Source: Halorussus vallis (GTDB lineage Archaea > Halobacteriota > Halobacteria > Halobacteriales > Haladaptataceae). Taken from it: a stretch of 64,000 nt of DNA. Numbering within the stretch: the stretch's first letter is position 1; every line of letters begins with the position of its first letter. Shown piece after piece: positions 1 through 64,000 of this stretch. The stretch spans positions 248,001-312,000 of the forward strand of contig NZ_CP100000.1 in assembly GCF_024138165.1 (NCBI RefSeq), in the 5' to 3' direction. The notes below the pieces were generated by a model. That model ran no database searches. It had not been told where the DNA came from and saw only the letters and a program-made list of their open reading frames with translations. Made by a program: the position numbers and the translations under genes.

Positions 1-154
1 TAAACTGTCTGTCACTCGGTGAAACCCTCTCCAAGGACTCTCCTCGCACTCCAGGCTAACCCTGCGCCGAATATGAACGGAGCAATCGCTATTGGCGAGC
101 AAGTAAGAATACGAAGGAATTCCGTCTATCGAGGTATCTCCCCCGGCGATTCAG

Positions 155-1859
155 TTAAAGGCCCGCAAGCAACGAGTCGCTCTCAACCTCGGCCGTCGAC
201 CGATTGGTTGCCGTGTCTTGCTCGACTGCTATGCGCTCGTCCGCAGAGTCCACGATCTCGCGCGAGTGACTGACGACAATTTGTCTGATCGACACCGAGT
301 TCGCGCATCCGCTGTGCGAGGTCGCTGATGCGGCCAACATGGGTTTCATCGAGATGGACGGTCGGCTCGTCAAGGATGAGTGGCGGGAGTGGCGCCTCCC
401 CGTCGATGCCCTCCGCGAGAAGCTGGTAGATCGCACAGCGGAGGGCGAGATTGAACAGCGCCTGTTCACCACCGGAAAGTTCGTCCGGGTCAAGGGTCTC
501 ACCGCTTTTCTCGTGGATGGTCACCGCATAGTTGCGGTCGAGTTCGATGCGGGCATACGAGTCGTTCTCGTAGACGAGGCTGAAAACATCGTTCACAAGC
601 TGCTCTAAGTGGACGACGTTCGCCTCGCGCAGGCTGGCACGCAACCCACCGTACATCTGTTCGACCGCCTCGCATTGCTCGACGGCAGTCATGAGCTGCT
701 TTCCCTCTGCCTCGAGAGTCTCCTGCTCCTCACGGAGTACCTCAAGTCGCTCGAGGTCGCCCTCGATCTGGCCCTTCATCCGCTGTTGCTTGTTGCGCTC
801 AGTTTCAAGCTCGGCCTTTTCGGACTCTATATCTTCCACTTCGTTCTGTGCCTTGTCACGCTGCTGTTCGAGGTCGCTAATCCGCTCTTCATCGATAGCG
901 TCCTCGAGCTGCGCCTGCTCGTCGATGAGGCGATCAACACGTGATTTGCGGTCCTCCTTTAGCGCCTCAGCCGGGCTGAGGTTGGACTCTGTCTGGGCCA
1001 GGGTCTGGTGTGCATCACTGAGATCGTCAGTCGCCTCGCCAACGGCTTCGAGGTCGGCGATTGTTTGCTCGCTAGCCTCAAGTGTCGCATTTCCTCGTTC
1101 GACAGCGAGATGGCAGTCCCGGCAGAGACAGACGAGATTCTCGAGTGTGTGGGCGTCACGTGGATCCTCGAACGTCCGGACTGGCCGGATGTGATGGACG
1201 TCGGGATTCTGGCTGAGCGTATCTCGGTCAGCACCACATTGCTGGCAGGCGTGTCCATCCCGTTCAAGTGTTCGACGTCGTGCTCGTGGCCAGCCGTCGC
1301 CGTAGAACTCCTCACTGTCCACACCGCCGTTCCAGTTGGGGTTGTCTGAGCCACACCATTTGTCGTCTGCTCGTTGCATAGCCGAGAGCCAAGCACGGTA
1401 ACAGGTGCGGTCACAGAAGTGGTCCGTCTGCGCATCGGCTTCGGAGGCGAACACGTGCTGGGACTCCCCGCAGCGCGAGCAGGAGACGGTCACCTGCTTC
1501 GTCGAGTTGAGATGGACGGTGCACGAGATCGCTTCGTCAGCGACGCAGTCGGGACAGTAGTGGCCGGCCTTCTCCGAGGCGTAGTATGTGAACGTGGCAT
1601 CGTAAATGAGACAGACACTGGTGGTATTTCCGCGCGTTGAATCGCGGGGACTACTCCACTGTGGACGATTACAGTCGTCACAGCGAGTTCGGTCTTGGTA
1701 CGGTGCATAAAACGGAATCTCGCAGACTGCACACTGCTTGTTCGGAAGTCGTTCATCGTGAACGGTCGTGTGGTGGACGCGCATCCCTCGTGGAGAAGCG
1801 AATTCCCGGTTACAGGTTGGACAGACGTTACTCTCGGGGAGTAGTTCCGTAGTGGACAT
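155..1859 (-). pseudogene. HNH endonuclease fused to Rad50 C-terminal half, frameshifted
   Basis: The frame starts with ATG at 1859. Residues 1-150 carry several CxxC pairs (zinc fingers). Residues 190-251 form an HNH nuclease domain (CQQC 205-208, VHHIRP 221-226, CLCRDCH 244-250). From about residue 257 the protein becomes the C-terminal half of archaeal Rad50: coiled coil to about 400, ABC signature LSGGE at 461-465, Walker B LILDEPT at 494-500. The N-terminal Walker A half and the zinc hook are absent, so it cannot form a complete ATPase alone. After GVDQ (residue 524) the expected continuation IVVSHSREIVDSADE lies one frame over and runs to the stop at 155. One extra base in the A/T run near 278-283 explains this. 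It looks like a recombination chimera that later decayed; a sequencing error at the frameshift is the alternative. Confidence 0.8.
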
Positions 1860-2033
1860 GGCCCTCGCCCGTCAGGGCCAGAAAAAACGGCAAGCTGATT
1901 ACACTCCTGTATCCACCGCCGATGCTGACGAATCGAAGTCGTCGGTGTTCCTCGGCGAATCAATTCGAGGTCCGTCAAGCGTCAGCTCAATCCTCGATGG
2001 ACGAACGAGCGGGAGAATCCAGTTGACGGGCGC

Positions 2034-2148
2034 TTCTACACCCCCACTTCCTGGCGATTCCCCGTCACCGTAATAGATTTGCGGCAGCAAACAGCAGATA
2101 CAGAAGCAGCGTCTTTCCGGGAGAGTGACTGAGTAAGGGGGTGTAGAA
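2034..2148. repeat. Small element with inverted TTCTACACCCCC ends
   Basis: TTCTACACCCCC at 2034-2045 is mirrored by GGGGGTGTAGAA at 2137-2148, giving 12-bp perfect inverted ends around about 90 bases. The interior has no ORF. The end sequence TTCTACAC recurs at the start of the other intergenic repeats in this window (2671 and 25522). The layout resembles a miniature inverted-repeat element, but no target-site duplication is obvious. Confidence 0.5.
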
Positions 2149-2200
2149 TCCCGAATTCGGAAAGAGGGATATCGGGGCAAAGCGGCGTATCGCGAGAAAT

Positions 2201-2230
2201 CGCTCCGCGCCCGAAAACGGGCGCGGAGCG
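2201..2230. repeat. Perfect 13-bp hairpin with AAAA loop
   Basis: CGCTCCGCGCCCG at 2201-2213 and its exact reverse complement at 2218-2230 flank AAAA. It lies in gene-poor DNA and is much more GC-rich than its surroundings. It is one of a set of similar perfect hairpins in the window. Confidence 0.75.
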
Positions 2231-2670
2231 AGGGTGTGCACGCAGTTTCGGTGACTGGGATAGCGAGCGAGCCCGTTGACTGGGGCGTTCAGTGAGCTCA
2301 ATCGTAAGCGCCGGAATCCAGATTCGACGGTACATCCCCGTTTTCTATGTCGAATATCGGGGTTTCACCGATTTCATACCTGGGTTCGAGACGGCGAATT
2401 GAACCGGCTGTACCCCGCTCTGAAGTCCGCAGAGCGTGATGAAAGCAGAATATGATCATATTCTCGCTGCGAACCGGTACGACCGCACGTCCGAGTTGAA
2501 ATGCGAAAACGCTGGATACACCCACGTTCCTACGTCGAATTCGGTGATTCAGGCGATGACTCACGCGACACGCTTAGATTCCAGACGTCGTTTCCAAGTG
2601 CTCTCTGTAGTGTTTTCGACCTCCTCTCAAGCCATGCCGTGCGCCTGATGGCGCACTCTCCCCCTCGTTT

Positions 2671-2832
2671 TTCTACACCCGTCTACCACAACCGTTCTCC
2701 CGGAAATATTCGAGGGTGTAGCGGAATCCTGTTCGAACGAGGAAGTCTCTCGTCGGTTCTGAGCGCCCGAAACGATGTCGGAAGGGGTGTAGCCGACTCG
2801 GCTTGTCGAGCCGAGTCGTCCGGCATTTCCGC
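2671..2832. repeat. TTCTACAC-type intergenic repeat, copy A
   Basis: The element starts with TTCTACACCC, contains CGTTCTCCCGG, GGTGTAGCGGAATC and the string CGAAAC, then a second GGTGTAGC, and ends with a 9-bp hairpin (2795-2803 with 2809-2817) followed by CCGGCATTTCCG. The middle 110 bases align with a copy at 7411-7530, and the hairpin plus CCGGCATTTCCG end recurs at 25570-25593. There is no coding potential. Confidence 0.55.
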
Positions 2833-3340
2833 TTGTGGCTTCCTCACCAGCGTCCTCGCCCAAGTGCTTTCTCGCACCTCCAAGTAATCGGACTACTGGT
2901 GGACTGTCTACAGGGCCACAGAGTTCGTTGTTCCGGTCCATACTCACTAAAGAGGGTTCGGGGTGGCAAATCTCCTAGTGAATGGCAGATTGTTACGGGG
3001 CTCAGCCTCTATCGTTCGCCTGTATCGCCAGAGAACAGGCTACGTCGTAGAAAAGACGAGTAGCCGTCCGCTTAGATACGTGAAGTGCAGAATCACGAGG
3101 TAAGCTCACCCGCTGGTCGAACAGCCGATTAACCGCTTTCAGTAGTTAAGTATAGATTCACGTTTCTTCTCTCGCTGCTTTGAGCGAGCAACTAAATCGA
3201 CCACTATCACACCAACCACTTTCGAGCGCCTTGATCCCAGCGACTCCTAACTGGCCTTACGAAGGACGAGACAAATGTCATCGCCGTAGTTGCAGGAATG
3301 TCGAAAAAACCTGTAAGCCACAGTCGGGCGATTACCGTGT

Positions 3341-4120
3341 ATGAACAAACATTCCAGACACGGTAACGACGAGTCCGAACCGCACGACAGAACTCGTGGC
3401 TACGGACCCGCCGAACACGCTACGTTGGGCGGGCTGACGGTGGCGTCCGACGGACTCCGTCTTGAACCCGATTTCACTCGCGTAGACTCGGGAGTGGAGT
3501 TGGAGTGGACGTATCAAATACATGGTGAGCAAGGGGTCGTCACGGAGTTCGAGGAAACCCACGACCAACTCGCTCACCTGATACTCGTCCGTCGGGACCT
3601 CACCCGGTTTCAGCACCTGCATCCAAAACTCGACCAGGACGGAGCGTGGTCGGCGGAGTTTACCCTTCCCAATCCAGGCGTCTATCGCGCGTTCGTCGAC
3701 GTACTCGTCGACGGTCAGCCGACGACCTTAGGGGTCGACCTCCTCGCGTCGGGAAACGCTGAATACGAACCGAACCCCGGGTCGACGCACGAAGCCACCG
3801 TTGAGGGGTACGACGTTACGCTGGACCCGGTGAGCGTGTTTCCCGGCGAGAGGACCACCCTCGAATTCGAGGTCCGTCGCGATGGTGAGCGTGTTCGTCT
3901 CGATCCGTATCTTGGGGCGCTTGGTCACTTGGTCTCGTTACGCGACGGCGATCTCGCCTACCTCCACGTCCATCCCGAAGAGACCGACCCCGCAGACGGG
4001 AACGTTCGGTTCGCGGTCCAGTTTCCGACTTCCGGTCGGTATCGACTCTTCATTCAAGCGAAGCCAAGAGGCGAACTGATCACCGCATCGTTCGACGTCA
4101 TCTCGGGGAACTGTGAATAG
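3341..4120 (+). CDS. HLHP/HVHP-motif protein, possible copper or heavy-metal binding
   Basis: The 259-residue acidic protein has two similar beta-rich halves. Each carries a histidine motif: FQHLHP near residue 90 and YLHVHP near residue 209. Such duplicated LxHxHP domains are known from bacterial and haloarchaeal proteins annotated as heavy-metal or copper associated, often near P-type ATPases or CopZ-like genes; none of those is adjacent here. No clear signal peptide is visible: the N-terminus MNKHSRHGNDESEPH is hydrophilic and His-rich, which also suits metal binding. The gene stands alone between degraded regions. Metal binding is inferred from the histidines and not shown. Confidence 0.75.
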   Translation: MNKHSRHGNDESEPHDRTRGYGPAEHATLGGLTVASDGLRLEPDFTRVDSGVELEWTYQIHGEQGVVTEFEETHDQLAHLILVRRDLTRFQHLHPKLDQDGAWSAEFTLPNPGVYRAFVDVLVDGQPTTLGVDLLASGNAEYEPNPGSTHEATVEGYDVTLDPVSVFPGERTTLEFEVRRDGERVRLDPYLGALGHLVSLRDGDLAYLHVHPEETDPADGNVRFAVQFPTSGRYRLFIQAKPRGELITASFDVISGNCE

Positions 4121-4211
4121 CGTATTTCCACTGTAACAAACGATAACGGGGAGCACGAAACCGCTCTTACTCTATCGGCATACCACCTCGTGTCGGTAGA
4201 ACGAGGTGATT

Positions 4212-4433
4212 TCAGTTCGCTCTCACCGACGGGTTCTTCGGTCGAGCGGTCGGCTCGCAGTGGTGGGCCACCGTCATGAGGTTGTAGACTGCCGACCGCC
4301 CCGCAGACTCCTCGATGTATCGAAAATCGTCCTCGTCGAGATTGCCCGCGACCTTGAACTCTACTTGGAGGTCACCGAACATGTCCACTGGTTCGCCGTC
4401 CTCACCCTCAATGGCTCTCGAAGTCGAACAACG
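4212..4433 (-). pseudogene. Remnant of an OsmC-like gene (3' end only)
   Basis: The frame is open from 4433 to a TGA at 4212-4214 and has no start codon of its own; upstream the same frame hits TAG and TAA. The peptide has an acidic haloarchaeal composition with GDLQVEFKVAGNLDEDDF followed by ESAGRSAVYNLMT. This resembles the last strand and helix of OsmC/Ohr peroxidase-fold proteins, which end in RSPVYxxLT-like sequence. The N-terminal half with the first catalytic cysteine is missing. Assignment rests on a short match by eye. Confidence 0.35.
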
Positions 4434-4592
4434 CTATCGTTAAGCCCATCCTCGGTACGGTCGGTGTCTGTACACCGAGACGGATTTTGCGGAGGGCTGC
4501 ACGCTCTCCACGGGAGGCGAACAGCGACACGTAAAATCCGGCAGGAGTGATCGACGCGACGCACGTAATTGCCTTGAGAGCGAAGAAAACCT

Positions 4593-4775
4593 ATGGCATA
4601 TCAAACGACGATCGGATGGTCGCTCGTTACGTCTGGAATCGTGAGCCTCGTTCTCTGGTTGATTCCCGGCGACTCGGTCTGGTGGGGAGTCGGCCTTCTC
4701 ATCCTTGGAATTGTAGTCCTCTATATTCGCCGTGACGACGTCTCTGAGGCTATCTCGGCACTGACTGGTTCGTGA
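4593..4775 (+). CDS. Small two-helix membrane protein
   Basis: This 60-residue protein has two hydrophobic segments (about residues 8-24 and 29-44) joined by a short GDSVWW turn, then a charged tail RRDDVSEAI. I recognise no family. The start ATG is the first in frame. Coding is supported by the membrane pattern and the acidic tail. It stands alone between the OsmC-like remnant and the DUF2270 pseudogene. Confidence 0.6.
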   Translation: MAYQTTIGWSLVTSGIVSLVLWLIPGDSVWWGVGLLILGIVVLYIRRDDVSEAISALTGS

Positions 4776-4924
4776 GCGTATTGCGTAGGCCCTGGTATCA
4801 CGCGACTTGTAGACAATTCTCCCTGAAATCTCTGCGCACTCGGACGAACTGAGTCACGCCGGCTCCGTTCGCTTCGGAATCTGTCGTACCGCCGGTTATG
4901 TGAACGAGGGGCGTAGACACCGGC

Positions 4925-5647
4925 ATGACCGACTCGGACAGCGACGAGTTCGATCCGACAGCACGCGAACAGCGCGAAATCGGACACGAGATGGTCGACC
5001 AGAGTACGGGCCTCGGCTCGGTGATGGCGCACGCCTACCGTGGCGAGATGGACGAGGCGACCACATGGCGGCAGCGTCTCGGTCAGGCTACCACGTGGGC
5101 GGTGACGGTCATCGCAGCGATTCTCACGTGGGCGTTCTCGAACGCGGACAACCCTCATTACATTCTACTCATTGGAATCGTAATCGTCACCATCTTCCTG
5201 GGCATCGAAGCCCGGCGGTACCGAAACTACGACGTCTATCGTTTGCGCATTCGACTGCTTCAGCAGAACCTGTTCGCGAACGCCCTCGATCCGTCGCAGG
5301 GCGTCGAACATCCGAACTGGCGAGCGGAACTCAGCGAGGACTACCGGACACCGACGCTGAAAGTCACGCTCGGCGAGGCGCTCGCGAATCGGCTTCGGCG
5401 TATCTACCTCGCCTTGCTCGGCGTGCTTCTCGCCGCCTGAATATTCCGAATCACCGCATTTACGCCCCGGCAGGACTGGTTCGGGGCTGCCGGAATCGCT
5501 GCCGTTCCCGGTTCCGTCGTGGTCGGCGCTGTCGCGACGTTCGCCGTGGCGGTACTCGGAATCGCGTACTGACCCCGGGAACGACACGCGAAGGGAGAGT
5601 TTCGCGAAGGTGACCCGGGGACGTGGAAGGACTCTGATGGCGAGTAG
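4925..5647 (+). pseudogene. DUF2270 membrane protein with two in-frame TGA stops
   Basis: The N-terminal 171 residues match the DUF2270 family closely: acidic start, EMVDQSTGLGSVMAHAYRGEMD, two membrane helices (about 58-75 and 79-95), then RRYRNYDVYRLRIRLLQ. The frame stops at TGA 5438-5440, exactly where the family has Trp in the motif LLAAWxFRxTAF. It continues in frame (IFRITAFTPRQDWFGAAG) to a second TGA at 5570-5572, again where Trp is expected (AFWP), and then to TAG at 5645. Both changes are single G-to-A transitions in TGG. Other genes in the window use TGG for Trp and TGA as stop, so decay is more likely than recoding. A truncated 171-residue product could still be made. Confidence 0.8.
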
Positions 5648-5793
5648 ACCCGTGCGATCGAGAAGGTGAAACGACGACGAAATCGCTACCGTCCGTGCGG
5701 CAGTTCTTGCAGTCCAGTACTGAGGCCTCGTCAATACGGGACGGTGCTCGCGCGTCGTCTGTCATGCGGTCGTCGCGTTTCGGACGAGTGCGG

Positions 5794-5976
5794 TCACTGT
5801 GATTCCTCGTTCTTCTCCACTTCGGTGACGATTCCGTTCCAGTCCGGATGTTCGGCACCATTCCGACACTCCCAGCCTCCTTCGACGTCGATTCCGTTGG
5901 CGTACGCCCGCCGAAGGAGCACTTTCAGCTCCGCGTACAATGCATCGTCGGACGTGAGCGGGGTTTCTTCGGTCAC
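5794..5976 (-). CDS. Small conserved-looking acidic protein, possibly 5'-truncated
   Basis: From a GTG at 5976 it encodes 60 residues, including RRAYANGIDVEGGWECRNG and DWNGIVTEVEK. The same frame stays open upstream to a TAG at 6064-6066 and still looks coding (FIGHVSDLLRFGIVDDHPT), without any ATG, GTG or TTG. The real gene therefore probably began further upstream and has lost its start, and the GTG start may not be used. I do not recognise the function. Nearby, a minus-strand frame from an ATG at 5765 has a CKNC motif but runs into the DUF2270 remnant. Confidence 0.55.
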   Translation of the reverse strand: MTEETPLTSDDALYAELKVLLRRAYANGIDVEGGWECRNGAEHPDWNGIVTEVEKNEESQ

Positions 5977-6283
5977 CTCCCGAAACTGGACGCGTGTGGG
6001 GTGATCGTCTACGATACCGAAACGGAGCAGGTCCGAAACGTGACCGATGAACTGGGCCAGGAACTACTGGCGCTGATTCAATGGTTCTCAAAAGCAAGTC
6101 GGACTATTAGCATCTAGTTCCGCAGAGGCGGTTTTGGTCGATGGTACCGCACAATTAGGCGGGCTTAAACGAGGGCAAGCACGCTTAATGTCTTCCGAAC
6201 CATGATTGCGTATCCACGTGGTAATCCATGCTATTGTCCCGCCTGATTCAGTCGTCGGACTTCAGGTGAGTTTGGAGCCGCTC

Positions 6284-7300
6284 ATGCCGTTACAAGCCAC
6301 GGGAGGTGTGCGGTTCCTGTACACGCTCGTTGGTATTGGTGTTCTCCTGGTCACGACGATCGACGTCTTTTGGACCATCTTGTGGACCAACGGCGGTGCA
6401 GGTCTGCTCACCTCACCGCTGATGAAAGGGACGTGGCGCGGGCTCAGAACGGTAGACCGTCAGGAGTCCCTGGTACTTACGCTGGCCGGACCGCTCATCC
6501 TCGCGTTCACGCTCACGATGTGGGTCGTACTGCTCTGGGCGGGGTGGACGTTACTCTTCGCTGGCGATGTGAACGCGCTCAACTACACGCGCGGTCCCGG
6601 ACCCGTCCGATGGGTCGGACGGGGGTACTTTGTAGCGTACACCATGTTCACGATGGGCAACGGAGACTTCAGTCCGACCAGTCCAATCTGGCGGATAGTC
6701 ACTGCATTCACGAACGCAAGCGGCATGATATTGATCACGCTCATCGTGACGTACGTCGTCTCCGTCCTGCGAGCCGTCGTCAACAAGCAATCGTTTGCGA
6801 GCAGCGTTATGGGAGTGGGCGAGACGAGCGAAGCGTTCGTCCGTTCGGGATGGGACGGTGACACCCTCCGGCAACACGACCTCCCGTTAGAGTCGTTCGC
6901 GTCGAGTCTGAGTACCCTGGCGGCCCAGCACAAGGCGTATCCGATCCTTCACTACTACCGTAGCGAACGGAAACAACACGCTGCCCCGGTCGCAGTCGCC
7001 GTCTTCGACGACGCACTGACTATCATCCGCTTCGGCGTCGACCCTGAGCGACGTCCTAACGAACCCGTTATCGAAACCGCTCGATCGGCTACTGAAGACT
7101 ACGTCCGGACGGCCATGAGTCCACCCGCCGGTCACACGCCGCCACCGCCGAACCTTAATCGCCTCCGCGACGCGGACATCCCCGTCGCATCCGACGAGGA
7201 GTTCACCGACAAGTTAGCCGACCTGGCGGAACAGCGCCGTGAACTACTCGGTGTGGTCGAGGCCCAAGAGTGGGAATGGCCCTCAGAGCGACAGCAGTGA
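6284..7300 (+). CDS. Two-helix potassium-channel-like pore protein
   Basis: An N-terminal helix (about residues 8-32) is followed by a second helix (about 65-95), a pore loop with filter-like TMGNGDF at 123-129, and a further helix GMILITLIVTYVVSVL. This is the architecture of simple ion-channel pore domains with an extra helix. The usual filter is TVGYGD or TVGFGD; here Asn replaces Tyr/Phe. The C-terminal 180 residues are cytosolic and acidic, with no Rossmann (RCK) motif. The ATG at 6284 is chosen because it sits just before the first helix; GTG 6266 and TTG 6206 are in-frame alternatives. TATA-like GCTTAAAC lies at 6162-6169. Confidence 0.7.
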   Translation: MPLQATGGVRFLYTLVGIGVLLVTTIDVFWTILWTNGGAGLLTSPLMKGTWRGLRTVDRQESLVLTLAGPLILAFTLTMWVVLLWAGWTLLFAGDVNALNYTRGPGPVRWVGRGYFVAYTMFTMGNGDFSPTSPIWRIVTAFTNASGMILITLIVTYVVSVLRAVVNKQSFASSVMGVGETSEAFVRSGWDGDTLRQHDLPLESFASSLSTLAAQHKAYPILHYYRSERKQHAAPVAVAVFDDALTIIRFGVDPERRPNEPVIETARSATEDYVRTAMSPPAGHTPPPPNLNRLRDADIPVASDEEFTDKLADLAEQRRELLGVVEAQEWEWPSERQQ

Positions 7301-7670
7301 ACGAATCTCGTTCCTCGGAGATCGTTTTGTTGCCAGTCCAGTCAGACACTCGACCCTCAAACGTTAACCCCGTTGGTGTTTTGATTTTCTGAAGAGTATC
7401 TTCCTTAACCTTCTACTACCGTCCTCCCGGGTAAACTCGAAGGTGTAGCGGAATCTCGATTCCACTAGAACGCCTTTCGTCGATTCTGTGCGCTCGAAAC
7501 GTGTTTCGACGAGGCGTAGCTGACCAACCCCTTGTGAGTTAGTCCGTCGTTCTGTCAGTCAACACGACCCCTCCCAGCCAGTCGGAACTATCGACTCGCT
7601 CCTCGGGTTTGTTATATGCTAGCAAACCTTATAGTGGTCACGGTCATATCCTCACGACAGACGCATCGGT
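7301..7670. other. Intergenic region with repeat copy B and promoter
   Basis: No gene is visible. The centre (7411-7530) is a diverged copy of the intergenic repeat at 2671. An AT-rich stretch with TTATATGC at 7610 and CTTATAGT at 7627-7634 precedes the ATG at 7671 and is the likely promoter of that gene. Confidence 0.5.
7411..7530. repeat. TTCTAC-type intergenic repeat, copy B
   Basis: It aligns with copy A at 2671-2800 through TTCTAC, CCGTCCTCCCGG, the string AGGTGTAGCGGAATC (7441-7455), CGTCGATTCTGTGCGCTCGAAAC and GGCGTAGCTGACC, with scattered substitutions. Copy A has the corresponding CGTCGGTTCTGAGCGCCCGAAAC. It contains no ORF. Similarity by eye is clear in the core and fades at both ends. 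Confidence 0.55.
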
Positions 7671-8012
7671 ATGTCGACGCACACCCAATCGTCACGGTCG
7701 ATAAGGCTGGCGCTTCCGCCGGACGAACAGTGGACGCTCCACCACGTCCTCCTGCACCGAATCGAGCGAGAACGAACCGCCGAGAACCCGACGGGAATCG
7801 ACCCGCCGCCGCTCGAAGTCTACCGGGCGTTCGAAACGCTCGACGCCGGCGAGTCGCGCTTCACCGCCGGGCAACTGGAAGCGGTGCAGGACGTCCTCGG
7901 GACGTACCAGCGGTCGACCGACTGGTGGGAACTCGAACGGTCGACGCTCGAACAACTGCTACACCGCGTCGCGACGGCGCTCGAACACGCGGACGGCGAC
8001 ACATCCCGATAG
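7671..8012 (+). CDS. Conserved haloarchaeal hypothetical protein
   Basis: The 113-residue soluble acidic protein is helix-rich (LPPDEQWTLHHVLLHRIERE at the start of the fold, a final EQLLHRVATALEHAD). Its composition and codon use are typical of haloarchaeal genes, and I believe homologues are widespread in the class, but no function is known to me. The start MSTHTQ is the first ATG after the TATA-like element. It precedes the PAP2 gene in the same direction with a 143-base gap. Confidence 0.75.
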   Translation: MSTHTQSSRSIRLALPPDEQWTLHHVLLHRIERERTAENPTGIDPPPLEVYRAFETLDAGESRFTAGQLEAVQDVLGTYQRSTDWWELERSTLEQLLHRVATALEHADGDTSR

Positions 8013-8155
8013 GCCGCGACCGCGGTCGGCGTCGTTTACTCCGTCCTGCTCGACTGAAGTTCGGCACGTGCGCCGACATCGCTTGGCTCCCCACTGCCCG
8101 AAAGGGATACCCCGCTCGACGGTCTAGGTCCCGCCTCCGGACGGGGACTGGCCAC

Positions 8156-9079
8156 GTGATACCGAGAATACTCGACGGCGCGCTCGAAACCGGTCGCGGC
8201 ATCGGCGTCACCGAACTGCTCCACGCGCAGGCGGGTTGGCCGCTGGTCGTGGTGTTCGCGGTCGTCACCCAGTTGGGCGACGTGTGGTTCCTCTTCCTGC
8301 TCGGGAGCGTCCTCTACGTCGCGGGCGACGAACTGCCCCGGTGGGGAATCGACCGGCGGCGTGGGCTGTTCGTGCTGTCGCTCGTGGTCGTGTACGTGGC
8401 GCTCATCGGCGTACTCAAGACCGTCTTCGTGCTTCCGCGACCACCGGGAGCGGGTAACCCGCCGGCGCTACGGTGGATTCCGTCGGCGTTCGGCGGGCTG
8501 TTCACCAGTATCACGACCGCGGACGGTCCGGGGTTCCCGAGCGGCCACGCCCTCGGGACGACGATGGTCTGGGGCGGACTCGCGCTCGTCCTCGACCGAG
8601 GCACGTCCCGGACCCGCGCAGTCGTGGCCGGAGCGGTCGTGACGCTGGTTTCGCTCGCGCGCCTCGTTCTCGGCGTCCACTACCTCGTCGACGTGCTCGT
8701 CGGTGCCGTCGTCGGCCTGGCGGTCCTCGCGGGACTCTACTGGCTGGCCGACCGGGGGACGACGCCCGGTCTGGCCCTCCTCGCCGCAGTCGCAGTCGGA
8801 CTTCCCGGACTGGTCCAACACGTTACCTTCGACAGCGTGGCCGCCGTCGGAAGCGCGGTCGGCGGCTGGGTCGTGTGGCGCGGGGTCACGGATTCGACGG
8901 CCGCCCATCCGACGAACGGCCGGGAGGTGTTCGCCGGATTCGCCGTGGTCGGGGTCGCCGGAGCGCTCTTCGGGGCGGTGTACACGTTCGAACCGTCCTA
9001 TCCGCTCACGTTCGTGGGGAGCGCGCTCACCACCGGCGTCGTCGTGGCGGCGCCGCTGCTGGGCGAGCGACTGGCCTGA
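8156..9079 (+). CDS. PAP2-family membrane phosphatase
   Basis: The 307-residue integral membrane protein carries the three PAP2 phosphatase motifs: KTVFVLPRPPG (motif 1), GFPSGHALGTTM (motif 2, catalytic Ser-Gly-His) and RLVLGVHYLVDVLVG (motif 3, second catalytic His and Asp). Members dephosphorylate lipid or polyprenyl phosphates at the membrane. Eight or so hydrophobic segments fill the rest. GTG at 8156 is chosen because the protein begins just before the domain; the same frame is open far upstream, but that part is the shadow of the preceding gene. The substrate is unknown. Confidence 0.85.
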   Translation: MIPRILDGALETGRGIGVTELLHAQAGWPLVVVFAVVTQLGDVWFLFLLGSVLYVAGDELPRWGIDRRRGLFVLSLVVVYVALIGVLKTVFVLPRPPGAGNPPALRWIPSAFGGLFTSITTADGPGFPSGHALGTTMVWGGLALVLDRGTSRTRAVVAGAVVTLVSLARLVLGVHYLVDVLVGAVVGLAVLAGLYWLADRGTTPGLALLAAVAVGLPGLVQHVTFDSVAAVGSAVGGWVVWRGVTDSTAAHPTNGREVFAGFAVVGVAGALFGAVYTFEPSYPLTFVGSALTTGVVVAAPLLGERLA

Positions 9080-9164
9080 AAGAAATCGAGAACGATGCCT
9101 CCGGGACGGTGGACGGTATCGGACGACCGGAACCGGTCGACGGCGGAGGGAGTCGGGGTTCGAA

Positions 9165-10637
9165 CTAGTCCTGTTCGGTCGTCGGTTCGTCGGCGGCACC
9201 CGTCGCGGCGGCGCGGCGGCGCCGGCCGACGAACCATCGCAGTTCGAAGCCGCCCCAGGCGAGGAGGGCGACCAGACCGAGCGCAATGGCGAAGACCTCG
9301 GGGACGCCCATCCAGATGGGCGTGATGTACATCAGCCCGTTCAGGTACTTGCCCGGAATGAGCCCCTTCGCGTTGATCCAGAACCGGTTGACGAGACTTC
9401 CCGACCGCGAGGCGATGTTGGCCGAGCGTGCGCTCGGACCGTTCGTCGACTCGTCGCCGGTTTCCAGTCGCTCGACCTCGTACGGGAACGCGATGTTGAG
9501 ACTCCAGACGACATCGCCGTTCTCGTCGACCTCGAACACGCGGTTCCCGTTGGAGTCCGCGATCAGGGTGTGGCCGTTCGGCAGACGGTCGGCGTCGCGG
9601 GGCCACTGCATCCGGGCGTCCCGCCAGATCCACGACTGGGTCCAGTTCCCGTCGCTACGCTGGTACTCGACGACGCGGTTGTTCTCGCTGTCGGCGACGA
9701 TCGCCGCGGGGCCGCCGTTCGACGCGTTGACGAAGTCGGGGTTGTGCTGCTCGTAGAGGATGCCGTAGTTGTCCTCCTTCCCGAGGGTCTGGGCCTTCTG
9801 GACGGTGTGGTCGTCGGACGACAGGAAGAGCACGCGGTCGAGGTTGCGAGCGCTCACCATGATTCGACCGTCCTTCAGCACCTCGACGTCGTTGATGTGC
9901 GTCCAGTCTTCGGGGAACGGGCCGCCGGTCTTCCCGGGGTCGTAGGCGTCGGTGGCGTTCCAGCGCCAGACGAGTTCGTCGGACGTGGTGTTGACCACGA
10001 ACACCCCGTCGAGGAAGATGTCGGCGACGGCGAGGTGCGTGTCGTTGATGCGGTCGACGTCGTGGTACCGCGTCGCCTCCTTGCCCGGCGTGAGGTGGCC
10101 CCACACCTTCTCGACCGTCCCGGTCGTGAGGTTCACGCGCTCGACGCCGTTGTACGTACACGCGTTCGCGTCGGCGTGGACCTCGTAGTAGGTTTGCCAT
10201 GTTTCGTTGGAGACGCCGTACTGGCTCGCGTTCCACTCGCCGGCGTCGGGACACTCGTCGCCGCTCCGGTGGTCGGCGTACGAGTACTCGACGGTCGCGC
10301 GGGTTCCCGGGACGGGGTCGACGTCCCAGTACCGCGTGTGGGTGTCGTTGTAGTAGCGGACCGTCCCGTTCGGGTTGAACGCGACGAGTTCGGCCCGTGC
10401 GCGCGGACCCTCGCTGGCCTGTCCGCGCCAGGAGTTCGAGTCGGTCGCGACGACGGTGATGCCGTCCGCTTCCGGTGCAATCTTTGCGCTCCGGTTTTCG
10501 ACCCCGTCGCTACCGAGGTGGGACTCGAACGTCGTGTCGGTCACCGACGTCGCGAATCCGTATCCGACCGATACGACGGAGAGCGTCAGGAGCGCGGCGA
10601 AGAGAATCCGGACGTGCCGCTTCGAGAGCGACGTCAT
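9165..10637 (-). CDS. Membrane-anchored arylsulfotransferase-like beta-propeller protein
   Basis: The protein has 490 residues. An N-terminal helix (about 11-30) would place the body outside the cell. The body is a repeated beta-propeller with HDVDRINDTHLAVADIF, HINDVEVLKDGRIMVSARN and PNGHTLIADSNGNRVFEVD, which matches the ASST-type (aryl sulfate sulfotransferase) fold. Many NxT/NxS sites suggest N-glycosylation. A second helix (about 440-465) and an Arg-rich cytosolic tail anchor the C-terminus. True sulfotransferase activity is uncertain; many haloarchaeal members are annotated only by fold. It is transcribed toward the PAP2 gene. Confidence 0.8.
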   Translation of the reverse strand: MTSLSKRHVRILFAALLTLSVVSVGYGFATSVTDTTFESHLGSDGVENRSAKIAPEADGITVVATDSNSWRGQASEGPRARAELVAFNPNGTVRYYNDTHTRYWDVDPVPGTRATVEYSYADHRSGDECPDAGEWNASQYGVSNETWQTYYEVHADANACTYNGVERVNLTTGTVEKVWGHLTPGKEATRYHDVDRINDTHLAVADIFLDGVFVVNTTSDELVWRWNATDAYDPGKTGGPFPEDWTHINDVEVLKDGRIMVSARNLDRVLFLSSDDHTVQKAQTLGKEDNYGILYEQHNPDFVNASNGGPAAIVADSENNRVVEYQRSDGNWTQSWIWRDARMQWPRDADRLPNGHTLIADSNGNRVFEVDENGDVVWSLNIAFPYEVERLETGDESTNGPSARSANIASRSGSLVNRFWINAKGLIPGKYLNGLMYITPIWMGVPEVFAIALGLVALLAWGGFELRWFVGRRRRAAATGAADEPTTEQD

Positions 10638-11004
10638 CGGTTCGAAAGCCCTCGCACGTGAAGCCTGCAGTTAGCGGCTACGAGTCCGATATGTCTATGG
10701 AGGAGACACATATCGTCGTCGACGAACATACCTACACTTCACCGTTCCCGAGCAAATAGGTTTTCCTCGACGGCGTCGCACGTGGAGTTCGAGAAACCGT
10801 CGGTATGCCGGACCGACGTCTCACTCTGCGGGGTATTCGACTCGGTGGCGTCTTCCGCTCGCCGAGGAACCGTGTTCCGCTTCGCGGACGTCGCTATCGT
10901 TCACGAAGGGCTGGAGTAACATCGTCGAAGGGAGTCGGTGTACGTTATCGAGCCACGTTCTGCCATTCGGCTTTTGAGTGTCGACACGCAACTGTGAAGT
11001 TACA
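10638..11004. other. Divergent promoter region with imperfect inverted repeat
   Basis: This 367-base gap separates two divergent genes. CGATATGTCT at 10688 and AGACACATATCG ending near 10716 form an imperfect inverted repeat 50-80 bases upstream of the arylsulfotransferase-like gene and could be an operator. I see no gene inside. The APC gene's start region has TTTTGAGTG about 30 bases upstream as a poor TATA candidate. Confidence 0.35.
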
Positions 11005-13446
11005 ATGGGCGGGGAATCTCCGGAGAACACGGCGACGACAGGAGGACAGGCCGAAGGTGGTGGAGGAGACGTGGAAGCGGAACTGTCGCGGGACATGAGC
11101 CTCTCCGACGTGACCTTCATCGGCGTCGGCGCGATGATCGGCGCGGGCGTGTTCGCATTGACCGGGTTCGCCGCCGGCCTGGCCGGTCCGGCGCTCACGC
11201 TCGCGTTCCTGCTCAACGGTTTCGTGGCGATGTTCACAGCGGTGTCGTACGCCGAACTCGGCGCGGCGTTCCCCGAAGCCGGCGGGGGTTACCTCTGGGT
11301 GAAAGAAGCACTGGTCGACCCGAACGGTTTCTACGCGGGGTGGATGAGCTGGTTCGCCCACGCCGTTGCGTGTTCGCTCTACGCGGTCACCTTCGGGGCG
11401 TTCCTGCTCGAACTGATTCACTACGCGGGATTCCTTCCCGCACCCGGTCCCGGCGGCAGTCACATCCAGCTTCTCGGGTTCATCAACGGTCACATGCTCG
11501 AGAAGTTGTTCGCGGTCGGGATGATCAGTCTGTTCGCGTACATCAACTACCGCGGGGCCGAAGAGACGGGAACCATCGGTATCGTCGTCACTGGCATCAA
11601 AGTCATCGTCCTCGGCGTCTTCGTCGCGTTCGGCATCCTCGCCACGCTCAACACGCCCAACTGGCCCTCGCAGTTCCTCGCCAGTCCGACGTTCGCGCCG
11701 AACGGCCTGTTCGGCATTGCGGGCGCGATGGGCTTTACGTACATCGCGTTCGAGGGCTACGAGATCATCGTCCAGTCCGGTGAAGAGGTCGTCGACCCCG
11801 GTTCGAACATCCCCAAGGCGGTGTTCTACTCGATGGCCATCGTCGTTCCTATCTACATTCTGGTCGCGTTCGCGTCCATCGGCGGCATCGACGTGACCCA
11901 GAACCTCGTCGCGGCCGCCGGCCTCGGCGGTCAGGAGGCCGTCTACACGTGGGAACTGATGGGCGCACTCGGCGAGATGGGCATCATTCGAGCCGCGGGG
12001 CAGTTCGTTCCGTACGGCGTGCCGCTATTGTTGTTCGCGGGGCTGGCGGCGACGATGAGCGCGCTCAACGCGACGGTGTACTCGTCGAGTCGGGTGTCGT
12101 TCGCGATGGGCCGCGACCGCGCGCTCCCACAGATATTCGAGAAGATCGACGACGACCAGAAGACGCCGTACTTCGCCATCTTCGCCTCGGCGGTCATCAT
12201 CGCGGTGATGGCGGTCGCGCTCCCGATCGAAGCGGTTGCCGCCGCCGCCGACATCATGTTCATCCTGCTGTTCGTGCAGGTCAACTGGACGGTGGTGCGA
12301 ATGCGCCAGACCCACCCCGACCTGCCGCGGACCTACAAGGTGCCGTTCATGCCGTGGCCGCCGCTCATCGGCATCGGCCTCCAGATGCTACTGACGCCCT
12401 TCCTCATCTACACCCTCGGACTGGAGGCGTTCGGCATCGGGACCAGCAACCACGGCCTCATCGCGCTTGTGACGGCGGCCGTCTGGATGGGCCTCGGTCT
12501 GGTGGTGTACTACGGCTACTCCAAACAGCAGGAGGCCGAGCAGATCGAAGAGGAGACGCCGACGCTAATCAGCGAAGAGACGCCTCGGGAGAGCGAGAAC
12601 CAGATCGTCGTCCCGGTTTCGAACACGGAGAACACCGAGCAACTGATGCGGTCGGCGGTCGACATCGCCCGGGAGAACGACGGCGAGATCCTGGTGATGA
12701 GCGTCGTCACCGTTCCGCACCAGACGCCGCTCTCGCAGGGCCGCCAGTACGTCGACCAGGAACGTGACGTCGTGGACGCGGCGATGGAGATCGCGGAAGC
12801 CGAGGACGTACCCGTAAGCGGCGTCGTCCGGGTCGGCCACGACGTCTCGGACGCGATTCTCAACACGGTCGAGCAGTACGACAGCGAGACGGTGTTGATG
12901 GGCTGGGAGGGCCAGCACAAGAGCCAGCGCCGCGACATCGTCCTCGGAAGCAACGTCGACGAAGTGGCGACCGAGGCCGAGGCGGACGTGCTGGTCGAGC
13001 GAATCGGTCGGGACGCGACCGGGGAGGCCGACGACATCCTCGTCCCGGTCGCCGGCGGCGACCACTCGAAGTTCGCCGCGGAACTGGCCGACGACATCGC
13101 CAAACAGCACGACGGGCGCATCGATATCGTCCACGTCGTCGACCCCGACGCTGACGAATCGAAGCGGCGGGAGGCCCGAGAGATGTTCGAGGAGGTCACG
13201 GCCGACCTCGAAACCGAGAACGTCGACACCGAGGTAATCGAACACGACGACGTGGTCGACGCCGTCGTCGAGCGCTCGGGCGAGTACGACGTGTTGCTCG
13301 CGGGCGCGACCCGCGAGGGACTGCTCCAGCAGTTCGTGTTCGGTTCCATCCCCGAGAAGATCGGCTGGGGCTCGAACGGGACGGTCATCATGGCGAAGAA
13401 GAACCGCGGTATCACCTCGAAGGCCAAGGGATGGTTCGGTAGCTAA
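11005..13446 (+). CDS. APC-family amino acid permease with tandem UspA domains (paralogue 1)
   Basis: The protein has 813 residues. Residues 30-510 are an APC-superfamily permease; the first helix has the family motif GVGAMIGAGVFALTG and later FEGYEIIVQSGEEVVDP. Two UspA-like domains follow: about 530-665 (start NQIVVPVSNTE; GWEGQHKSQRRDIVLGS nucleotide loop) and 675-800 (start DDILVPVAGG; GATREGLLQQFVFGS). UspA domains bind ATP or other adenine nucleotides, so uptake may be gated by energy state. ATG 11005 matches the start context of the paralogue at 14272; GTG 10978 is an alternative. It shares a 79-base identical tract with the paralogue. The substrate is unknown. Confidence 0.88.
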   Translation: MGGESPENTATTGGQAEGGGGDVEAELSRDMSLSDVTFIGVGAMIGAGVFALTGFAAGLAGPALTLAFLLNGFVAMFTAVSYAELGAAFPEAGGGYLWVKEALVDPNGFYAGWMSWFAHAVACSLYAVTFGAFLLELIHYAGFLPAPGPGGSHIQLLGFINGHMLEKLFAVGMISLFAYINYRGAEETGTIGIVVTGIKVIVLGVFVAFGILATLNTPNWPSQFLASPTFAPNGLFGIAGAMGFTYIAFEGYEIIVQSGEEVVDPGSNIPKAVFYSMAIVVPIYILVAFASIGGIDVTQNLVAAAGLGGQEAVYTWELMGALGEMGIIRAAGQFVPYGVPLLLFAGLAATMSALNATVYSSSRVSFAMGRDRALPQIFEKIDDDQKTPYFAIFASAVIIAVMAVALPIEAVAAAADIMFILLFVQVNWTVVRMRQTHPDLPRTYKVPFMPWPPLIGIGLQMLLTPFLIYTLGLEAFGIGTSNHGLIALVTAAVWMGLGLVVYYGYSKQQEAEQIEEETPTLISEETPRESENQIVVPVSNTENTEQLMRSAVDIARENDGEILVMSVVTVPHQTPLSQGRQYVDQERDVVDAAMEIAEAEDVPVSGVVRVGHDVSDAILNTVEQYDSETVLMGWEGQHKSQRRDIVLGSNVDEVATEAEADVLVERIGRDATGEADDILVPVAGGDHSKFAAELADDIAKQHDGRIDIVHVVDPDADESKRREAREMFEEVTADLETENVDTEVIEHDDVVDAVVERSGEYDVLLAGATREGLLQQFVFGSIPEKIGWGSNGTVIMAKKNRGITSKAKGWFGS

Positions 13447-13619
13447 GCCCGCGTTTCCCCCTTCGACGAAGGAGCCGCGAACGCCGCTCGGACCGAATCG
13501 AACCGCGTCGAATCGATGTCGTTCGAGTTTCCACGGGGTTCACCGCGATTTCCCTTTCCGGTCGCTCTCCGATTTCTCCGAGTCGTAACCTACTAATGAT
13601 ACACCGTCAACCCGTTCGT

Positions 13620-13814
13620 ATGTCAAACGGTTTTCTGAAAGAGGCGGCGGGGACGTTCGGTGCCGCGTTCGCCATTCTCGGACTCTTCTACGTCACCCAG
13701 GTCGGGTTCGAGTTGAGCGAACGTCTTCGCGCCGCGTCGTTCGCACTTCTGTTGTTCGCCGGGATTCTGGCGCCGCTGCTCTGGGTAACCGTTAACAAGC
13801 GGCGGCGGTCCTGA
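13620..13814 (+). CDS. Small two-helix membrane protein
   Basis: It has 64 residues from ATG 13620 (MSNGFLKEAAG). Two helices (about 12-28 and 37-55) are separated by FELSERLRAA, and the tail is NKRRRS, giving a positive-inside C-terminus. An upstream in-frame ATG at 13596 would add MIHRQPVR, which has no haloarchaeal character. It lies between the two APC-UspA paralogues. I recognise no family. Confidence 0.6.
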   Translation: MSNGFLKEAAGTFGAAFAILGLFYVTQVGFELSERLRAASFALLLFAGILAPLLWVTVNKRRRS

Positions 13815-13879
13815 GCAACAACCGGGAAACATCGCGCTGGTACTTCGCATCGCCGACTCGCTGTAACTACCCTCCGGAG

Positions 13880-14053
13880 TCACTCCCCGATGACGAGTCC
13901 GCCGACTACGCCGATGAATCCGAAGAAGACGCATGCGTACCCCAGAAGCAGGGACGTCGACCACAGCGGTGCAATCGCCAGCAGTATCCCGACGAGTGTC
14001 AATTGGATGCCGAGTAACATCGTTTTGATGCCACGAACGTCTTCCGAGCGCAT
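13880..14053 (-). CDS. Small membrane protein of the GIQLTL type (57 residues)
   Basis: ATG at 14053 opens MRSEDVRGIKTMLLGIQLT, followed by two hydrophobic helices, and ends LVIGE. The soluble start, then GIQLTL, then two helices is repeated in the 50-residue protein encoded at 49843-49995, so the two are paralogues. This mutual similarity at different loci is the main evidence that both are real genes. Function is unknown. Confidence 0.65.
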   Translation of the reverse strand: MRSEDVRGIKTMLLGIQLTLVGILLAIAPLWSTSLLLGYACVFFGFIGVVGGLVIGE

Positions 14054-14238
14054 GCATTCCTATTTTGGATATGCGAGAAATATCTTCCTATAGTTACAGA
14101 ACACCGGACGAAGGGAGGACCATCGAACGGTAACCGATACTCCTTCGGCCACTGTCTCGTTATCGAAAGTGGAATAATAAGCGTAATAGCGATTCGAATC
14201 GGTAGCGGGTTCAAGTAGGGGGATTGCGGTAGCAGGTT

Positions 14239-14247
14239 CTTTTATTA
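14239..14247 (+). promoter_or_regulatory. TATA box of APC-UspA paralogue 2
   Basis: CTTTTATTA lies about 25-33 bases before the ATG at 14272 and is preceded by a purine/G-rich BRE-like stretch. The spacing fits a leaderless transcript starting at or near the ATG. Confidence 0.5.
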
Positions 14248-14271
14248 CCTCAGAATCTGTACGTTGGTGCA

Positions 14272-16692
14272 ATGGCAGAGGACTCGTCGCACGACGTAGC
14301 GGCCGGTGAGGGAACCGGGGAAGGTGAAGTCGAGACGGAACTGTCGCGGGACATGAGTCTGTTCGACATCACCTTCATCGGCGTTGGCGCGATGATCGGC
14401 GCGGGCGTGTTCGCGCTGACCGGCTTCGCCGCCGGCCTCGCCGGTCCGGCGCTCACCCTCGCGTTCCTACTCAACGGTTTCGTGGCGATGTTCACGGCGG
14501 TGTCGTACGCCGAACTCGGCGCGGCGTTCCCCGAAGCCGGAGGCGGCTACCTCTGGGTGAAGGAGGCGCTCGTCGACCCCAACGGCTTCTACGCGGGGTG
14601 GATGAGTTGGTTCGCCCACGCCGTCGCGTGTTCGCTTTACGCGGTCACCTTCGGGGTGTTCTTGGTCGAGTTGATCATCTACGCTACCGGCCTACCGCAT
14701 GAGTTCCACCTCCTCGGATTCATCACGCCGATAATGGCCGAGAAGGGGCTCTCGGTCGTCATGGTCGCGGCGTTCGCGTACATCAACTACCGCGGGGCCG
14801 AGGAAACCGGGAAAGCGGGCGTCATCGTCACCGGCATCAAGGTCGTCATTCTCGGTGCGTTCATCGCGTTCGGCGTCTATGCCACCGTCACCGCGCCCCA
14901 GTGGACGGACAAGTTCTTCAACAGCCCATCGTTCGCGCCGAACGGCCTGTTCGGCATCATCGGCGCGATGGGCTTTACGTACATCGCGTTCGAGGGCTAC
15001 GAGATCATCGTCCAGTCCGGCGAGGAGGTCGTCGACCCCGGCAAGAACGTCCCGAAGGCCGTTTTCTACTCGATGGCCATCGTCGTGCCCATCTACATTC
15101 TGGTCGCGTTCGCGTCCATCGGCGGCATCGACGTGACCCAACGTATCATCGGCCTCGCGGAGGTGAGCGGCCAGCAGAACATCTACACGTGGGAGCTACT
15201 GGGCGAACTCGGCGAACTCGGCATCATCCGGGCGGCGGGCCAGTTCATGCCCTACGGCGTGCCGCTGTTGTTGTTCGCGGGGCTGGCGGCGACGATGAGT
15301 GCGCTGAACGCGACGGTGTACTCGTCGAGTCGGGTGTCGTTCGCGATGGGCCGCGACCGCGCGCTCCCCGGGTCCTTCGACAAGATTCACCCCGAGAAGC
15401 GGACGCCCCACTGGGCGATCTTCGTCTCTGCGATCCTGATCGCGGCGATGGCGGTCGTCCTTCCCATCGAGGCCGTCGCGGCCTCCGCCGACATCATGTT
15501 CATCCTACTGTTCGTGCAGGTCAACTGGACGGTGGTACGGATGCGCCAGACCCATCCGGACCTGCCACGCACCTACGAGGTACCGTTCATGCCGTGGCCG
15601 CCGCTCATCGGTATCGGCCTCCAGATACTGCTGACGCCCTTCCTCATCTACACGTTGGGCCTCGAAGCGTTCGGCATCGGCGAGAGCAACCACGGCCTCA
15701 TCGCGCTGGTCGCCACGGCCGTCTGGATGGGCCTCGGTCTGGTGGTGTACTACGGCTACTCCAAACAGCAGGAGGCCGAGCAGATCGAAGAGGATACCCC
15801 GACGCTCCTGACGGAGGCGACCCCGTCGAACGCGGAGAACCAGATCGTCGTCCCCATCGCGAACCCCGAGAACGCAGACCAGTTGATGCGGACGGCGGTC
15901 GACCTCGCGAAGGACAGGGACGGAGAGATTCTCGCGATGAGCGTCGTCACCGTCCCCCAGCAGACGCCCACCAGCGAAGGGCGGAAGTTCGTCACCGACG
16001 AGCGCGAAACCCTCGACCACGCGATGGACATCGCCAGAGAAGCCAACGTCCCCGTCAGCGGGACGATCCGCATCGGCCACGACATCGCGGAGGCGATCCT
16101 CAACACCGCCAATCAGTACGACAGCGACGCGATACTGATGGGGTGGAAGGGTCAACACAAATCCCAGCGACGCGACATCATCCTCGGGAGTAACGTCGAC
16201 AGGGTCGTCCAGGAGGCGCACTGCGACGTGATGGTCGAGCGAGTCGCTCCCGACGCGACCGGCGAAGTCGACCGGATTCTCGTCCCGACCGCCGGCGGCC
16301 CGCACGCCGAGTACGCCGAGGAGATAGCGGACGCCATCGCCTACGCACAGAACGCCGAGGTCGACGTGGTCCACGTGATCGAACCGGGTGCCAGCGAGCA
16401 GGACCGAAACGACGCCCAGGCGCTCGTCGACGACGCCGCCGACACGTTCCGGGAGGACGTGACGGTGACCGGCGAGGTCGTCGAAGGGTCCAACGTCGTG
16501 GATACCATCATCGAACGGTCGGCGAGTTACAATCTCGTCGTCGTCGGCGCGACTCGCGAAGGCCTGCTCGACCAATTCGTCTTCGGTGCGATTCCGGAGC
16601 AAATCGGACGCCAGGCGCAGGACACGGTCATCATGGCCAAGCGGAACTTGGGCATCACGTCGAAGGTGCGCAGGTGGTTCGGAAGCAAGTAG
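14272..16692 (+). CDS. APC-family amino acid permease with tandem UspA domains (paralogue 2)
   Basis: This 806-residue protein has the same architecture as the one at 11005: acidic N-tail, APC permease (about 25-505) and two UspA domains (about 525-660 and 670-795). The permease core is almost identical to paralogue 1 in protein and DNA, with a 79-base exact match (15716-15794), whereas the UspA domains and the segment around residues 135-220 have diverged. That suggests shared transport chemistry with different substrate access or nucleotide control. The TATA-like CTTTTATTA about 30 bases upstream gives it its own promoter. Confidence 0.88.
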   Translation: MAEDSSHDVAAGEGTGEGEVETELSRDMSLFDITFIGVGAMIGAGVFALTGFAAGLAGPALTLAFLLNGFVAMFTAVSYAELGAAFPEAGGGYLWVKEALVDPNGFYAGWMSWFAHAVACSLYAVTFGVFLVELIIYATGLPHEFHLLGFITPIMAEKGLSVVMVAAFAYINYRGAEETGKAGVIVTGIKVVILGAFIAFGVYATVTAPQWTDKFFNSPSFAPNGLFGIIGAMGFTYIAFEGYEIIVQSGEEVVDPGKNVPKAVFYSMAIVVPIYILVAFASIGGIDVTQRIIGLAEVSGQQNIYTWELLGELGELGIIRAAGQFMPYGVPLLLFAGLAATMSALNATVYSSSRVSFAMGRDRALPGSFDKIHPEKRTPHWAIFVSAILIAAMAVVLPIEAVAASADIMFILLFVQVNWTVVRMRQTHPDLPRTYEVPFMPWPPLIGIGLQILLTPFLIYTLGLEAFGIGESNHGLIALVATAVWMGLGLVVYYGYSKQQEAEQIEEDTPTLLTEATPSNAENQIVVPIANPENADQLMRTAVDLAKDRDGEILAMSVVTVPQQTPTSEGRKFVTDERETLDHAMDIAREANVPVSGTIRIGHDIAEAILNTANQYDSDAILMGWKGQHKSQRRDIILGSNVDRVVQEAHCDVMVERVAPDATGEVDRILVPTAGGPHAEYAEEIADAIAYAQNAEVDVVHVIEPGASEQDRNDAQALVDDAADTFREDVTVTGEVVEGSNVVDTIIERSASYNLVVVGATREGLLDQFVFGAIPEQIGRQAQDTVIMAKRNLGITSKVRRWFGSK

Positions 16693-16906
16693 AACCTAAC
16701 TTCTCCGCGTCCCTGTCCGTCGTCCGTTCGTCTTTCTCGACGAGTACTCCGTGTGCTTCCGTCACGTCATGCGGAAGGAGTTGAGAACCGATGCCGCCCG
16801 CACTAACGATAAGCAGGCCGGGCACAGTTTATGATTAGGAAGTAAATAGGAGGTAGAATTTCGGAACCCGTGGTTCTAAATAGATGGCTGAAACATATAC
16901 TACGAG

Positions 16907-17272
16907 ATGACGCCGAGTGCCGAGGACGGTGCGGAGGAAGTAGCCTCGCCCGACGCTGAACTTCCGGGCGAGTTGACTTCCCGATTGAACGACCTCGACG
17001 AGGAGTCCCTCCGCGCGGTTATCGTGTACGCCCAGTCGCTGTTACCGTCACCGCCCACGGTGACAGATTTGCTCGCCGAACGAGCGGAAGACGACCTCGT
17101 CGAGATAATCGAACACGAGGGGTACACGACCGTGAAGAAGATGCAACCGTGCGCCGAAGGCTGCGAAGACTGTCCGCACGGTCCCTACCTCTATCGCGTC
17201 CGTGCCGAGCGGTCCCCCGAAGACGGCGCACCGTCGTTGCGCTGGGACTTTCTCGGAAGGGTGAACGAGTAG
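16907..17272 (+). CDS. Cysteine-motif conserved protein (CxxxCxxCxxGPY type)
   Basis: The 121-residue protein has an acidic N-terminus, a helical segment LRAVIVYAQSLLP, and a C-terminal motif CAEGCEDCPHGPYLYRVR. That motif resembles the Cys-rich HGPYxYxxxR signature of small proteins such as the DUF6788 group, which may bind zinc. TATA-like CTAAATAG at 16875-16882 lies about 30 bases upstream, predicting a leaderless transcript. It sits between two transporters but in a separate unit. No function can be assigned. Confidence 0.75.
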   Translation: MTPSAEDGAEEVASPDAELPGELTSRLNDLDEESLRAVIVYAQSLLPSPPTVTDLLAERAEDDLVEIIEHEGYTTVKKMQPCAEGCEDCPHGPYLYRVRAERSPEDGAPSLRWDFLGRVNE

Positions 17273-17434
17273 ATTCGCCGGACGGGTCGGCCGCAGAACG
17301 AGCGCGGCCGTGAGGGGTCGTCGAGACGCGAAACCGCCGAAGCTCGTCTCCGCGGGAACCGGGATGATTTTCGGGGTTCGCCGCCCGAAACGGGATCTGA
17401 CGACTGCGAACCCCAACGCTGCTGAAACCGGTCG

Positions 17435-17441
17435 TTTTAAA
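17435..17441 (+). promoter_or_regulatory. TATA box TTTTAAA upstream of a leader ORF
   Basis: This canonical haloarchaeal TATA box sits 26-32 bases before the ATG at 17467. The predicted transcript would begin at that mini-ORF, leaving about 42 bases before the transporter start at 17509. Confidence 0.5.
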
Positions 17442-17466
17442 CCGCTCGTCTCCATCCGCGTACGTA

Positions 17467-17505
17467 ATGCCCTTTTGCCGTTTGGAGACTCCCAGAGGTG
17501 GATAA
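17467..17505 (+). CDS. Candidate 12-residue leader peptide
   Basis: ATG at 17467 opens MPFCRLETPRGG and stops at TAA 17503-17505, three bases before the transporter ATG. It starts where transcription from TTTTAAA should begin. Its last codons contain AGAGGTGGAT, a good Shine-Dalgarno match (haloarchaeal anti-SD CACCTCC) with 7-base spacing to ATG 17509. This would suit translational coupling. Evidence is positional only. Confidence 0.3.
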   Translation: MPFCRLETPRGG

Positions 17506-17508
17506 CGG

Positions 17509-19734
17509 ATGCCGAAATCGCTGGAGCGCGACCTCGGACTGTACGCGACGATCACCATCAGCATCGGCGCGATGGTCGGCAGTGGTATCTTCGTCCTTCC
17601 GGGACTGGCGGCCGGGAAAGCCGGACCCGCCGCGATATTCGGGTATCTCCTCGCCGGATTCATCGTCCTCCCGGCGGCGCTGTCGAAGGCGGAGATGGCG
17701 ACGGCGATTCCGGAGTCGGGGGGAACGTACCTCTACATCGACCGCGCGATGGGGCCGCTTCCCGGAACGATAGCCGGAATCGGCGCGTGGTTCTCGCTGG
17801 TATTCAAGAGCGCGTTCGCGCTGGTCGGCCTCGGCGCGTATCTCCTCCTCTTCGTCCCCGTTTCGGAAGGTTCGCTCGTGTTCGTGAGTCTCGGCCTCGG
17901 TCTGCTTCTCGTCGTCGTCAACGTGCTCGGCGCGAAACTCACCGGCGGACTCCAGGCCGCAGTCGTGAGTCTGGTCCTTCTTGTGCTGTTGCTGTTCGTC
18001 GGAGACGGGATGATCTCCGTCGATAGCAGTCAGTACCACCCGTTCTTCACCCACGGAGTCGACGGACTGTTCGCCGCGACGGGACTCGTCTTCGTCTCCT
18101 ACGCCGGGGTGACCAAGATCGCCAGCGTCGCCGAGGAGGTAGAGAACCCCGGCCGGAACATTCCCATCGCCATCCTCACCTCCATCGTCGTGATGATGGC
18201 GGTGTACACGCTGACCGTCTACGTGATCATCGGCGTCTCGCCGACGGACGCGCTCACGGCCAAGGACATGCTGACCCCGATGGCGCTGGCGGCCGGCGGT
18301 ACTCTGGGTCGCGTCGGAGTGATCGGTATCTCCGTCGTGGCGGTTCTCGCGCTGACGAGCATGGCGAACGCGGGCATCCTGTCGTCGTCGCGGTATCCCC
18401 TCGCGATGAGCCGAGACGACCTCGCACCGGAGTCCGTCGGGAGCGTCAGCGAGCGGTTCAAGACGCCCGTCGCTTCGATTCTGTTCACCGGGACGATTCT
18501 CCTGGTCCTCGTCGCGTTCGTCCCGGTGCTCGAACTCGCCAAACTGGCCAGCGCATTCCAGATACTCGTGTTCGCGTTCATCAACGTCGCGCTGATCGCG
18601 TTCCGGGAGAGTTCGCTGGACTGGTACGACCCGGAGTTCACGGCTCCGGGGTATCCGTTCGTCCAGATCGGCGGCTTCCTGGCGAGTCTGCTCCTCCTCA
18701 CCCAGATGGGGGCGATTCCGCTGGTCGGCGCGTTCGGCCTCGTCGTACTGGGTGCGGTCTGGTACCGGGTGTACGGGCGCGAACGGACGAAACGCGAAGG
18801 AGCGGCGGTGGACGCCGTTCGCCGGTCGACCGATAGCCGGTCGCTAGAGCAGACCGAGCGGACCTTGACCAGCGAGTCGAAGCGCAACATCCTCGTTGCG
18901 ATGGGCGAAGACACCTCCACGGAGCGAGAGCGGACGTTGCTCACCATCGCCGCGTACGTCGCCGCGTCGACCGACGCGCGAGTGTACGCGGTCCGATTCG
19001 AGGAAGTCCCCGAACAACTGACGCTATCGTCGGCGACTTCGATGGACGAGGACGACCGGGAGTTCGAAGCCGCGACCGAGCAACTGGCCGAAGAACTGCC
19101 GGCCCGAATCGAACCCCGGGAGATCGTCTCGCACAACACCGGCCGGGCGGTCGTCAACTTCGCGACCGACATCGACGCGAGCCTCCTCCTCGGGGAATGG
19201 CGATCCGAGGGACTCCGGGCCGAGTTGCTCGACCGCGACGTCGACTGGTACATGAACCGTGCGCCGTGCGACGTCACCTTCGTCCGCGACCGCGGCTTCG
19301 GTTCCATCGACGAGATCACGGTGTTGACCCAGCGGGGACCGTACGGCCCGACCAAGGTTCGACTCGCCAACGCGTTCGCGGAGCAAGCGGGCGCTTCGCT
19401 GCGGTTCGTCACCGCGGTCGGACCCGACCCGACGCAGGAACAGATCGACACGACGGAGGAGTTCCACGAGGAACTCGCCGACCTCTGTACGGTACCGGTC
19501 GAGCTAGATATCGTTCGGAGCGAAGATCGGCTCTCGGGGGTTATCGATGCCGCGGTGGGGAGCGACTTCGCGGTAGTGGGGGCGGTCGCGCACTCGAAAC
19601 TCCACGACATCTTCCTCGGCGATCCGGCCGTGACCATCAGTTCGGGCCTCGACTGTTCGGTTCTCTTGGTCCATCCCCAGGACTCGCGCGGCCAGTCGTT
19701 CCTGAACGCCCTCATCAAGCGAGTCGCCTACTGA
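17509..19734 (+). CDS. APC-family transporter with C-terminal UspA-like tandem
   Basis: The protein has 741 residues. Residues 1-425 are an APC-superfamily permease (start MPKSLERDLGLYATITISIG, motif GAMVGSGIFVLPG, later EEVENPGRNIP). Residues 455-595 and 600-735 are two UspA-like folds (NILVAMGEDTS; LLGEWRSEGLR; VVGAVAHSKLHDIFLG). It is shorter than the other two APC-UspA proteins and clearly divergent from them. A Shine-Dalgarno sequence overlaps a possible leader peptide just upstream, so translation may not be leaderless. It converges on trkA; a small hairpin at 19832-19850 lies between them. Confidence 0.85.
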   Translation: MPKSLERDLGLYATITISIGAMVGSGIFVLPGLAAGKAGPAAIFGYLLAGFIVLPAALSKAEMATAIPESGGTYLYIDRAMGPLPGTIAGIGAWFSLVFKSAFALVGLGAYLLLFVPVSEGSLVFVSLGLGLLLVVVNVLGAKLTGGLQAAVVSLVLLVLLLFVGDGMISVDSSQYHPFFTHGVDGLFAATGLVFVSYAGVTKIASVAEEVENPGRNIPIAILTSIVVMMAVYTLTVYVIIGVSPTDALTAKDMLTPMALAAGGTLGRVGVIGISVVAVLALTSMANAGILSSSRYPLAMSRDDLAPESVGSVSERFKTPVASILFTGTILLVLVAFVPVLELAKLASAFQILVFAFINVALIAFRESSLDWYDPEFTAPGYPFVQIGGFLASLLLLTQMGAIPLVGAFGLVVLGAVWYRVYGRERTKREGAAVDAVRRSTDSRSLEQTERTLTSESKRNILVAMGEDTSTERERTLLTIAAYVAASTDARVYAVRFEEVPEQLTLSSATSMDEDDREFEAATEQLAEELPARIEPREIVSHNTGRAVVNFATDIDASLLLGEWRSEGLRAELLDRDVDWYMNRAPCDVTFVRDRGFGSIDEITVLTQRGPYGPTKVRLANAFAEQAGASLRFVTAVGPDPTQEQIDTTEEFHEELADLCTVPVELDIVRSEDRLSGVIDAAVGSDFAVVGAVAHSKLHDIFLGDPAVTISSGLDCSVLLVHPQDSRGQSFLNALIKRVAY

Positions 19735-19882
19735 ATCCGGTTTCCCGTCGTCGACTCTCCCGAACGACATCGCCGGTCCGTCGTCAGCGTCGAGACGAGG
19801 CGGAGTCGGCAGTCCGACGGAGCGTCGACGCGCCGTCGCCGTGCGACGGCCCCGTCGCGGAGTTCAGTTTCCCCCGACGGCC

Positions 19883-20578
19883 TCACCGACGAACGGACTC
19901 GTGGTCCTCGTAGTGACCGAACGCGTCGGTGACGTCGGGCGTCGCGCCGGACGCCGAATAGACGGTGAGAACGTCGCCGGCTTCGATTCGGGTCTTACCC
20001 TTCGGGGTGAGGGGCGGTTCGTCTCCGGGTTGTTCGATGGCGACGATCAGCGTATCTTCGCCGAGCAAATTCTGCTCGTCGGCTTCCTGGATTGTCTTGC
20101 CCGCGATGGCGGCGTCTTCGGCGACGGCGATTTCGAAGACCTCCGCGTCGCCGCCGAGGTGCATGAAGTCGATGATCGCCGGTCGCTTGACCGCGCGGTA
20201 GAGGTAGTCGGCGATGAGCCGTTGCGGGTTCTCGATAGTGTGGACCCCGATCTGGCGAAAGAGGCTCATGTGGTCGGGGTTGTGGACGACGGAGACGATT
20301 TCGGGAATCTCTATCTCCTTGGCGAGCAGACAGACCATCGTGTTGGTAGCGTCCTGGTCGGTCGTGCTAATGATGGCGTCGGCCCGCTCGGCGCCGGCGT
20401 CGTAGAGCGTTTCTTTGACAGTGGCGTCGTCGTTGATTACGAGAGCGTCGAACGCGGTCGCGGCCCTGTTCGCACGTTCCTCGTCGTACTCTATGACGGC
20501 GACGTCGTTACCCTCCCGCGTAGCCGCCTCGATGAGCGGCGTACCGATCTGGCCGGCGCCGACGATGATGATGTACAT
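19883..20578 (-). CDS. trkA: TrkA-type K+ channel/transport regulator (RCK_N + RCK_C)
   Basis: This 231-residue protein has the Rossmann start MYIIIVGAGQIGTPLIE (GxGxxG) that binds NAD(H) or ATP, an acidic residue at the end of beta-2 (VIEYDEE), then an RCK_C domain from about 140 (VFEIAVAEDAAIAGKTIQE...LTVYSASG). It is the single-unit TrkA form, about half the length of the protein encoded at 22461. Such subunits form cytosolic rings that gate K+ uptake by TrkH. It is in the same orientation as trkH with a 294-base gap, so it probably has its own promoter. Confidence 0.88.
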   Translation of the reverse strand: MYIIIVGAGQIGTPLIEAATREGNDVAVIEYDEERANRAATAFDALVINDDATVKETLYDAGAERADAIISTTDQDATNTMVCLLAKEIEIPEIVSVVHNPDHMSLFRQIGVHTIENPQRLIADYLYRAVKRPAIIDFMHLGGDAEVFEIAVAEDAAIAGKTIQEADEQNLLGEDTLIVAIEQPGDEPPLTPKGKTRIEAGDVLTVYSASGATPDVTDAFGHYEDHESVRR

Positions 20579-20872
20579 ACTGATTCAGTACGGCGCTACC
20601 CCCTTGAGACGTGCGGCTCGACACCCGGTCGTCCGAGGAGTGTAACGTTGTTCAGCGCACATCATTGCAGAGCACGTGTATGATGAAAGACGGGATGCAG
20701 TGCCCGGTAATCATCGACCTTGCCGACACTTCGGCGGCCTAATCGTTGTCTACGCGAGTCTGACGGTTTCAGGGACCGAGTTAGCGAGGCGCCGTTCCCC
20801 GCGAGTGATACGTCGAGAAGACGTTCGGGAACGGAATCACAGACAGCCCCTCTCCGAACGCGGACGCCGGAG

Positions 20873-22408
20873 CTAGGACCGCCAGTACGTCGGCGTCAGC
20901 AGGACGAGAACGGGCAGAATCTCCAGTCGGCCGATCCACATGAGAAACACCATGAACAGCTTCGTGGTCGACGGGAACGGGAGGTAACTGTTCATCGGGC
21001 CGACGATGCCGAAGCCCGGCCCCACGTTACCGAGGGTCGCCGCGACCGCGCTCATCGCGTCGAGCGCGATCAGGTCCATGCCCGTCCGGGCGGCGTCGAC
21101 GTAGACGACCAACGCCGCGACGAAGAAGATGACCAGGTACAGCAGGGTGAACGCGTAGATACCCCGGACCGCCTGTTCGTCCAGGGCGCGACCGCCGAGG
21201 CGGACCGGCCGGACCGCCTCCGGGTGGACCGTCGTGAACAGTTCGCGCTTGATGGACTTGAGGACGACCAGCCAGCGGACGATCTTGACGGCACCGCCGG
21301 TCGACCCCGCAGAACCGCCCACGAACAGCATCACGAACAGCACGTACTGGGCCGGTGTGCCCCAGGTGTTGAAGTCCATGCTGGCGTACCCCGTCGTCGT
21401 CACCAGCGAGACGACCTGGAATATCGCGTGGCGCAGCGCCTTCTCGACCTCGCCGCCGATGGGGCCGACGGCAGTCTGTTCGGCCGTTCCGCCAGCGAAC
21501 AGCAGCACCGTGACGAGCGCCGAGAACGTCGCCAACACGCCGACGTAGAACCGGAACTCGGTGTCCTCGCCGAACACTTCGACTTCGCCGTTCAGCGCGT
21601 GCCAGAACAGCGCGAAGTTGGTCCCCGCGGCCACCATGAACGGAATGATGAGCCACTGAACCGCCGCCGAGAAGGCCTCGATGCTGCGCGCGGCGGGCGA
21701 GAAGCCGCCGGTGGCCATCGTGGTGAAACCGTGTGCGACCGACTGGTAGAGGGTCATGTCCGGCGCGAGGCCGGCGAGGTGAAGGCCGTACAACAGGGCC
21801 ATCTCCACGGCGGTGATTCCGAGGTACGCCTTCCAGAGCGCTCGCGCGGTTTCCGCGATGCGCGGCGTGAGCTTTTGGATGCCGGGACCCGGCGCTTCGG
21901 CGTCCATCAGTTGCGCGCCGCCGACGGAGAGTTCGGGCAGGATGGCGACGGCGAGGACGACGATTCCCATCCCACCGAGCCACTGGGTCTGCTGGCGCCA
22001 CATCATCAGCGCCCGCGAGTGTCGCTCGAAGCCGATGCTCCCCATCACGGTCGCCCCGGTGGTCGTGAATCCGCTCATCGACTCGAAGATGGCGTTGACC
22101 GGCTGTGCGACCGTTCCCTCTCCGGCGATGACGTAGGGGACCGCGCCGACGAGCGAGACGGCGAGCCACGTCAGCGCGACCATCAGAAAGCCCTCGCGTG
22201 CGCCCAGGTCGGGGTCGTCGTCCAGTTGTTCGAGCCCCCAGCCGATGGCGACCGCGATTACCATCGACGCGATGAACGTCGTGACTCCATCGCCGTAGTA
22301 CGCGGCGAGCGCGAGCGGAAACGCCATCGCCACGGAGAGCCACTTGACGACCGTCCCGACGAGGCTACAGCTCGCTCGCCAGTCCACGCGGAGTTTCTCG
22401 CTCAGCAC
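20873..22408 (-). CDS. trkH: TrkH-type potassium uptake membrane protein
   Basis: The 511-residue integral membrane protein has four pore repeats. Filter-region sequences are visible: SGFTTTGATV, HGFTTMATGGFS, VSLVTTTGYAS and AATLGNVGPG, each with the glycine that lines the SKT channel filter. Length and order agree with TrkH. GTG at 22408 is the start (VLSEKLRVDW). It lies 52 bases downstream of the double TrkA gene, so they likely form an operon that supplies the K+ needed for salt-in osmoadaptation. Confidence 0.92.
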   Translation of the reverse strand: MLSEKLRVDWRASCSLVGTVVKWLSVAMAFPLALAAYYGDGVTTFIASMVIAVAIGWGLEQLDDDPDLGAREGFLMVALTWLAVSLVGAVPYVIAGEGTVAQPVNAIFESMSGFTTTGATVMGSIGFERHSRALMMWRQQTQWLGGMGIVVLAVAILPELSVGGAQLMDAEAPGPGIQKLTPRIAETARALWKAYLGITAVEMALLYGLHLAGLAPDMTLYQSVAHGFTTMATGGFSPAARSIEAFSAAVQWLIIPFMVAAGTNFALFWHALNGEVEVFGEDTEFRFYVGVLATFSALVTVLLFAGGTAEQTAVGPIGGEVEKALRHAIFQVVSLVTTTGYASMDFNTWGTPAQYVLFVMLFVGGSAGSTGGAVKIVRWLVVLKSIKRELFTTVHPEAVRPVRLGGRALDEQAVRGIYAFTLLYLVIFFVAALVVYVDAARTGMDLIALDAMSAVAATLGNVGPGFGIVGPMNSYLPFPSTTKLFMVFLMWIGRLEILPVLVLLTPTYWRS

Positions 22409-22460
22409 GGTTCGTCACCGTTCGCGGGCGATGTGCTCGCTCGCACTCCAACTCGACTCG

Positions 22461-23804
22461 TCATAGTTTCGCACTTACGTCCGTCAGGGCGCCTCGTTCG
22501 ACGAACGCGACGACGTGGTCGCCCGGTTCGACCACGGTGTCACCGCGCGGGACGACGAACTCACCGTCGCGGGTGATGGCGCCGAGGACGAACCCTTCGG
22601 GCATGTCCGCGACGGCTTCGCGAATCGGTCGGCCGACCAGCACGCTCTCGCCGTCCACCTCTATCTCGAGGACCTCCGCCCTGTCGTTCTCGATGAGCGC
22701 GACGTTCTCGGTGTGAAGCTCGCGGGTGAACCGAGTGATCTCCTCGGCGGTGACCTCGCGGGGGTTGATGCCGACGTCCACGCCGACCGTCTCGAAGAGG
22801 CTGACGTACTCGGTCGTCTCGACCACGGCGACGGTCCGGCGCGCGCCCAGCTGTTTCGCGAGAATCGACACCAGCAAGTTCTTCTCGTCGTTCTCGAGGG
22901 TGGCGACCACGGCGTCGGCCTCGCCGACGTGTTCGCGGGCGAGGAACTCGGCGTCAGTCGCGTCGCTCTCCATGACGACCGTGTTCGGCAGTTGCTCGGC
23001 GAGTTCGCGCGCGCGTTCGGCGTCGCGTTCGATGAGCCGCGGGTGGAGTCCGCGCTCTTCGAGCAGGCGGGCGGTGTGATACCCGATCTCGCTCCCGCCG
23101 ATGATGACGAGGTCCTCGTTTTGGGAGGGCGTCTCGGTGGGCGCGACTTCGCGGGCAAATCCCTGGACGCTCTCCGGACTCCCGATGACGATGACCTTGT
23201 CGCCGGCCGCGATTCGCGTCTCGCCGCGGGGAATCGTCACGTCGTCGTCCCGGAGGATGGCCGCGAACGTGAGCGAGTCGAAACGGTCGGCGTCCCGGAC
23301 GGTCAGGTCGGCGATGGGGCTCTCCTCGCTCACCTCGAACTCGGCCATCTGGACGATACCGCCCGCGAACGGGTCGACGTCGCGGGCCGCCGGCAGTCCG
23401 ATGACTCGGACGATGTCCTGTGCGGCGAGCAGGTTCGTACAGACCATGAAGTCGACGCCGAACGCCCGCTGGTCCTCGGCGTGCTGCCACGTCTCGAGGT
23501 AGTCGACGTTCTTGACCCGCGCGATGGTGAACGGGTCGTCGACGGTCTTGGCGGTCCCGCAGGCGACCAGATTCGTCTCGTCGTCGTCGGTGCTCGCGAT
23601 TATCATGTCCGCCTGCTCGACGCCCGCCTGCCGGAGCGTCGAGAGCGACGTCCCGTCGCCTTGGATGGCGAGAACGTCGAGCGAGTACGTCAACGCATCG
23701 ACTCGCTCGGAGTCGGTGTCCACGACCACGACCTCGTGGAGATCCGCGAGACTGGCCGCGATGGACGAACCGACCTCACCTGCGCCGACGATGATGACAC
23801 GCAT
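22461..23804 (-). CDS. trkA: TrkA, double NAD-binding subunit of K+ uptake
   Basis: The 447-residue protein has two RCK_N-RCK_C units: MRVIIVGAGEVGSSIA with RCK_C near 140-220, then LVIIGGSEIGYHTARLLEE near 232 with RCK_C at 365-445. This is the full-length TrkA layout. A strong Shine-Dalgarno (GGGAGGGAT, 23808-23816) precedes ATG 23804. AT-rich TATA candidates lie about 45 bases upstream. It leads the trkA-trkH unit. Confidence 0.92.
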   Translation of the reverse strand: MRVIIVGAGEVGSSIAASLADLHEVVVVDTDSERVDALTYSLDVLAIQGDGTSLSTLRQAGVEQADMIIASTDDDETNLVACGTAKTVDDPFTIARVKNVDYLETWQHAEDQRAFGVDFMVCTNLLAAQDIVRVIGLPAARDVDPFAGGIVQMAEFEVSEESPIADLTVRDADRFDSLTFAAILRDDDVTIPRGETRIAAGDKVIVIGSPESVQGFAREVAPTETPSQNEDLVIIGGSEIGYHTARLLEERGLHPRLIERDAERARELAEQLPNTVVMESDATDAEFLAREHVGEADAVVATLENDEKNLLVSILAKQLGARRTVAVVETTEYVSLFETVGVDVGINPREVTAEEITRFTRELHTENVALIENDRAEVLEIEVDGESVLVGRPIREAVADMPEGFVLGAITRDGEFVVPRGDTVVEPGDHVVAFVERGALTDVSAKL

Positions 23805-23989
23805 CTGATCCCTCCCTCGTCATTCTTGACTGTCTTTACTAGCCCGCAGGTATGATTATTTCCTTTCTCGGGCGTGACGGCCGGCGGAGGACCGTCGAGC
23901 GTCACCGATACCGAGGCCTCGCGCTCGTCGGACGGACGTTCGTCTCGTCGTCGAGTTACGGAGTCGAAAGCCGCCGAGGGGCGGTCGAA

Positions 23990-25360
23990 TCAGTCGGTCG
24001 CGGGCGACAGCGGTTCGTCCGCGCCCTCCCGCGGGAAGTGGTCGATGGTGTCAGCGCGGAACGCCTCCTCGTCGAACTCGTAGTCCTCGTCGAAGAACTC
24101 CATCAGCGTTCGGGTGTCGCGCATGGCGTTCTTCAGACTGGTGGAAGCGCCCGGCGACGGCGTGATGTTGAAGATGATGTCGTCGCCGACGATCTTCGCC
24201 TCGCCCATGTCGAGGGACTTCGCCGACGTGTCGACGATCTGCGGACGAACGCCGCCGTAGCCCTTCGCGCGCTCGATGTCGTCGAGTTCGGCGCTCGGGA
24301 CGACCTTCTGGACGTGGGGCAGGAACGCCTTCGGGCCGACCTCCGGGAGGTCGTAGACGAGGTTCCGCAGGACGTACGGCAGGAGGATGCGGTCGGAGAG
24401 GATGTTCGCGTAACTGAGGAAGGCCGCGACGTTCAGTCCGAACACGTCGAGGAAGTCCCCGACGGTCGAGAGTCGCCCGCGTTCGAGCGTCGGGACGAGT
24501 TTCGCGGTCGGACCGAACCGGGTGATCGAGGGGTCGTGGACGTCGGCGTCGCCGTGGACCGCCGCGAACGGGAGTTTCTTCATCTGGAGCGTGTACACCT
24601 TCCCGTTGAGGAAGTCGTCGGCGAGGAAGAAACTCCCCGCGATGGGGAGCAAGACCTTGTCCTCGCCGTAGCCGAGTTCCTTGGCGATCTGGAGGCTGTG
24701 TGACCCCGCGGCGACGACCGCGACGTCGCAGTCGAAGTTGCCCTCGCTCGTATCGAGGGTGTAGCCGTCGAAGGTTTCGGAGATATCCTCGACCTCCGTG
24801 GATGTGTAGACGTCGACGCTGGCCTCCTCCGTCGCCTGCTCGACGAACGACTTCGTGGTCGCGCCGTAGTCGACGACGTACCCGTCGGGGGTCTGGAGGG
24901 CCAGCAGATCGTCGGACGGGTCGCGCCCCTCGACGACCTTCGGTTCGAGTTCCGCGATCTCCTCGCGTTCGATGGCGCGGAGTTTCGGGAACAGGTCGCC
25001 GAACCCCTCCTCGTGGTACCGGTGTTCGAGTTCCGCGACCTCCTCGTCGCCGACGGCGAGGACCATCTTGCTACGTCGGTCGTGCATCTCCCTCTCGGGG
25101 TCGTGGTTCTCGAGGTAGCCGGCGAGGATTTCGGCGCCCTCTTTGACCTTCTCGGCCTTCTCCAGGGTGTAGTTCGTCTCGATGTCCCCGAAGTGGAGCG
25201 TCTGCGAGTTGTTCGTGTGGTTGGAGTTGATCGCCGCGATTTCGGGTTCCTTCTCGATGAGCGCGATCGACTCGATGTCGGTGAACTTCGCGGTCGTGTA
25301 CAGAAGCGATGCACCGCTGACGCCGCCGCCGACGATAACGAGGTCGTATTTCCCAGACAT
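23990..25360 (-). CDS. mqo: FAD-dependent oxidoreductase, malate:quinone oxidoreductase type
   Basis: This 456-residue flavoprotein starts MSGKYDLVIVGGGVSGASLL with an FAD-binding GxGxxG. NSNHTNNSQTLHFGDIE and YGGVRPQIVD are typical of the MQO/L-2-hydroxyglutarate oxidase family. Such enzymes oxidise malate to oxaloacetate and pass electrons to quinone at the membrane face, which would fit the menaquinone genes later in the window. No transmembrane helix is seen. AT-rich sequence at 25398-25425 (GTTAAAGG on the minus strand) suggests the promoter. 2-Hydroxyglutarate dehydrogenase is an alternative assignment. Confidence 0.8.
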   Translation of the reverse strand: MSGKYDLVIVGGGVSGASLLYTTAKFTDIESIALIEKEPEIAAINSNHTNNSQTLHFGDIETNYTLEKAEKVKEGAEILAGYLENHDPEREMHDRRSKMVLAVGDEEVAELEHRYHEEGFGDLFPKLRAIEREEIAELEPKVVEGRDPSDDLLALQTPDGYVVDYGATTKSFVEQATEEASVDVYTSTEVEDISETFDGYTLDTSEGNFDCDVAVVAAGSHSLQIAKELGYGEDKVLLPIAGSFFLADDFLNGKVYTLQMKKLPFAAVHGDADVHDPSITRFGPTAKLVPTLERGRLSTVGDFLDVFGLNVAAFLSYANILSDRILLPYVLRNLVYDLPEVGPKAFLPHVQKVVPSAELDDIERAKGYGGVRPQIVDTSAKSLDMGEAKIVGDDIIFNITPSPGASTSLKNAMRDTRTLMEFFDEDYEFDEEAFRADTIDHFPREGADEPLSPATD

Positions 25361-25707
25361 GTCTGATGGTAAGGAGTCTACTTCCCCGTTCGTGCTTTAG
25401 ACCTTTAACTCATGTTTTATCGGCAGACGAGCCATCGTCGATCGCTACAAACGACATCGACAAACGCAGAATAATTTAGCGCTAGTGAATGTCTCGCTAG
25501 ACACCGTGTCACTCGCGAAAGTTTCTACACTCGCTCTTTCCGGTACCTCCCCGCCGACGAGGTGACGACGCCGGATGTTCATCCGGCATTTCCGTTCGCC
25601 GTCGTTCCGCCGGCCGACTCGTAATATCCCGAACGTTCGTATCCTTATTATTCTTAAATCCTCCTTGCCGCAACCCTTTTGCCGGTAATTCCCGTTGTAC
25701 GAGAGAG
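25361..25707. other. Divergent intergenic region with repeat copy C
   Basis: It separates mqo from the Nudix gene. The left part holds the AT-rich mqo promoter, the centre the TTTCTACAC repeat with its hairpin, and the right part TTATTATTCTTAAATC (25647-25662) as a likely promoter for the Nudix gene. I see no coding sequence. Confidence 0.5.
25522..25593. repeat. Short TTTCTACAC repeat ending in hairpin + CCGGCATTTCCG, copy C
   Basis: It begins TTTCTACAC like copy A at 2670 and ends with an 8-bp perfect hairpin (25570-25577 with 25580-25587, TT loop) whose right arm runs into CCGGCATTTCCG. Copy A has the same 12 bases (2821-2832) immediately after its own hairpin. The middle is shorter and not clearly alignable. 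Confidence 0.45.
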
Positions 25708-26142
25708 ATGGCCGGGCGAAGCGCGACGTACGTTCAGAAAGCCTGCGCGTACATCACGCGCGACGGCGGCGAACTCCTCGTGTTCGAGGGGCCGGAACAC
25801 GACGGACTCCAGGTGCCGAAGGGGACCATCGAACCCGGCGAGGACCCCCGCGCGGCGGTGTTCCGCGAGATCACCGAGGAGAGCGGTCTCAGCGCGGTCG
25901 GCGACACCCGACACCTGACGACCGACGTGTGGACGCGCCGCCGGTCGCCGCCCAAACGGTACGTCCGGCACTTCTTCCACGCGACCGTCCACGAACCGCG
26001 CGACGAGTGGACCCACGTCGTCACCGGCGAGGGCGAGGAAACCGGCCTCGAATTCGAGTTCTCCTGGGTCGACCTGCCGGCGTCCCGCGAATTCGCGCTG
26101 GCACTCGACGACTACGTCCACCTCCTGGGGACCGACGCGTAG
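25708..26142 (+). CDS. Nudix hydrolase
   Basis: The 144-residue protein has the Nudix box GTIEPGEDPRAAVFREITEESGL (split here as GTIEPGE ... REITEESGL, residues 36-58), with the Mg2+-binding glutamates in REITEES. The N-terminal strand KACAYITRDGGELLVFEG is the family's usual opening. Nudix enzymes cleave nucleoside diphosphate derivatives; the substrate cannot be told. It is followed at 26224 by the lipoprotein gene in the same direction. Confidence 0.9.
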   Translation: MAGRSATYVQKACAYITRDGGELLVFEGPEHDGLQVPKGTIEPGEDPRAAVFREITEESGLSAVGDTRHLTTDVWTRRRSPPKRYVRHFFHATVHEPRDEWTHVVTGEGEETGLEFEFSWVDLPASREFALALDDYVHLLGTDA

Positions 26143-26223
26143 CTTGGCTTTCCTTCCGGGCTTCCGTCCCGCGATGCCGACGCCACCGAAGCAGTGTTGA
26201 GTCCGCCGACCGTCACCGAGGAT

Positions 26224-27687
26224 ATGAACCGCCGCCGCGGCACACCAATCGTCCTCGCCGTCCTGCTCGTGTTCGCGGGTTGTCTCGGCGGGGCCGTCGA
26301 CCCGCCGGCCGAGACGACGAACTCGCCGTCGGCCGCCGTCGGGACTGCCGACGGAGAACTCTCGGTCCACTTCATTCACGTCGGTCAGGGGACCAGCGTC
26401 CTCGTCGTCGGCCCGACCGGCGAGACGCTCCTGTACGACACCGGCAACTGGGACGACGACGGCGAGCGCGTCCTCGACTACCTTCGGGCGCGTGGCGTCG
26501 AGCGGATCGACTACCTCGTGACCTCCCACGCCCACGCCGACCACGTCGGCGGCCACGCCGCGGTCATCGACCACTACGAGACTCGGGCGAACGGCGTCGG
26601 CGCGGTCTACGACCCCGGTATCGCGGCCTCGTCCCGGACCTACGAAGCGTACCTCGACGCGGTCGAGGAACACGACGTCACCCTCTACCGGGCGCAGGCC
26701 GGTGACGTGATTCCGATGGAAGGCGCCGACGTCCGGGTGCTCGCGCCGCCGGAGGGGTACCTCGCCGACCGCGACCGCAACGAGAACAGCCTCGTCCTCC
26801 GGGTCGGCTACGGGAACGCCAGCGTCCTGTTACCCGGCGACGCCGAGAGTCGGGGAGAGCAGTTCCTCCGACAGCGGTACGACGGACTCCTGAACGTGAC
26901 GATGCTGGCGGCGGGCCACCACGGGAGCAACTCCAGCACCGGCCCGGGGTTCCTCGCGGCGACGACGCCCCGCGCTGTCGCCATCCAGAGCGCCTACGAC
27001 TCGCCGTACGGCCACCCCCATCGGGAGGTCCTCGCCCGCCTCGCCGAGCGAGGGATTCCGACCTTCTGGACGGCGGTCCACGGCACGGTCGTCTTCGAAA
27101 CCGACGGCGAGCGCGCGGCGATCTGGACTCGGCGCGACGCGCCGACCGACCCGCTCGAACTCCGGAGCGCGTCGCCGGTTCCGCCCGGTGCGACCGGCGA
27201 CCTCGAACGCCGGATGACGTTCCGAATCGGCGGCGGGGCCGTCAGCGCCAGCGGCGCTGACGGCCCCGCGGGAGGGTCGGGTGGGACGGTCGCTCCGGAC
27301 GGCGGAACGACGACTGATGACGCGAATGCGACTGCGAGCGCGCCCGATGCGGGCGCGCTCGCGGTCGCGGACGTCCACGCCGACGCGCGGGGCGACGAGG
27401 ACGCGAACCTCGACGACGAGTACGTCGTCTTCCGCAACGACGGCAGTGAGCGCCTCGACCTCTCGGGGTGGACCGTCGCCGACGAGGCGGGCCACATCTA
27501 CACCGTCCCGGCGGGTACCGCACTCGCGCCCGGCGAGACGCTGACCCTCCGCACCGGAGCGGGAACCGATGGTAGCGGCCAGCTCTACTGGAACGCCGGC
27601 CGGCCGGTGTGGAACAACGACGGCGACACGGTTTTCGTCCGGACCGACGAAGGCCGACTCGTGCTGGAGGAGTCCTATGACGAATGA
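26224..27687 (+). CDS. ComEC/Rec2-like metallo-beta-lactamase lipoprotein with lamin-tail domain
   Basis: The 487-residue protein starts at ATG 26224 with a lipobox signal peptide (VLLVFAGCLGG, Cys near 20). A metallo-beta-lactamase domain follows: VGQGTSVLVV, DTGNW, zinc motif SHAHADHVGGH near residue 101, LLPGDAE, and AGHHGS near 230, as in the extracellular nuclease-like domain of ComEC. A flexible linker (about 330-385) leads into a C-terminal lamin-tail (LTD) beta-sandwich (VVFRNDGSERLDLSGWTV). The linker DNA contains two perfect hairpins. Extracellular DNA processing or scavenging is inferred. It overlaps the next gene by 11 bases. Confidence 0.85.
   Translation: MNRRRGTPIVLAVLLVFAGCLGGAVDPPAETTNSPSAAVGTADGELSVHFIHVGQGTSVLVVGPTGETLLYDTGNWDDDGERVLDYLRARGVERIDYLVTSHAHADHVGGHAAVIDHYETRANGVGAVYDPGIAASSRTYEAYLDAVEEHDVTLYRAQAGDVIPMEGADVRVLAPPEGYLADRDRNENSLVLRVGYGNASVLLPGDAESRGEQFLRQRYDGLLNVTMLAAGHHGSNSSTGPGFLAATTPRAVAIQSAYDSPYGHPHREVLARLAERGIPTFWTAVHGTVVFETDGERAAIWTRRDAPTDPLELRSASPVPPGATGDLERRMTFRIGGGAVSASGADGPAGGSGGTVAPDGGTTTDDANATASAPDAGALAVADVHADARGDEDANLDDEYVVFRNDGSERLDLSGWTVADEAGHIYTVPAGTALAPGETLTLRTGAGTDGSGQLYWNAGRPVWNNDGDTVFVRTDEGRLVLEESYDE
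27234..27268. repeat. In-frame perfect hairpin in the lipoprotein linker (16 bp, AGC loop)
   Basis: CGGGGCCGTCAGCGCC and its exact reverse complement flank AGC. It lies within the coding region for the Gly/Ala/Ser-rich linker between the metallo-beta-lactamase and lamin-tail domains. Confidence 0.85.
27334..27362. repeat. Second in-frame hairpin in the same linker (13 bp, ATG loop)
   Basis: GCGAGCGCGCCCG (27334-27346) pairs exactly with 27350-27362. It sits 66 bases from the previous hairpin, in the same unconserved linker, and has a different stem sequence. Confidence 0.85.
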
Positions 27688-28018
27688 CGGACGCTACGTG
27701 GGCGTGGTCGACCGCATTGAGGACGACCTCGCGGTCGTGCTCCTGGAGGAGTGCGAGGGCGTCGCCGACGAACTGGTCGTCCCGGCGTCCGACCTCCCCG
27801 AGGAGGCCCGCCACCCCGACGCCGTCCTCGGGGTCTCCGTGCGGGACGACTCGCTGGTTTCGGCAGAGTACGACCCCGAGGAGACTGAGCGACGGAACGC
27901 GGCGGCCCAGGCCCGGTTCGACGCACTGGCGAAGCGACCCGACGAGGAGAGCGGGGACGAGGGCGAAAGCGAGGCCGACGACGGACGCGGCGACGATTCC
28001 GCCGAAGACGAGTGTTGA
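27677..28018 (+). CDS. DUF3006-family protein
   Basis: The 113-residue protein begins MTNDGRYVGVVDRIEDDLAVVLLEE, the family's typical VVDRIExxxAVLLLEE start, followed by LVVPASDLPEEARHPDAVL and a long acidic tail. Its ATG lies inside the end of the preceding lipoprotein gene, so translation is probably coupled. DUF3006 genes sit beside secreted ComEC-like metallo-beta-lactamase genes in other organisms, which supports a joint role, still unknown. The upstream part of this frame is a shadow and is not included. Confidence 0.85.
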   Translation: MTNDGRYVGVVDRIEDDLAVVLLEECEGVADELVVPASDLPEEARHPDAVLGVSVRDDSLVSAEYDPEETERRNAAAQARFDALAKRPDEESGDEGESEADDGRGDDSAEDEC

Positions 28019-28092
28019 AGGGCACGCCTCTCGGAAATCGACGCGGAACCGCTCGGAACCGACGAGTCGGCGAGTCGCGGCGTTTGCGCACG

Positions 28093-28100
28093 CTTAAGTA
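28093..28100 (+). promoter_or_regulatory. TATA box of queDE
   Basis: CTTAAGTA lies 22-29 bases before the queD ATG at 28122, which predicts a leaderless queD-queE transcript. Confidence 0.5.
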
Positions 28101-28121
28101 CGCCCCGAGTAATATCCTGAT

Positions 28122-28574
28122 ATGACCGAACGCACATCGGAGTCCTCGCTCTCGGACGCCGGGCCGCGGACCCTCCACGTGGGTCGCGACCGGCCGATTC
28201 GCATCAGCGCGGGCCACCGAATCCTCCACCACGACGGCAAGTGCAGCCGTCCGCACGGTCACAACTACGAGATAACCGTGAAGGTCGTCGGCGACCTCAC
28301 CGAGGAAGGGTGGGTCGTCGACAAGGGAGATATTACCTCGGTACTCTCCGAGTGGGACCACAGGTTTCTCCTCGAAGCGGGCGACCCGCTGGTCGAGGCG
28401 TTCGAGGCGAGCGGCGACGCCGACGCCGCGGTGGTGCTCGACGCGCCGCCGACCGCCGAGGTGATGAGCGTCGAACTGGAGCGCCGCCTCCGCGAGGAAC
28501 TCCCCGAGAACGTCCGCGAGGTCGCGGTCCAGGTGAGCGAGACGGCCGAACTCTGCGGCGGGTCGCCGTTCTGA
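28122..28574 (+). CDS. queD: 6-carboxytetrahydropterin synthase QueD
   Basis: The 150-residue protein makes 6-carboxytetrahydropterin from dihydroneopterin triphosphate, the step before QueE on the route to preQ0 and archaeosine in tRNA. Zinc ligands are His32, His45 and His47, and the catalytic Cys41 sits in the CxxxHGH motif ([10 protein letters not shown]). The N-terminal 25 residues are a variable tail. queE starts two bases after its stop, so the two form an operon. Confidence 0.9.
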
Positions 28575-28576
28575 CC

Positions 28577-29368
28577 ATGCCGGTGTCCAGCGACGCGTCG
28601 AACCGAGAGCGGTCGTCCGACCCGGACGCAGACTCCGCCTCCGACGAACCCGCGCTCCCCGTCAACGAACTGTTCGAGTCGCTCCAGGGCGAGGGAAAAC
28701 TCGCAGGCGTGCCGAGCGTCTTCGTCCGGGCCAGCGGCTGTAACCTCCGGTGCTGGTTCTGCGACTCGTACCACACCTCGTGGGAACCGACGCACGCGAC
28801 CATGAGTGTCGCCGAAATCCTCGCGGAGGTCGATTCGTACGACGCCGACCACGTGGTCGTGACCGGCGGCGAACCGCTGATTCACGACGCCGTGACCGAC
28901 CTGCTCGAAGCGCTGGCCGACCGGGGCTACCACACCACCGTCGAAACCAACGGCACCGTCGTCCGCGACGCGCCGGTGGACCTCGCCAGCGTCAGCCCCA
29001 AACTCGCCTCGAGCACGCCGACGCCCGAGAAGGACCCGAAGGGCGACGGCGAGTGGGAAGCGCGCCACGAGGCCCGGCGAATCGACGTGGACGTGCTGGC
29101 GGCCCTCGTCGAGAACTACGACTTCCAACTCAAGTTCGTCGTGAGCGACCGCGAGGATATGACCGAGGTGACCGACCTCGTGGACCGAATCCGGGCGTCG
29201 GCCGACGCCCGGATTCGCGACTCGGACGTGCTGTTGATGCCCGAGGGCGCCACGAAGGACCGAATCGAAGAGACGCGTCCCCTCGCCGCCGAACTCGCCC
29301 GCGAGTACGGCTTCCGGTACACGCCGCGACTCCACGTCAACCTCTGGAACGACGCGCCCGAAACCTAG
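28577..29368 (+). CDS. queE: 7-carboxy-7-deazaguanine synthase QueE (radical SAM)
   Basis: This 263-residue radical SAM enzyme has the cluster motif CNLRCWFC (C55, C59, C62; CX3CX2C), preceded by the family's [11 protein letters not shown], and TGGEPL for SAM binding near residue 96. It ring-contracts 6-carboxytetrahydropterin to 7-carboxy-7-deazaguanine. ATG 28577 follows the queD stop by two bases. The stop TAG lies in CTAG shared with the stop of the convergent membrane gene. A degraded copy of its last codons lies about 1 kb downstream at 30374. Confidence 0.92.
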
Positions 29369-30243
29369 CGGTCGCCGCCGACGAAGGCGTCGTCGCCCGT
29401 CGTCGGTTCGTCGGCGACGCTCGGTTCGCCGCCGGAACCTTCTGTGCGCTCGACGAGGTCCTCGTAGAACGCCACCTGGTAGGTGTAGAAGAACCCGCCG
29501 AACAGCGTGCTGAGGACGACGGTCGCGACCAGGTAGCCCGCGACCGCCGTCGAGTCGAGGGTCGCCAGCGGCGTGAAGGTGCCGTCGGACGAAACCAGTG
29601 CGTCGAACCGCGTGGCGTACAGCCAGACGGTCGGCGCGCTCCCGAGCAGGCCGAGGACCAACGCGACCACGTCGAATCCGAGCGTCGAGAGGAGGTTGCG
29701 CCGGACCAACCGGTAACTCTGCTTGATCGAACCGATGGCGTTACGGTCGGAAACCACGACCGCCGGGCCGTAGAATTGGAGGAGGAACATCGGGAGGAAC
29801 CCGAGCAGGTATATCAGGCCCACGCCGGCGAGGTAGGTGCCAAACGACCCGCCGCCGCCACCGAAGACGACGCCGAGGACCACGACGATGGCGACCATGC
29901 CGACCGCAATGAACGTCGCCATCGTCACGCCGACGAGCAGCAGGGTCGCGCCGAGCAGCGAGAGGTAGTTCTCCGTGCCGCCCGAGACGAGCGTGCCGAA
30001 CCCGGTCCGACCGTCCAGTGCCTCGGCGGCCATCGCGTACGCGCCGCCGACGAAGAACAGCGCGACGAACTGGACGAGGAACGAGAGGACCGACACCACG
30101 ATACTCGCCACGCCGGGTTCGAGGGACAGTTGCGCGAGCAGCGTCGCGCTGCCGACGAGCGAGACGAGGAACGCGGCGACGAACATCACGGGGTTGCGCT
30201 TCAGCGCGTCGAGGGTGGCCGATATCGAGGAACGTACTCCCAT
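29365..30243 (-). CDS. Polytopic membrane protein (haloarchaeal, GdpD-membrane-like)
   Basis: The 292-residue protein has about six long hydrophobic segments, an intracellular [14 protein letters not shown] amphipathic segment after segment 4, and an acidic C-terminal tail. The FxxxxKxSYRLxRRN pattern is typical of haloarchaeal DUF7847-like membrane proteins (family number from memory, unverified). It converges on queE and overlaps it by three bases. It interrupts the queDE-queC neighbourhood. Function is unknown. Confidence 0.75.
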
Positions 30244-30373
30244 ACGGTCGTGTCACATGTACGTCGAATAATTCTGTCGGTTAGCGAGGCTCGGCACAGT
30301 CTCTTTAGACGCCTCGAAGCGTGACGCTAAACCGTAGTCGCTTCGTTGCGTTGTTCGGCGCTGCCCGGATCGA

Positions 30374-30416
30374 CGCGACTCCACATCAATCTCTGAAACG
30401 ATACTTCGGAACGTAG
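30374..30416 (+). pseudogene. Degraded duplicate of the queE 3' end
   Basis: Bases 30374-30401 match queE 29325-29352 at 25 of 28 positions, and all three differences are transitions. One turns a queE Trp codon TGG into TGA. A TAG-ending tail follows at the equivalent distance, one base short. It sits at the left edge of the AT-richer insert between queE and queC, so it may be a recombination scar or the end of an older queE. Confidence 0.6.
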
Positions 30417-30441
30417 GAGAAAGTCCGAAAAAGCGTGGGAA

Positions 30442-30879
30442 TTACGCGGTTCTCCAGTAGTAGATTACGCCGATGGAACCGACAATCGCCCCTAGTAGCA
30501 AGACGTAGAATGCCGTCAGTCGTGAGGCACGATAGGCGAGTCCCGCACTGACCAATACCGCGCTCGTTGCGAGTGCCAGCGCGTGCCACCTGAACGCGGG
30601 ACCCTTTATCTCCACGACGGCGATTGCAACGATACCACCGACGATGAGAGTCAGTCCGACTTTGTCGGCAGCGAACACTGGCAAGACGACCAACAACGTC
30701 GTACCACCGAGTAGCAGTACCGCTCGTCGCTTTCGTTCTTCGGACCGCATCGGAACGGCGTTGAGAAGCGCGACACCGAATAGCGTAGATGCTAATAGGA
30801 GGTGCACGATACTCATATTTAGAACGTAGACGGTAACAAGAATCAGCCCCGACAGGAGTGCTATCGCGGAATCCTTCAT
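30442..30879 (-). CDS. Membrane protein of the AT-rich insert
   Basis: The protein has 145 residues from ATG 30879 and about five hydrophobic helices with short loops (an ERKRR loop near 50). Its DNA is clearly less GC-rich than the flanking que genes. It lies 48 bases downstream of the gene at 30928 in the same orientation, so the two are likely co-transcribed. By position it could be an immunity or transport partner of the secreted protein; that is inference only, and I recognise no family. Confidence 0.6.
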   Translation of the reverse strand: MKDSAIALLSGLILVTVYVLNMSIVHLLLASTLFGVALLNAVPMRSEERKRRAVLLLGGTTLLVVLPVFAADKVGLTLIVGGIVAIAVVEIKGPAFRWHALALATSAVLVSAGLAYRASRLTAFYVLLLGAIVGSIGVIYYWRTA

Positions 30880-30927
30880 ACTCAATTTCCGTTATTATTC
30901 ACCGTGAAAAATTAAGCTATTTTTGTT

Positions 30928-31659
30928 TTATACTGCCGCGCTCCCTGCAATGAAGAGGAGATAGATGAGCGCGACGATCAGCCCAAGCGCAACGACGTAT
31001 GCTGCACTACCGGGAGAGAGATATATGCTCGTGTTATCGTTGAGCCAATCAATGACATCTTCGGCGATTGGCGTGATTTCCTGACGTGCCGAAAACAAAG
31101 TCGAAGCAGGAGACGGATCCCAGGGACACCGAATCGCGACGCAAGCATTTTGGCCTGCACTACTAACGCCTAACTGCAAGCAACCTTGCTCGTATACACC
31201 TATCCAGGCACTTTGTTTGAATTCGGCCTGTAGATTCCCATATATGTCGTACGTTTGCTTTGTCACGGTAAACGAAACGGTCCGAATTTCTTTACTTGCA
31301 CAATCGTAGTAAGAAGTCTTTGTCTGCGTTCCAGTAGCAACGCATAAGCGTCCTTCAGGGAACGTCCCGCAAACATCGAACCCAAAATCAACTGGGTTGG
31401 GAATGGAGATGTCTGAGGGAGTAATTACACGCTCTGGACTAACGACAGAGGAAGTGCTAGTAGATCCGAGTTCGTTCTCCTTCACGTATTGTTCGTAATC
31501 TTGCCAATCAGGGTCGTCAATGGTACCCGAAGTAGAAATTGGGTACCGAGCCGACGCAAGTCCCGGCAGCAGGGAAACACTGACACCAGCACCGGCAGCT
31601 GAAACCGCAAGTGACTGGAGTACGCTCCTCCGCTTCTTGTGATTTTCTTCCGACATCAT
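30928..31659 (-). CDS. Tat-type secreted, cysteine-containing protein with C-terminal membrane helix
   Basis: From ATG 31659 it has 243 residues: n-region with KKRRSVLQSLAVSAAG (RRxxLQ, Tat-like), a hydrophobic stretch, a cleavage site near LASARYP, a body of about 180 residues with seven cysteines (DVCGTF, GRLCVATG, YYDCASKE, EQGCLQL, ACVAIRCPW), and a C-terminal helix (YVVALGLIVALIYLLFIAG). Codon use is less GC-biased than in neighbours, consistent with transfer. TATA-like TTATATAT (31678-31685) suggests a leaderless start at 31659 or GTG 31665. I recognise no family; a surface-anchored or halocin-like effector is possible but unproven. Confidence 0.65.
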   Translation of the reverse strand: MMSEENHKKRRSVLQSLAVSAAGAGVSVSLLPGLASARYPISTSGTIDDPDWQDYEQYVKENELGSTSTSSVVSPERVITPSDISIPNPVDFGFDVCGTFPEGRLCVATGTQTKTSYYDCASKEIRTVSFTVTKQTYDIYGNLQAEFKQSAWIGVYEQGCLQLGVSSAGQNACVAIRCPWDPSPASTLFSARQEITPIAEDVIDWLNDNTSIYLSPGSAAYVVALGLIVALIYLLFIAGSAAV

Positions 31660-31676
31660 TACCACGTTGTAATCGA

Positions 31677-31686
31677 CGATATATAA
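31677..31686 (-). promoter_or_regulatory. TATA element of the AT-rich insert's operon
   Basis: On the minus strand ATTATATATC lies about 20-27 bases before the candidate starts at 31656-31665. The surrounding 60 bases are the most AT-rich in the window. Confidence 0.45.
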
Positions 31687-31797
31687 TTTACTACTTTATC
31701 TAATATGATTTTATTCTGCGTTTTCGTTGTGGCGTTTCCTCATACTGCTGATTTCGAAATCATACGACTCATGGTCGGGTCGGCCCTCCCTTCTCGC

Positions 31798-32502
31798 ATG
31801 AGCGACGATTCGTCCGAGAGGCGCGCCGTGGTGCTCGCCTCCGGCGGGATGGACAGCGCGACCGCCGCCTACGAGGCGGCCGACCGCGGCTACGAACTCT
31901 ACCTGCTTCACACCTCCTACGGCCAGCAGACCGAGGACAAGGAGTACGAGTGCGCTCGCCGCCTCGCCGAAGCGGTCGACGCCGCCGACTTCCTGCGGGT
32001 CGAAACCGGTCACCTCGCCCAGATCGGCGGGTCGAGTCTCACCGACGCCGAGATGGACGTCGCCGACGCCGACCTCGAAAGCGACGAGGTGCCGACCTCC
32101 TACGTCACGTTCCGGAACGCCAACCTGCTCTCGATGGCCGTCTCGTACGCCGAGGCCAACGACTGCGAGGCGGTGTTCATCGGCGCGCACAGCGAGGACT
32201 TCTCGGGGTACCCGGACTGCCGGCCCACCTTCTTCGAGGCGTTCCAGCGGGTCGTCGACGTCGGCACGAAGGACGACACCGATATCGAAATCGCCGCGCC
32301 GTTCGTCGAGTGGTCGAAGACCGACATCGCCGAGCGCGGCGTCGAACTCGGCGTCCTCTACGAGCACACCTGGAGTTGCTACCGCGAGGAGGCCCCGGCC
32401 TGCGGCACCTGCGACGCCTGCGCGTTCCGCCTGCAGGCGTTCCGGAACGTCGGGGTCCGCGACCCCATCGAGTACGAGGAGCGCCCCGAGTACGCCGACT
32501 GA
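31798..32502 (+). CDS. queC: 7-cyano-7-deazaguanine (preQ0) synthase QueC
   Basis: The 234-residue enzyme uses ATP to convert 7-carboxy-7-deazaguanine to preQ0, which TGT inserts into archaeal tRNA before archaeosine formation. The PP-loop SGGMDS is at residues 15-20 and the zinc cysteines CYREEAPACGTCDAC are near the C-terminus. ATG 31798 is chosen because earlier in-frame starts lie in AT-rich noncoding DNA. It is usually adjacent to queD and queE; here 2.4 kb with three other genes separates them. Confidence 0.92.
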   Translation: MSDDSSERRAVVLASGGMDSATAAYEAADRGYELYLLHTSYGQQTEDKEYECARRLAEAVDAADFLRVETGHLAQIGGSSLTDAEMDVADADLESDEVPTSYVTFRNANLLSMAVSYAEANDCEAVFIGAHSEDFSGYPDCRPTFFEAFQRVVDVGTKDDTDIEIAAPFVEWSKTDIAERGVELGVLYEHTWSCYREEAPACGTCDACAFRLQAFRNVGVRDPIEYEERPEYAD

Positions 32503-32528
32503 GTTCGCGCCGACGAAAGAACGATTCG

Positions 32529-32568
32529 GCGGTCGTTCGACCGGGCCGCGGCCCGGTCGAACGACCGC
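32529..32568. repeat. Perfect 40-bp palindrome between convergent genes
   Basis: Twenty bases from 32529 are followed directly by their exact reverse complement, with no loop (centre GGCC GCGG CC). It lies between the stops of queC and the HTTM gene. It could act as a two-way terminator or extrude as a cruciform. No T-run follows on either side. Confidence 0.9.
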
Positions 32569-32579
32569 GAAGAACGACC

Positions 32580-34142
32580 TCAGGCGCCGGACCCGCAGTC
32601 GTAGCGCCCGAGTTCGACCCGGTGGGTCGGTTCGGGACCGTCGAACCGGGTGGGCTGTTCGACGTAGTAGAAGGTCAGCGATTCGAGGTCCGAGTCGTGG
32701 CGGGCGTCCCACCGACCGCAGAGGTACGCGCCGAAGTTCGCGGTGAAGTCGGCGGCGAGTTCGGTGTCGCGGGCGCGCTGGAAGTCCATCAGGTAGGAGT
32801 ACCACCTGACGCTGGGGTAGGTCAGGGCCGCGTCGGACGGGTGGTCCCACTGGACCGGCGCGTCCCGGAAGGCGTCGACCTTCTCGCCGGATTCGAGTCG
32901 ACCGGGGACGACGTACCAGCCGTCGGCCTTCGCGGGTTCGGCGAACATGTCCCAGCGGTGCTCGCCGGGGTCGGCGACCGCCGCCGACCCGGCGGGCGCA
33001 GCGACGACGCCGAGCGTCGAGGCGTTCCAGACCAGCACCAGCGCCAGGAGTGTGACCACGACTCCCGTGCCGAGGCGGCGCTTCCACCGGCCGATGACCG
33101 CGGGGAGGGCGAACGCGCCGGCCGACGAACCGCGCGGGCGATTCGACCGCGAGCGGTCGAATCGCCCGCCGAGTCCCGTCGCGTCGACCAGTCTCCGGAC
33201 CCGCGGCGACGCGCGCCGCTCGACGGCGTCCCAGACCGAAGGCGGCAGGAACGCCAGGAGCGCGGCGGCCGACACCAGCGGGAAGATGCCGAGCCGCATC
33301 GTCAGCGCCATCCCGAGGTGCATCCCGACGAACAGCGAGGCGAAGGCGGCCCGGGCGCGTCCCGTCAGGACCACGAGCAGGACCGACGTGACGAGCAGGC
33401 CGAGCCACACCCGGTCGGCGAACCCGAGCAGGGTCGGGTACTGGGCCAGGTAGTCGCCCAGCAGGACGGTGAGTCGGTCGAGGCTGAACACGTACCGAAT
33501 CGCCTCGCCGCTCTCCCAGGAACGTCCGACGCGGAGCTTGAACGCGGCGTTGACGGCGTATATGATGACCACCTGAAACAACAGCGCGGCCGACGCCGCG
33601 CTCGCCACCCGCGGGCCGGAGTCGGCGTCGCGTCGGTCGCTCGCGTTCCCGCGCACGCCACCGCGACGGAGCGCGTCTATCGACCACCGGTGGCCGAGCG
33701 GGAGAAAGAGCCCCCAGAACAGCAGGCGGCGGAGGATGGAGTCGCCGGCGTTCAGGACGACGGGGTTCCGGGCGTGTAGCGACACCAGCAGGACCCAGGA
33801 GGCGACGGCGACCGGCGTGGTCCGGTAGCCGACCAGCAGCGCGAGCGCGAACGCGGCGGCGATCAGGAACAGCGCGACCTGCACCCACGCCGCCCCGGAG
33901 AGGGCGTGGAGTGAGAGGCGGGCGAGACCGGGCGCCTGCTCGCGGAGCACCGCGGTCGGCAGCACCCCGGCGTCGGTGTAGAAGGCGACGAGGTGGCGCG
34001 ACCGGAGCGCCAGGTCGGCGAGCAGGAGCACGCCGAGCGAGATGCGGAGGGCCGCCAGCGCCCGCGCGTCGATGCCGAATCTGCGGGCGAGGGCGTCCCG
34101 GCCACCGGCGCGGAGTTTCGAGAGGAGGGCGGAGGCGTCCAT
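32580..34142 (-). CDS. HTTM-domain membrane protein (gamma-carboxylase-like)
   Basis: This 520-residue protein shows about nine hydrophobic segments and HTTM-type sequence: LRISLGVLLLADLALRSR, FYTDAGVLP, SLHARNPVVLNAGDSILRRLLFWGLFLPLG and VVIIYAVNAAFKLR. HTTM proteins are distant relatives of vitamin K-dependent gamma-carboxylase; haloarchaeal members have no proven substrate. The C-terminal 150 residues form a soluble extracytoplasmic domain. The linker near residues 325-340 is encoded by a perfect inverted repeat. It converges on queC. Confidence 0.8.
   Translation of the reverse strand: MDASALLSKLRAGGRDALARRFGIDARALAALRISLGVLLLADLALRSRHLVAFYTDAGVLPTAVLREQAPGLARLSLHALSGAAWVQVALFLIAAAFALALLVGYRTTPVAVASWVLLVSLHARNPVVLNAGDSILRRLLFWGLFLPLGHRWSIDALRRGGVRGNASDRRDADSGPRVASAASAALLFQVVIIYAVNAAFKLRVGRSWESGEAIRYVFSLDRLTVLLGDYLAQYPTLLGFADRVWLGLLVTSVLLVVLTGRARAAFASLFVGMHLGMALTMRLGIFPLVSAAALLAFLPPSVWDAVERRASPRVRRLVDATGLGGRFDRSRSNRPRGSSAGAFALPAVIGRWKRRLGTGVVVTLLALVLVWNASTLGVVAAPAGSAAVADPGEHRWDMFAEPAKADGWYVVPGRLESGEKVDAFRDAPVQWDHPSDAALTYPSVRWYSYLMDFQRARDTELAADFTANFGAYLCGRWDARHDSDLESLTFYYVEQPTRFDGPEPTHRVELGRYDCGSGA
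33134..33169. repeat. In-frame perfect hairpin in the HTTM gene (17 bp, GA loop)
   Basis: GCGGGCGATTCGACCGC and its exact reverse complement are separated by GA. They encode the Arg/Ser-rich linker GRFDRSRSNRPRG between the last helices, a segment unlikely to be conserved. Confidence 0.85.
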
Positions 34143-34304
34143 GGACTGGGAGACTGCTTGAGCGGAATGACTTGTAAAGATGACGAAGTGAGCGACCGCG
34201 TCGGTCGGAGCGAAGGCCCCGTCGGCGCCCCGCGGAGCCCCCCGACGAGCACGGCCGGAAACCGGAGAAACTCGGAAGAAGGAGTGGTTATCGTGGCTAA
34301 CGGG

Positions 34305-37300
34305 TTACCGCCGCCGGCGCGCCGCGAACGCGACCGCCAACAGCGCGGCCAGTGCCGTCACCGCAGTCCCGAAGCCGAATCCGGGGACCGCGATGCCGCC
34401 CGGCCCCTTCGCGGTGGTTTCGCGCGCTTCCACCGACAGTTCGACGGTTTGGTTGCCGACCTTCGCGGTGTAGTCGCCGGTCGCGTCCACCCGCCGGACG
34501 AAGGTGACCGTCTTCGACTCGCCGGCCGGGACGGTGACGTTCTTCGTCGCCAGGCGCTCGCCGAACAGCGTCAGGTCGACCTGCCGGGTCGCGCGCACCG
34601 CCCCGCGGTTCTCGACGGTCGCGCTGAGCGCGACCGTCTCGCCCGCCGCGAACGTCGAGGCGTTCGCCGAGAGGTCGGTGACCGACAGCGCCGACCCTTC
34701 CGTCACCGTCACGGACCCGACGCGCTCGCCCGCGACCGCGACCCGGTGATTGCCGACCGAGAGCGTCCGCCGGAAGCGGACCTGTTTGGCCTCGCCGGCC
34801 GGCACGGTGACGTTCTTCGTCGCGACCACCGACCCGTCGACCGAGAGGTCGACCGCCAGTGTCGCGCGCTTCGCGCCGTCGTTCTCGACCCGAGCGTCGA
34901 CTCCGACCGGTTCGTCGGCCGCGACCGTCCCCGAGACGAGGGACGCGCCGGCCACCGCTACCGGCCGGTTCGCCCCGACCGCGACCGAGGTGAGGTCGGC
35001 GGCGCTCGCCCGGACGACCGCGGTCCGGCCCCGCTGTTGGACGGTGGTGTTCAGTTCGGTCCAGGTGCCGTTCCGCAGTCCGTACAGCGTCAGGTCGCCT
35101 GGCGCGAATCCCCGGTCGGCGAGCTGACGCTTCTCGACCGCGACGACGTACGTCGCGCCGGAGACGTCGGCGGCGTCGAGGTACTTCGTGGACACCGACA
35201 GCGTCCCGAGCGTCGCGTCGGCGGGGACCGCCCGTTCGGACGCCGGGGCGACGCCGCGAGCGGTCTCCACGACGAAGTGATTGTCGTCGTTCGCGAGGTC
35301 GACCGCGACGGTCCGGAACCGCACGCCGGTGTCGTTCGCCGCGGCCGATTTCGGCAGTGAGGCCCGGACGGTTTCGTCGCTCCGGGCGTTGCGCACGTCC
35401 ACGACCGCGGCGTCGGCGCCCCGCTTCTGGACGTCGGTCACCAGCGACGGCGGTTCGGTCGCGCCTCCGCCGCCTCCGCCGGCGGCTCCGCCGCCGGTTC
35501 CGCCACCGTTACCGCCTCCGCCGCCGTCGCCCGGACTCAGCGCCCGCTCGTCGGGGTCGACCCGCACCTCGGCAGTCGCCGACTCGTTGTTGCCGCCGAC
35601 GTCCGAGACGATTACTCGCGCGGTGTAGTTGCTCGCGTTCCGATAGCTGTGTCGGGCCGTGGGTTCGTCGGTCGTCGTGTCGACGGAACCGTCGCCGTCG
35701 AAGTCCCAGTGGTACCTCTCGATTCCGCGGTCGTCGGAGGCGTTCGCCTCGAACGCGACCGTCCGACCGACCCTGGTTTCATTCGGATTCGCCGACAGCG
35801 AAACGGTCGGCGGCGTCGTGTCGGGTGCGGCGACGTTCACAACCTGCGAGGTCCGGTTCCGGTTGCCCGCGGCGTCGACCACCGTCAGCGTCACGGTGTG
35901 GTTGCCCGCCGAGGGGAAGGCGTGTTCGACGCGCTCGCCGGTCGCCGATTCGCCGTCCTCGAACTCCCAGCAGTACTCGGCGATACCGCGGTCGTCGCTC
36001 GACGCGCTTGCGTTGAACACGACCGACGACTCTGCGACGGGGCCGGTCGCGCCGGTTCCGTTACCGACTTCGAAGGCGGCCGTCGGCGGCGTCTCGTCGG
36101 GCGCTTGCACCCGGATAGTCCGGGTCACCGTCGCGTTGTTGCCGCCGTCGTCGCTCGCCCGGAGCGTGACAGTGTAGGTCCCCGGTTCGCTGAAACTGTA
36201 GTCGACCTGTTGGCCGGTCGCGGTGGCGTTGCCCAGCGTCCACCGGTACTCGGCGACGCCGAGGTCGTCGCTGGTGTTGCTGGCGTCGAAGACGAGGCGC
36301 TGGCCGGCTATCGTCGACCACCCCTCCGAACCGTTCGACGGTACGGCACCGTCGACCGCGAAGGCGGCGTCCGGCGGGTCGTCGCTTCCGATATCGACGC
36401 TCGCGGTCGCAGTATCCGTGTTGTCGGCACCGTCGGCGACGGTCACGCTCGCCTCGTAGGTGCCGGTTTCGTTGTAGGTGTACTCCGTTTCGGGGTCGTC
36501 GGTCGTCCGGTCGACCTCGCCGTCGCCGTCGAAGTCCCAGCGGTACTCGGCGATTTCGTGGTCGTCGGAGGACTCGCCGGCGTCGAAACTGACGGGGTGG
36601 CCGGCCACGCCGCCTTCGGCCGAGAGCGCGGCCGAGGGCGCGGTTTCGTCGGGACCGCAGGTGCCGGTCCGAACCGTGACCGCGCGGTCCATGTCGAGCG
36701 AGACGGTTTCGGGACTGTCGAGGTCGCCCGTGAGGAACTGCCAGCTACGGATGTGGCCGGTTCGGTCGTAGTCGTCGTAGAGGGCGGCATCCTCGTTCCA
36801 GCGCGGTTCTATCGTGACCTCGACGCCCTCGCGGTCCATTCCGCGGAACGCGCCGCCGTCGGTCCGGTCGCCCCGCATCATCCAGTCGATGCTGTCTCGG
36901 GAGACGCGGTCGTCCTGGTTGCGGTAGGTGTCGTCGACCACGGCCCACTCGCCGCCGCTCGGGAGTCCGGCGAAGTCGAACGAGACGGCGTGGCCGCCGC
37001 CGTCACCGCCGAGCCGGTTGTGTATCATCACGAGGCTGACGCCGTCGGCTCCCTCGTAGAGGAAGAGGCGACTGCCGTCCTCGTCCTGGAGACTCCGCGG
37101 GCGCATGTGCGAACTGTAGTCGTACGACCCGCCGCTGTCGGGGTTGCGGTAGTCGTAGAGGTCGGTGACGTCGTCGCTCCCGCGGAGCGGCGACACCTCG
37201 ACGCACCGGTCGCCTTGTACGACGACGAACGAGTTCTCGGCCGCGCTCGCGGTGCCGACGGACGAGGGCAACGGCGCGAACGAGGGGACCGCGATCGCCG

Positions 37301-37364
37301 AGACGACCAGCAGGAGGGCGATACCGACGACGAACGTCTTCCGGGTGAGTTGGCTCCGGGTCAT
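34305..37364 (-). CDS. PKD-repeat surface protein with PGF-CTERM anchor
   Basis: The protein has 1019 residues from ATG 37364: Sec signal (LTRKTFVVGIALLLVVSAIAV), an N-terminal domain of about 200 residues shared with the protein at 37861, four PKD domains (DFDGDG-type, about 235-600), a Gly-rich linker, a beta domain, and two CARDB-like repeats (KNVTVPAGE twice). The C-terminus is PGFGFGTAVTALAALLAVAFAARRRR in two parts: the PGF motif, then a helix and an Arg cluster, the archaeosortase A signal. ATG 37472 is an alternative, since a TATA-like ATAACAAAGG sits 19-28 bases before it. That start would add 36 Arg/Pro-rich residues encoded partly by an inverted repeat. Confidence 0.85.
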   Translation of the reverse strand: MTRSQLTRKTFVVGIALLLVVSAIAVPSFAPLPSSVGTASAAENSFVVVQGDRCVEVSPLRGSDDVTDLYDYRNPDSGGSYDYSSHMRPRSLQDEDGSRLFLYEGADGVSLVMIHNRLGGDGGGHAVSFDFAGLPSGGEWAVVDDTYRNQDDRVSRDSIDWMMRGDRTDGGAFRGMDREGVEVTIEPRWNEDAALYDDYDRTGHIRSWQFLTGDLDSPETVSLDMDRAVTVRTGTCGPDETAPSAALSAEGGVAGHPVSFDAGESSDDHEIAEYRWDFDGDGEVDRTTDDPETEYTYNETGTYEASVTVADGADNTDTATASVDIGSDDPPDAAFAVDGAVPSNGSEGWSTIAGQRLVFDASNTSDDLGVAEYRWTLGNATATGQQVDYSFSEPGTYTVTLRASDDGGNNATVTRTIRVQAPDETPPTAAFEVGNGTGATGPVAESSVVFNASASSDDRGIAEYCWEFEDGESATGERVEHAFPSAGNHTVTLTVVDAAGNRNRTSQVVNVAAPDTTPPTVSLSANPNETRVGRTVAFEANASDDRGIERYHWDFDGDGSVDTTTDEPTARHSYRNASNYTARVIVSDVGGNNESATAEVRVDPDERALSPGDGGGGGNGGGTGGGAAGGGGGGATEPPSLVTDVQKRGADAAVVDVRNARSDETVRASLPKSAAANDTGVRFRTVAVDLANDDNHFVVETARGVAPASERAVPADATLGTLSVSTKYLDAADVSGATYVVAVEKRQLADRGFAPGDLTLYGLRNGTWTELNTTVQQRGRTAVVRASAADLTSVAVGANRPVAVAGASLVSGTVAADEPVGVDARVENDGAKRATLAVDLSVDGSVVATKNVTVPAGEAKQVRFRRTLSVGNHRVAVAGERVGSVTVTEGSALSVTDLSANASTFAAGETVALSATVENRGAVRATRQVDLTLFGERLATKNVTVPAGESKTVTFVRRVDATGDYTAKVGNQTVELSVEARETTAKGPGGIAVPGFGFGTAVTALAALLAVAFAARRRR

Positions 37365-37490
37365 GGATGAGTCGGTGGCGCGGCCGGGCGGGCGACCCGC
37401 CGGAGGGCGGCACCGGCGGGTCGCCGACTCGGCCGCAGATGTTCGGACCGCCGTCGCGCGGCGGCTCATCATGACTTCCGGCGATTCGAC

Positions 37491-37500
37491 CCTTTGTTAT
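37491..37500 (-). promoter_or_regulatory. ATAACAAAGG promoter element of the smaller PKD gene
   Basis: The minus strand reads ATAACAAAGG. The identical 10 bases occur at 42887-42896 upstream of the other PKD gene and at 59565-59574 exactly 27 bases upstream of a small membrane gene, where TATA boxes belong. Confidence 0.45.
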
Positions 37501-37718
37501 ACGTCGGCTGTGCGAGGATAGTCCGAGCGGGACGCGAGATAGTCCGTGCCCAACGTTCGCCGGCGGCGACGCTTAACCGCGGCTATTTCGACGCTTAACT
37601 TCGCCGGACGCGGGGGTTACTTCCGACCAAACTGGCGTTCGAACTGACGCGGCGCCGCGGTTTCGTCGGGCGTTCGTCGGTTTCTCGCGGGAGACTTGGT
37701 CCGGAGTTCGAGACAGTT

Positions 37719-37755
37719 CGCGCTCGCGGCGACGCGGCGCGTCGCCGCGAGCGCG
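37719..37755. repeat. Perfect 17-bp hairpin with GGC loop downstream of the large PKD gene
   Basis: CGCGCTCGCGGCGACGC and its exact reverse complement flank three bases. It lies about 105 bases beyond the stop of the 1590-residue PKD gene, so a terminator role is possible, though no T-run follows. Confidence 0.8.
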
Positions 37756-37860
37756 GAGTTCGAGTGACGAGAAACGCGAAACGCCGAGAAACGCGAAACG
37801 CTGAGAGAGTCGGCGTCCGGAAAAAAGGAAAACCGCAATCGCGTCAGCGGGAGACGGACC

Positions 37861-40800
37861 TCAGTCGCGGTAGCGCGCGAGGAGCGCGGCCGCGACCAGG
37901 GCCGTCAGGGCGACCGTGACGCCGAAGCCCGGAACGGTCGACGAGGAACCCTCGTCGTCGGGGACGGTCGTCGCGGTCTGGTCGTTCGTCTCGACTGCGG
38001 TGGTTTCGAGGCTCTCGACCGTCACGGAGGCCGTCGCGTCGCCGACCGACGCGGTGTAGACGCCCGCCGCGTCGATGGCCGCGTCGAAGCTGACCTCGCG
38101 AGTTTCGCCGGCCGCGAGGGTCACGTTCTTCGTGGCGACGACTTCGCCGCCGACCGTGAGTTTCGCCTCGTAGGTTCCCTCGGCGTGGCCGACGTTCTCG
38201 ACGGTGGCGACGACCGTGGCGGTCTCGCCCGCGTCGACCGAACTCGGCGACAGCGTCAGGTCGGTCACCGCGAAGGCGGGTCGGGCGAAGCCGACGGCGA
38301 AGGTGCCCGACTCCGAGACGTTCGCTCGGAAGCGGTAGGCGTCGTCGGTTTCGTTGACCCGCTCGGTCGGGACGGCGTTCCACGACCCGTCGTCGTAGCG
38401 GAATAGACCGACCTCGGCGGCCGAGGCGTCGCTGGCGTTCAGCGTCGCCTTCGAGACGGTGAACGTCGCGTTCTCGACCGACGTCGCGCCGGAGACGGTG
38501 AGGTACGAGAGCGGTTCGATGCCCACGTTCTCGGCCGTCGGTGCGGTGACGTTCTCGGGGGCCGTCGCGTTCGCGACCACTTCGAGGTCGGCGTTCGCGT
38601 CGGCCGGGGTGATCGCCGCGGTGCCGATTCCGTCGCCCATCTCGGCGGTGACGGCGGCGTCCTTCGCGGCCTTCTGGTCGTTCGAGTTCGAGGGGTCGGC
38701 CGCGGGGACCGAACCGCCGGTCGAACCGCGGTTCGGGTCGGGGTTGTAGGGGTTCTCCCCGTCGTCGCCGTCGTCACCATCATCGCCGTCGTCGTTGCCG
38801 TCGTCGGCGACGACCGTCACGTTGGCGCTGGTCGTGAAGGTGTTACCTGCGCGGTCGGCCAGTTCCAACTGAATCGTCTTCTCGCCGGTCGAGTTGAACG
38901 TCCACGTCTCCGAGATTCCGTCGTCGCCGTACTGGGGTTCCGTCGAGTCGACGGGACCGTCGTAGAACACCCAGCAGATGTTCGAGAGCTGGTCCACGTC
39001 CTCGGAGAGGTCGACCGCCTCGACGGTGAACTGCTCGCCGACTTCGACGGTGTCCTGCACGTCGATGTCGGCACTCGGTTTCGTGTGGTCCTTCTTCTCA
39101 ACCGTCACCGTCTTCGTGACGGTGTCGGTCTGGCCCGTCGAGTCGACGACGGTCAGCGACACCTCGTAGGTGCCGGCTTCGCCGAAGACCTTCCACGGGC
39201 GCGACCAGAGGTACGACTGGTCGGTGCTTCGCTCGTAGTCGCCGTCGCCGCCGAAGTCCCACTTGTACTTCTTGACGGCGTCGTCGTCCGCGGACGCGGC
39301 GGCGCTGAGTTTGAACTTCTCGCTGAGGCTCACCGTGCTCGGCACGTCGAGGGCCGCCGTCGGCGGTTCGTCCCCGGGCGAGTCGTCCGGTTTCTGCTGG
39401 ACGTCGACGGTCACCGACGCGGTGTCGGTGAGGCCGTTCGCGCCGTCGTCCTGGACCACCACTTCGACCGTGCGCTCGCCGGCGGACGAGAACGTGTAGG
39501 TCGTCGTCGCCGTCTCGGTTGTCCGCTCGAACTCGCTGTCGCCGTCGAAGTTCCAGTGGTAGCGGGCGATGCCGCTCTCGTCGCTGGAGTTCGAGGCGTC
39601 GAACGTCACCGTCTGGCCGACGGTGACGTTCGTCTCGGAGGCGGTCACCGCGGCCTCGGGGGCGGTCACGTCCTGCTTCCGAACTTCGACGGTCGCCGTG
39701 GCGGTGTCGGTGTTGCCCGCGGCGTCGGTCACCGTGAGCGTCACGTTGTGCTCGCCGGCGGTGTCGAAGTAGTGGTGGACCTCCTCGCCGGTCGCGTTCT
39801 CGCCGTCGTCGAACTCCCAGCGGTAGCTGACGATCTCCGTGTCGTCAGAGGAGTTCGAGGCGTCGAAGTGCGCGCCCTCGTCGAGGAAGGCCCAGTCGGG
39901 GGCGTCGATTCGAGCGGTCGGCGCCTCTTCGTCGGACTTCAGTTCGTACACTGAGATGTGCGTCGTCGCGTCGTCGGTGTTGCCCGCCGCGTCGGCCACG
40001 GTGACCGAGACGTTGCGGGAGCCCGGCGTCGCGTACTCGTGGGTGACCGTCTGGTTCGCGGTGGTCTCGTCGACCTGACCGTCGCCGTCGAAGTCCCAGC
40101 GGTACTCCACGATGCCGGTGTCGTCAGTCGACTCGTTCGCCTTGAAGGTGAACGTCGTGTTGACGTTCGCGAACGACGGACTCGCCACGATGGAGGCGTT
40201 CGGCGCGGTGGTGTCGGTCCCGTTGCCCCGCTCGCGGAGTTCGCTCGCGGTCGGGGAACTGGCCGAGACGGTGCCGAGGTCGAAGTTGCTCTGGTTGACC
40301 GTCCAGGTCACCTGGTCGTCGGGACTCTCGGGGTGCCACGTCACTCCGACGGTGTGCGTACCGGGCGCGAACTCCGTCGGACCCTCGGTGGAGCTGTTTT
40401 CGTCCTTGAAGGTGTTGTTGAGGATGAGCAGGGTCTCCTCGTTCGGGTTCGTGTACGTGAAGTTCACGTAGTACGTCTCGTTGTCGAACTTCTCGCTGTC
40501 GGCCTTCGTCGCGTTCGCGAACGAGACGTCGACCGGAGCCGGCTTGATCTGCTCGAAGTAGTAGTCGTGGCGCGGAATCTCGGCGCCGTGTTCAACCGTC
40601 GAGTCCGACGTGTTCACGTCGGCGAACGCCGAGAGGATGAGCGACCCGTTCACGCCGCCGTCGTCGGGCGCGGTGATGATCGTCGTCCCGGAGACGTTCT
40701 CGACGTAGTGAGTCGAGGTGGCGTAGCCGTCGGTGGCGAAGTACTCGGTCTTGTACCCGACCAGTTCGTACGAACCGGTCACCTTTATCGCCGACTTGTT

Positions 40801-42633
40801 GACGTACTCGATGGCGGGCGCGTCGCTCGATTCGACGGTGACGGTCGTCGTGGCGCTGTCGAAGTTGCGCCCGTCGCTGACGACGACCGTCACGTTGTGC
40901 TCGCCGGGCGTGGCGAACTCGTGGGTAATCGTCGACTCGTTCGTCGTCTCGTCGGTGGTGCCGTCGGAGTCGAAGTCCCAGTTGTAGGCCTCGATGGAGC
41001 GGTCGTCGGTGGACTCGCTGGCGTTCAGCGTCACCGTCTCGTTGACCGCCGCGGTCGACGGCGACGCCGAGAGCGCCGCTTCGGGCGAGGTCACGTCGGC
41101 CGCCTCGACGGTCACGTTGACCGTCGTGGTGTCGCTGTTACCGGCGGCGTCGGTCACGGTCAGGGTCGCGGTGTGCTCGCCCGCCGATTCGAACGAGTGC
41201 ATCACCAGGTCGTGGCCGGTCGACTTCGTCGTGCCGTCGTCGAACTTCCACGTGTAGTCGACGATGCCGACGTTGTCGGTGGAGTTCTCGGCGTCGAAGT
41301 AGACGTCCTGGCCCGTCACCGCCGGGTCGGGCGAGACGTTCGCCTTCGCGGTCGGCGGCGTGGTGTCGCCGTTGTCGGCGTTCTCGACGGTGACTAGCTC
41401 CGTCACGCTGTCGCTGTTACCGGCCTCGTCAGTCACCGTGAGCGTGATTTCGTAACTACCGGTCTTCGTGTAGGTGTGGTTCGCCGTCACACCGCCCGTG
41501 AGGACATCGCCGGAGAAGTTCCAGGCGTACTCCGCGATGCCGGTGTCGTCGGTGGAGGCGCTCGCGTTCACCTGGAACGACTCGCCGACCGTGACGTTGG
41601 CGGGCACGTCGGCCTTCGCGGTCGGCGGCGAGTCCTCGCCGGACTGCTCGATGGTCACGGACACGTTCGCGCTGTCGGTGTTACCCGCGGCGTCGGCGAC
41701 CGTCACCTCGGCGGTGTACGTCCCGGCGCTCGCGTACGCGTGGGTGACCGTTCCGTCGGTCGTCGTATCGTCGACTTCGCCGTTGCCGTCGAAGTCCCAG
41801 CGGTACTCGGTGACGCCCTTGTCGTCGGTGGACCCGGTGGCGTCGAAGGTTATCGACTCGCCGACGTTACCCGTCTGCGAGGAAACCGAGAGGTCGGCCT
41901 GCGGGGCCGTCTCGTCACCGCAACTGCCCTTCTCGACCGTTATCGACGAGTCCATGTCGAGCGTTCGCTCGGAGTCGGCGCCCAGAAGCTTCCAGGCGTC
42001 GGTCCGGTTCGCGCTGTCGCCCGAGTACTTCCAGTCGCCCCAGTGGGCGGCGTCCTCGTTGAAGCCGGGCGTGACGGTGATGGTGTCGTCGGCGATGCCG
42101 CGGAACGCGCCGCCGTCGGTGCGGTGTTCCGCCCACATCCAGTCGATGACGTGTTTCGAGCCGCTAATGTCCCAGTTGTCGTCCTGGGGTTGGCCGTTTA
42201 TCGTGTAGTTGTCGTCGCGGACGACCCACTCGCCGTCGTCCATGTTCGAAAGTTCGAACGTGATGGTGCTGGCGTAGGGGGCGTCCTGGTCGCCCTCGTC
42301 CAGTTCGTCGTGGAGGAAGACCAGGCTGTAGCCCTCGCTCCCGCGGTAGACGAAGACGCTGCTGTTCTGGTTCTCCTGGAGGTGCTTCGTCCCGTGGGAG
42401 GAGTAGGTGTACTCCGGCGGTTCGGTGTTGTTCGGCTTGCGGTAGTCGTAGAACGCCGAGACGTTCTGATCGCCCGAACCGAGCGGGGCGACCTCCATGC
42501 ACTCGCCGTTCTGCGTGACGGTGAACGTCGTCGTGCCGCCCGCCGCGGTGGCCGCACCGACGCCGGCGGTCGACAGCGTTGAGAGGACCAACAATCCGGC
42601 GAGCAGGACGCTCCGGAGTCGGTCGCGCGTCAC
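37861..42633 (-). CDS. Giant PKD-repeat surface protein with PGF-CTERM anchor
   Basis: The protein has 1590 residues: signal peptide (LLAGLLVLSTLSTAGVGAAT), an N-terminal domain of about 200 residues homologous to that of the protein at 34305 (shared HRTDGGAFRG and FNEDAA), four PKD domains, an unrelated insert of about 190 residues (near 605-795) with many Asn-glycosylation sites, about five more PKD-like domains, an Asp/Gly-rich spacer, a beta domain and one CARDB-like repeat. It ends TVPGFGVTVALTALVAAALL and a short basic tail, an archaeosortase A substrate signal. A role in cell surface structure or adhesion is inferred. Confidence 0.88.
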   Translation of the reverse strand: MTRDRLRSVLLAGLLVLSTLSTAGVGAATAAGGTTTFTVTQNGECMEVAPLGSGDQNVSAFYDYRKPNNTEPPEYTYSSHGTKHLQENQNSSVFVYRGSEGYSLVFLHDELDEGDQDAPYASTITFELSNMDDGEWVVRDDNYTINGQPQDDNWDISGSKHVIDWMWAEHRTDGGAFRGIADDTITVTPGFNEDAAHWGDWKYSGDSANRTDAWKLLGADSERTLDMDSSITVEKGSCGDETAPQADLSVSSQTGNVGESITFDATGSTDDKGVTEYRWDFDGNGEVDDTTTDGTVTHAYASAGTYTAEVTVADAAGNTDSANVSVTIEQSGEDSPPTAKADVPANVTVGESFQVNASASTDDTGIAEYAWNFSGDVLTGGVTANHTYTKTGSYEITLTVTDEAGNSDSVTELVTVENADNGDTTPPTAKANVSPDPAVTGQDVYFDAENSTDNVGIVDYTWKFDDGTTKSTGHDLVMHSFESAGEHTATLTVTDAAGNSDTTTVNVTVEAADVTSPEAALSASPSTAAVNETVTLNASESTDDRSIEAYNWDFDSDGTTDETTNESTITHEFATPGEHNVTVVVSDGRNFDSATTTVTVESSDAPAIEYVNKSAIKVTGSYELVGYKTEYFATDGYATSTHYVENVSGTTIITAPDDGGVNGSLILSAFADVNTSDSTVEHGAEIPRHDYYFEQIKPAPVDVSFANATKADSEKFDNETYYVNFTYTNPNEETLLILNNTFKDENSSTEGPTEFAPGTHTVGVTWHPESPDDQVTWTVNQSNFDLGTVSASSPTASELRERGNGTDTTAPNASIVASPSFANVNTTFTFKANESTDDTGIVEYRWDFDGDGQVDETTANQTVTHEYATPGSRNVSVTVADAAGNTDDATTHISVYELKSDEEAPTARIDAPDWAFLDEGAHFDASNSSDDTEIVSYRWEFDDGENATGEEVHHYFDTAGEHNVTLTVTDAAGNTDTATATVEVRKQDVTAPEAAVTASETNVTVGQTVTFDASNSSDESGIARYHWNFDGDSEFERTTETATTTYTFSSAGERTVEVVVQDDGANGLTDTASVTVDVQQKPDDSPGDEPPTAALDVPSTVSLSEKFKLSAAASADDDAVKKYKWDFGGDGDYERSTDQSYLWSRPWKVFGEAGTYEVSLTVVDSTGQTDTVTKTVTVEKKDHTKPSADIDVQDTVEVGEQFTVEAVDLSEDVDQLSNICWVFYDGPVDSTEPQYGDDGISETWTFNSTGEKTIQLELADRAGNTFTTSANVTVVADDGNDDGDDGDDGDDGENPYNPDPNRGSTGGSVPAADPSNSNDQKAAKDAAVTAEMGDGIGTAAITPADANADLEVVANATAPENVTAPTAENVGIEPLSYLTVSGATSVENATFTVSKATLNASDASAAEVGLFRYDDGSWNAVPTERVNETDDAYRFRANVSESGTFAVGFARPAFAVTDLTLSPSSVDAGETATVVATVENVGHAEGTYEAKLTVGGEVVATKNVTLAAGETREVSFDAAIDAAGVYTASVGDATASVTVESLETTAVETNDQTATTVPDDEGSSSTVPGFGVTVALTALVAAALLARYRD

Positions 42634-43056
42634 GGGGCACCTCCCGTACGCGCGCGTACCGGTGGTCGTCCGGGTTCGTTTGTGGGCCGATACTGTCCGT
42701 CGAAGCCGCCGAGGCTATCTGCGGGCCGCGTCGAGGGCGGCTCGCGGCGTCTGCGGCGGGGATTCGTTTCGGGCATGGTGGGGTGGATTTGGATGCGTGG
42801 TTTCGCGATTTCCGGGCGTTTCGGTCGTCTTAACTTCCGAATCGGTCGTCACGGCATCGTTACTCGAACACATCCGACTCCACAGCCCTTTGTTATCTGG
42901 CGTATGTACCGGTTTCAGGGCCTCTCTGTCGTGTTCGCAGGACGTGTCTGCTAGGTGTACAGTTGACGATTACTAGATGCGTAAGCACGGCCTGCGCTCG
43001 GTCGACTCCTATTCTCGGCGATGAAAAAGAGACGGCCCTTCACGCGTAGGCGGTGC
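42634..43056. other. Long upstream region of the giant PKD gene
   Basis: ATAACAAAGG (minus strand, 42887-42896) suggests transcription starting near 42865, giving a leader of about 230 bases. A minus-strand frame from ATG 42873 to 42715 (52 codons, hydrophilic, starts MCSSNDAVTTDSEV) begins near that predicted start and could be a leader ORF. I do not call it a gene. Nothing else is recognisable. Confidence 0.4.
42887..42896 (-). promoter_or_regulatory. ATAACAAAGG promoter element of the giant PKD gene
   Basis: It is identical to the elements at 37491 and 59565. It lies about 255 bases upstream of the PKD start, so the mRNA would have a long leader. Confidence 0.4.
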
Positions 43057-43064
43057 CTACGCGT
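43042..43064 (-). terminator. Hairpin plus T-run at the end of the EamA gene
   Basis: ACGCGTAGGC pairs with GCCTACGCGT across a GGT loop and overlaps the stop codon of the minus-strand EamA gene. On that strand TCTTTTTC follows within about 20 bases, which fits a factor-independent or T-rich archaeal terminator. Confidence 0.55.
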
Positions 43065-43974
43065 CCGAATCGGGTCGGCCGGTGGCGGTGACGTAGATGC
43101 CGGCGAGCACGACCAGGCCGCCGGCGACCGTGAACGCGTCGGGCACCTCGCCCAGAAGCGCCAGCGCCAGCAGGGTCGAGCCGACCGGTTCGCCCAGGAG
43201 CGTGACGCTGACCACGCTCGACTCGACGTACTTCAGCGCCCAGTTGATGGCGGTGTGGCCGAGGATTCCCGGACCGACCGCCATGCCGACGAAGAGTAGC
43301 CATTCCCGAGGCGGGTAGGCCGACGGCGCGACCGTCGCGCCGTCGGCCAGCGCGACGCCGAGCAGGACGACCGCACAGACGCTATAGACGACGGTGACGT
43401 AGGGAACGAGCGCGACCCGCTGGCGGAGCGACCGTCCGGCGAGCACGTAACCCGCGGCCGTGACCGCGCCGACGAGCGCGAGCGCGTCGCCGTAGAGCGG
43501 TCGCTCGCCGGCGAGCGCAGCCCCCGACACCAGCCCGCCGAGCGACATCGCCACGATGCCGGCGACGGCGACCAGGATGCCGACCATCATCCAGCGGTTG
43601 ACCCGCTCGTCGAGTAGCACCGCCGCGCCGACCGCGACGAACAGCGGTTGGGACTGGACGAGCGTGACGCTCGCCGCGACGGTGGTCCACTCCAGGCTCT
43701 CGAACCACGTCGCGAAGTGGGCGGCGAGCGCGACGCCCGTGACGACCGCGACCCCCAGATCGCGGCCCGACAGCGACCGGAGCTGGCCGCGGTAGCGCGT
43801 CGCGGCCAGCGGTGCGAGCATCGCGGTGGTGAACAACACCCGGTAGAACGCCTTGACGACGCTCGGTGCCTCGCTGTACCGGACGAGGATGGCGCTGGTG
43901 CTGACCGCCGCGATGGCGACAGCGAGCGCGGCCATCGGCGGCGTCCGGTCTTCGAGCGCCGTCAGCGTATCCAT
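43057..43974 (-). CDS. EamA (DMT) family transporter
   Basis: This 305-residue protein has ten hydrophobic helices in two EamA repeats: AAVSTSAILVRYSEAPSVVKAF opens the first, and AINWALKYVESSVVSVTLLGEP is the typical second-repeat motif. Members export metabolites or amino acids, or carry nucleotide sugars. ATG 43974 is taken as the start. It is divergent from another EamA gene at 44080, with about 105 bases between the starts. Confidence 0.85.
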   Translation of the reverse strand: MDTLTALEDRTPPMAALAVAIAAVSTSAILVRYSEAPSVVKAFYRVLFTTAMLAPLAATRYRGQLRSLSGRDLGVAVVTGVALAAHFATWFESLEWTTVAASVTLVQSQPLFVAVGAAVLLDERVNRWMMVGILVAVAGIVAMSLGGLVSGAALAGERPLYGDALALVGAVTAAGYVLAGRSLRQRVALVPYVTVVYSVCAVVLLGVALADGATVAPSAYPPREWLLFVGMAVGPGILGHTAINWALKYVESSVVSVTLLGEPVGSTLLALALLGEVPDAFTVAGGLVVLAGIYVTATGRPDSDA

Positions 43975-44079
43975 CGTCGGAGACGTCGGACGGCCGGCGT
44001 TTATGCCAACCGGTTCGCCGCGGTACCGAAGCGCTGCCGGAACGCCAGCCGTTTTTCCGTCGGGGCGCGAACGGAGGCC

Positions 44080-44943
44080 ATGGACGACTGGGTCGGGACC
44101 GCGCTGGTGGTGGCGTCGGCGGTCGGGTTCGGGACGCTCGGCATCTTCGGGAAACTGGCGGCCGCCGAGGGGATGACGATTCCGACGCTGCTCTCGTTCC
44201 GGTTCGTGCTCGCGTCGGTGGTCGTGTGGCTGGCGCTGGGCGTCCGCGGCGAACTCCGACCGCTGGGCGGCCGGGACCTCGCCGCCGGACTCGCGCTCGG
44301 GGCGCTCGGCTACGCGGTGATGAGCGGCCTCTACTTCTGGGGGCTGACGTTCATGACCGCGGGGCTGGTGGGCGTAATCCTCTACACCTATCCGGTGTTC
44401 GTGGTGGCGCTGGCGGCGGCGCGACTCGGTGAGCGCGTGACCCGGCGGACGGCGCTGGCGCTCCTGGCGGCGCTCTCCGGTGTCGCGCTGGTGACGGGCG
44501 CCGACCCCGCCGGTGCCGACCCCGTCGGCGTCGCCGTCGTCCTCGGCGCGGCGGCGGTGTACGCGGGTTACATCACCGCGAGTCGCGCGACGCTCTCGTC
44601 GGTGGACGCGTCGGCGTTGACCGCCCACGTCCTTCCGGCGGCGGCGGTCGCCTACGTCGCCTACGGGGCCGCGTCGGGACGGTTGGCCGTCCCGGCGACC
44701 GGCCGCGAGTGGGCCATCGTCGTCGCCATCGCCGTGGTCGCGACGGCGCTGCCCATCCTGGCGTTCTTCGCGGGGATACGCCGAATCGGCGCGAGTCGGG
44801 CGAGCATCGTCAGCACCGTCGAACCGGTCGTGACGCTGGCGCTCGGCGCGGCCGTCCTCGAAGAACCGATAACCGCGGCGACGGTGGCGGGCGCGGCGCT
44901 GGTGCTCGTCGGGGTGACGCTCGTCCAGACCGACCCCGGATAG
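44080..44943 (+). CDS. EamA (DMT) family transporter
   Basis: The 287-residue protein has ten hydrophobic helices in two EamA repeats (GFGTLGIFGKLAAAEGMTIPTLLSFRF; GASRASIVSTVEPVVTLALGA). It is only distantly similar to its divergent neighbour, so this is not a recent tandem duplication. The substrate is unknown. The shared intergenic region contains TTTATGCC on the plus strand. Confidence 0.85.
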   Translation: MDDWVGTALVVASAVGFGTLGIFGKLAAAEGMTIPTLLSFRFVLASVVVWLALGVRGELRPLGGRDLAAGLALGALGYAVMSGLYFWGLTFMTAGLVGVILYTYPVFVVALAAARLGERVTRRTALALLAALSGVALVTGADPAGADPVGVAVVLGAAAVYAGYITASRATLSSVDASALTAHVLPAAAVAYVAYGAASGRLAVPATGREWAIVVAIAVVATALPILAFFAGIRRIGASRASIVSTVEPVVTLALGAAVLEEPITAATVAGAALVLVGVTLVQTDPG

Positions 44944-45067
44944 CCGTCCCGACGACCCGGACATCTTGGCTTACGAGCGTGGAATGTCGGTGAACCGCTT
45001 CCCTGCGGGATACCTCCGGCGCGATTTGGTGCCGTTCTCCTACTTCAACGTTCGCGTCGGCGGAGGG

Positions 45068-46027
45068 CTACGCCGGCGCGACGCCTAGGATGGCTTCGAG
45101 GAGCGCAACGACGTCGACAGAGAACTGGAGGGCGGCGAGCGCGAGCACCGGGACCCAGACCGAACGCGTCCGCTCGTAGCCGAAGGCCCCGACCGCGAAC
45201 GTGGCGACCCAGAGGAGGTCGCGGGTCCCGCCGACAGGGTCGGCGAGGTCGGCCAAGACGGCGGAAAGAGCGAGCAGTCCGACCGCGAAGACGGGGGCGT
45301 AGCGGACCCGGAGGACGCTCGTCAGCGACTCGTGAACTGCTCCTCGGTAGAGGTGTCCGACGCAGAAGCAGAACGCGGCACCCGCGAGGACGGTCGCCGC
45401 GAACCCGGGGACCGCGTTCGGTTCGAACCGCGTCACGCTCGACGTAATTGGGCGGCCGACCCAGTAGACCCCCGCGACGACGGTCGTCAGGACCGTGGCG
45501 TGGCTGGGGCCGGTCAGCGCGCGGAGGCGCTGCTGGACGACCCCGAAGAACAGCAGTCCGTATCCGACCGCCGCGAAGGCGGCGGGGACGAACGCCCGCA
45601 CGACGACGAACGAGGGCCCGACCTGCGGGCTGTAATGGGTCTGCACGAGCGTGGCAAGCGAAGCGTCGAACGCGACGTTGGCAGTAACGGCGACGGCGCA
45701 GACGAGCAACACGGGCGCCGAGACGACCGCGGCCGCCGCCGGGAGGCGGTCTACCGCCGGCGGTCCGAGCGGCACCTCGATGTCCAGTATCCGGGCGAGC
45801 GCCGCCGCGCCGACCGCCAGTCCGAGGCCGTGGGTCAGAAAGAGCGAGAGGACGAACGTCGAGAGTGGGCCGTCGCCGACCAGGCCGTCCGCCGGCCGGA
45901 ACGCGTACGTGACCACTAGCGCGGCCCACAGGTGTGCCGCGGTGAGCGCGAGGAACAGCGAAGAGAGCGCGATGGCCTCGGGGTGTCGGTTTCGGAACGA
46001 GAGGCCGCAGGTTCGGACGGGATTCAT
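45068..46027 (-). CDS. Polytopic membrane protein of unknown function
   Basis: The 319-residue protein has eight or so hydrophobic segments, an Arg/His-containing N-terminus (RTCGLSFRNRHPEA) and no soluble domain. Two Cys (FCFC) lie in the seventh segment. I do not recognise the family; the layout is reminiscent of haloarchaeal membrane proteins of unknown role. ATG 46027 is the first plausible start before the first helix. Confidence 0.65.
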   Translation of the reverse strand: MNPVRTCGLSFRNRHPEAIALSSLFLALTAAHLWAALVVTYAFRPADGLVGDGPLSTFVLSLFLTHGLGLAVGAAALARILDIEVPLGPPAVDRLPAAAAVVSAPVLLVCAVAVTANVAFDASLATLVQTHYSPQVGPSFVVVRAFVPAAFAAVGYGLLFFGVVQQRLRALTGPSHATVLTTVVAGVYWVGRPITSSVTRFEPNAVPGFAATVLAGAAFCFCVGHLYRGAVHESLTSVLRVRYAPVFAVGLLALSAVLADLADPVGGTRDLLWVATFAVGAFGYERTRSVWVPVLALAALQFSVDVVALLEAILGVAPA

Positions 46028-46146
46028 ATCGACGACTCCGAAACGGGGTGTAAAAAAACATCCGGCGAGCCGTCGGGTTCCGGTGGTTCCGGAGGTTCGA
46101 GGGCCTCGGGTTTCGCTGTCGAGTAGTCGAGGGGGAATCGCCGGAC

Positions 46147-47127
46147 TCAGATGTACTCCTCGCTCCGGAAGTACACGACCAGGATGACGGTCACGGCGGC
46201 CATCCCTATCATCACCGCGGGGTAGCCGAAGGTCCAGCCGAGTTCCGGCATGTTGAACGGTCCGCCGTCGAAGTTCATCCCGTAGACGCCAACGACGAAG
46301 GTGAGCGGGAGCACGACGGTCGCCACCACGGTCAGACGCTTCATCACCTCGTTGGTCGACAGCGACAGCGTGTTGAGGTAGATGTCGCGCGCGCCGCTGG
46401 CGAGGTCGCGATAGGTTTCGGTCAGGTCGACCAGTTGGACCAGGTGGTCGTAGACGTCCCGGTAGTACTTCTCGGTCGTCACCTGTATCTGGTCGGGGTC
46501 CCCGCGTGCGAGGTAGCCAACCGCCTCCCTGGAGGGCCACAGCAGTTTCCGAAACGACAGCAGGTCCCGCCGGACGTCGTTGATGGTTTCGAGCGTCTCG
46601 ATGTCGGTGGCGGTCGTCACGTCCTCCTCGACGCGCTCTATCTGGTCCTCGATGTCGTCGAGCACCTCGAAGTAGCCGTCGACGATGCCGTCGATGACGC
46701 GGTAGGCCGCGAAGTCCGGACCGTGGCGGAGGACTCGACTCTCCTCGTGGGAGACCATCTCCCAGACGCGCTCGACCGCGGGAATTCGCTCCTGCGAGAG
46801 GGTGACGAGCCAGTCGTCGCCGACGAAGATGCCGACCGGTTCGCGGCGGATCTCCTCCTCGAACGTCGTCTCGCCCCGCCGGAGGGTGGCGGTCTTCAGC
46901 AGGACGAACGTGTGGCCGTCGAACTCCTCGGTCTTCGGCCGGACGCCGTTCTGGAGGTCCTCTATCGACAGCGGGTGGATGTCGAACGCCGCGGCGACGC
47001 GCTCGAACTCGACGGGCGTCGCCGCCGAGGCGCGAATCCACGTCGTTCCGGCGGCGTCGCGGGCGGTTTCGAGGTCGGTGTAGGTGGTCACTCCCTCCTC
47101 GGTGTACACCACCGCTTCGACGGTCAC
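46147..47127 (-). CDS. corA: CorA-type magnesium/cobalt transporter
   Basis: The 326-residue protein has a large N-terminal cytosolic domain with the long alpha-helix typical of CorA, then two C-terminal helices with the signature VGVYGMNF (Tyr-Gly-Met-Asn) and the following MPEL loop. The C-terminus VVYFRSEEYI is charged. It forms pentameric Mg2+ channels. The GTG start at 47127 overlaps the stop of the upstream small membrane gene (GTGA), indicating translational coupling. Confidence 0.92.
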   Translation of the reverse strand: MTVEAVVYTEEGVTTYTDLETARDAAGTTWIRASAATPVEFERVAAAFDIHPLSIEDLQNGVRPKTEEFDGHTFVLLKTATLRRGETTFEEEIRREPVGIFVGDDWLVTLSQERIPAVERVWEMVSHEESRVLRHGPDFAAYRVIDGIVDGYFEVLDDIEDQIERVEEDVTTATDIETLETINDVRRDLLSFRKLLWPSREAVGYLARGDPDQIQVTTEKYYRDVYDHLVQLVDLTETYRDLASGARDIYLNTLSLSTNEVMKRLTVVATVVLPLTFVVGVYGMNFDGGPFNMPELGWTFGYPAVMIGMAAVTVILVVYFRSEEYI

Positions 47128-47288
47128 GGCTCGGCCCTCTCCGCCGACCCGATGGCGAGGAGCGTGATTCCCACCATGACACCGGTCACCGAGAACGCCC
47201 GACCGGGGTACGGCGCGAGGATACCGACGAGGTAGCCCACGAGTCCGGCGGCCGTCAGGGCGACCCCCGCGGCCAGCGCGCTGTTCAT
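47124..47288 (-). CDS. Small two-helix membrane protein coupled to corA
   Basis: It has 54 residues from ATG 47288 (MNSALAAGVALTAAGLVGYL): two hydrophobic helices separated by LAPYPGR and a short acidic tail. Its TGA overlaps the corA GTG by four bases. Location and coupling suggest an accessory subunit or membrane chaperone of CorA; this is inference. Confidence 0.65.
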   Translation of the reverse strand: MNSALAAGVALTAAGLVGYLVGILAPYPGRAFSVTGVMVGITLLAIGSAERAEP

Positions 47289-47350
47289 GTCACTCGCTCG
47301 TACCCGGACCGAGAAAAACGTTTATCGGTACCGCTACCGGTGGTTCGGCG

Positions 47351-47989
47351 CTACTGCTCGTGTTCGACGCCCTCGATGAGCGTGTCGACCTTCGACTGGT
47401 GACCGCTGAGCCGCTTCGGGTGGACGGCGATAGCGACCACGTAGTCGTCGCCGTGTTTGACCTTCGTGACGTGGACGTTCGCGTCGAACTCCAGTCCGCC
47501 GACGGTGGTCACGGTCGCCTCGAACTTCGTCACGGTCGTCGTCTTCCCGAGCATGGTCGCCTCACGCTCGCCGACCTTCCGGAGGTTCCCGACGCTCTTC
47601 AGTTGGGCCGTGAACTGCTCGGCGAGTTGGCGGTTGTCGTACTTCGAAAGCGGGTTGAACGACTGGCCGAGCACGTCGACCTGCGGGCTGGCGAACGTGA
47701 CGAACGCCGCGACGCGCCGTTCGCCCACGCCCGGGACGCCCACGCTCCGGTGGTACTCCGAGAGCTTGTTCGTGACCTCCACGCGCTTGGACTGGCCGGC
47801 CACCGAGAAGTTCCGGGTGACGGTCAAATCGCGCGTGCGGTTGTGCTCGTAGCCCGTCTGTTCGAGCGCCGCGTCGTTCACCGTCGCGGCCGAGGCGCTG
47901 AACGAAACCGGCCCCGAGAGGAAGCCCACGCATCCGCTCGTCACCACGAGGAGCGCGAGGACGATGCCAGCAGCTACGTTGCGTGCCAT
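47351..47989 (-). CDS. DUF6517-type lipoprotein
   Basis: The 212-residue protein has a lipoprotein signal (LALLVVTSGCVGFLSG, lipobox Cys near 20) and a secreted domain: FSASAATVNDAALEQTGYEHNRT, then VTRNFSVAGQSKRVEVTN, and a final YVVAIAVHPKRLSGHQSKV. This pattern matches the haloarchaeal family I know as DUF6517. Function is unknown. It is divergent from the uspA gene. Confidence 0.8.
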   Translation of the reverse strand: MARNVAAGIVLALLVVTSGCVGFLSGPVSFSASAATVNDAALEQTGYEHNRTRDLTVTRNFSVAGQSKRVEVTNKLSEYHRSVGVPGVGERRVAAFVTFASPQVDVLGQSFNPLSKYDNRQLAEQFTAQLKSVGNLRKVGEREATMLGKTTTVTKFEATVTTVGGLEFDANVHVTKVKHGDDYVVAIAVHPKRLSGHQSKVDTLIEGVEHEQ

Positions 47990-48096
47990 GAGTGTCCGGG
48001 CGTTGACCGCCCCGCCTTATCAAACGCGCGGGTCGTCCCGGGCGCTCGCGTCGATTTCACCGGCGGCGTTTTGCCGTCGGGACGCGTCTGAGTCGC

Positions 48097-48516
48097 ATGG
48101 CGTTCCGTATCCTCGTGCCGATGGACCGCTCGAAGATGGCCGAGAAGGCCCTCGAATACGCGCTCGAAACGCATCCCGACGCGGCGGTCACCGTCCTCCA
48201 CGTCGTCGGCGTTCCGAGCGCGTTCATGGGGGAGGCGGCGAGTCTCGCCCTCGACGACGACATCGAAACGGCCGCCGAGGCGCACGCCGAAGACGTGTTC
48301 GACCGCGCCCGCGAAATCGCCGCCGACCGGGGTGTCGAAATCGCGACCGTCGTCGACGTGGGGAAGCCAGCGAAAGCTATCGTCTCGCGCGCGGCGGACT
48401 TCGACGCGGTGGTCATCGGCAGTCACGGGAGCGACTTGCTGGAGCGAATCCTCATCGGGAACGTCGCGGAGACGGTCGTCCGCAGGTCGCCGGTCCCCGT
48501 GACCGTGGTTCGATGA
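48097..48516 (+). CDS. Universal stress protein UspA family
   Basis: The single-domain protein has 139 residues. It starts MAFRILVPMDRSKMAEKALEYA, the usual first strand and helix. The nucleotide loop near the C-terminus reads GSHGSDLLERILIGN, that is G-2x-G-9x-G followed by Asn instead of Ser/Thr, which may weaken ATP binding. It ends with the family VVRRSPVPVTVVR strand. It faces the phosphate transporter gene, which is convergent. Confidence 0.9.
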   Translation: MAFRILVPMDRSKMAEKALEYALETHPDAAVTVLHVVGVPSAFMGEAASLALDDDIETAAEAHAEDVFDRAREIAADRGVEIATVVDVGKPAKAIVSRAADFDAVVIGSHGSDLLERILIGNVAETVVRRSPVPVTVVR

Positions 48517-48548
48517 CGTCTTTCGACCGATGACGCCACTCGACCGGC

Positions 48549-49610
48549 TCAGAACGACACCAGCCCGCCCCAGACGGCGAGTTTGAAGCAGACGAACGAG
48601 AGGACGGCGGCGACCGTCGGCGAGAGCATCCACGTCACGACGACGTGGCGAGTCGTCTCCTCGCTGAACAGGTCGTCGGGAGTCGGCTCCGCCGCCGTTC
48701 CGCCGTCGGTGGCCGGCGGCCGGTCCAGTCCGATTCCTTCCCGGAGTTCGACGTGGCGAGTCGCCCGGCCCCAGCCGAGGCCGATGACGCATGTGACGGC
48801 GGTGATGGCGAGGCTCGCCGGAATTCCCGCCTGGCTCAGGAGCGTAATGATGGTCGCCGCGATGAGTTCGACGACGAGCGCACCCTCCAGCGAGAGCGAC
48901 GTGAGCTCGTTTCCCACCGTCTCCATCGTCCGCGGTCCGATGAGGAACGCACCGACGGCCATCGCCCCCGCGCCGAGGAGGACGCCGGGGGCCATCGGGA
49001 GGACGCCCGCGCCGACCAGCGGGGCGATGGCGTTGGCGACGTTGCTCGCGCCCGCCGAGAAGCCCATGTAGCAGGCGATGACGACGACCAGCGCCTTCCC
49101 GGCGGTCGAGCGCGACCCGCCCGAGAGGTCGAGGCGGTCCTCGATGCGGTGGTACCAGTAGCGGCCGACGACGGCCGACAGCCAGAACGCGACGATGGGC
49201 GAGACGAGCCACCACGTAACGACGACGCCGATAGTCTCCCAGTCGAGCACGCCGAACGCCGCGCCCATGCCGGCGACGGCGCCGACTGCGGTTTCGCTCG
49301 TGCTCACCGAAACCTCCCGGAGATTCCCGAGCAGGATGCCGAGGCCGGTGAACAGCAGGACGCCGATGGCCGCGGGGAGGGTGAAGTACGCCTGGGGGAC
49401 GAAGCCGTGACCGAGCGTGTCGACGACGTGGCGGCCGAGCGTGATGCCGCCGAGCAGGACGGAGACGGACATGAGCGCGGCGGCGACACGCGTCGAGAGT
49501 ACGCCGCTGCCGACCGACGGTCCGAAGGACTCGCCGATGGAGGAGCCGCCGGTGTTGATGCCGGCGAACACCGAGGTGAGGAGGCCGACCGCCAGCAGAC
49601 CGCTGATCAT
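48549..49610 (-). CDS. PiT-family inorganic phosphate transporter
   Basis: The 353-residue membrane protein has the inverted PiT repeats: N-terminal INTGGSSIGESFGPSVGSG and C-terminal GFSAGASNVANAIAPLVGAG, each a variant of the PiT GANDVANA-type signature. The N-terminal repeat lacks the usual Asp after Asn (NT instead of ND), so cation or phosphate coupling may differ. About ten helices are seen. It is expected to import phosphate with Na+ or H+. Confidence 0.85.
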   Translation of the reverse strand: MISGLLAVGLLTSVFAGINTGGSSIGESFGPSVGSGVLSTRVAAALMSVSVLLGGITLGRHVVDTLGHGFVPQAYFTLPAAIGVLLFTGLGILLGNLREVSVSTSETAVGAVAGMGAAFGVLDWETIGVVVTWWLVSPIVAFWLSAVVGRYWYHRIEDRLDLSGGSRSTAGKALVVVIACYMGFSAGASNVANAIAPLVGAGVLPMAPGVLLGAGAMAVGAFLIGPRTMETVGNELTSLSLEGALVVELIAATIITLLSQAGIPASLAITAVTCVIGLGWGRATRHVELREGIGLDRPPATDGGTAAEPTPDDLFSEETTRHVVVTWMLSPTVAAVLSFVCFKLAVWGGLVSF

Positions 49611-49842
49611 CGGCTATTCACCTCGGTTCGGAGGGAGAATCGCTGCATCATACGCGTTCAGCTCCTCCGTCATCGGTAATAAAAATCAGTGGTACTGGAT
49701 ATCACTTGGTACTCCATTAGCGCTATGGAGTACAAACTTTGGTTTGGCATAAGTTATGAAAATATACGCCACGCTCGGCGAACGACGTGGCAAGTCGGCC
49801 AGATTGCCGGACGACGGAAAACGGAGTCGTCGAGGCGTCTCC

Positions 49843-49995
49843 TTAGAGGTTCGCGATGCCGACGAACGCGAAGAACGAACCGGCGACCACGAGGACCACG
49901 CCCACCGGGTCGACAAGCGCCGCGCCGACGCCGAGGAGGGTGAGTTGGATGCCGAACAGCGTGGCTTTCAGTTGCTGGCGGGGGAACTCGGACAT
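49843..49995 (-). CDS. Small membrane protein of the GIQLTL type (50 residues)
   Basis: ATG 49995 opens MSEFPRQQLKATLFGIQLTL, followed by two hydrophobic helices and a C-terminal FVGIANL. It is paralogous to the 57-residue protein at 13880-14053, with the same soluble start, GIQLTL motif and helix spacing. Its role is unknown. It sits between the phosphate transporter and cysS, separate from both. Confidence 0.7.
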   Translation of the reverse strand: MSEFPRQQLKATLFGIQLTLLGVGAALVDPVGVVLVVAGSFFAFVGIANL

Positions 49996-50113
49996 GGTAT
50001 CGGTCCGGGATTCCCTCCCGAACTGACATGAACGTTCGTATCTCCCGGCGCCGTGATCGAGAAAAAAGAGGAGACGATGGCGATTCGGACGGTCGAAGCG
50101 GGCGCGGCGTCGA

Positions 50114-51562
50114 CTACTCGACCCGGAACGTCGGCCCCTCGTCGGTGTCCTGGACCTCGACGCCGCGGGCTTCGAGTTCGTCGCGGAGTTCGTCGGCCTG
50201 CTCGTAGTTGCCGGCTTCTCGCTCCTGTTCGCGCAGTTCCAGCACCAGTTCGACCACGTCCTCGACGAGTCGGACGTCGCCCTCGGGTTCGCCCGCGAGG
50301 GTGAATCCGAGGACGTCCTCGCCGTACTCCTCGAAGGTTTCGACCGCGTCGCACAGCGCCCGGTAGTCGTACTCCTCGCGCTCGTCGAGGTGCTTGTTGA
50401 CCGCGCTCACGAGTTCGAGCAGTTCCGCGATGGCCTCGCGGGTGTTGAAGTCGTCGTCCATCGCCGCGGGGAACCCCTCGCGGGCGTCGGCGACCGCGGC
50501 GCGAAGGTCGTCGCCGACGACCTTCGTGCGGGCGGCCTCGCTGTCGGCCGCTTCGACCGCGCGCTCGTAGCCCCGCTCCAGGCGCTCCCAGCGCTCGACG
50601 GCCTCCTCCAGGGCCTCCTCGCTGTAGGTCTGGCGGTTGTTGTAGGCGGTCGACAGCAGGAACATCCGGACGGCGTCGCCCCCGAACTCCGAGACGGCGT
50701 TGCGGACCGTGAAGTAGTTCTGGAGGCTGGAGGACATCTTCTCGCCGCCGGTTTCCAGCAGGCGGACGTGAAGCCAGTAGTCGACGAACTGCTCGCCGGT
50801 CGCGGCCTCGCTCTGGGCGATCTCGTTCTCGTGGTGGGGGAACACGAGGTCCTGGCCGCCGACGTGGATGTCGAGCGTCTCGCCGAGGTGGGTCATGCTC
50901 ATCGCCGAGCACTCGATGTGCCAGCCGGGACGGCCCTCGCCCCAGGGGGACTCCCAGGTTTCGCCGCCGGACTCGCCGTCGTCGGGGTGGGCCTCCCCGG
51001 CCTTCCAGAGCGCGAAGTCGGCGGGGTGGCGCTTCTCGGCGCGCTCGTCCTCCTCGCCCTGGGCCTCCATCTCCTCGACGTCCTGGTTCGAGAGCTTTCC
51101 GTACTCCTCGAACGTCGTCACGTCGAAGTAGACGGACCCGTTGGACTCGTAGGCGTAGCCCTTCTCGACCAGCGTCTCCACCAGATCGATGATCTCGGGG
51201 ACGTGCTCGCTCACGCGGGGGTAGACCTCCGCTCGGAGGAGGTTGAGCGAGCGCATGTCCTCGAGGGTTTCGGAGACGAACGTGCGGGCAACCTCGCGCT
51301 CGCTGTCGCCCAGGTCGTCCTCGCCGATGCGGGCGACGATCTTCTCGTTGACGTCGGTGAAGTTCTCGACGTGGCGGACGTCGTACCCGGAGTGTTCGAG
51401 CCAGCGGTGCATCGCGTCGACGTGGACCCACGACCGGGCGTGGCCGAGGTGAGCGTAGTCCGAAACCGTCAGGCCGCAGTAGTAGAGCAACACCGAGTCG
51501 GAGTCCTGCGGTTCGAACGTCTCACGCTCGCCGGTCAGCGTGTTCGTCACCTGAAGCGTCAT
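50114..51562 (-). CDS. cysS: Cysteinyl-tRNA synthetase
   Basis: This 482-residue class I synthetase has the zinc Cys29 in YYCGLTVSDYAHLGHAR, the HLGH form of the HIGH motif at 38-41, HIECSAMSMTHLG and VFPHHENEIAQSEA for the zinc site, and KMSSS near residue 265. A C-terminal helical anticodon region ends AGNYEQADELRDELEARG. It charges tRNA-Cys. TATA-like TTTATC (minus strand, near 51685-51692) lies about 125 bases upstream. Confidence 0.95.
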   Translation of the reverse strand: MTLQVTNTLTGERETFEPQDSDSVLLYYCGLTVSDYAHLGHARSWVHVDAMHRWLEHSGYDVRHVENFTDVNEKIVARIGEDDLGDSEREVARTFVSETLEDMRSLNLLRAEVYPRVSEHVPEIIDLVETLVEKGYAYESNGSVYFDVTTFEEYGKLSNQDVEEMEAQGEEDERAEKRHPADFALWKAGEAHPDDGESGGETWESPWGEGRPGWHIECSAMSMTHLGETLDIHVGGQDLVFPHHENEIAQSEAATGEQFVDYWLHVRLLETGGEKMSSSLQNYFTVRNAVSEFGGDAVRMFLLSTAYNNRQTYSEEALEEAVERWERLERGYERAVEAADSEAARTKVVGDDLRAAVADAREGFPAAMDDDFNTREAIAELLELVSAVNKHLDEREEYDYRALCDAVETFEEYGEDVLGFTLAGEPEGDVRLVEDVVELVLELREQEREAGNYEQADELRDELEARGVEVQDTDEGPTFRVE

Positions 51563-51827
51563 TACCCACTTCTACCGCCAGCGTCGGTTTGAAAGCGTCG
51601 ATAGGGACACTACGCGCCGACTCGCTCGCCCGGGGTCCGCGAATCGACTCCGTCTCCGGACTTCGATTTCCGGCGGCGCTTCCGAGATAAACGGTTCGAA
51701 GGGTGGTGAACGGTCCGAACGGCCGCCGACGTTTATCGGCCGGCGGTACCCACGAAAAGTCGGGTGAGGCGGCGCGAACCGCCTCCACCGCTGGCACTCG
51801 GACGAGCGTGCAGGCGCAGGCGACGGG

Positions 51828-52334
51828 TCACTCCCTCGGCGTCGGGACGCGCTCCAGCGCCGACTCGACGGCCCGGACCGCGTCCGGACCGTCGCGGCGC
51901 TCGACCGCCACGCAGAGCGCGTCGCCCCCGACGCCCGCCGCGACGACGTCGATTTCTTCCGCGAGCAACCGCCCGAGCACCGCCGAGAGCGCGGCGGCGT
52001 CCACGTCGCCCGCCGCGAGAACGCCGGTCAGCGAGCCTTCGCCGGGCGCGAGCGCGGCGCCGCCGACCGCCAGTAGCGCGTCGTCGGGGTCGTCCGTCTC
52101 GCCGAGGCCGCTCCGCATCGAGACGCGGACCCGCCGGTCGTCGGCGTCGTACTCGGACAACGACTCGGCGAACCGCCGGAGCGCGGTCGCGACGGCGTCT
52201 CGGTCGGCGTCGCCGCCGACCTCATCGTCGAGGAATCGCGCGGCGGCGGTGTAGTTGACGACGCCCGCGCGGAGCGCGGTCAGCAGGAAGGGGTGACGGC
52301 GGACGGCGGCCCGCGCGTCTTCTGCCAGTGACAT
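51828..52334 (-). CDS. Conserved haloarchaeal hypothetical protein
   Basis: The 168-residue protein starts at ATG 52334 (MSLAEDARAAVRRHPFLL). A helical N-terminal part (HPFLLTALRAGVVNYTAAARFL) resembles a small DNA-binding or regulatory helix bundle, followed by an acidic alpha/beta domain that may be ACT-like. I believe it is the family labelled DUF7523 (from memory). The next gene upstream is in the same orientation, with a strong hairpin between them. Confidence 0.7.
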   Translation of the reverse strand: MSLAEDARAAVRRHPFLLTALRAGVVNYTAAARFLDDEVGGDADRDAVATALRRFAESLSEYDADDRRVRVSMRSGLGETDDPDDALLAVGGAALAPGEGSLTGVLAAGDVDAAALSAVLGRLLAEEIDVVAAGVGGDALCVAVERRDGPDAVRAVESALERVPTPRE

Positions 52335-52368
52335 GCGGGACCCGTCGAACCCGATTGCGAAAAACGAT

Positions 52369-52400
52369 GCGGTCGCCCGCGCGTGAGCGCGGGCGACCGC
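52369..52400. repeat. Perfect 14-bp hairpin with GTGA loop
   Basis: GCGGTCGCCCGCGC pairs exactly with its reverse complement, and outer GATGC/GCATC arms (52366-52370, 52406-52410) extend it with a bulge. It lies between two same-strand genes, 29 bases beyond the stop of the upstream one, so it could terminate or attenuate transcription. Confidence 0.8.
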
Positions 52401-52429
52401 GAACTGCATCGCGCTGGCGGCGACGCGGG

Positions 52430-53017
52430 CTACCGAACGAGCAACACCGCGGCCGCGACGACGCTGGCGAGGACCGCCAGCGCGCCCAGCAACACGGTGG
52501 CGCTGTTCGCGACCGAGGCGGCGCTTCCGGCGGCGACGACGGCCAGCAGGCCCAGAACGAGCACGGGCGCGTTCCGCCGGACCGCGTCGAGTCCCGGAAG
52601 TTCGAAGCCCGCCTCCTCCTGGTCGTCACCGTCGCCGGCGTTCCGACGTCGGGGCGCGGAGAGCGACTCGTCGACCGCCACGGCGTCGGCGCGTTCGTCG
52701 GGTTCGACCACGTCGACGTCGACGTAGTCGGTTTCCGCGCCGTGGCCGGTGACGATCTTCAGTCGGCCCTCGACGGGTCGGGGACCGTCGCGGACTTCGA
52801 CGGTCACCTGTCGGGTCGTGTCGGCGGCCACGTAGTGGTTGTTCGCCGGAATGGTGGCGACCCGCGAGAGCGCGTCGTCCAGGTGGAGGTGGACGTGGAC
52901 GGGCGCGTCGCCGTTCTTGAGCAGGATGGGAAAGGAGTCCGTCGTCTCGAACGTCGCGGGCGTCCGGATGTCGTGAAGGCGCTCTTCGTTCAGGTCGACG
53001 GACAGACTCTCTGACAC
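52430..53017 (-). CDS. Conserved haloarchaeal protein with C-terminal membrane pair
   Basis: The protein has 195 residues from GTG 53017 (SESLSVDLNEERLHD). A beta-sandwich like domain of about 110 residues (LLKNGDAPVHVHLHLDD, RQVTVEVRDGPRPVEGRLKIVTG) is followed by an acidic linker and two hydrophobic helices at the end. It is probably a membrane-tethered domain; I believe the family is DUF7524 (from memory). It is followed by the gene at 51828 on the same strand. Confidence 0.65.
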   Translation of the reverse strand: MSESLSVDLNEERLHDIRTPATFETTDSFPILLKNGDAPVHVHLHLDDALSRVATIPANNHYVAADTTRQVTVEVRDGPRPVEGRLKIVTGHGAETDYVDVDVVEPDERADAVAVDESLSAPRRRNAGDGDDQEEAGFELPGLDAVRRNAPVLVLGLLAVVAAGSAASVANSATVLLGALAVLASVVAAAVLLVR

Positions 53018-53059
53018 GGCTATCGAGTACCTCAAACGGAGAGTAGAAAAAACTTCACC

Positions 53060-53251
53060 TCAGGCTTCGGCGTCGCGCATGTCCGGCGGCAGGAGGTTCG
53101 GGATGCCGTCCTCGATGGGGTAGGTTTCGCCGCACTCGGTGCAGGTGAGCGTCCCGTCGAGGACTTCCTCTTCGTTCGACTCGACCACGTCGAGTTCGAG
53201 TTCGTGTTTGTCCAGCGGACAGCAGATGATGTCCATCAGCGACTCCTTCAT
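53060..53251 (-). CDS. Trm112-like zinc-ribbon methyltransferase partner
   Basis: The 63-residue protein reads MKESLMDIICCPLDKHELEL, then a strand, then CTECGETYPIEDGIPNLLP. The paired cysteines (CC and CxxC) and the PIEDGIPNLLPPD end are diagnostic of Trm112p-like proteins, which activate several tRNA and protein methyltransferases. ATG 53251 is used; the longer frame upstream is a shadow. Confidence 0.85.
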   Translation of the reverse strand: MKESLMDIICCPLDKHELELDVVESNEEEVLDGTLTCTECGETYPIEDGIPNLLPPDMRDAEA

Positions 53252-53372
53252 GGCCTCACGTGTGGGCGGCCGGGTCAAAAGCGTGACGGGTTCGACCCTG
53301 ACCGCGGGCGAATTCGGACGACTCCCGACGAATACGAGACGCCTCGTGTCGCCTCGTCCGACCGCCCGGACG

Positions 53373-53618
53373 TTACGCCTCCTGAAGCTCCGCGTCCCGG
53401 TCGGACTCCTCGCCGTCGCGGACAGATGCCGCGATACCGCCGGCAAGGAGGCGTATCGCCGCCTCGTGGTCGTCCTTGGGCAACTGAATCTGGTACGGAC
53501 CGACCTCGCTTCGCTCGTACTCCGCCAGCGAGTCGGCGGCGAGGTCGCGGCGCGCATCTAGGTGTTCGTGGACCGTTGCGAGCAGCGCGTGCAGGTAGAT
53601 GAGCTCGACTTTGCGCAT
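53373..53618 (-). CDS. UPF0058-family protein
   Basis: The 81-residue acidic protein starts MRKVELIYLHALLATVHEHL at ATG 53618, the signature opening of UPF0058 (KxELIxLHxLL), and ends with an acidic tail. A second UPF0058 protein is encoded at 58465. Function is unknown; it is restricted to archaea as far as I know. Confidence 0.85.
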   Translation of the reverse strand: MRKVELIYLHALLATVHEHLDARRDLAADSLAEYERSEVGPYQIQLPKDDHEAAIRLLAGGIAASVRDGEESDRDAELQEA

Positions 53619-53836
53619 GCTTCGTGGCGGGTTTCGCCGGTGGACTCCGACGGAGCCGTCGCTCCGCGCAAGACCGTCACCACTCCCCGACAACCCCGAC
53701 TACCATGGTGGGGCCGCAGGTCCTTAACGTCTGTTGGACGAGCAAGGACAAGTTCGGGTCGCAATGAGAGTCCAGGTTTCTGACGGAAGTTCGAAGAACG
53801 GCGGAAGATTCGGAAAACGAGCGAAGAGTGGGGACG

Positions 53837-55201
53837 TTACTCGAAGGGGTCTTCGACCACGACCGACTCCTCGCGGCCCGGTCCGACGCCGACGGCGTAG
53901 ACGTCGGCATCGAGTTCGTCGCTCACGTACTCCAGGTAGGCCCGGGCGTTCTCGGGGATGGCGTCGTAGCCCTCCTCGACCACGGCGCTCCAGTCGGTGT
54001 CCTCCCACCCGTCGAAGCTCCGGAAGTTCGGTTCACAGCGGCTCCAGCGCTCGGTGGTCGCGGGAATCGTGAATATCTCCTCGCCGTCGAGGTCGTAGCT
54101 GTGGCCGACCTTCACCTCGTCGAGGCCGGAGAGCACGTCGACGTGGTTGACCGCCAGGCCCGTGAACCCGTTCGTGCGCGCGGAGTGGCGGAGCATCGGC
54201 ATGTCGAGCCATCCGACCCGCCGCGGGCGCCCGGTGACGGTGCCGTACTCGCCGCCTTCCTCGCGGATGTACTCGGCGAGTTCCTCGTCCTCGCCGCCGC
54301 CCTGCTCGTCGTAGCCGGGGGTGTCGCCTTCGACGCCGCCGAGTTCGGTCGGCAGCGGGCCGCTGCCGACCCGGGTGAGGTACGCCTTGACGATGCCGAC
54401 GATTTCGCCGCCGCCGACGACGCCCGGCCCGAGGCCGGTGCCCGTCGCGGCCCCGCCCGCCGTCGGGTTCGAGGACGTGACGTAGGGGTAGTTGCCGTGG
54501 TCGATGTCGATGATGGTGCCCTGCGCGCCCTCGAACATCACGCCCTCGCCGGCGTCGATGCGGCCGGCGAGGAACTCGCCCGCGTCGACGGTCATGTTCT
54601 CCTCGGCGAGGCGTTCGCCGTAGCGCTTGTACGTATCGTACAGCGTGGCGATGTCGAACTCCTCGCCCGTCTCGACGCCGAAGACGTCCTCGGCGAGCGC
54701 GCGCTTCTGGGGGACGACGTACTCCAGTTTCTCACGGAGCACGTCGGCGTCGAGCAGATCGCCGACGCGGATGCCCCGGCGACCCATCTTGTCCTCGTAG
54801 GTAGGTCCAATGCCCCGGCCGGTGGTCCCCACCTTCATGTCCGAGTCGCTCTTGACGTCCTCCTCGATGCCGTCGAGGACGCGGTGGTACGGGAGGATGA
54901 CGTGCGCGCGCCGGGCCACGCGCACGTCGGGGTTCAGGCCCCGCTCTTTCAGGTCGTCTATCTCGTCGAACAGCGTCTCGGGGTTGACCACGCAGCCGTT
55001 GCCGAGGACGCCGACTTTGCCTCGAACGGCGCCGCTCGGAACGAGCGAGAGTTTGTACTCCGTACCGTCTTCGACGACGGTGTGGCCGGCGTTGTCGCCG
55101 CCCTGATAGCGCGCGACGACGTCGGCGGCGTCGCCCCAGAGGTCGACGATGCCGCCCTTCCCCTCGTCGCCGAGTTGCGAACCGACGATGGTTACGGTCA
55201 T
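53837..55201 (-). CDS. purA: Adenylosuccinate synthetase
   Basis: This 454-residue enzyme makes adenylosuccinate from IMP, aspartate and GTP, the first committed step to AMP. The start MTVTIVGSQLGDEGKGG holds the GTP-binding GDEGKG loop with the catalytic Asp, and GGDNAGHTV holds the catalytic His. GTTGRGIGPTYEDK and TSSNPTAGGAATGTG are further family motifs. ATG 55201 is the start, and the longer frame upstream is not coding. TTTAGGGA about 28 bases upstream is a weak TATA candidate. Confidence 0.95.
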   Translation of the reverse strand: MTVTIVGSQLGDEGKGGIVDLWGDAADVVARYQGGDNAGHTVVEDGTEYKLSLVPSGAVRGKVGVLGNGCVVNPETLFDEIDDLKERGLNPDVRVARRAHVILPYHRVLDGIEEDVKSDSDMKVGTTGRGIGPTYEDKMGRRGIRVGDLLDADVLREKLEYVVPQKRALAEDVFGVETGEEFDIATLYDTYKRYGERLAEENMTVDAGEFLAGRIDAGEGVMFEGAQGTIIDIDHGNYPYVTSSNPTAGGAATGTGLGPGVVGGGEIVGIVKAYLTRVGSGPLPTELGGVEGDTPGYDEQGGGEDEELAEYIREEGGEYGTVTGRPRRVGWLDMPMLRHSARTNGFTGLAVNHVDVLSGLDEVKVGHSYDLDGEEIFTIPATTERWSRCEPNFRSFDGWEDTDWSAVVEEGYDAIPENARAYLEYVSDELDADVYAVGVGPGREESVVVEDPFE

Positions 55202-55409
55202 TACGGCGAAGGGTTCTCGGGCGCTCCCTAAACCGATTACGGTCTTTCGGCCGAATGAATACATGAACGTGTACACTTTCTGGGACGCGTCCGTCGTCGT
55301 TCTGCATCTTCGAGTACACTTCCGGCCGAGACGTAAGCCAGAACTGTTAACTACTATCATCAGTAACACTCGTACACTGTCTCGCGGTTCACCGCCGACC
55401 GACAGCAAC

Positions 55410-55417
55410 TTTTAAAA
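55410..55417 (+). promoter_or_regulatory. TATA box TTTTAAAA
   Basis: A canonical haloarchaeal TATA box 27-34 bases before the ATG at 55444, predicting a leaderless or very short-leader transcript. Confidence 0.6.
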
Positions 55418-55443
55418 GTCTCTAAGACAAGTTAACACGTGCC

Positions 55444-55749
55444 ATGATAGATAGACTTGAGAAGGAAGTCGATATGTTGGAGCGTCATCTGCAGGTGCTG
55501 AAGATGGTCATCGAGAGCGAACCCATCGGCATCGTGAAGATGTCGAACGAAACCGGCTACCCCCACCACAAGGTTCGGTACTCCCTCCGGGTCCTCGAAG
55601 AGGAGAACCTCATCGAGCCCTCGAGCCAGGGCGCCATCACGACCGAGCGCACCCAGGAGTTCGTCGAGGAACTCGACGGCAAGATCGACGAGATCAACGC
55701 GACGCTCGGAGAGATGAAGATCGGCGAGTCCCCGGAAGCAGAGAGTTAA
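55444..55749 (+). CDS. Winged-helix predicted transcription regulator
   Basis: The 101-residue protein has an N-terminal helix (IDRLEKEVDMLERHLQVLKMV), then a winged HTH (GIVKMSNETGYPHHKVRYSLRVLEEENLIEPS) and a C-terminal coiled coil (FVEELDGKIDEINATLGEM). This is a conserved haloarchaeal one-domain regulator; targets are unknown. It has a strong promoter and converges on the large gene at 55770. Confidence 0.8.
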   Translation: MIDRLEKEVDMLERHLQVLKMVIESEPIGIVKMSNETGYPHHKVRYSLRVLEEENLIEPSSQGAITTERTQEFVEELDGKIDEINATLGEMKIGESPEAES

Positions 55750-55769
55750 AACGCCGAACGCGCGGAGTC

Positions 55770-58127
55770 CTATAGCTCCGGAACGTTCAGGTGGAAGCCG
55801 CCGCTGCGCGATTCGACCAGACAGAGGTGGTACCCCTGTTTGCGGGAGAGCTTCACGAAGCTTTCTCTCTTCTCGCGGCTGAGTATCCCGCCGCTAGTCG
55901 CGCTCTCGGCGGTTTCGAGCGCTTCGGGTTCGAAGAAGCTCTCGGTTACCTGGAACGAGCCGGCGAGTTCGCCGTGAGCGCTGGCCACGCCGGTCGAGGC
56001 GTCGACGAGCGACCCCATCATCTCGCCGGTCGTCGGGTCCCGACTCCCGTTGAGGTCGGCGACGACCAGCGGGTTGCCCATCCGGTCGCGCATGATGACG
56101 TCGAAGGACTCCTGGCGAGTGCCCTCCTCTTCGTCGCCCGCGCTCACAGCCCCGTGGAGGTCGACGCGGTCGATTTTCGGAATCGACTCGTAGAGGTCGC
56201 GCAGTCCGCCGCGGTGGCCGGTTTCGCGTATCTCGTACAGCAGTTCCTCGACCACCCACGAGGCGAAGCGGTACTCGAACGAGTCGTGGAGGAACGCCTC
56301 GAACTCCTCGCCGTCCACGGCGACGTCCTCGGCCTCGAACTGGGTGTGGTGTTCGAGACGGAGGTTCTCGTTCACGTCCGACGCGTCGACGTGGCCGGCG
56401 GCCGCCTCGTCGAGCGTGGCCTCGCCCTTCGAGCGGTAACGGACGAAGAGGTTGGTCCCGTCGAACGCCTGCGCACGGCTGAGTTGCCGGGCCGCCCCGC
56501 CGGCGGCGTCGGCCTCCGTGGCCTCGAGTCGGGATTCGAGGCGCGAAACCTCCTGGCGGAGCGCGTCGCGCTCGCGTTCGAGTTCGTCGCGCTCGGACTG
56601 GACCTTCGAGACGCGGGCCTGGAGCTGTTCGACCTGCTGTTCGCGCTGCTGGAGTTGCGAGCGTAGCTGTCGGCGCTTCTCGTCCGACGCGTCGTCGTTG
56701 GTCGAGCGGGCCGACGCGGGTCGGTCGTCCGGCCGCGACGAACGCCGGTCGTCGCTCGCCGAGCGCTCGCCGCCGGAGTCGGCCGTGGTCGAGCGCCGTG
56801 CGCTCTCACGTTCGGCCGCCCGACCGGTTGCGCCCGACGACCGTCCGGAGGTCGACCGACCGTCGCGGGACTGCCGGTCGGTCTGTCGGCCCTTCGTACT
56901 CGTCGCGCTCGCCGCGCTCGCACCGGCCGCGTCGCCCGACGCGCCCTCGGACTCGTCCTTCGACGCGCTCCGGTCGGGGTTCAGCGACGGGATGGTGGTC
57001 GTCTGGCGCCACTCCTCCTCCTCGTCGAAGGCGCCGGCCGCGGCGTCGTCGTCCTCGGCGACCGCCTCCTCGGCGGTCGCCGACTCTTCGACCGTAGTCG
57101 TCTCGTCACGGGCCGGCGCTGCGGTCTGCTCGGCGGCCGTCTGGACCTGGGCACTCGCGCCGGCGCTCGCGTCGGCCGTCCGCGCGTCCGACGTACTCGC
57201 CTCGCTCGCGCCCGCGTCAGCCGACTCCGCGCCCGTTCGACTCACCTCGGCGGGTTCGCGCCGGGGCGATTCGGTCGCCGAGTCGGCGGCGTCGGTTCCG
57301 ACCGGCGTCGTTTCGGCCGCCGGGTCGGACTCGGCCTCCGCGATGGCGTTCGTCGCGCCGGCCGACGGGTCGGGGTCGGCCGTCGCGGCGGCGGGCGAAG
57401 ACGACCGGTCGCGCGTCGCGCCCGGTCCCGAATCGCTCCTCGCCCGCGGTTCCGGGTCGGCGTCGGGTTCGAGGCCGTCGGAGGCGGGTTCGGACGCGGG
57501 GCCGGACGGCGCGGCGCGGTCGTCCGAAGCGTCGGCGTCGGGGTCCGCCGCGCCGGTCGGTTCGGGGTCGTCTTCGGTCGCGTCTTCGGGTTCGGGTAGG
57601 TCGAGCACTTCGAGGTCCACGTCCCGGACCTCGTAGATGCCGACCTCGTCGTCGGCCCGGTCGAAGGCTTCGTCGCCGGTGACCACCTGCTCGCTCGCGC
57701 CGACGAACGCCACGCTCATCGAGCGCCCGCCGTAGTAGGCGACGTAGTAGTCGCCGCTGAGGACGTTCTCGCTGAGTTCGACGTAGCCCGTGAAGTTGCC
57801 GTCGGTCAGCGTCCCGTCGGCCTCCGACAGCGGCGTGTCGTTCGTGTAGTACTTCGCCCGGGTGTCGCCGCCCCGTTCCTGCATGCTGAAGAGCAGCGGG
57901 AGCGAGGGGTGCGGCGCGGCGTAGGCGGTGCCGTCGGCGTCCTCGAAGTCCTCCAGCGAGCCCTCGTGGACGCCGATGACCCGACCGTTCAGCATGAAGA
58001 GCCACGCCCCCGCGGCCTGCACCGCCCCGGAGAACTCCCCGTCCGAGAGTTCTCGGAGGCCGGCGTACCCCCCGGAGACCGGTCGGGAGTTCCAGCTATT
58101 TATCTGTTCGACCGTGCGCGTTTCCAT
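55770..58127 (-). CDS. Large haloarchaeal protein: N-domain, disordered linker, coiled coil, C-domain
   Basis: The protein has 785 residues. Residues 1-185 form a compact domain (SGAVQAAGAWLFMLNGRVIG, SGDYYVAYYGGRSMSVAFVG). Residues 186-475 are Ala/Ser/Asp/Glu-rich and probably disordered. Residues 476-540 are a coiled coil. Residues 545-785 form a second domain (FVRYRSKGEATLDEA, YESIPKIDRVDLHG, DVIMRDRMGNPLVVADLNG, YHLCLVESRSGGFHLNVPEL) whose E, D and xVxD strands loosely suggest a restriction-endonuclease fold. I believe it is called DUF7527 (from memory). TATA-like AGATATTTGA lies 24-33 bases upstream. Function is unknown. Confidence 0.8.
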   Translation of the reverse strand: METRTVEQINSWNSRPVSGGYAGLRELSDGEFSGAVQAAGAWLFMLNGRVIGVHEGSLEDFEDADGTAYAAPHPSLPLLFSMQERGGDTRAKYYTNDTPLSEADGTLTDGNFTGYVELSENVLSGDYYVAYYGGRSMSVAFVGASEQVVTGDEAFDRADDEVGIYEVRDVDLEVLDLPEPEDATEDDPEPTGAADPDADASDDRAAPSGPASEPASDGLEPDADPEPRARSDSGPGATRDRSSSPAAATADPDPSAGATNAIAEAESDPAAETTPVGTDAADSATESPRREPAEVSRTGAESADAGASEASTSDARTADASAGASAQVQTAAEQTAAPARDETTTVEESATAEEAVAEDDDAAAGAFDEEEEWRQTTTIPSLNPDRSASKDESEGASGDAAGASAASATSTKGRQTDRQSRDGRSTSGRSSGATGRAAERESARRSTTADSGGERSASDDRRSSRPDDRPASARSTNDDASDEKRRQLRSQLQQREQQVEQLQARVSKVQSERDELERERDALRQEVSRLESRLEATEADAAGGAARQLSRAQAFDGTNLFVRYRSKGEATLDEAAAGHVDASDVNENLRLEHHTQFEAEDVAVDGEEFEAFLHDSFEYRFASWVVEELLYEIRETGHRGGLRDLYESIPKIDRVDLHGAVSAGDEEEGTRQESFDVIMRDRMGNPLVVADLNGSRDPTTGEMMGSLVDASTGVASAHGELAGSFQVTESFFEPEALETAESATSGGILSREKRESFVKLSRKQGYHLCLVESRSGGFHLNVPEL

Positions 58128-58464
58128 AGTACGAGGGTATCACAACCCGTTCAAATATCTTACGCCCCAAACGGCCCGAATCGCGGGCGAACGGTCTACA
58201 GAGTCGAAATTTTCACAAACGAGAGTGGTCTGAAAAGCGTCAGGTTGCGAAACCGTACCGTGCTACCCGTTCTCCCGGCCTACGGGGTGCGAACGTGCCG
58301 GATTCGCGCGAGAGATAGCAGACGTGTATGCGAAGACGAACTCGGACGCGGAGACGAGAGTGACGAACCGCGGGCGCGATGCGCCTCGCGCCCGCGTGGA
58401 CCAAAGGTCCTCGCGGAGACGGCGCGCTCTCGGTCGTCTCCGTCGCGGGGTCGAAAAATCGGAT
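58128..58464. other. Intergenic region with promoter and hairpin
   Basis: It holds the leaderless-type promoter of the 785-residue protein (AGATATTTGA, minus strand, 58151-58160) and a hairpin at 58369-58396 (CGCGGGCGCGA with its reverse complement, 6-base loop). I see no gene. Confidence 0.55.
58369..58396. repeat. Perfect 11-bp hairpin, 6-base loop
   Basis: CGCGGGCGCGA pairs with TCGCGCCCGCG across TGCGCC. It lies downstream of the UPF0058 gene at 58465 (minus strand) and may end its transcript. Confidence 0.7.
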
Positions 58465-58743
58465 TCAGATCTTCTGCTCGGCGTCGTCGGCCAACTCCTG
58501 CATCCGCTTGCCGATACGTCCCGCCTCGCTGAACTCGTCGTCGCTCATCGCCGTCGCCAGCGCGTTGCCGAGGACGAAGACGGCGTGCTTGTGCTCGCTC
58601 TTGGATTTGTGGACGTGCGAGGGGTCGACGTCGAGCTGTTCGTACGGGTCGAAGAGGCCGTCGGTCACGTCCTCGCGGTCTTGGAAGTACTCCATGATGA
58701 GCACCATCTCCTCGTGAAGCTCCAGAAGTTCGTCTTTGTGCAT
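58465..58743 (-). CDS. UPF0058-family protein
   Basis: The 92-residue acidic protein starts MHKDELLELHEEMVLIMEYF, the UPF0058 opening, and has HKSKSEHKHAVFVLGNALA in the middle and a final DDEFSEAGRIGKRM helix. It is longer than and diverged from the family member at 53373. Function is unknown. The gene at 58812 lies upstream on the same strand. Confidence 0.85.
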   Translation of the reverse strand: MHKDELLELHEEMVLIMEYFQDREDVTDGLFDPYEQLDVDPSHVHKSKSEHKHAVFVLGNALATAMSDDEFSEAGRIGKRMQELADDAEQKI

Positions 58744-58811
58744 GTTCGTGGGTAGGGAGGTATCGGGTTTAAGGATTTCTGAGAACGGTTCCCAAGCTGA
58801 GATGAGAGGTG

Positions 58812-59030
58812 TTAGAAGACGTACTCGTCCTCGTGGCCCATCATGCCCTCGTCTTCGAGGCCGGGTTCGCGGTCGTCGTTATCCATCGGGCCGCTGGTCT
58901 TGTAGGCTTTGAGTCCGGTCGAGAGGAGGTCCTCGATGGCCTCTTCTCGGTTGACGAACTCGCCCTGCTCCACCATCTGGGCGATCTGCATTTCGAGGTG
59001 CTCCGGAATAGTTATCTCTACCTTCGGCAT
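58812..59030 (-). CDS. Ribbon-helix-helix (CopG-like) DNA-binding protein
   Basis: The 72-residue protein opens MPKVEITIPEHLEMQIAQMV, an RHH strand and first helix, then FVNREEAIEDLLSTGLKAY for the second helix, then an acidic tail. It is likely a dimeric transcription regulator. CTTAAG about 32 bases upstream (59061-59066) is a TATA candidate. Confidence 0.85.
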   Translation of the reverse strand: MPKVEITIPEHLEMQIAQMVEQGEFVNREEAIEDLLSTGLKAYKTSGPMDNDDREPGLEDEGMMGHEDEYVF

Positions 59031-59250
59031 TGGAACATTGGACGCTTCGGGAGGGGTGTTCTTAAGTCTGACGGGGTGCAATATCCGTCTAGAAAAACGA
59101 TTTCTTCCACTTTTACAACGAAGTTTCTACGAACACTATTTTTTGCTCGCTGAACGCGAAGTACGAAGGGCGCTGAAACCCCGTCAACGAACGGTTACGC
59201 CTTTTACTTCGCACTTCGAAAACGACGGTAGTTCCGCTTCGGCGCGCAGT

Positions 59251-59538
59251 CTACCGACTGCGGAGCATCTTCTCGATGGAGTTGACGATGTTGCTCGGGC
59301 CGACGGACATCATCTTCTGCTCCATCCGCTTCTGGTTGAAGTAGCTGGCGAACGCCAGAATCGTCGGCGGCCACAGGCCGACGAAGATGCCCTGCATCCT
59401 GTTACCGCGGACGAAGAACTGGTACCACGACAGGAGCACCGACCCCGCGGCCGCGAGTATCGCGGGGTCCGTGGTTGACTCTTCGGCCGCCTCGACGCTC
59501 GCCTGCTCGTTCGCCGTCCGCTGTTGTTGCATTGCCAT
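59251..59538 (-). CDS. Small conserved membrane protein
   Basis: The protein has 95 residues: a Gln/Glu-rich N-terminal tail, two hydrophobic segments (PAILAAAGSVLLSWYQFFVRG; MQGIFVGLWPPTILAFASYF) with a basic loop, and a C-terminal amphipathic helix (NIVNSIEKML). ATG 59538 is exactly 27 bases from the ATAACAAAGG element, so it is the leaderless start; ATG 59532 is an alternative. Function is unknown. Confidence 0.75.
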   Translation of the reverse strand: MAMQQQRTANEQASVEAAEESTTDPAILAAAGSVLLSWYQFFVRGNRMQGIFVGLWPPTILAFASYFNQKRMEQKMMSVGPSNIVNSIEKMLRSR

Positions 59539-59564
59539 TGCGGCCCGTGATTGGGGTAGCGCGT

Positions 59565-59574
59565 CCTTTGTTAT
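59565..59574 (-). promoter_or_regulatory. ATAACAAAGG TATA-type element
   Basis: It lies 27-36 bases before ATG 59538 on the minus strand. The same 10 bases occur upstream of both PKD genes. Confidence 0.5.
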
Positions 59575-59737
59575 TCAGTCGATGGATTCGGGTATCGTGG
59601 AGTTCGGGGAGTACGACGTCGTTACCGGGACCGAAACGAGTCATTGGACCGGACGACCGGGGGTCGCTATCGTCCTCCGGCGACGGTCGTCGCCCGCAGT
59701 CGACACACCTACTTGCGTCGGTCGCCCACCGTGTGAC

Positions 59738-60334
59738 ATGAGTGTCACGGACGTTACCGACCTCTACGAGGAGTTCGGCGACGAGCGCCTCCCGCCGGGT
59801 CAGCGAGAGACGAAGAAGTTCCCCGTCCTCTCGAAGGGTGGAACGCCCGAGTGGGACCCCGAGACGTGGGAGTTCACGGTGACCGGCGCGGTCGAGAACG
59901 AACTGTCGCTGTCGTGGGAGGAGTTCACCGACCTTCCGAGCGAAACCCAGCGCCAGGACTTCCACTGCGTCACCGGGTGGAGCAAGTTCGACTGCGAGTT
60001 CACGGGAGTCACCTTCCCGACGCTCGCGGAAGAGGCGGGCGTCGCGGACGACGCGGTCCACGTCATGTTCTCCGCGCTCGACGGCTACACAACGGACCTC
60101 CCGCTCGATGACTGCGACCGCGAGGAGGTCGTGTTCGTCTACGACTTCGACGGCGAGTCCCTCCCGCGCGAGCACGGCGGGCCGCTCCGGGCCGTCACGC
60201 CCCACAAGTACGCCTACAAGGGTGCCAAGTGGGTCGACGGCGTGGAGTTCCTCACCGAACCCGAACGGGGCTACTGGGAGAAGCGCGGCTACTCCGACAC
60301 CGCGAACCCGTGGAACGAAGAGCGGTACAGCTGA
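59738..60334 (+). CDS. Sulfite-oxidase-type molybdopterin domain protein
   Basis: The 198-residue protein is a stand-alone SUOX/MsrP-like molybdopterin domain: GTPEWDPETWEFTVTGAVEN, DFHCVTGWSKFDCEFTGV with the Mo-ligand cysteine at residue 77, and HGGPLRAVTPHKYAYKGAKW. It lacks a signal peptide and heme domain, so it is cytosolic as encoded. The partner redox protein and substrate are unknown. It precedes menF in the same direction with a 58-base gap that contains a TATA-like GATATAGTTA (60349). Confidence 0.85.
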   Translation: MSVTDVTDLYEEFGDERLPPGQRETKKFPVLSKGGTPEWDPETWEFTVTGAVENELSLSWEEFTDLPSETQRQDFHCVTGWSKFDCEFTGVTFPTLAEEAGVADDAVHVMFSALDGYTTDLPLDDCDREEVVFVYDFDGESLPREHGGPLRAVTPHKYAYKGAKWVDGVEFLTEPERGYWEKRGYSDTANPWNEERYS

Positions 60335-60392
60335 TATCGCGCCAGCGACGATATAGTTAGACTGAAAGCCACCGCGTCCGGAGTTCGACTGA

Positions 60393-61763
60393 ATGGAGTC
60401 ACCGCCCCGCGACGGACAGGTGTCGGCCGAACCGACCGGCTCCGCCCTCGTGAGTCGGACCTGCGAGTTACCGGAACACGCGGCGCAGACGACGCGCGCG
60501 TTTCTCGCGTCCCGGGAGTCTCCGCGGATCTTCTGGGCGAGTCCGTACGGTCCCGAACTCGCCGGCGGCGGGACGGCCGCCCGCATCACGGCCGACGGCT
60601 CGGACCGCTTCGACGAGATTCGGGCGGCCGCCGCCGACCTCTTCGCCGGTCTGGACTACGACGGGCCGGACCTGGCCCGCCCGCGACTGTTCGGCGGCTT
60701 CGCCTTCCACGACTCGCACCGGGCGGCCCCGCCGTGGCGGGGTTTCCCCGGCGCGACGTTCCTCCTCCCCAGAATGCAACTCGTGCGCGCCGACGGCGAG
60801 GCGTGGCTGACCGTCTCGGCCCGCGACAGCGCGCCCGAGGAGGTCGAGGCGGCGCTGGAGAACGCAAAACGGTCCATCGAGGGGAGTTCGCCGTCCGGCG
60901 CGTCGGCTTCCGACGCGCCGGACGGCGAACCGCCGGGCGTGGTCGGGACCGAACCCACCACCTCCCGCGAGGAGTGGGCCGAACAGGTCCGCGCGGCGGT
61001 CGAGCGCATCCGGGGCGGCGAACTGTCGAAGGTCGTCATCGCGCAGGCGCTCGCGGCGACGCTCGAAGCCCCCGTCTCGGTCCCCGACGCGCTCGAACGC
61101 CTCGGCGAGTCGTACCCCGACTGCTTCCGATTTTTCGTCGAACCGACCGCCGAGGCCGGGTTCTTCGGCGCGACCCCCGAGCGACTCACCACGCTCCGCG
61201 GCCGAACCGTCGAGACCGAGGCGCTGGCTGGGTCGGTCGGCCGGGGCGGGACCCCCGAGGAGGACGCCGAACTCGAAGCCAGCCTCCGGGAGAGCGAGAA
61301 GATGATACACGAACACGAACTGGTCGGCCGGACCATCCGGGACCAACTCGCGCCGCTGGCCGGCGAGGTCCGAGTGGGCGACCGCCGGGTGCGAAAGCTG
61401 GCGAACATCCAGCACCTCTGGACGCCCATCGAGGCCGACCTCGCCGTCGACGACCACGTCCTCTCCATCGTCGAGGCGCTCCACCCGACGCCCGCAGTCG
61501 GCGGCGTCCCGCCGAGCGCCGCCCTCGACGCCATCCGGGAGACCGAGACGTTCGACCGTGGGTGGTACGCCGCGCCGGTCGGCTGGTTCGACGCCGCGGG
61601 CGACGGCACCTTCGCGGTCGGCCTCCGCTCGGGCGTCGCCGAGAGCGACCGGGTGACGCTGTTCGCGGGCAACGGCATCGTCGGCGACAGCGACCCCGAC
61701 GCCGAGTACGAGGAAGTGCAACTGAAGTACCGGCCGATTCTCGACGAACTGGAGCGGCGGTGA
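60393..61763 (+). CDS. menF: Isochorismate synthase MenF
   Basis: The 456-residue chorismate-using enzyme starts menaquinone synthesis. The domain runs from about 195 to 450 with ELSKVVIAQAL, GFFGATPERL, ETEALAGSVGRG, HEHELVGRTIRD and LWTPIEADL, the usual chorismatase motifs. A variable N-terminal part includes a linker (about 165-185) whose DNA is a perfect 20-bp inverted repeat. menD follows after 33 bases. Confidence 0.92.
   Translation: MESPPRDGQVSAEPTGSALVSRTCELPEHAAQTTRAFLASRESPRIFWASPYGPELAGGGTAARITADGSDRFDEIRAAAADLFAGLDYDGPDLARPRLFGGFAFHDSHRAAPPWRGFPGATFLLPRMQLVRADGEAWLTVSARDSAPEEVEAALENAKRSIEGSSPSGASASDAPDGEPPGVVGTEPTTSREEWAEQVRAAVERIRGGELSKVVIAQALAATLEAPVSVPDALERLGESYPDCFRFFVEPTAEAGFFGATPERLTTLRGRTVETEALAGSVGRGGTPEEDAELEASLRESEKMIHEHELVGRTIRDQLAPLAGEVRVGDRRVRKLANIQHLWTPIEADLAVDDHVLSIVEALHPTPAVGGVPPSAALDAIRETETFDRGWYAAPVGWFDAAGDGTFAVGLRSGVAESDRVTLFAGNGIVGDSDPDAEYEEVQLKYRPILDELERR
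60887..60929. repeat. In-frame perfect 20-bp hairpin with CTT loop inside menF
   Basis: TTCGCCGTCCGGCGCGTCGG and its exact reverse complement are separated by three bases. They encode SSPSGASASDAPDGEPP, an unconserved linker before the catalytic domain. It is the longest stem with a loop in the window. Confidence 0.9.
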
Positions 61764-61796
61764 GACGATGACGGGCCCAGCGGAGGGAGTTGGACG

Positions 61797-63596
61797 ATGA
61801 CCGCTCCGAACCGCAACACCCTCTGGGCGCGGACGTTCGTCGCGGAACTCGAAGCCGCCGGAATCGACGCGGTCTGTCTCGCGCCCGGCAGTCGCTCGAC
61901 GCCCCTGACCGTCGCGTTCGCCGAGAGCGACCTCGCCGTCTTCTCTCATCTCGACGAGCGCTCGGCCGCCTTCTTCGCGCTGGGACGGGCCAAACGCACC
62001 GGGAAGCCGACGCCGGTGGTCTGTACGTCGGGCACCGCCGCCGCGAACTTCCACCCGGCGGTCGTCGAAGCGAGTCAGGCCCGCGTGCCGATGCTCCTGC
62101 TGACCGCCGACCGGCCGCCGGAACTCCGGGACAGCGGCGCGAACCAGACCGTCGACCAGGAGAAACTCTACGGCGACGCCGTGCGCTGGTACGCCGACCT
62201 CGCAGAACCCGAGGCCGACGACCGCAAGTTGCGGTACCTCCGGACGACCGCGGCCCGTGCCGTCGCGGAGGCGACCGGCGTCCCGGCGGGGCCGGTCCAC
62301 CTCAACTTCCCGTTCCGGAAACCGCTCGAACCGACCGAGGTACCGGGCGACGTGCCCGAGGACTTCGCCGACGCACATCCGCTCGCGGCCGAGGGCCGCG
62401 ACGGGCCGTTCGTCCGGACCGCGCGGGGTGCGGCGGAACTCGACGCGGCGGACCTCCAAGAGGTCCGCCGCGCGCTGGCCGACGCCGAGCGCGGCCTCGT
62501 CGTCGTCGGCCCCGCGGACAACCCCGCGCCCGACCGCGACGCGCTCGCGGCGCTCGCCGACGCGACCGGCTTTCCGGTGCTGGCCGACCCGCTGTCGGGC
62601 CACCGGTTCGGTCACGGGAGAAACGGCGACGGCGCGCCTCTCGCGGTCGGAGGCTACGACGGCTACCTCGATGCGGTCGCCGATGCGTGGCCCGACCCCG
62701 ACGTCGTAGTGCGCTTCGGCGCGTCGCCGACCTCGAAGGTTCTGCGGAACTACCTCGAAGCGGCCGACGCCCGGCAGTTCCTCGTCGACCCCGCGGGCGG
62801 GTGGCGCGAGGCGACCTACACCGCGACCGACCTACTGGTGGCCGACCCGACGCGACTCGCCGAGCGAGTCGCGTCGGAACTGGACTCGGCGGGGTCGGCG
62901 AGTGCCGGAGACGCGGCCGACGCCGGAACCTCGACCTGGCGCGACCGCTTCGCCGACGCCGAGGAAACGTACTGGTCGCTCGTGCGCGACGCGCGCGCGG
63001 AGCGCCTGTTCGAGGGCGGCGTCCTCTCGACCGTCGCGGCGCGACTGCCGGACCCGGCGACCGTGATGGTCTCGAACAGCATGCCGGTCCGGGACCTGGA
63101 CCGCTTCGGCGAACCGCGCGCGGCCGACGTGACGGTGCTCGGTAACCGCGGCGCGAGCGGCATCGACGGCATCACCAGCACCGGCCTCGGCGCGGGGAGC
63201 GCCACCGACGACCCGCTCGTAATCGTCACGGGCGACCTGGCGTACTACCACGACATGAACGGCCTGCTGGCGCTGGCGCGATGCGGCGTCGACGCGACCA
63301 TCGTGGAGGTGAACAACGACGGCGGCGGCATCTTCCACATGCTCCCCATCGAGGAGTTCGACCCGCCGTTCACCGAGCAGTTCCGAACGCCCCACGGCCT
63401 CGACTTCGAGGCGACCGGCGACCTCTACGACTTCGACTTCGAGCGCGTCTCGGACCTCGACGCGCTCGCCGAGGCGTTCGACGACTCGGTGGCGAGCGAC
63501 GGGACGCAGGTGCTCGAAGTCCGGACCGACGCCGCGGAGAGTCACGGGTTCCGCGACGAACTCGCCGAGCGCGTCGCCGACGCACTCGGCGAGTGA
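61797..63596 (+). CDS. menD: SEPHCHC synthase MenD
   Basis: This 599-residue thiamine-diphosphate enzyme joins isochorismate and 2-oxoglutarate in menaquinone synthesis. N-terminal ALAPGSRSTPLT-like sequence (CLAPGSRSTPLTVAF) and TSGTAAANFHPAVVEAS are family motifs. The ThDP motif runs from GDLAYYHDMNGLLALAR to VNNDGGGIFHMLP. ATG 61797 has a GGAGGGAGTT purine-rich site 6-15 bases upstream. Two short perfect hairpins lie in the coding DNA (62444-62472 and 62847-62877). Confidence 0.95.
   Translation: MTAPNRNTLWARTFVAELEAAGIDAVCLAPGSRSTPLTVAFAESDLAVFSHLDERSAAFFALGRAKRTGKPTPVVCTSGTAAANFHPAVVEASQARVPMLLLTADRPPELRDSGANQTVDQEKLYGDAVRWYADLAEPEADDRKLRYLRTTAARAVAEATGVPAGPVHLNFPFRKPLEPTEVPGDVPEDFADAHPLAAEGRDGPFVRTARGAAELDAADLQEVRRALADAERGLVVVGPADNPAPDRDALAALADATGFPVLADPLSGHRFGHGRNGDGAPLAVGGYDGYLDAVADAWPDPDVVVRFGASPTSKVLRNYLEAADARQFLVDPAGGWREATYTATDLLVADPTRLAERVASELDSAGSASAGDAADAGTSTWRDRFADAEETYWSLVRDARAERLFEGGVLSTVAARLPDPATVMVSNSMPVRDLDRFGEPRAADVTVLGNRGASGIDGITSTGLGAGSATDDPLVIVTGDLAYYHDMNGLLALARCGVDATIVEVNNDGGGIFHMLPIEEFDPPFTEQFRTPHGLDFEATGDLYDFDFERVSDLDALAEAFDDSVASDGTQVLEVRTDAAESHGFRDELAERVADALGE
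62444..62472. repeat. In-frame 13-bp hairpin in menD (CAA loop)
   Basis: CGCGGCGGACCTC pairs exactly with its reverse complement. It encodes the helical segment ADLQEVRRA between the first two domains. Confidence 0.75.
62847..62877. repeat. In-frame 14-bp hairpin in menD (CGA loop)
   Basis: CCGACGCGACTCGC pairs exactly with its reverse complement. It encodes DPTRLAERVASE just before an indel-prone linker (SAGSASAGDAADAG). Confidence 0.75.
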
Positions 63597-63684
63597 GTCT
63601 GCGGTGTAGTTCGGCGTCGCGAATCCGCAGAGGTGCCTGCGCGGTAAATCTGCGCGAAGAGAACCGCCACACCGCAGGTCGAAA

Positions 63685-63719
63685 CCGACCGGACCGCCGC
63701 CGGGCGGCGGTCCGGTCGG
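63685..63719 (+). terminator. 16-bp perfect hairpin downstream of menD
   Basis: CCGACCGGACCGCCGC and its exact reverse complement flank three bases, about 90 bases after the menD stop and before the next promoter. It may end the menF-menD transcript. No T-run follows, so it could equally be a hairpin of the general set. Confidence 0.45.
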
Positions 63720-63787
63720 CCTGATTATGACGGGTGATAATTCGGCCAAGATTGATATTTTCCGACCGTCAACCGGCAACGAGAACG

Positions 63788-64000
63788 ATGTCACCGAGTC
63801 GCTCAGAGACGTTGACCGACTTCCTCCGAAACCGCGTCGGCGACCACCTGCGAAGCGTCCTCTACTACGACGAATCGGGCGGCGAACTGCTCTACATCCG
63901 CGACGACGTCGCCGACCGCTACTCGAAAACCGAGGTCGCCGACGTCGAACGCGACGTCCGCCTGGAGGCGGTCGACAAACCCCACCAGGAGGACCTCTAC
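63788..64000 (+). CDS. Conserved haloarchaeal hypothetical protein, cut by window end
   Basis: The frame is open from ATG 63788 to the last base (71 codons, no stop). The acidic product begins MSPSRSETLTDFLRNRVGDH and continues LRSVLYYDESGGELLYIRDDV with ERDVRLEAVDKPHQEDLY at the end. The YYDESGGELLYIRDDV pattern is familiar from haloarchaeal proteins of unknown function. TATA-like TTGATATTTT about 30 bases upstream suggests a leaderless gene. Confidence 0.75.
   Translation, partial: MSPSRSETLTDFLRNRVGDHLRSVLYYDESGGELLYIRDDVADRYSKTEVADVERDVRLEAVDKPHQEDLY

Follow-up and report, generated by a model that had tools for sequence, protein, structure and literature searches.

Fusions of Usp domains to amino acid permeases have already been described in haloarchaea, and the domain combination given in the available parts of those reports (PMC7601130, PMC12159084) is identical to that of the permeases considered here. 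The window (the whole 64,000-nucleotide stretch of Halorussus vallis DNA analyzed) differs from these accounts in its potassium genes: the available portions of the two papers state no trk link for the fusions, with zero occurrences of "potassium" in either and of "TrkA" in PMC12159084.

Gene layout and permease architecture

The block contains three APC permeases with C-terminal Usp pairs (hereafter APC-Usp), a small protein and a trkA-trkH-trkA set:

11005..13446, + strand: APC1, APC permease with a C-terminal Usp pair, 813 aa (Pfam PF00324/PF13520/PF00582; 74% identity to APC2)
14272..16692, + strand: APC2, APC permease with a C-terminal Usp pair, 806 aa (Pfam; AlphaFold2 model; fold matches to tandem Usp and cation-chloride cotransporter, CCC, structures)
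16907..17272, + strand: p121, uncharacterized small protein, 121 aa, with a CxxxCxxCPHGPY motif (associated with K+ loci; no Pfam or NCBIfam match)
17509..19734, + strand: APC3, divergent APC permease with a degenerate Usp pair, 741 aa (Pfam; Usp ATP motif missing from both Usp domains)
19883..20578, - strand: trkA1, single-RCK TrkA, 231 aa (Pfam TrkA_N and TrkA_C)
20873..22408, - strand: trkH, K+-translocating subunit, 511 aa (Pfam PF02386, 239 bits over the cut-off)
22461..23804, - strand: trkA2, double-RCK TrkA, 447 aa (Pfam, two TrkA_N and two TrkA_C; NCBIfam NF007034)

The initial annotation had placed three APC permeases with Usp pairs beside trkA, trkH and trkA; Pfam and a self-built HMM confirmed this content, and the coordinates that it gave coincide with gene ends, although APC1 may start at either 10978 or 11005 (end 13446, + strand). 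The opposite strands, the near-duplication of APC1 and APC2 and the 121-aa gene between APC2 and APC3 are additional to that annotation. Assignment to the Trk system follows from the Pfam match of the TrkH subunit and the presence of both the N and C domains of RCK in TrkA. The TrkA2 protein passed the NCBIfam TrkA model NF007034 (738.8 bits; cut-off 344), and TrkH scored 254.6 bits against TIGR00933, under the cut-off of 331.15. The permease genes are separated by 825 bp (APC1-APC2), 214 bp (APC2-p121) and 236 bp (p121-APC3), and the Trk genes by 294 bp (trkA1-trkH) and 52 bp (trkH-trkA2). The three permease genes (+) converge on the Trk block at 19883-23804 (-), with 148 bp between APC3 and trkA1; because they lie on opposite strands, no common transcript is possible in the window.

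Usp stretches passed Pfam individually twice in APC1, twice in APC2 and once in APC3, and the self-built Usp HMM identified two Usp domains in each of the three proteins. APC1 and APC2 are near-duplicates (74% identity), whereas APC3 forms a separate branch (29% identity). The Usp part of the APC2 AlphaFold2 model was well modeled and closely matched the folds of the tandem Usp 3ab7 (Z 23.0), the ATP-bound tandem Usp 3ab8 (Z 22.1) and the archaeal CCC C-terminal domain 3g40 (Z 19.6, rmsd 3.0, 235 aligned). The rmsd of the full-length model to CCC was high (about 14-15 Å), but the domains taken singly align well.

Association of APC-Usp genes with TrkH

The initial annotation had raised conservation of the cluster across haloarchaea as the point to be checked; the conservation found takes the form of a recurring association, and APC-Usp and TrkH genes are neighbors in other genomes. 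Of 60 haloarchaeal TrkH loci picked at random, 13 had an APC-Usp within about 10 kb, versus none of 40 control stretches (Fisher p 0.0014, uncorrected for shared ancestry). The 60 loci were drawn from 99 clusters built from 139 of the TrkH matches listed, excluding this genome and the last-listed matches; the controls were 35 stretches, less two holding a listed TrkH (G019:C1:716259 and G023:C1:829247), plus seven arbitrary positions from other genomes or contig parts. In a second test, covering 29 genomes, 9/31 full-length APC-Usp genes lay no more than 12 kb from a TrkH among the matches listed, with 0.46 expected and no such result in 100,000 simulations (again uncorrected for shared ancestry); removal of this genome left 6/28, with 0.41 expected. 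Only matches spanning both domains entered this test, and positions of both families were those among the matches listed; fragmented matches (e.g. G012 and G007) were dropped, although that of G012 does lie close to a TrkH. TrkH was also present at 11 of 26 named haloarchaeal loci, at one of which (L035) it is merely a 103-aa fragment. This genome has three TrkH loci and five full-length APC-Usp genes; two of the loci account for all five, none of which is more than 10 kb from a TrkH. Co-localization is thus recurrent and non-random, which suggests joint control of both uptakes by the cell.

The arrangement varies. A K+ gene accompanies 43 APC-Usp genes in their stretches; in 19 cases the two share a strand, seven of these within 150 bp. 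The window is convergent, whereas this genome's plasmid-like copy (L049) is on the same strand. In Halorussus limi, the orthologue of APC2 (81%) adjoins a TrkH only 30% like that of the window. Since gene order, strand and TrkH lineage differ between loci, this is a recurring association rather than one frozen operon. By strand, co-transcription is possible at other loci, unlike in the window.

A neighborhood comparison of gene families (2147 picked ORFs, with a rough acidity rule) identified no further family enriched to the extent of RCK, Usp, APC-Usp and p121. This last, a small Cys-rich family without a match in Pfam or NCBIfam, was found at 9/60 TrkH loci and 0/40 controls (uncorrected for shared ancestry); its model (pLDDT 83) found nothing in the PDB below E 0.36. 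The p121 proteins therefore constitute an uncharacterized family tied to K+ genes.

Candidate ligands and substrates

Binding of adenine nucleotides by the UspA domains is not a conclusion that their sequences support. The ATP motif G-2x-G-9x-G(S/T) was not found in the second Usp domain (Usp2) of APC1 and APC2 or in either Usp domain of APC3, and the first domain (Usp1) of APC1 and APC2 has 11 residues instead of nine, a two-residue insertion, such that none of the three permeases displays the motif of the ATP-binding UspFG class. This close variant could still bind ATP. Among the 54 APC-Usp, Usp1 carried the motif in 23 (13/29 in cluster-0, 2/11 in cluster-1 and 8/9 in cluster-2, the clusters being defined by single linkage at 45% identity, without a tree) and a version with 10-11 residues in place of nine in a further 11; Usp2 carried it in three.

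Cyclic di-AMP is a possible alternative ligand. This genome carries a DacZ-type cyclase, and the part of PMC6741144 available identifies no targets of haloarchaeal c-di-AMP, for which the APC-Usp are candidate effectors. Binding of the KdpD type was rejected, as the corresponding motif, (A/G/C)XSXSX2N(Y/F) (PMC8214093), occurs in 0/54 APC-Usp. The second copy of the arrangement in this genome, on a plasmid-like 167-kb contig, contains a DAC-like gene between APC-Usp and trkA-trkH. It missed the Pfam cut-off (24.7 bits; 27 required) and reached only 15.1 bits against the DacZ model (cut-off 430), with no PDB match to E 1. A by-hand comparison of 14 further second DAC-like matches placed none of them near a TrkH among the matches listed. 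A shared DAC gene was consequently rejected as a general part of the island, given its weak scores and, for the TrkH matches listed, its Trk linkage in this genome alone.

Sequence comparisons place the permeases closest to the CAT/ApcT amino-acid transporters. They have the APC domain (PF00324/PF13520), and the amino-acid-type G-A/S-G motif of TM1 is present in 53/54 APC-Usp. All six APC-Usp compared scored 229-322 bits against the amino-acid profile TIGR00909, versus 52-92 bits against the K-Cl cotransporter profile TIGR00930 for the five listed (L049:5778-8231 had no listing); the TIGR00909 scores of these five were 259-322 bits. The archaeal CCC-like protein L176 displayed the opposite pattern (322 bits for TIGR00930, 47 for TIGR00909), although the TIGR00930 cut-off was exceeded in none of 80 genomes, L176 included. 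APC2 (319.7 bits) and APC3 (246.6 bits) did not reach the curated NCBIfam amino-acid transporter cut-off of 556.8, and the two are therefore relatives, rather than named members, of the CAT/TIGR00909 group. They share with CCC proteins the APC transmembrane domain and a tandem Usp-like C-terminal domain, but TIGR00930 is not their best model. A TM3 tyrosine aligned with that of L176 is present in 50/54 APC-Usp and missing in APC3; through L176, it may correspond to the site at which a tyrosine binds K+ in NKCC/KCC, as described in a portion of PMC10043231. One row of this alignment (L168) is out of frame, and some others contain gaps. The same tyrosine was found in 11/14 rows of an imperfect Usp-less group, which includes L176 and a split APC-Usp (L045) and in which at least three other members (L020, L033 and L081) have a Usp gene nearby; it therefore appears not to discriminate. 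A KimA-type K+ importer, considered since KimA is itself an APC protein with a cytosolic regulatory domain, is less likely: the A1 profile search yields amino-acid transporters, with KimA absent to E 10. Structural re-ranking does list KimA (Z 20.6, but rmsd 18.8).

Interpretation and comparison with known systems

Salt-in archaea have very high intracellular K+, and, to our knowledge, how they match K+ uptake to the uptake of organic solutes and counter-ions is largely unknown. We tentatively favor, at somewhat short of even chances, the view that the block represents one form of a K+-homeostasis island that recurs in haloarchaea, and in which the uptake of organic solute and of K+ responds to one shared intracellular signal. 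Ligand, gating, substrate and the coordination of Trk with the permeases are what we infer here. A Trk importer, with TrkH gated by RCK proteins, would be joined with amino-acid-type APC permeases, the cytosolic tandem-Usp module of which may act as an allosteric gate, by analogy with the tandem Usp-like domain of CCC or the cytosolic domain of KimA. The Usp1 pocket of APC1 and APC2 would most likely bind an adenine nucleotide (ATP or c-di-AMP), and so adjust the entry of an organic solute (probably an amino acid); TrkH would be tuned by RCK domains, bringing both uptakes under the common signal. Against this reading, 22/31 APC-Usp in the 29-genome sample, the majority, are distant from any listed TrkH, 47/60 TrkH loci have no APC-Usp and the window genes lie on opposite strands; the lost or altered ATP motif, the absence of the KdpD motif from all 54 APC-Usp and the restriction of the Trk-linked DAC-like gene to this genome (for the TrkH matches listed) also count against it.

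A different account, somewhat unlikely in our judgment, is that transporters with accessory roles accumulate on plasmids and chromosomal islands, where they are reshuffled as a group with no joint regulation. Several APC-Usp/TrkH loci are on plasmids (L024, L027, L037 and L038; Halorussus limi and Haloarcula pelagica), as may be this genome's own second copy on its 167-kb contig, and Trk genes are known as island cargo in Halorubrum ezzemoulense (available part of PMC11078007). Many loci are nevertheless chromosomal (the window, on a 3.96-Mb contig; L023 and L046), the neighborhood comparison showed no other transporter family comparably enriched and some same-strand gaps are very short. The initial annotation read the cluster as an energy-responsive osmotic unit in which Usp and RCK domains both sense ATP; the 3ab8 fold match and the near-canonical or 10-11-residue Usp1 motifs are consistent with this, but the insertion in APC1 and APC2, the rarity of the motif in Usp2 and its loss from APC3 make it improbable. 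It is more doubtful still that the permeases are misnamed ion transporters performing K+-Cl- or K+/H+ cotransport, with a CCC- or KimA-like layout, which could supply a missing haloarchaeal Cl-/K+ importer. In Foldseek, NKCC1/KCC3 ranked first among full-length matches, the 3g40 match and the tyrosine shared with L176 point the same way, and a light-independent Cl- importer of haloarchaea had yet to be identified according to the available part of PMC4230888. However, the A1 profile gave CAT at 4e-45 and NKCC1 at E about 8, with no listing of KimA; the amino-acid-type TM1 motif is retained, the permeases score higher with TIGR00909 than with TIGR00930 where both are listed, the reverse of L176, and the tyrosine appears non-specific; a CCC was thus rejected as the main reading and kept as a rival. 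Least probable of all is a composite in which APC-Usp are nucleotide-gated Trk partners with local c-di-AMP signaling, some being CCC-like importers providing light-independent chloride (KCl) uptake, and p121 is a new small regulator. The recurring Trk/Usp-permease pairing designates specific genes for deletion and specific domains for nucleotide-binding tests.

Our preferred reading, a K+-homeostasis island, has partial parallels in described systems. In Bacillus subtilis, K+ import and amino-acid import by the glutamate importer AimA are tied to one second messenger, c-di-AMP; in the available part of PMC7857571, its action on aimA is unexplained and Usp is not mentioned. KimA, a K+/H+ symporter of the KUP family, is an APC-fold transporter under the control of a cytosolic alpha/beta domain that binds a nucleotide, c-di-AMP (available part of PMC10284832); unlike the Usp pair, this domain resembles PPAT and occurs once in each chain, and KimA had no sequence match in the profile search. 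TeaD, a Usp of the Halomonas ectoine uptake system TeaABC, regulates an osmolyte transporter and has an ATP-dependent oligomer state (available part of PMC12159084), but is a separate polypeptide serving a different transporter class, with a weak profile match (E 0.014). The CCC proteins (SLC12, MaCCC) share the combination of an APC transmembrane domain with a tandem Usp-like cytosolic domain, whereas the window permeases are of amino-acid type in sequence and TM1 motif. Finally, the window resembles the TrkAH K+ uptake system in its trkH and trkA genes, which encode the standard domains, TrkA2 passing the curated TrkA model; it differs in that its one TrkH is flanked by a TrkA with a single RCK and another with two, and in that Usp-fused permeases lie next to them.

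Organization of the permease and Trk genes

Pfam searches confirmed the arrangement described in the initial annotation, with three APC permeases, each carrying C-terminal Usp domains (hereafter referred to as APC-Usp), on the forward strand, beside trkA, trkH and trkA on the reverse strand:

11005-13446 (+), APC1, APC-Usp permease
14272-16692 (+), APC2, APC-Usp permease
16907-17272 (+), p121, 121 aa, between APC2 and APC3
17509-19734 (+), APC3, APC-Usp permease
19883-20578 (-), trkA1, single RCK
20873-22408 (-), trkH
22461-23804 (-), trkA2, double RCK

The window (C1:248001-312000) belongs to a 5.05-Mb haloarchaeal genome, for which the closest relatives found were Haladaptatus and Halorussus. 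APC1 and APC2 displayed 74% identity, and APC3 was 29% identical to APC2. The double-RCK TrkA scored above the cut-off of the curated TrkA model. The permease and Trk blocks are convergent, with 148 bp between the stop codons of APC3 and trkA1, making a shared transcript impossible in the window.

Several neighboring frames were also recorded. On the strand of trkA2, and 185 bp upstream of it, lies an Mqo/DAO-like FAD oxidoreductase (23990-25360, -), and an FAD-dependent oxidoreductase (L190:6696-7919) is also found near APC2 in Halorussus limi. A 364-aa frame (6206-7300, +), 3.7 kb from APC1, matched the Ion_trans_2 domain (28 bits, cut-off 22.5) and is a possible further K+ channel. Two small membrane-protein-like frames were read by eye between APC1 and APC2 (13620-14057), and the 144-aa ORF in this interval had no Pfam match. 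There were 38 Usp domain matches in the genome, and one Usp gene stands alone in the window (48103-48513, +; G000:C1:296103-296513). At L020:1261-2820, an APC gene without a fused Usp is followed by a separate Usp gene (G000:C1:322329-322691), about 9 kb past the end of the window, so that one genome has both the fused and the unfused version.

Recurrence of the association in haloarchaea

All five full-length APC-Usp genes of this genome, three in the window and two on contig C4, are no farther than 10 kb from a TrkH gene; two of the three TrkH genes of the genome are involved (the C4 gene, matched as two split pieces, was counted once). The C4 genes form a second island:

L049 (G000:C4:95001-115000), 3163-11744 and 16729-19713, divergent K+/APC-Usp island on the 167-kb contig C4
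L049, 8232-8798, DAC-like 188-aa gene between APC-Usp and trkA-trkH

The order on one strand is RCK channel, APC-Usp (40% identical to APC2), 188-aa gene, double-RCK trkA and trkH, the last two overlapping, with a Usp gene and the second APC-Usp farther away. Across 88 loci, 43 of 55 APC-Usp ORFs shared a stretch with an RCK or TrkH gene, on the same strand (19), convergently (16) or divergently (8), and the gap was no more than 150 bp in seven same-strand cases (stop-to-stop ORF bounds). A Halorussus limi plasmid carries an APC2 orthologue (81%), trkA, p121 and a TrkH 30% like that of the window, with a Usp gene nearby. As order, strand and TrkH lineage all vary, these data point to an association that arose repeatedly.

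TrkH was present in all 59 genomes of the class. Self-built HMMs were used to score gene families at 60 randomly chosen TrkH loci, each spanning at most 20 kb, and in 40 control stretches, of which 33 were taken from the same contigs at a distance of 300 kb. With kinship ignored, APC-Usp occurred at 13/60 TrkH loci versus 0/40 controls (Fisher P=0.0014), any Usp at 22/60 versus 2/40, p121 at 9/60 versus 0/40, and RCK at 47/60 versus 6/40. In the reverse test, again ignoring kinship, 9 of 31 full-length APC-Usp (29 genomes) had a listed TrkH no farther than 12 kb away, for 0.46 expected, or 6 of 28 (0.41 expected) after removal of the H. vallis genome. Among 26 named haloarchaeal APC2-like loci, TrkH was found within 10 kb in 11 (one a fragment), TrkH or RCK in 14, and p121 in 12. 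The conservation across haloarchaea raised by the initial annotation is real but partial; the majority of APC-Usp genes and of TrkH loci are unpaired.

The p121 family (120-150 aa) has a CxxxCxxCPHGPY motif in most members and was found in L023, L024, L039, L044, L064, L066, L092 and other loci, with a TrkH, RCK, Usp or APC-Usp gene within about 150 bp at most sites. Of 16 strong genome matches (E 1e-30 or better), 11 were no more than 10 kb from TrkH and two more adjoin RCK genes (L006, L156); hand comparison revealed no K+ gene near the other three, all from one genus (L157-L159). p121 had no match in Pfam or NCBIfam, plasmid records label it hypothetical protein wherever the feature is named, and its fold model, although good (pLDDT 83), had no convincing match in the PDB.

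Haloarchaeal Usp-permease fusions (PMC7601130, PMC12159084, in excerpt) and Trk genes on haloarchaeal islands (PMC11078007, in excerpt) have already been described; no description of their pairing was found in the open-access literature. Halobacterium trkA6 is up two-fold in low salt (PMC1971269, in excerpt), a result with no bearing on APC-Usp.

Possible nucleotide sensing by the Usp domains

The Usp ATP motif is given as G-2x-G-9x-G(S/T) in the available part of PMC8214093. Usp1 had this canonical motif in 23 of 54 APC-Usp, and a version with 10-11 residues in place of the nine in 11 more, including APC1 and APC2; Usp2 had the motif in three, and APC3 had it in neither Usp domain. This distribution suggests that APC1 and APC2 may bind a nucleotide via Usp1, and that APC3 probably does not do so in the known way. 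The proposal of a single adenine-nucleotide energy signal read by both Usp and RCK domains thus has only partial support from sequence: it fits the canonical or near-canonical Usp1 motifs, but not APC3 or most Usp2 domains. Joint control of APC-Usp and Trk is a reasonable hypothesis.

The KdpD c-di-AMP motif was found in none of the 54 APC-Usp. A c-di-AMP link is nonetheless plausible, because a DacZ-type cyclase is present here, as in 59/59 genomes, a role for c-di-AMP in osmoregulation has been proposed in Haloferax volcanii (PMC6741144, in excerpt), and bacterial RCK_C domains bind c-di-AMP (PMC10284832, in excerpt).

The 188-aa gene of L049 matched the DAC domain weakly (24.7 bits, below the cut-off of 27) and DacZ at 15.1 bits, and is the single observed case of a DAC-like gene linked to APC-Usp/Trk. 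Its translation, read by eye, contains a DGA triplet, with KH where the RH motif would stand. Many haloarchaea have, in addition to DacZ, a second, shorter DAC-like family (open frames of about 175-270 aa, with a match confined to the C-terminal half of the DAC model) (e.g., G014:C3:2244207, G036:C2:671828 and G013:C1:1854238).

Permease type

The AlphaFold2 model of APC2 (23 sequences, mean pLDDT 62) was mostly at 80-90 in the Usp part and poor in the membrane part. It matched the tandem Usp 3ab7 (Z 23.0, rmsd 3.2, 239 aligned), the amino-acid APC transporters BasC (Z 22.1, rmsd 3.6, 355 aligned) and CAT1 (Z 21.6, rmsd 3.5, 357 aligned), and an archaeal cation-chloride cotransporter C-terminal domain, 3g40 (Z 19.6, rmsd 3.0, 235 aligned). 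The TM1 G-A/S-G motif was present in 53/54 APC-Usp, and a TM3 Tyr, aligned to that of the archaeal CCC-like protein L176, in 50/54. This Tyr is not diagnostic, since it is shared by 11 of the 14 members of a group labelled Usp-less, to which L176 itself belongs.

The top full-length Foldseek matches of the APC2 model were NKCC1 and KCC3, the whole layout being common to both sides. The sequences point to the amino-acid transporter type, with an amino acid the most likely predicted substrate: the profile search gave E 4e-45 for a CAT homologue versus about 8 for NKCC1, five APC-Usp scored 259-322 bits with TIGR00909 versus 52-92 bits with TIGR00930, and a sixth (L049:5778-8231) scored 229 bits with TIGR00909, TIGR00930 being absent among the matches listed. 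L176 displayed the reverse pattern (47 versus 322 bits), yet, like the APC-Usp, lay below the TIGR00930 cut-off of 953.
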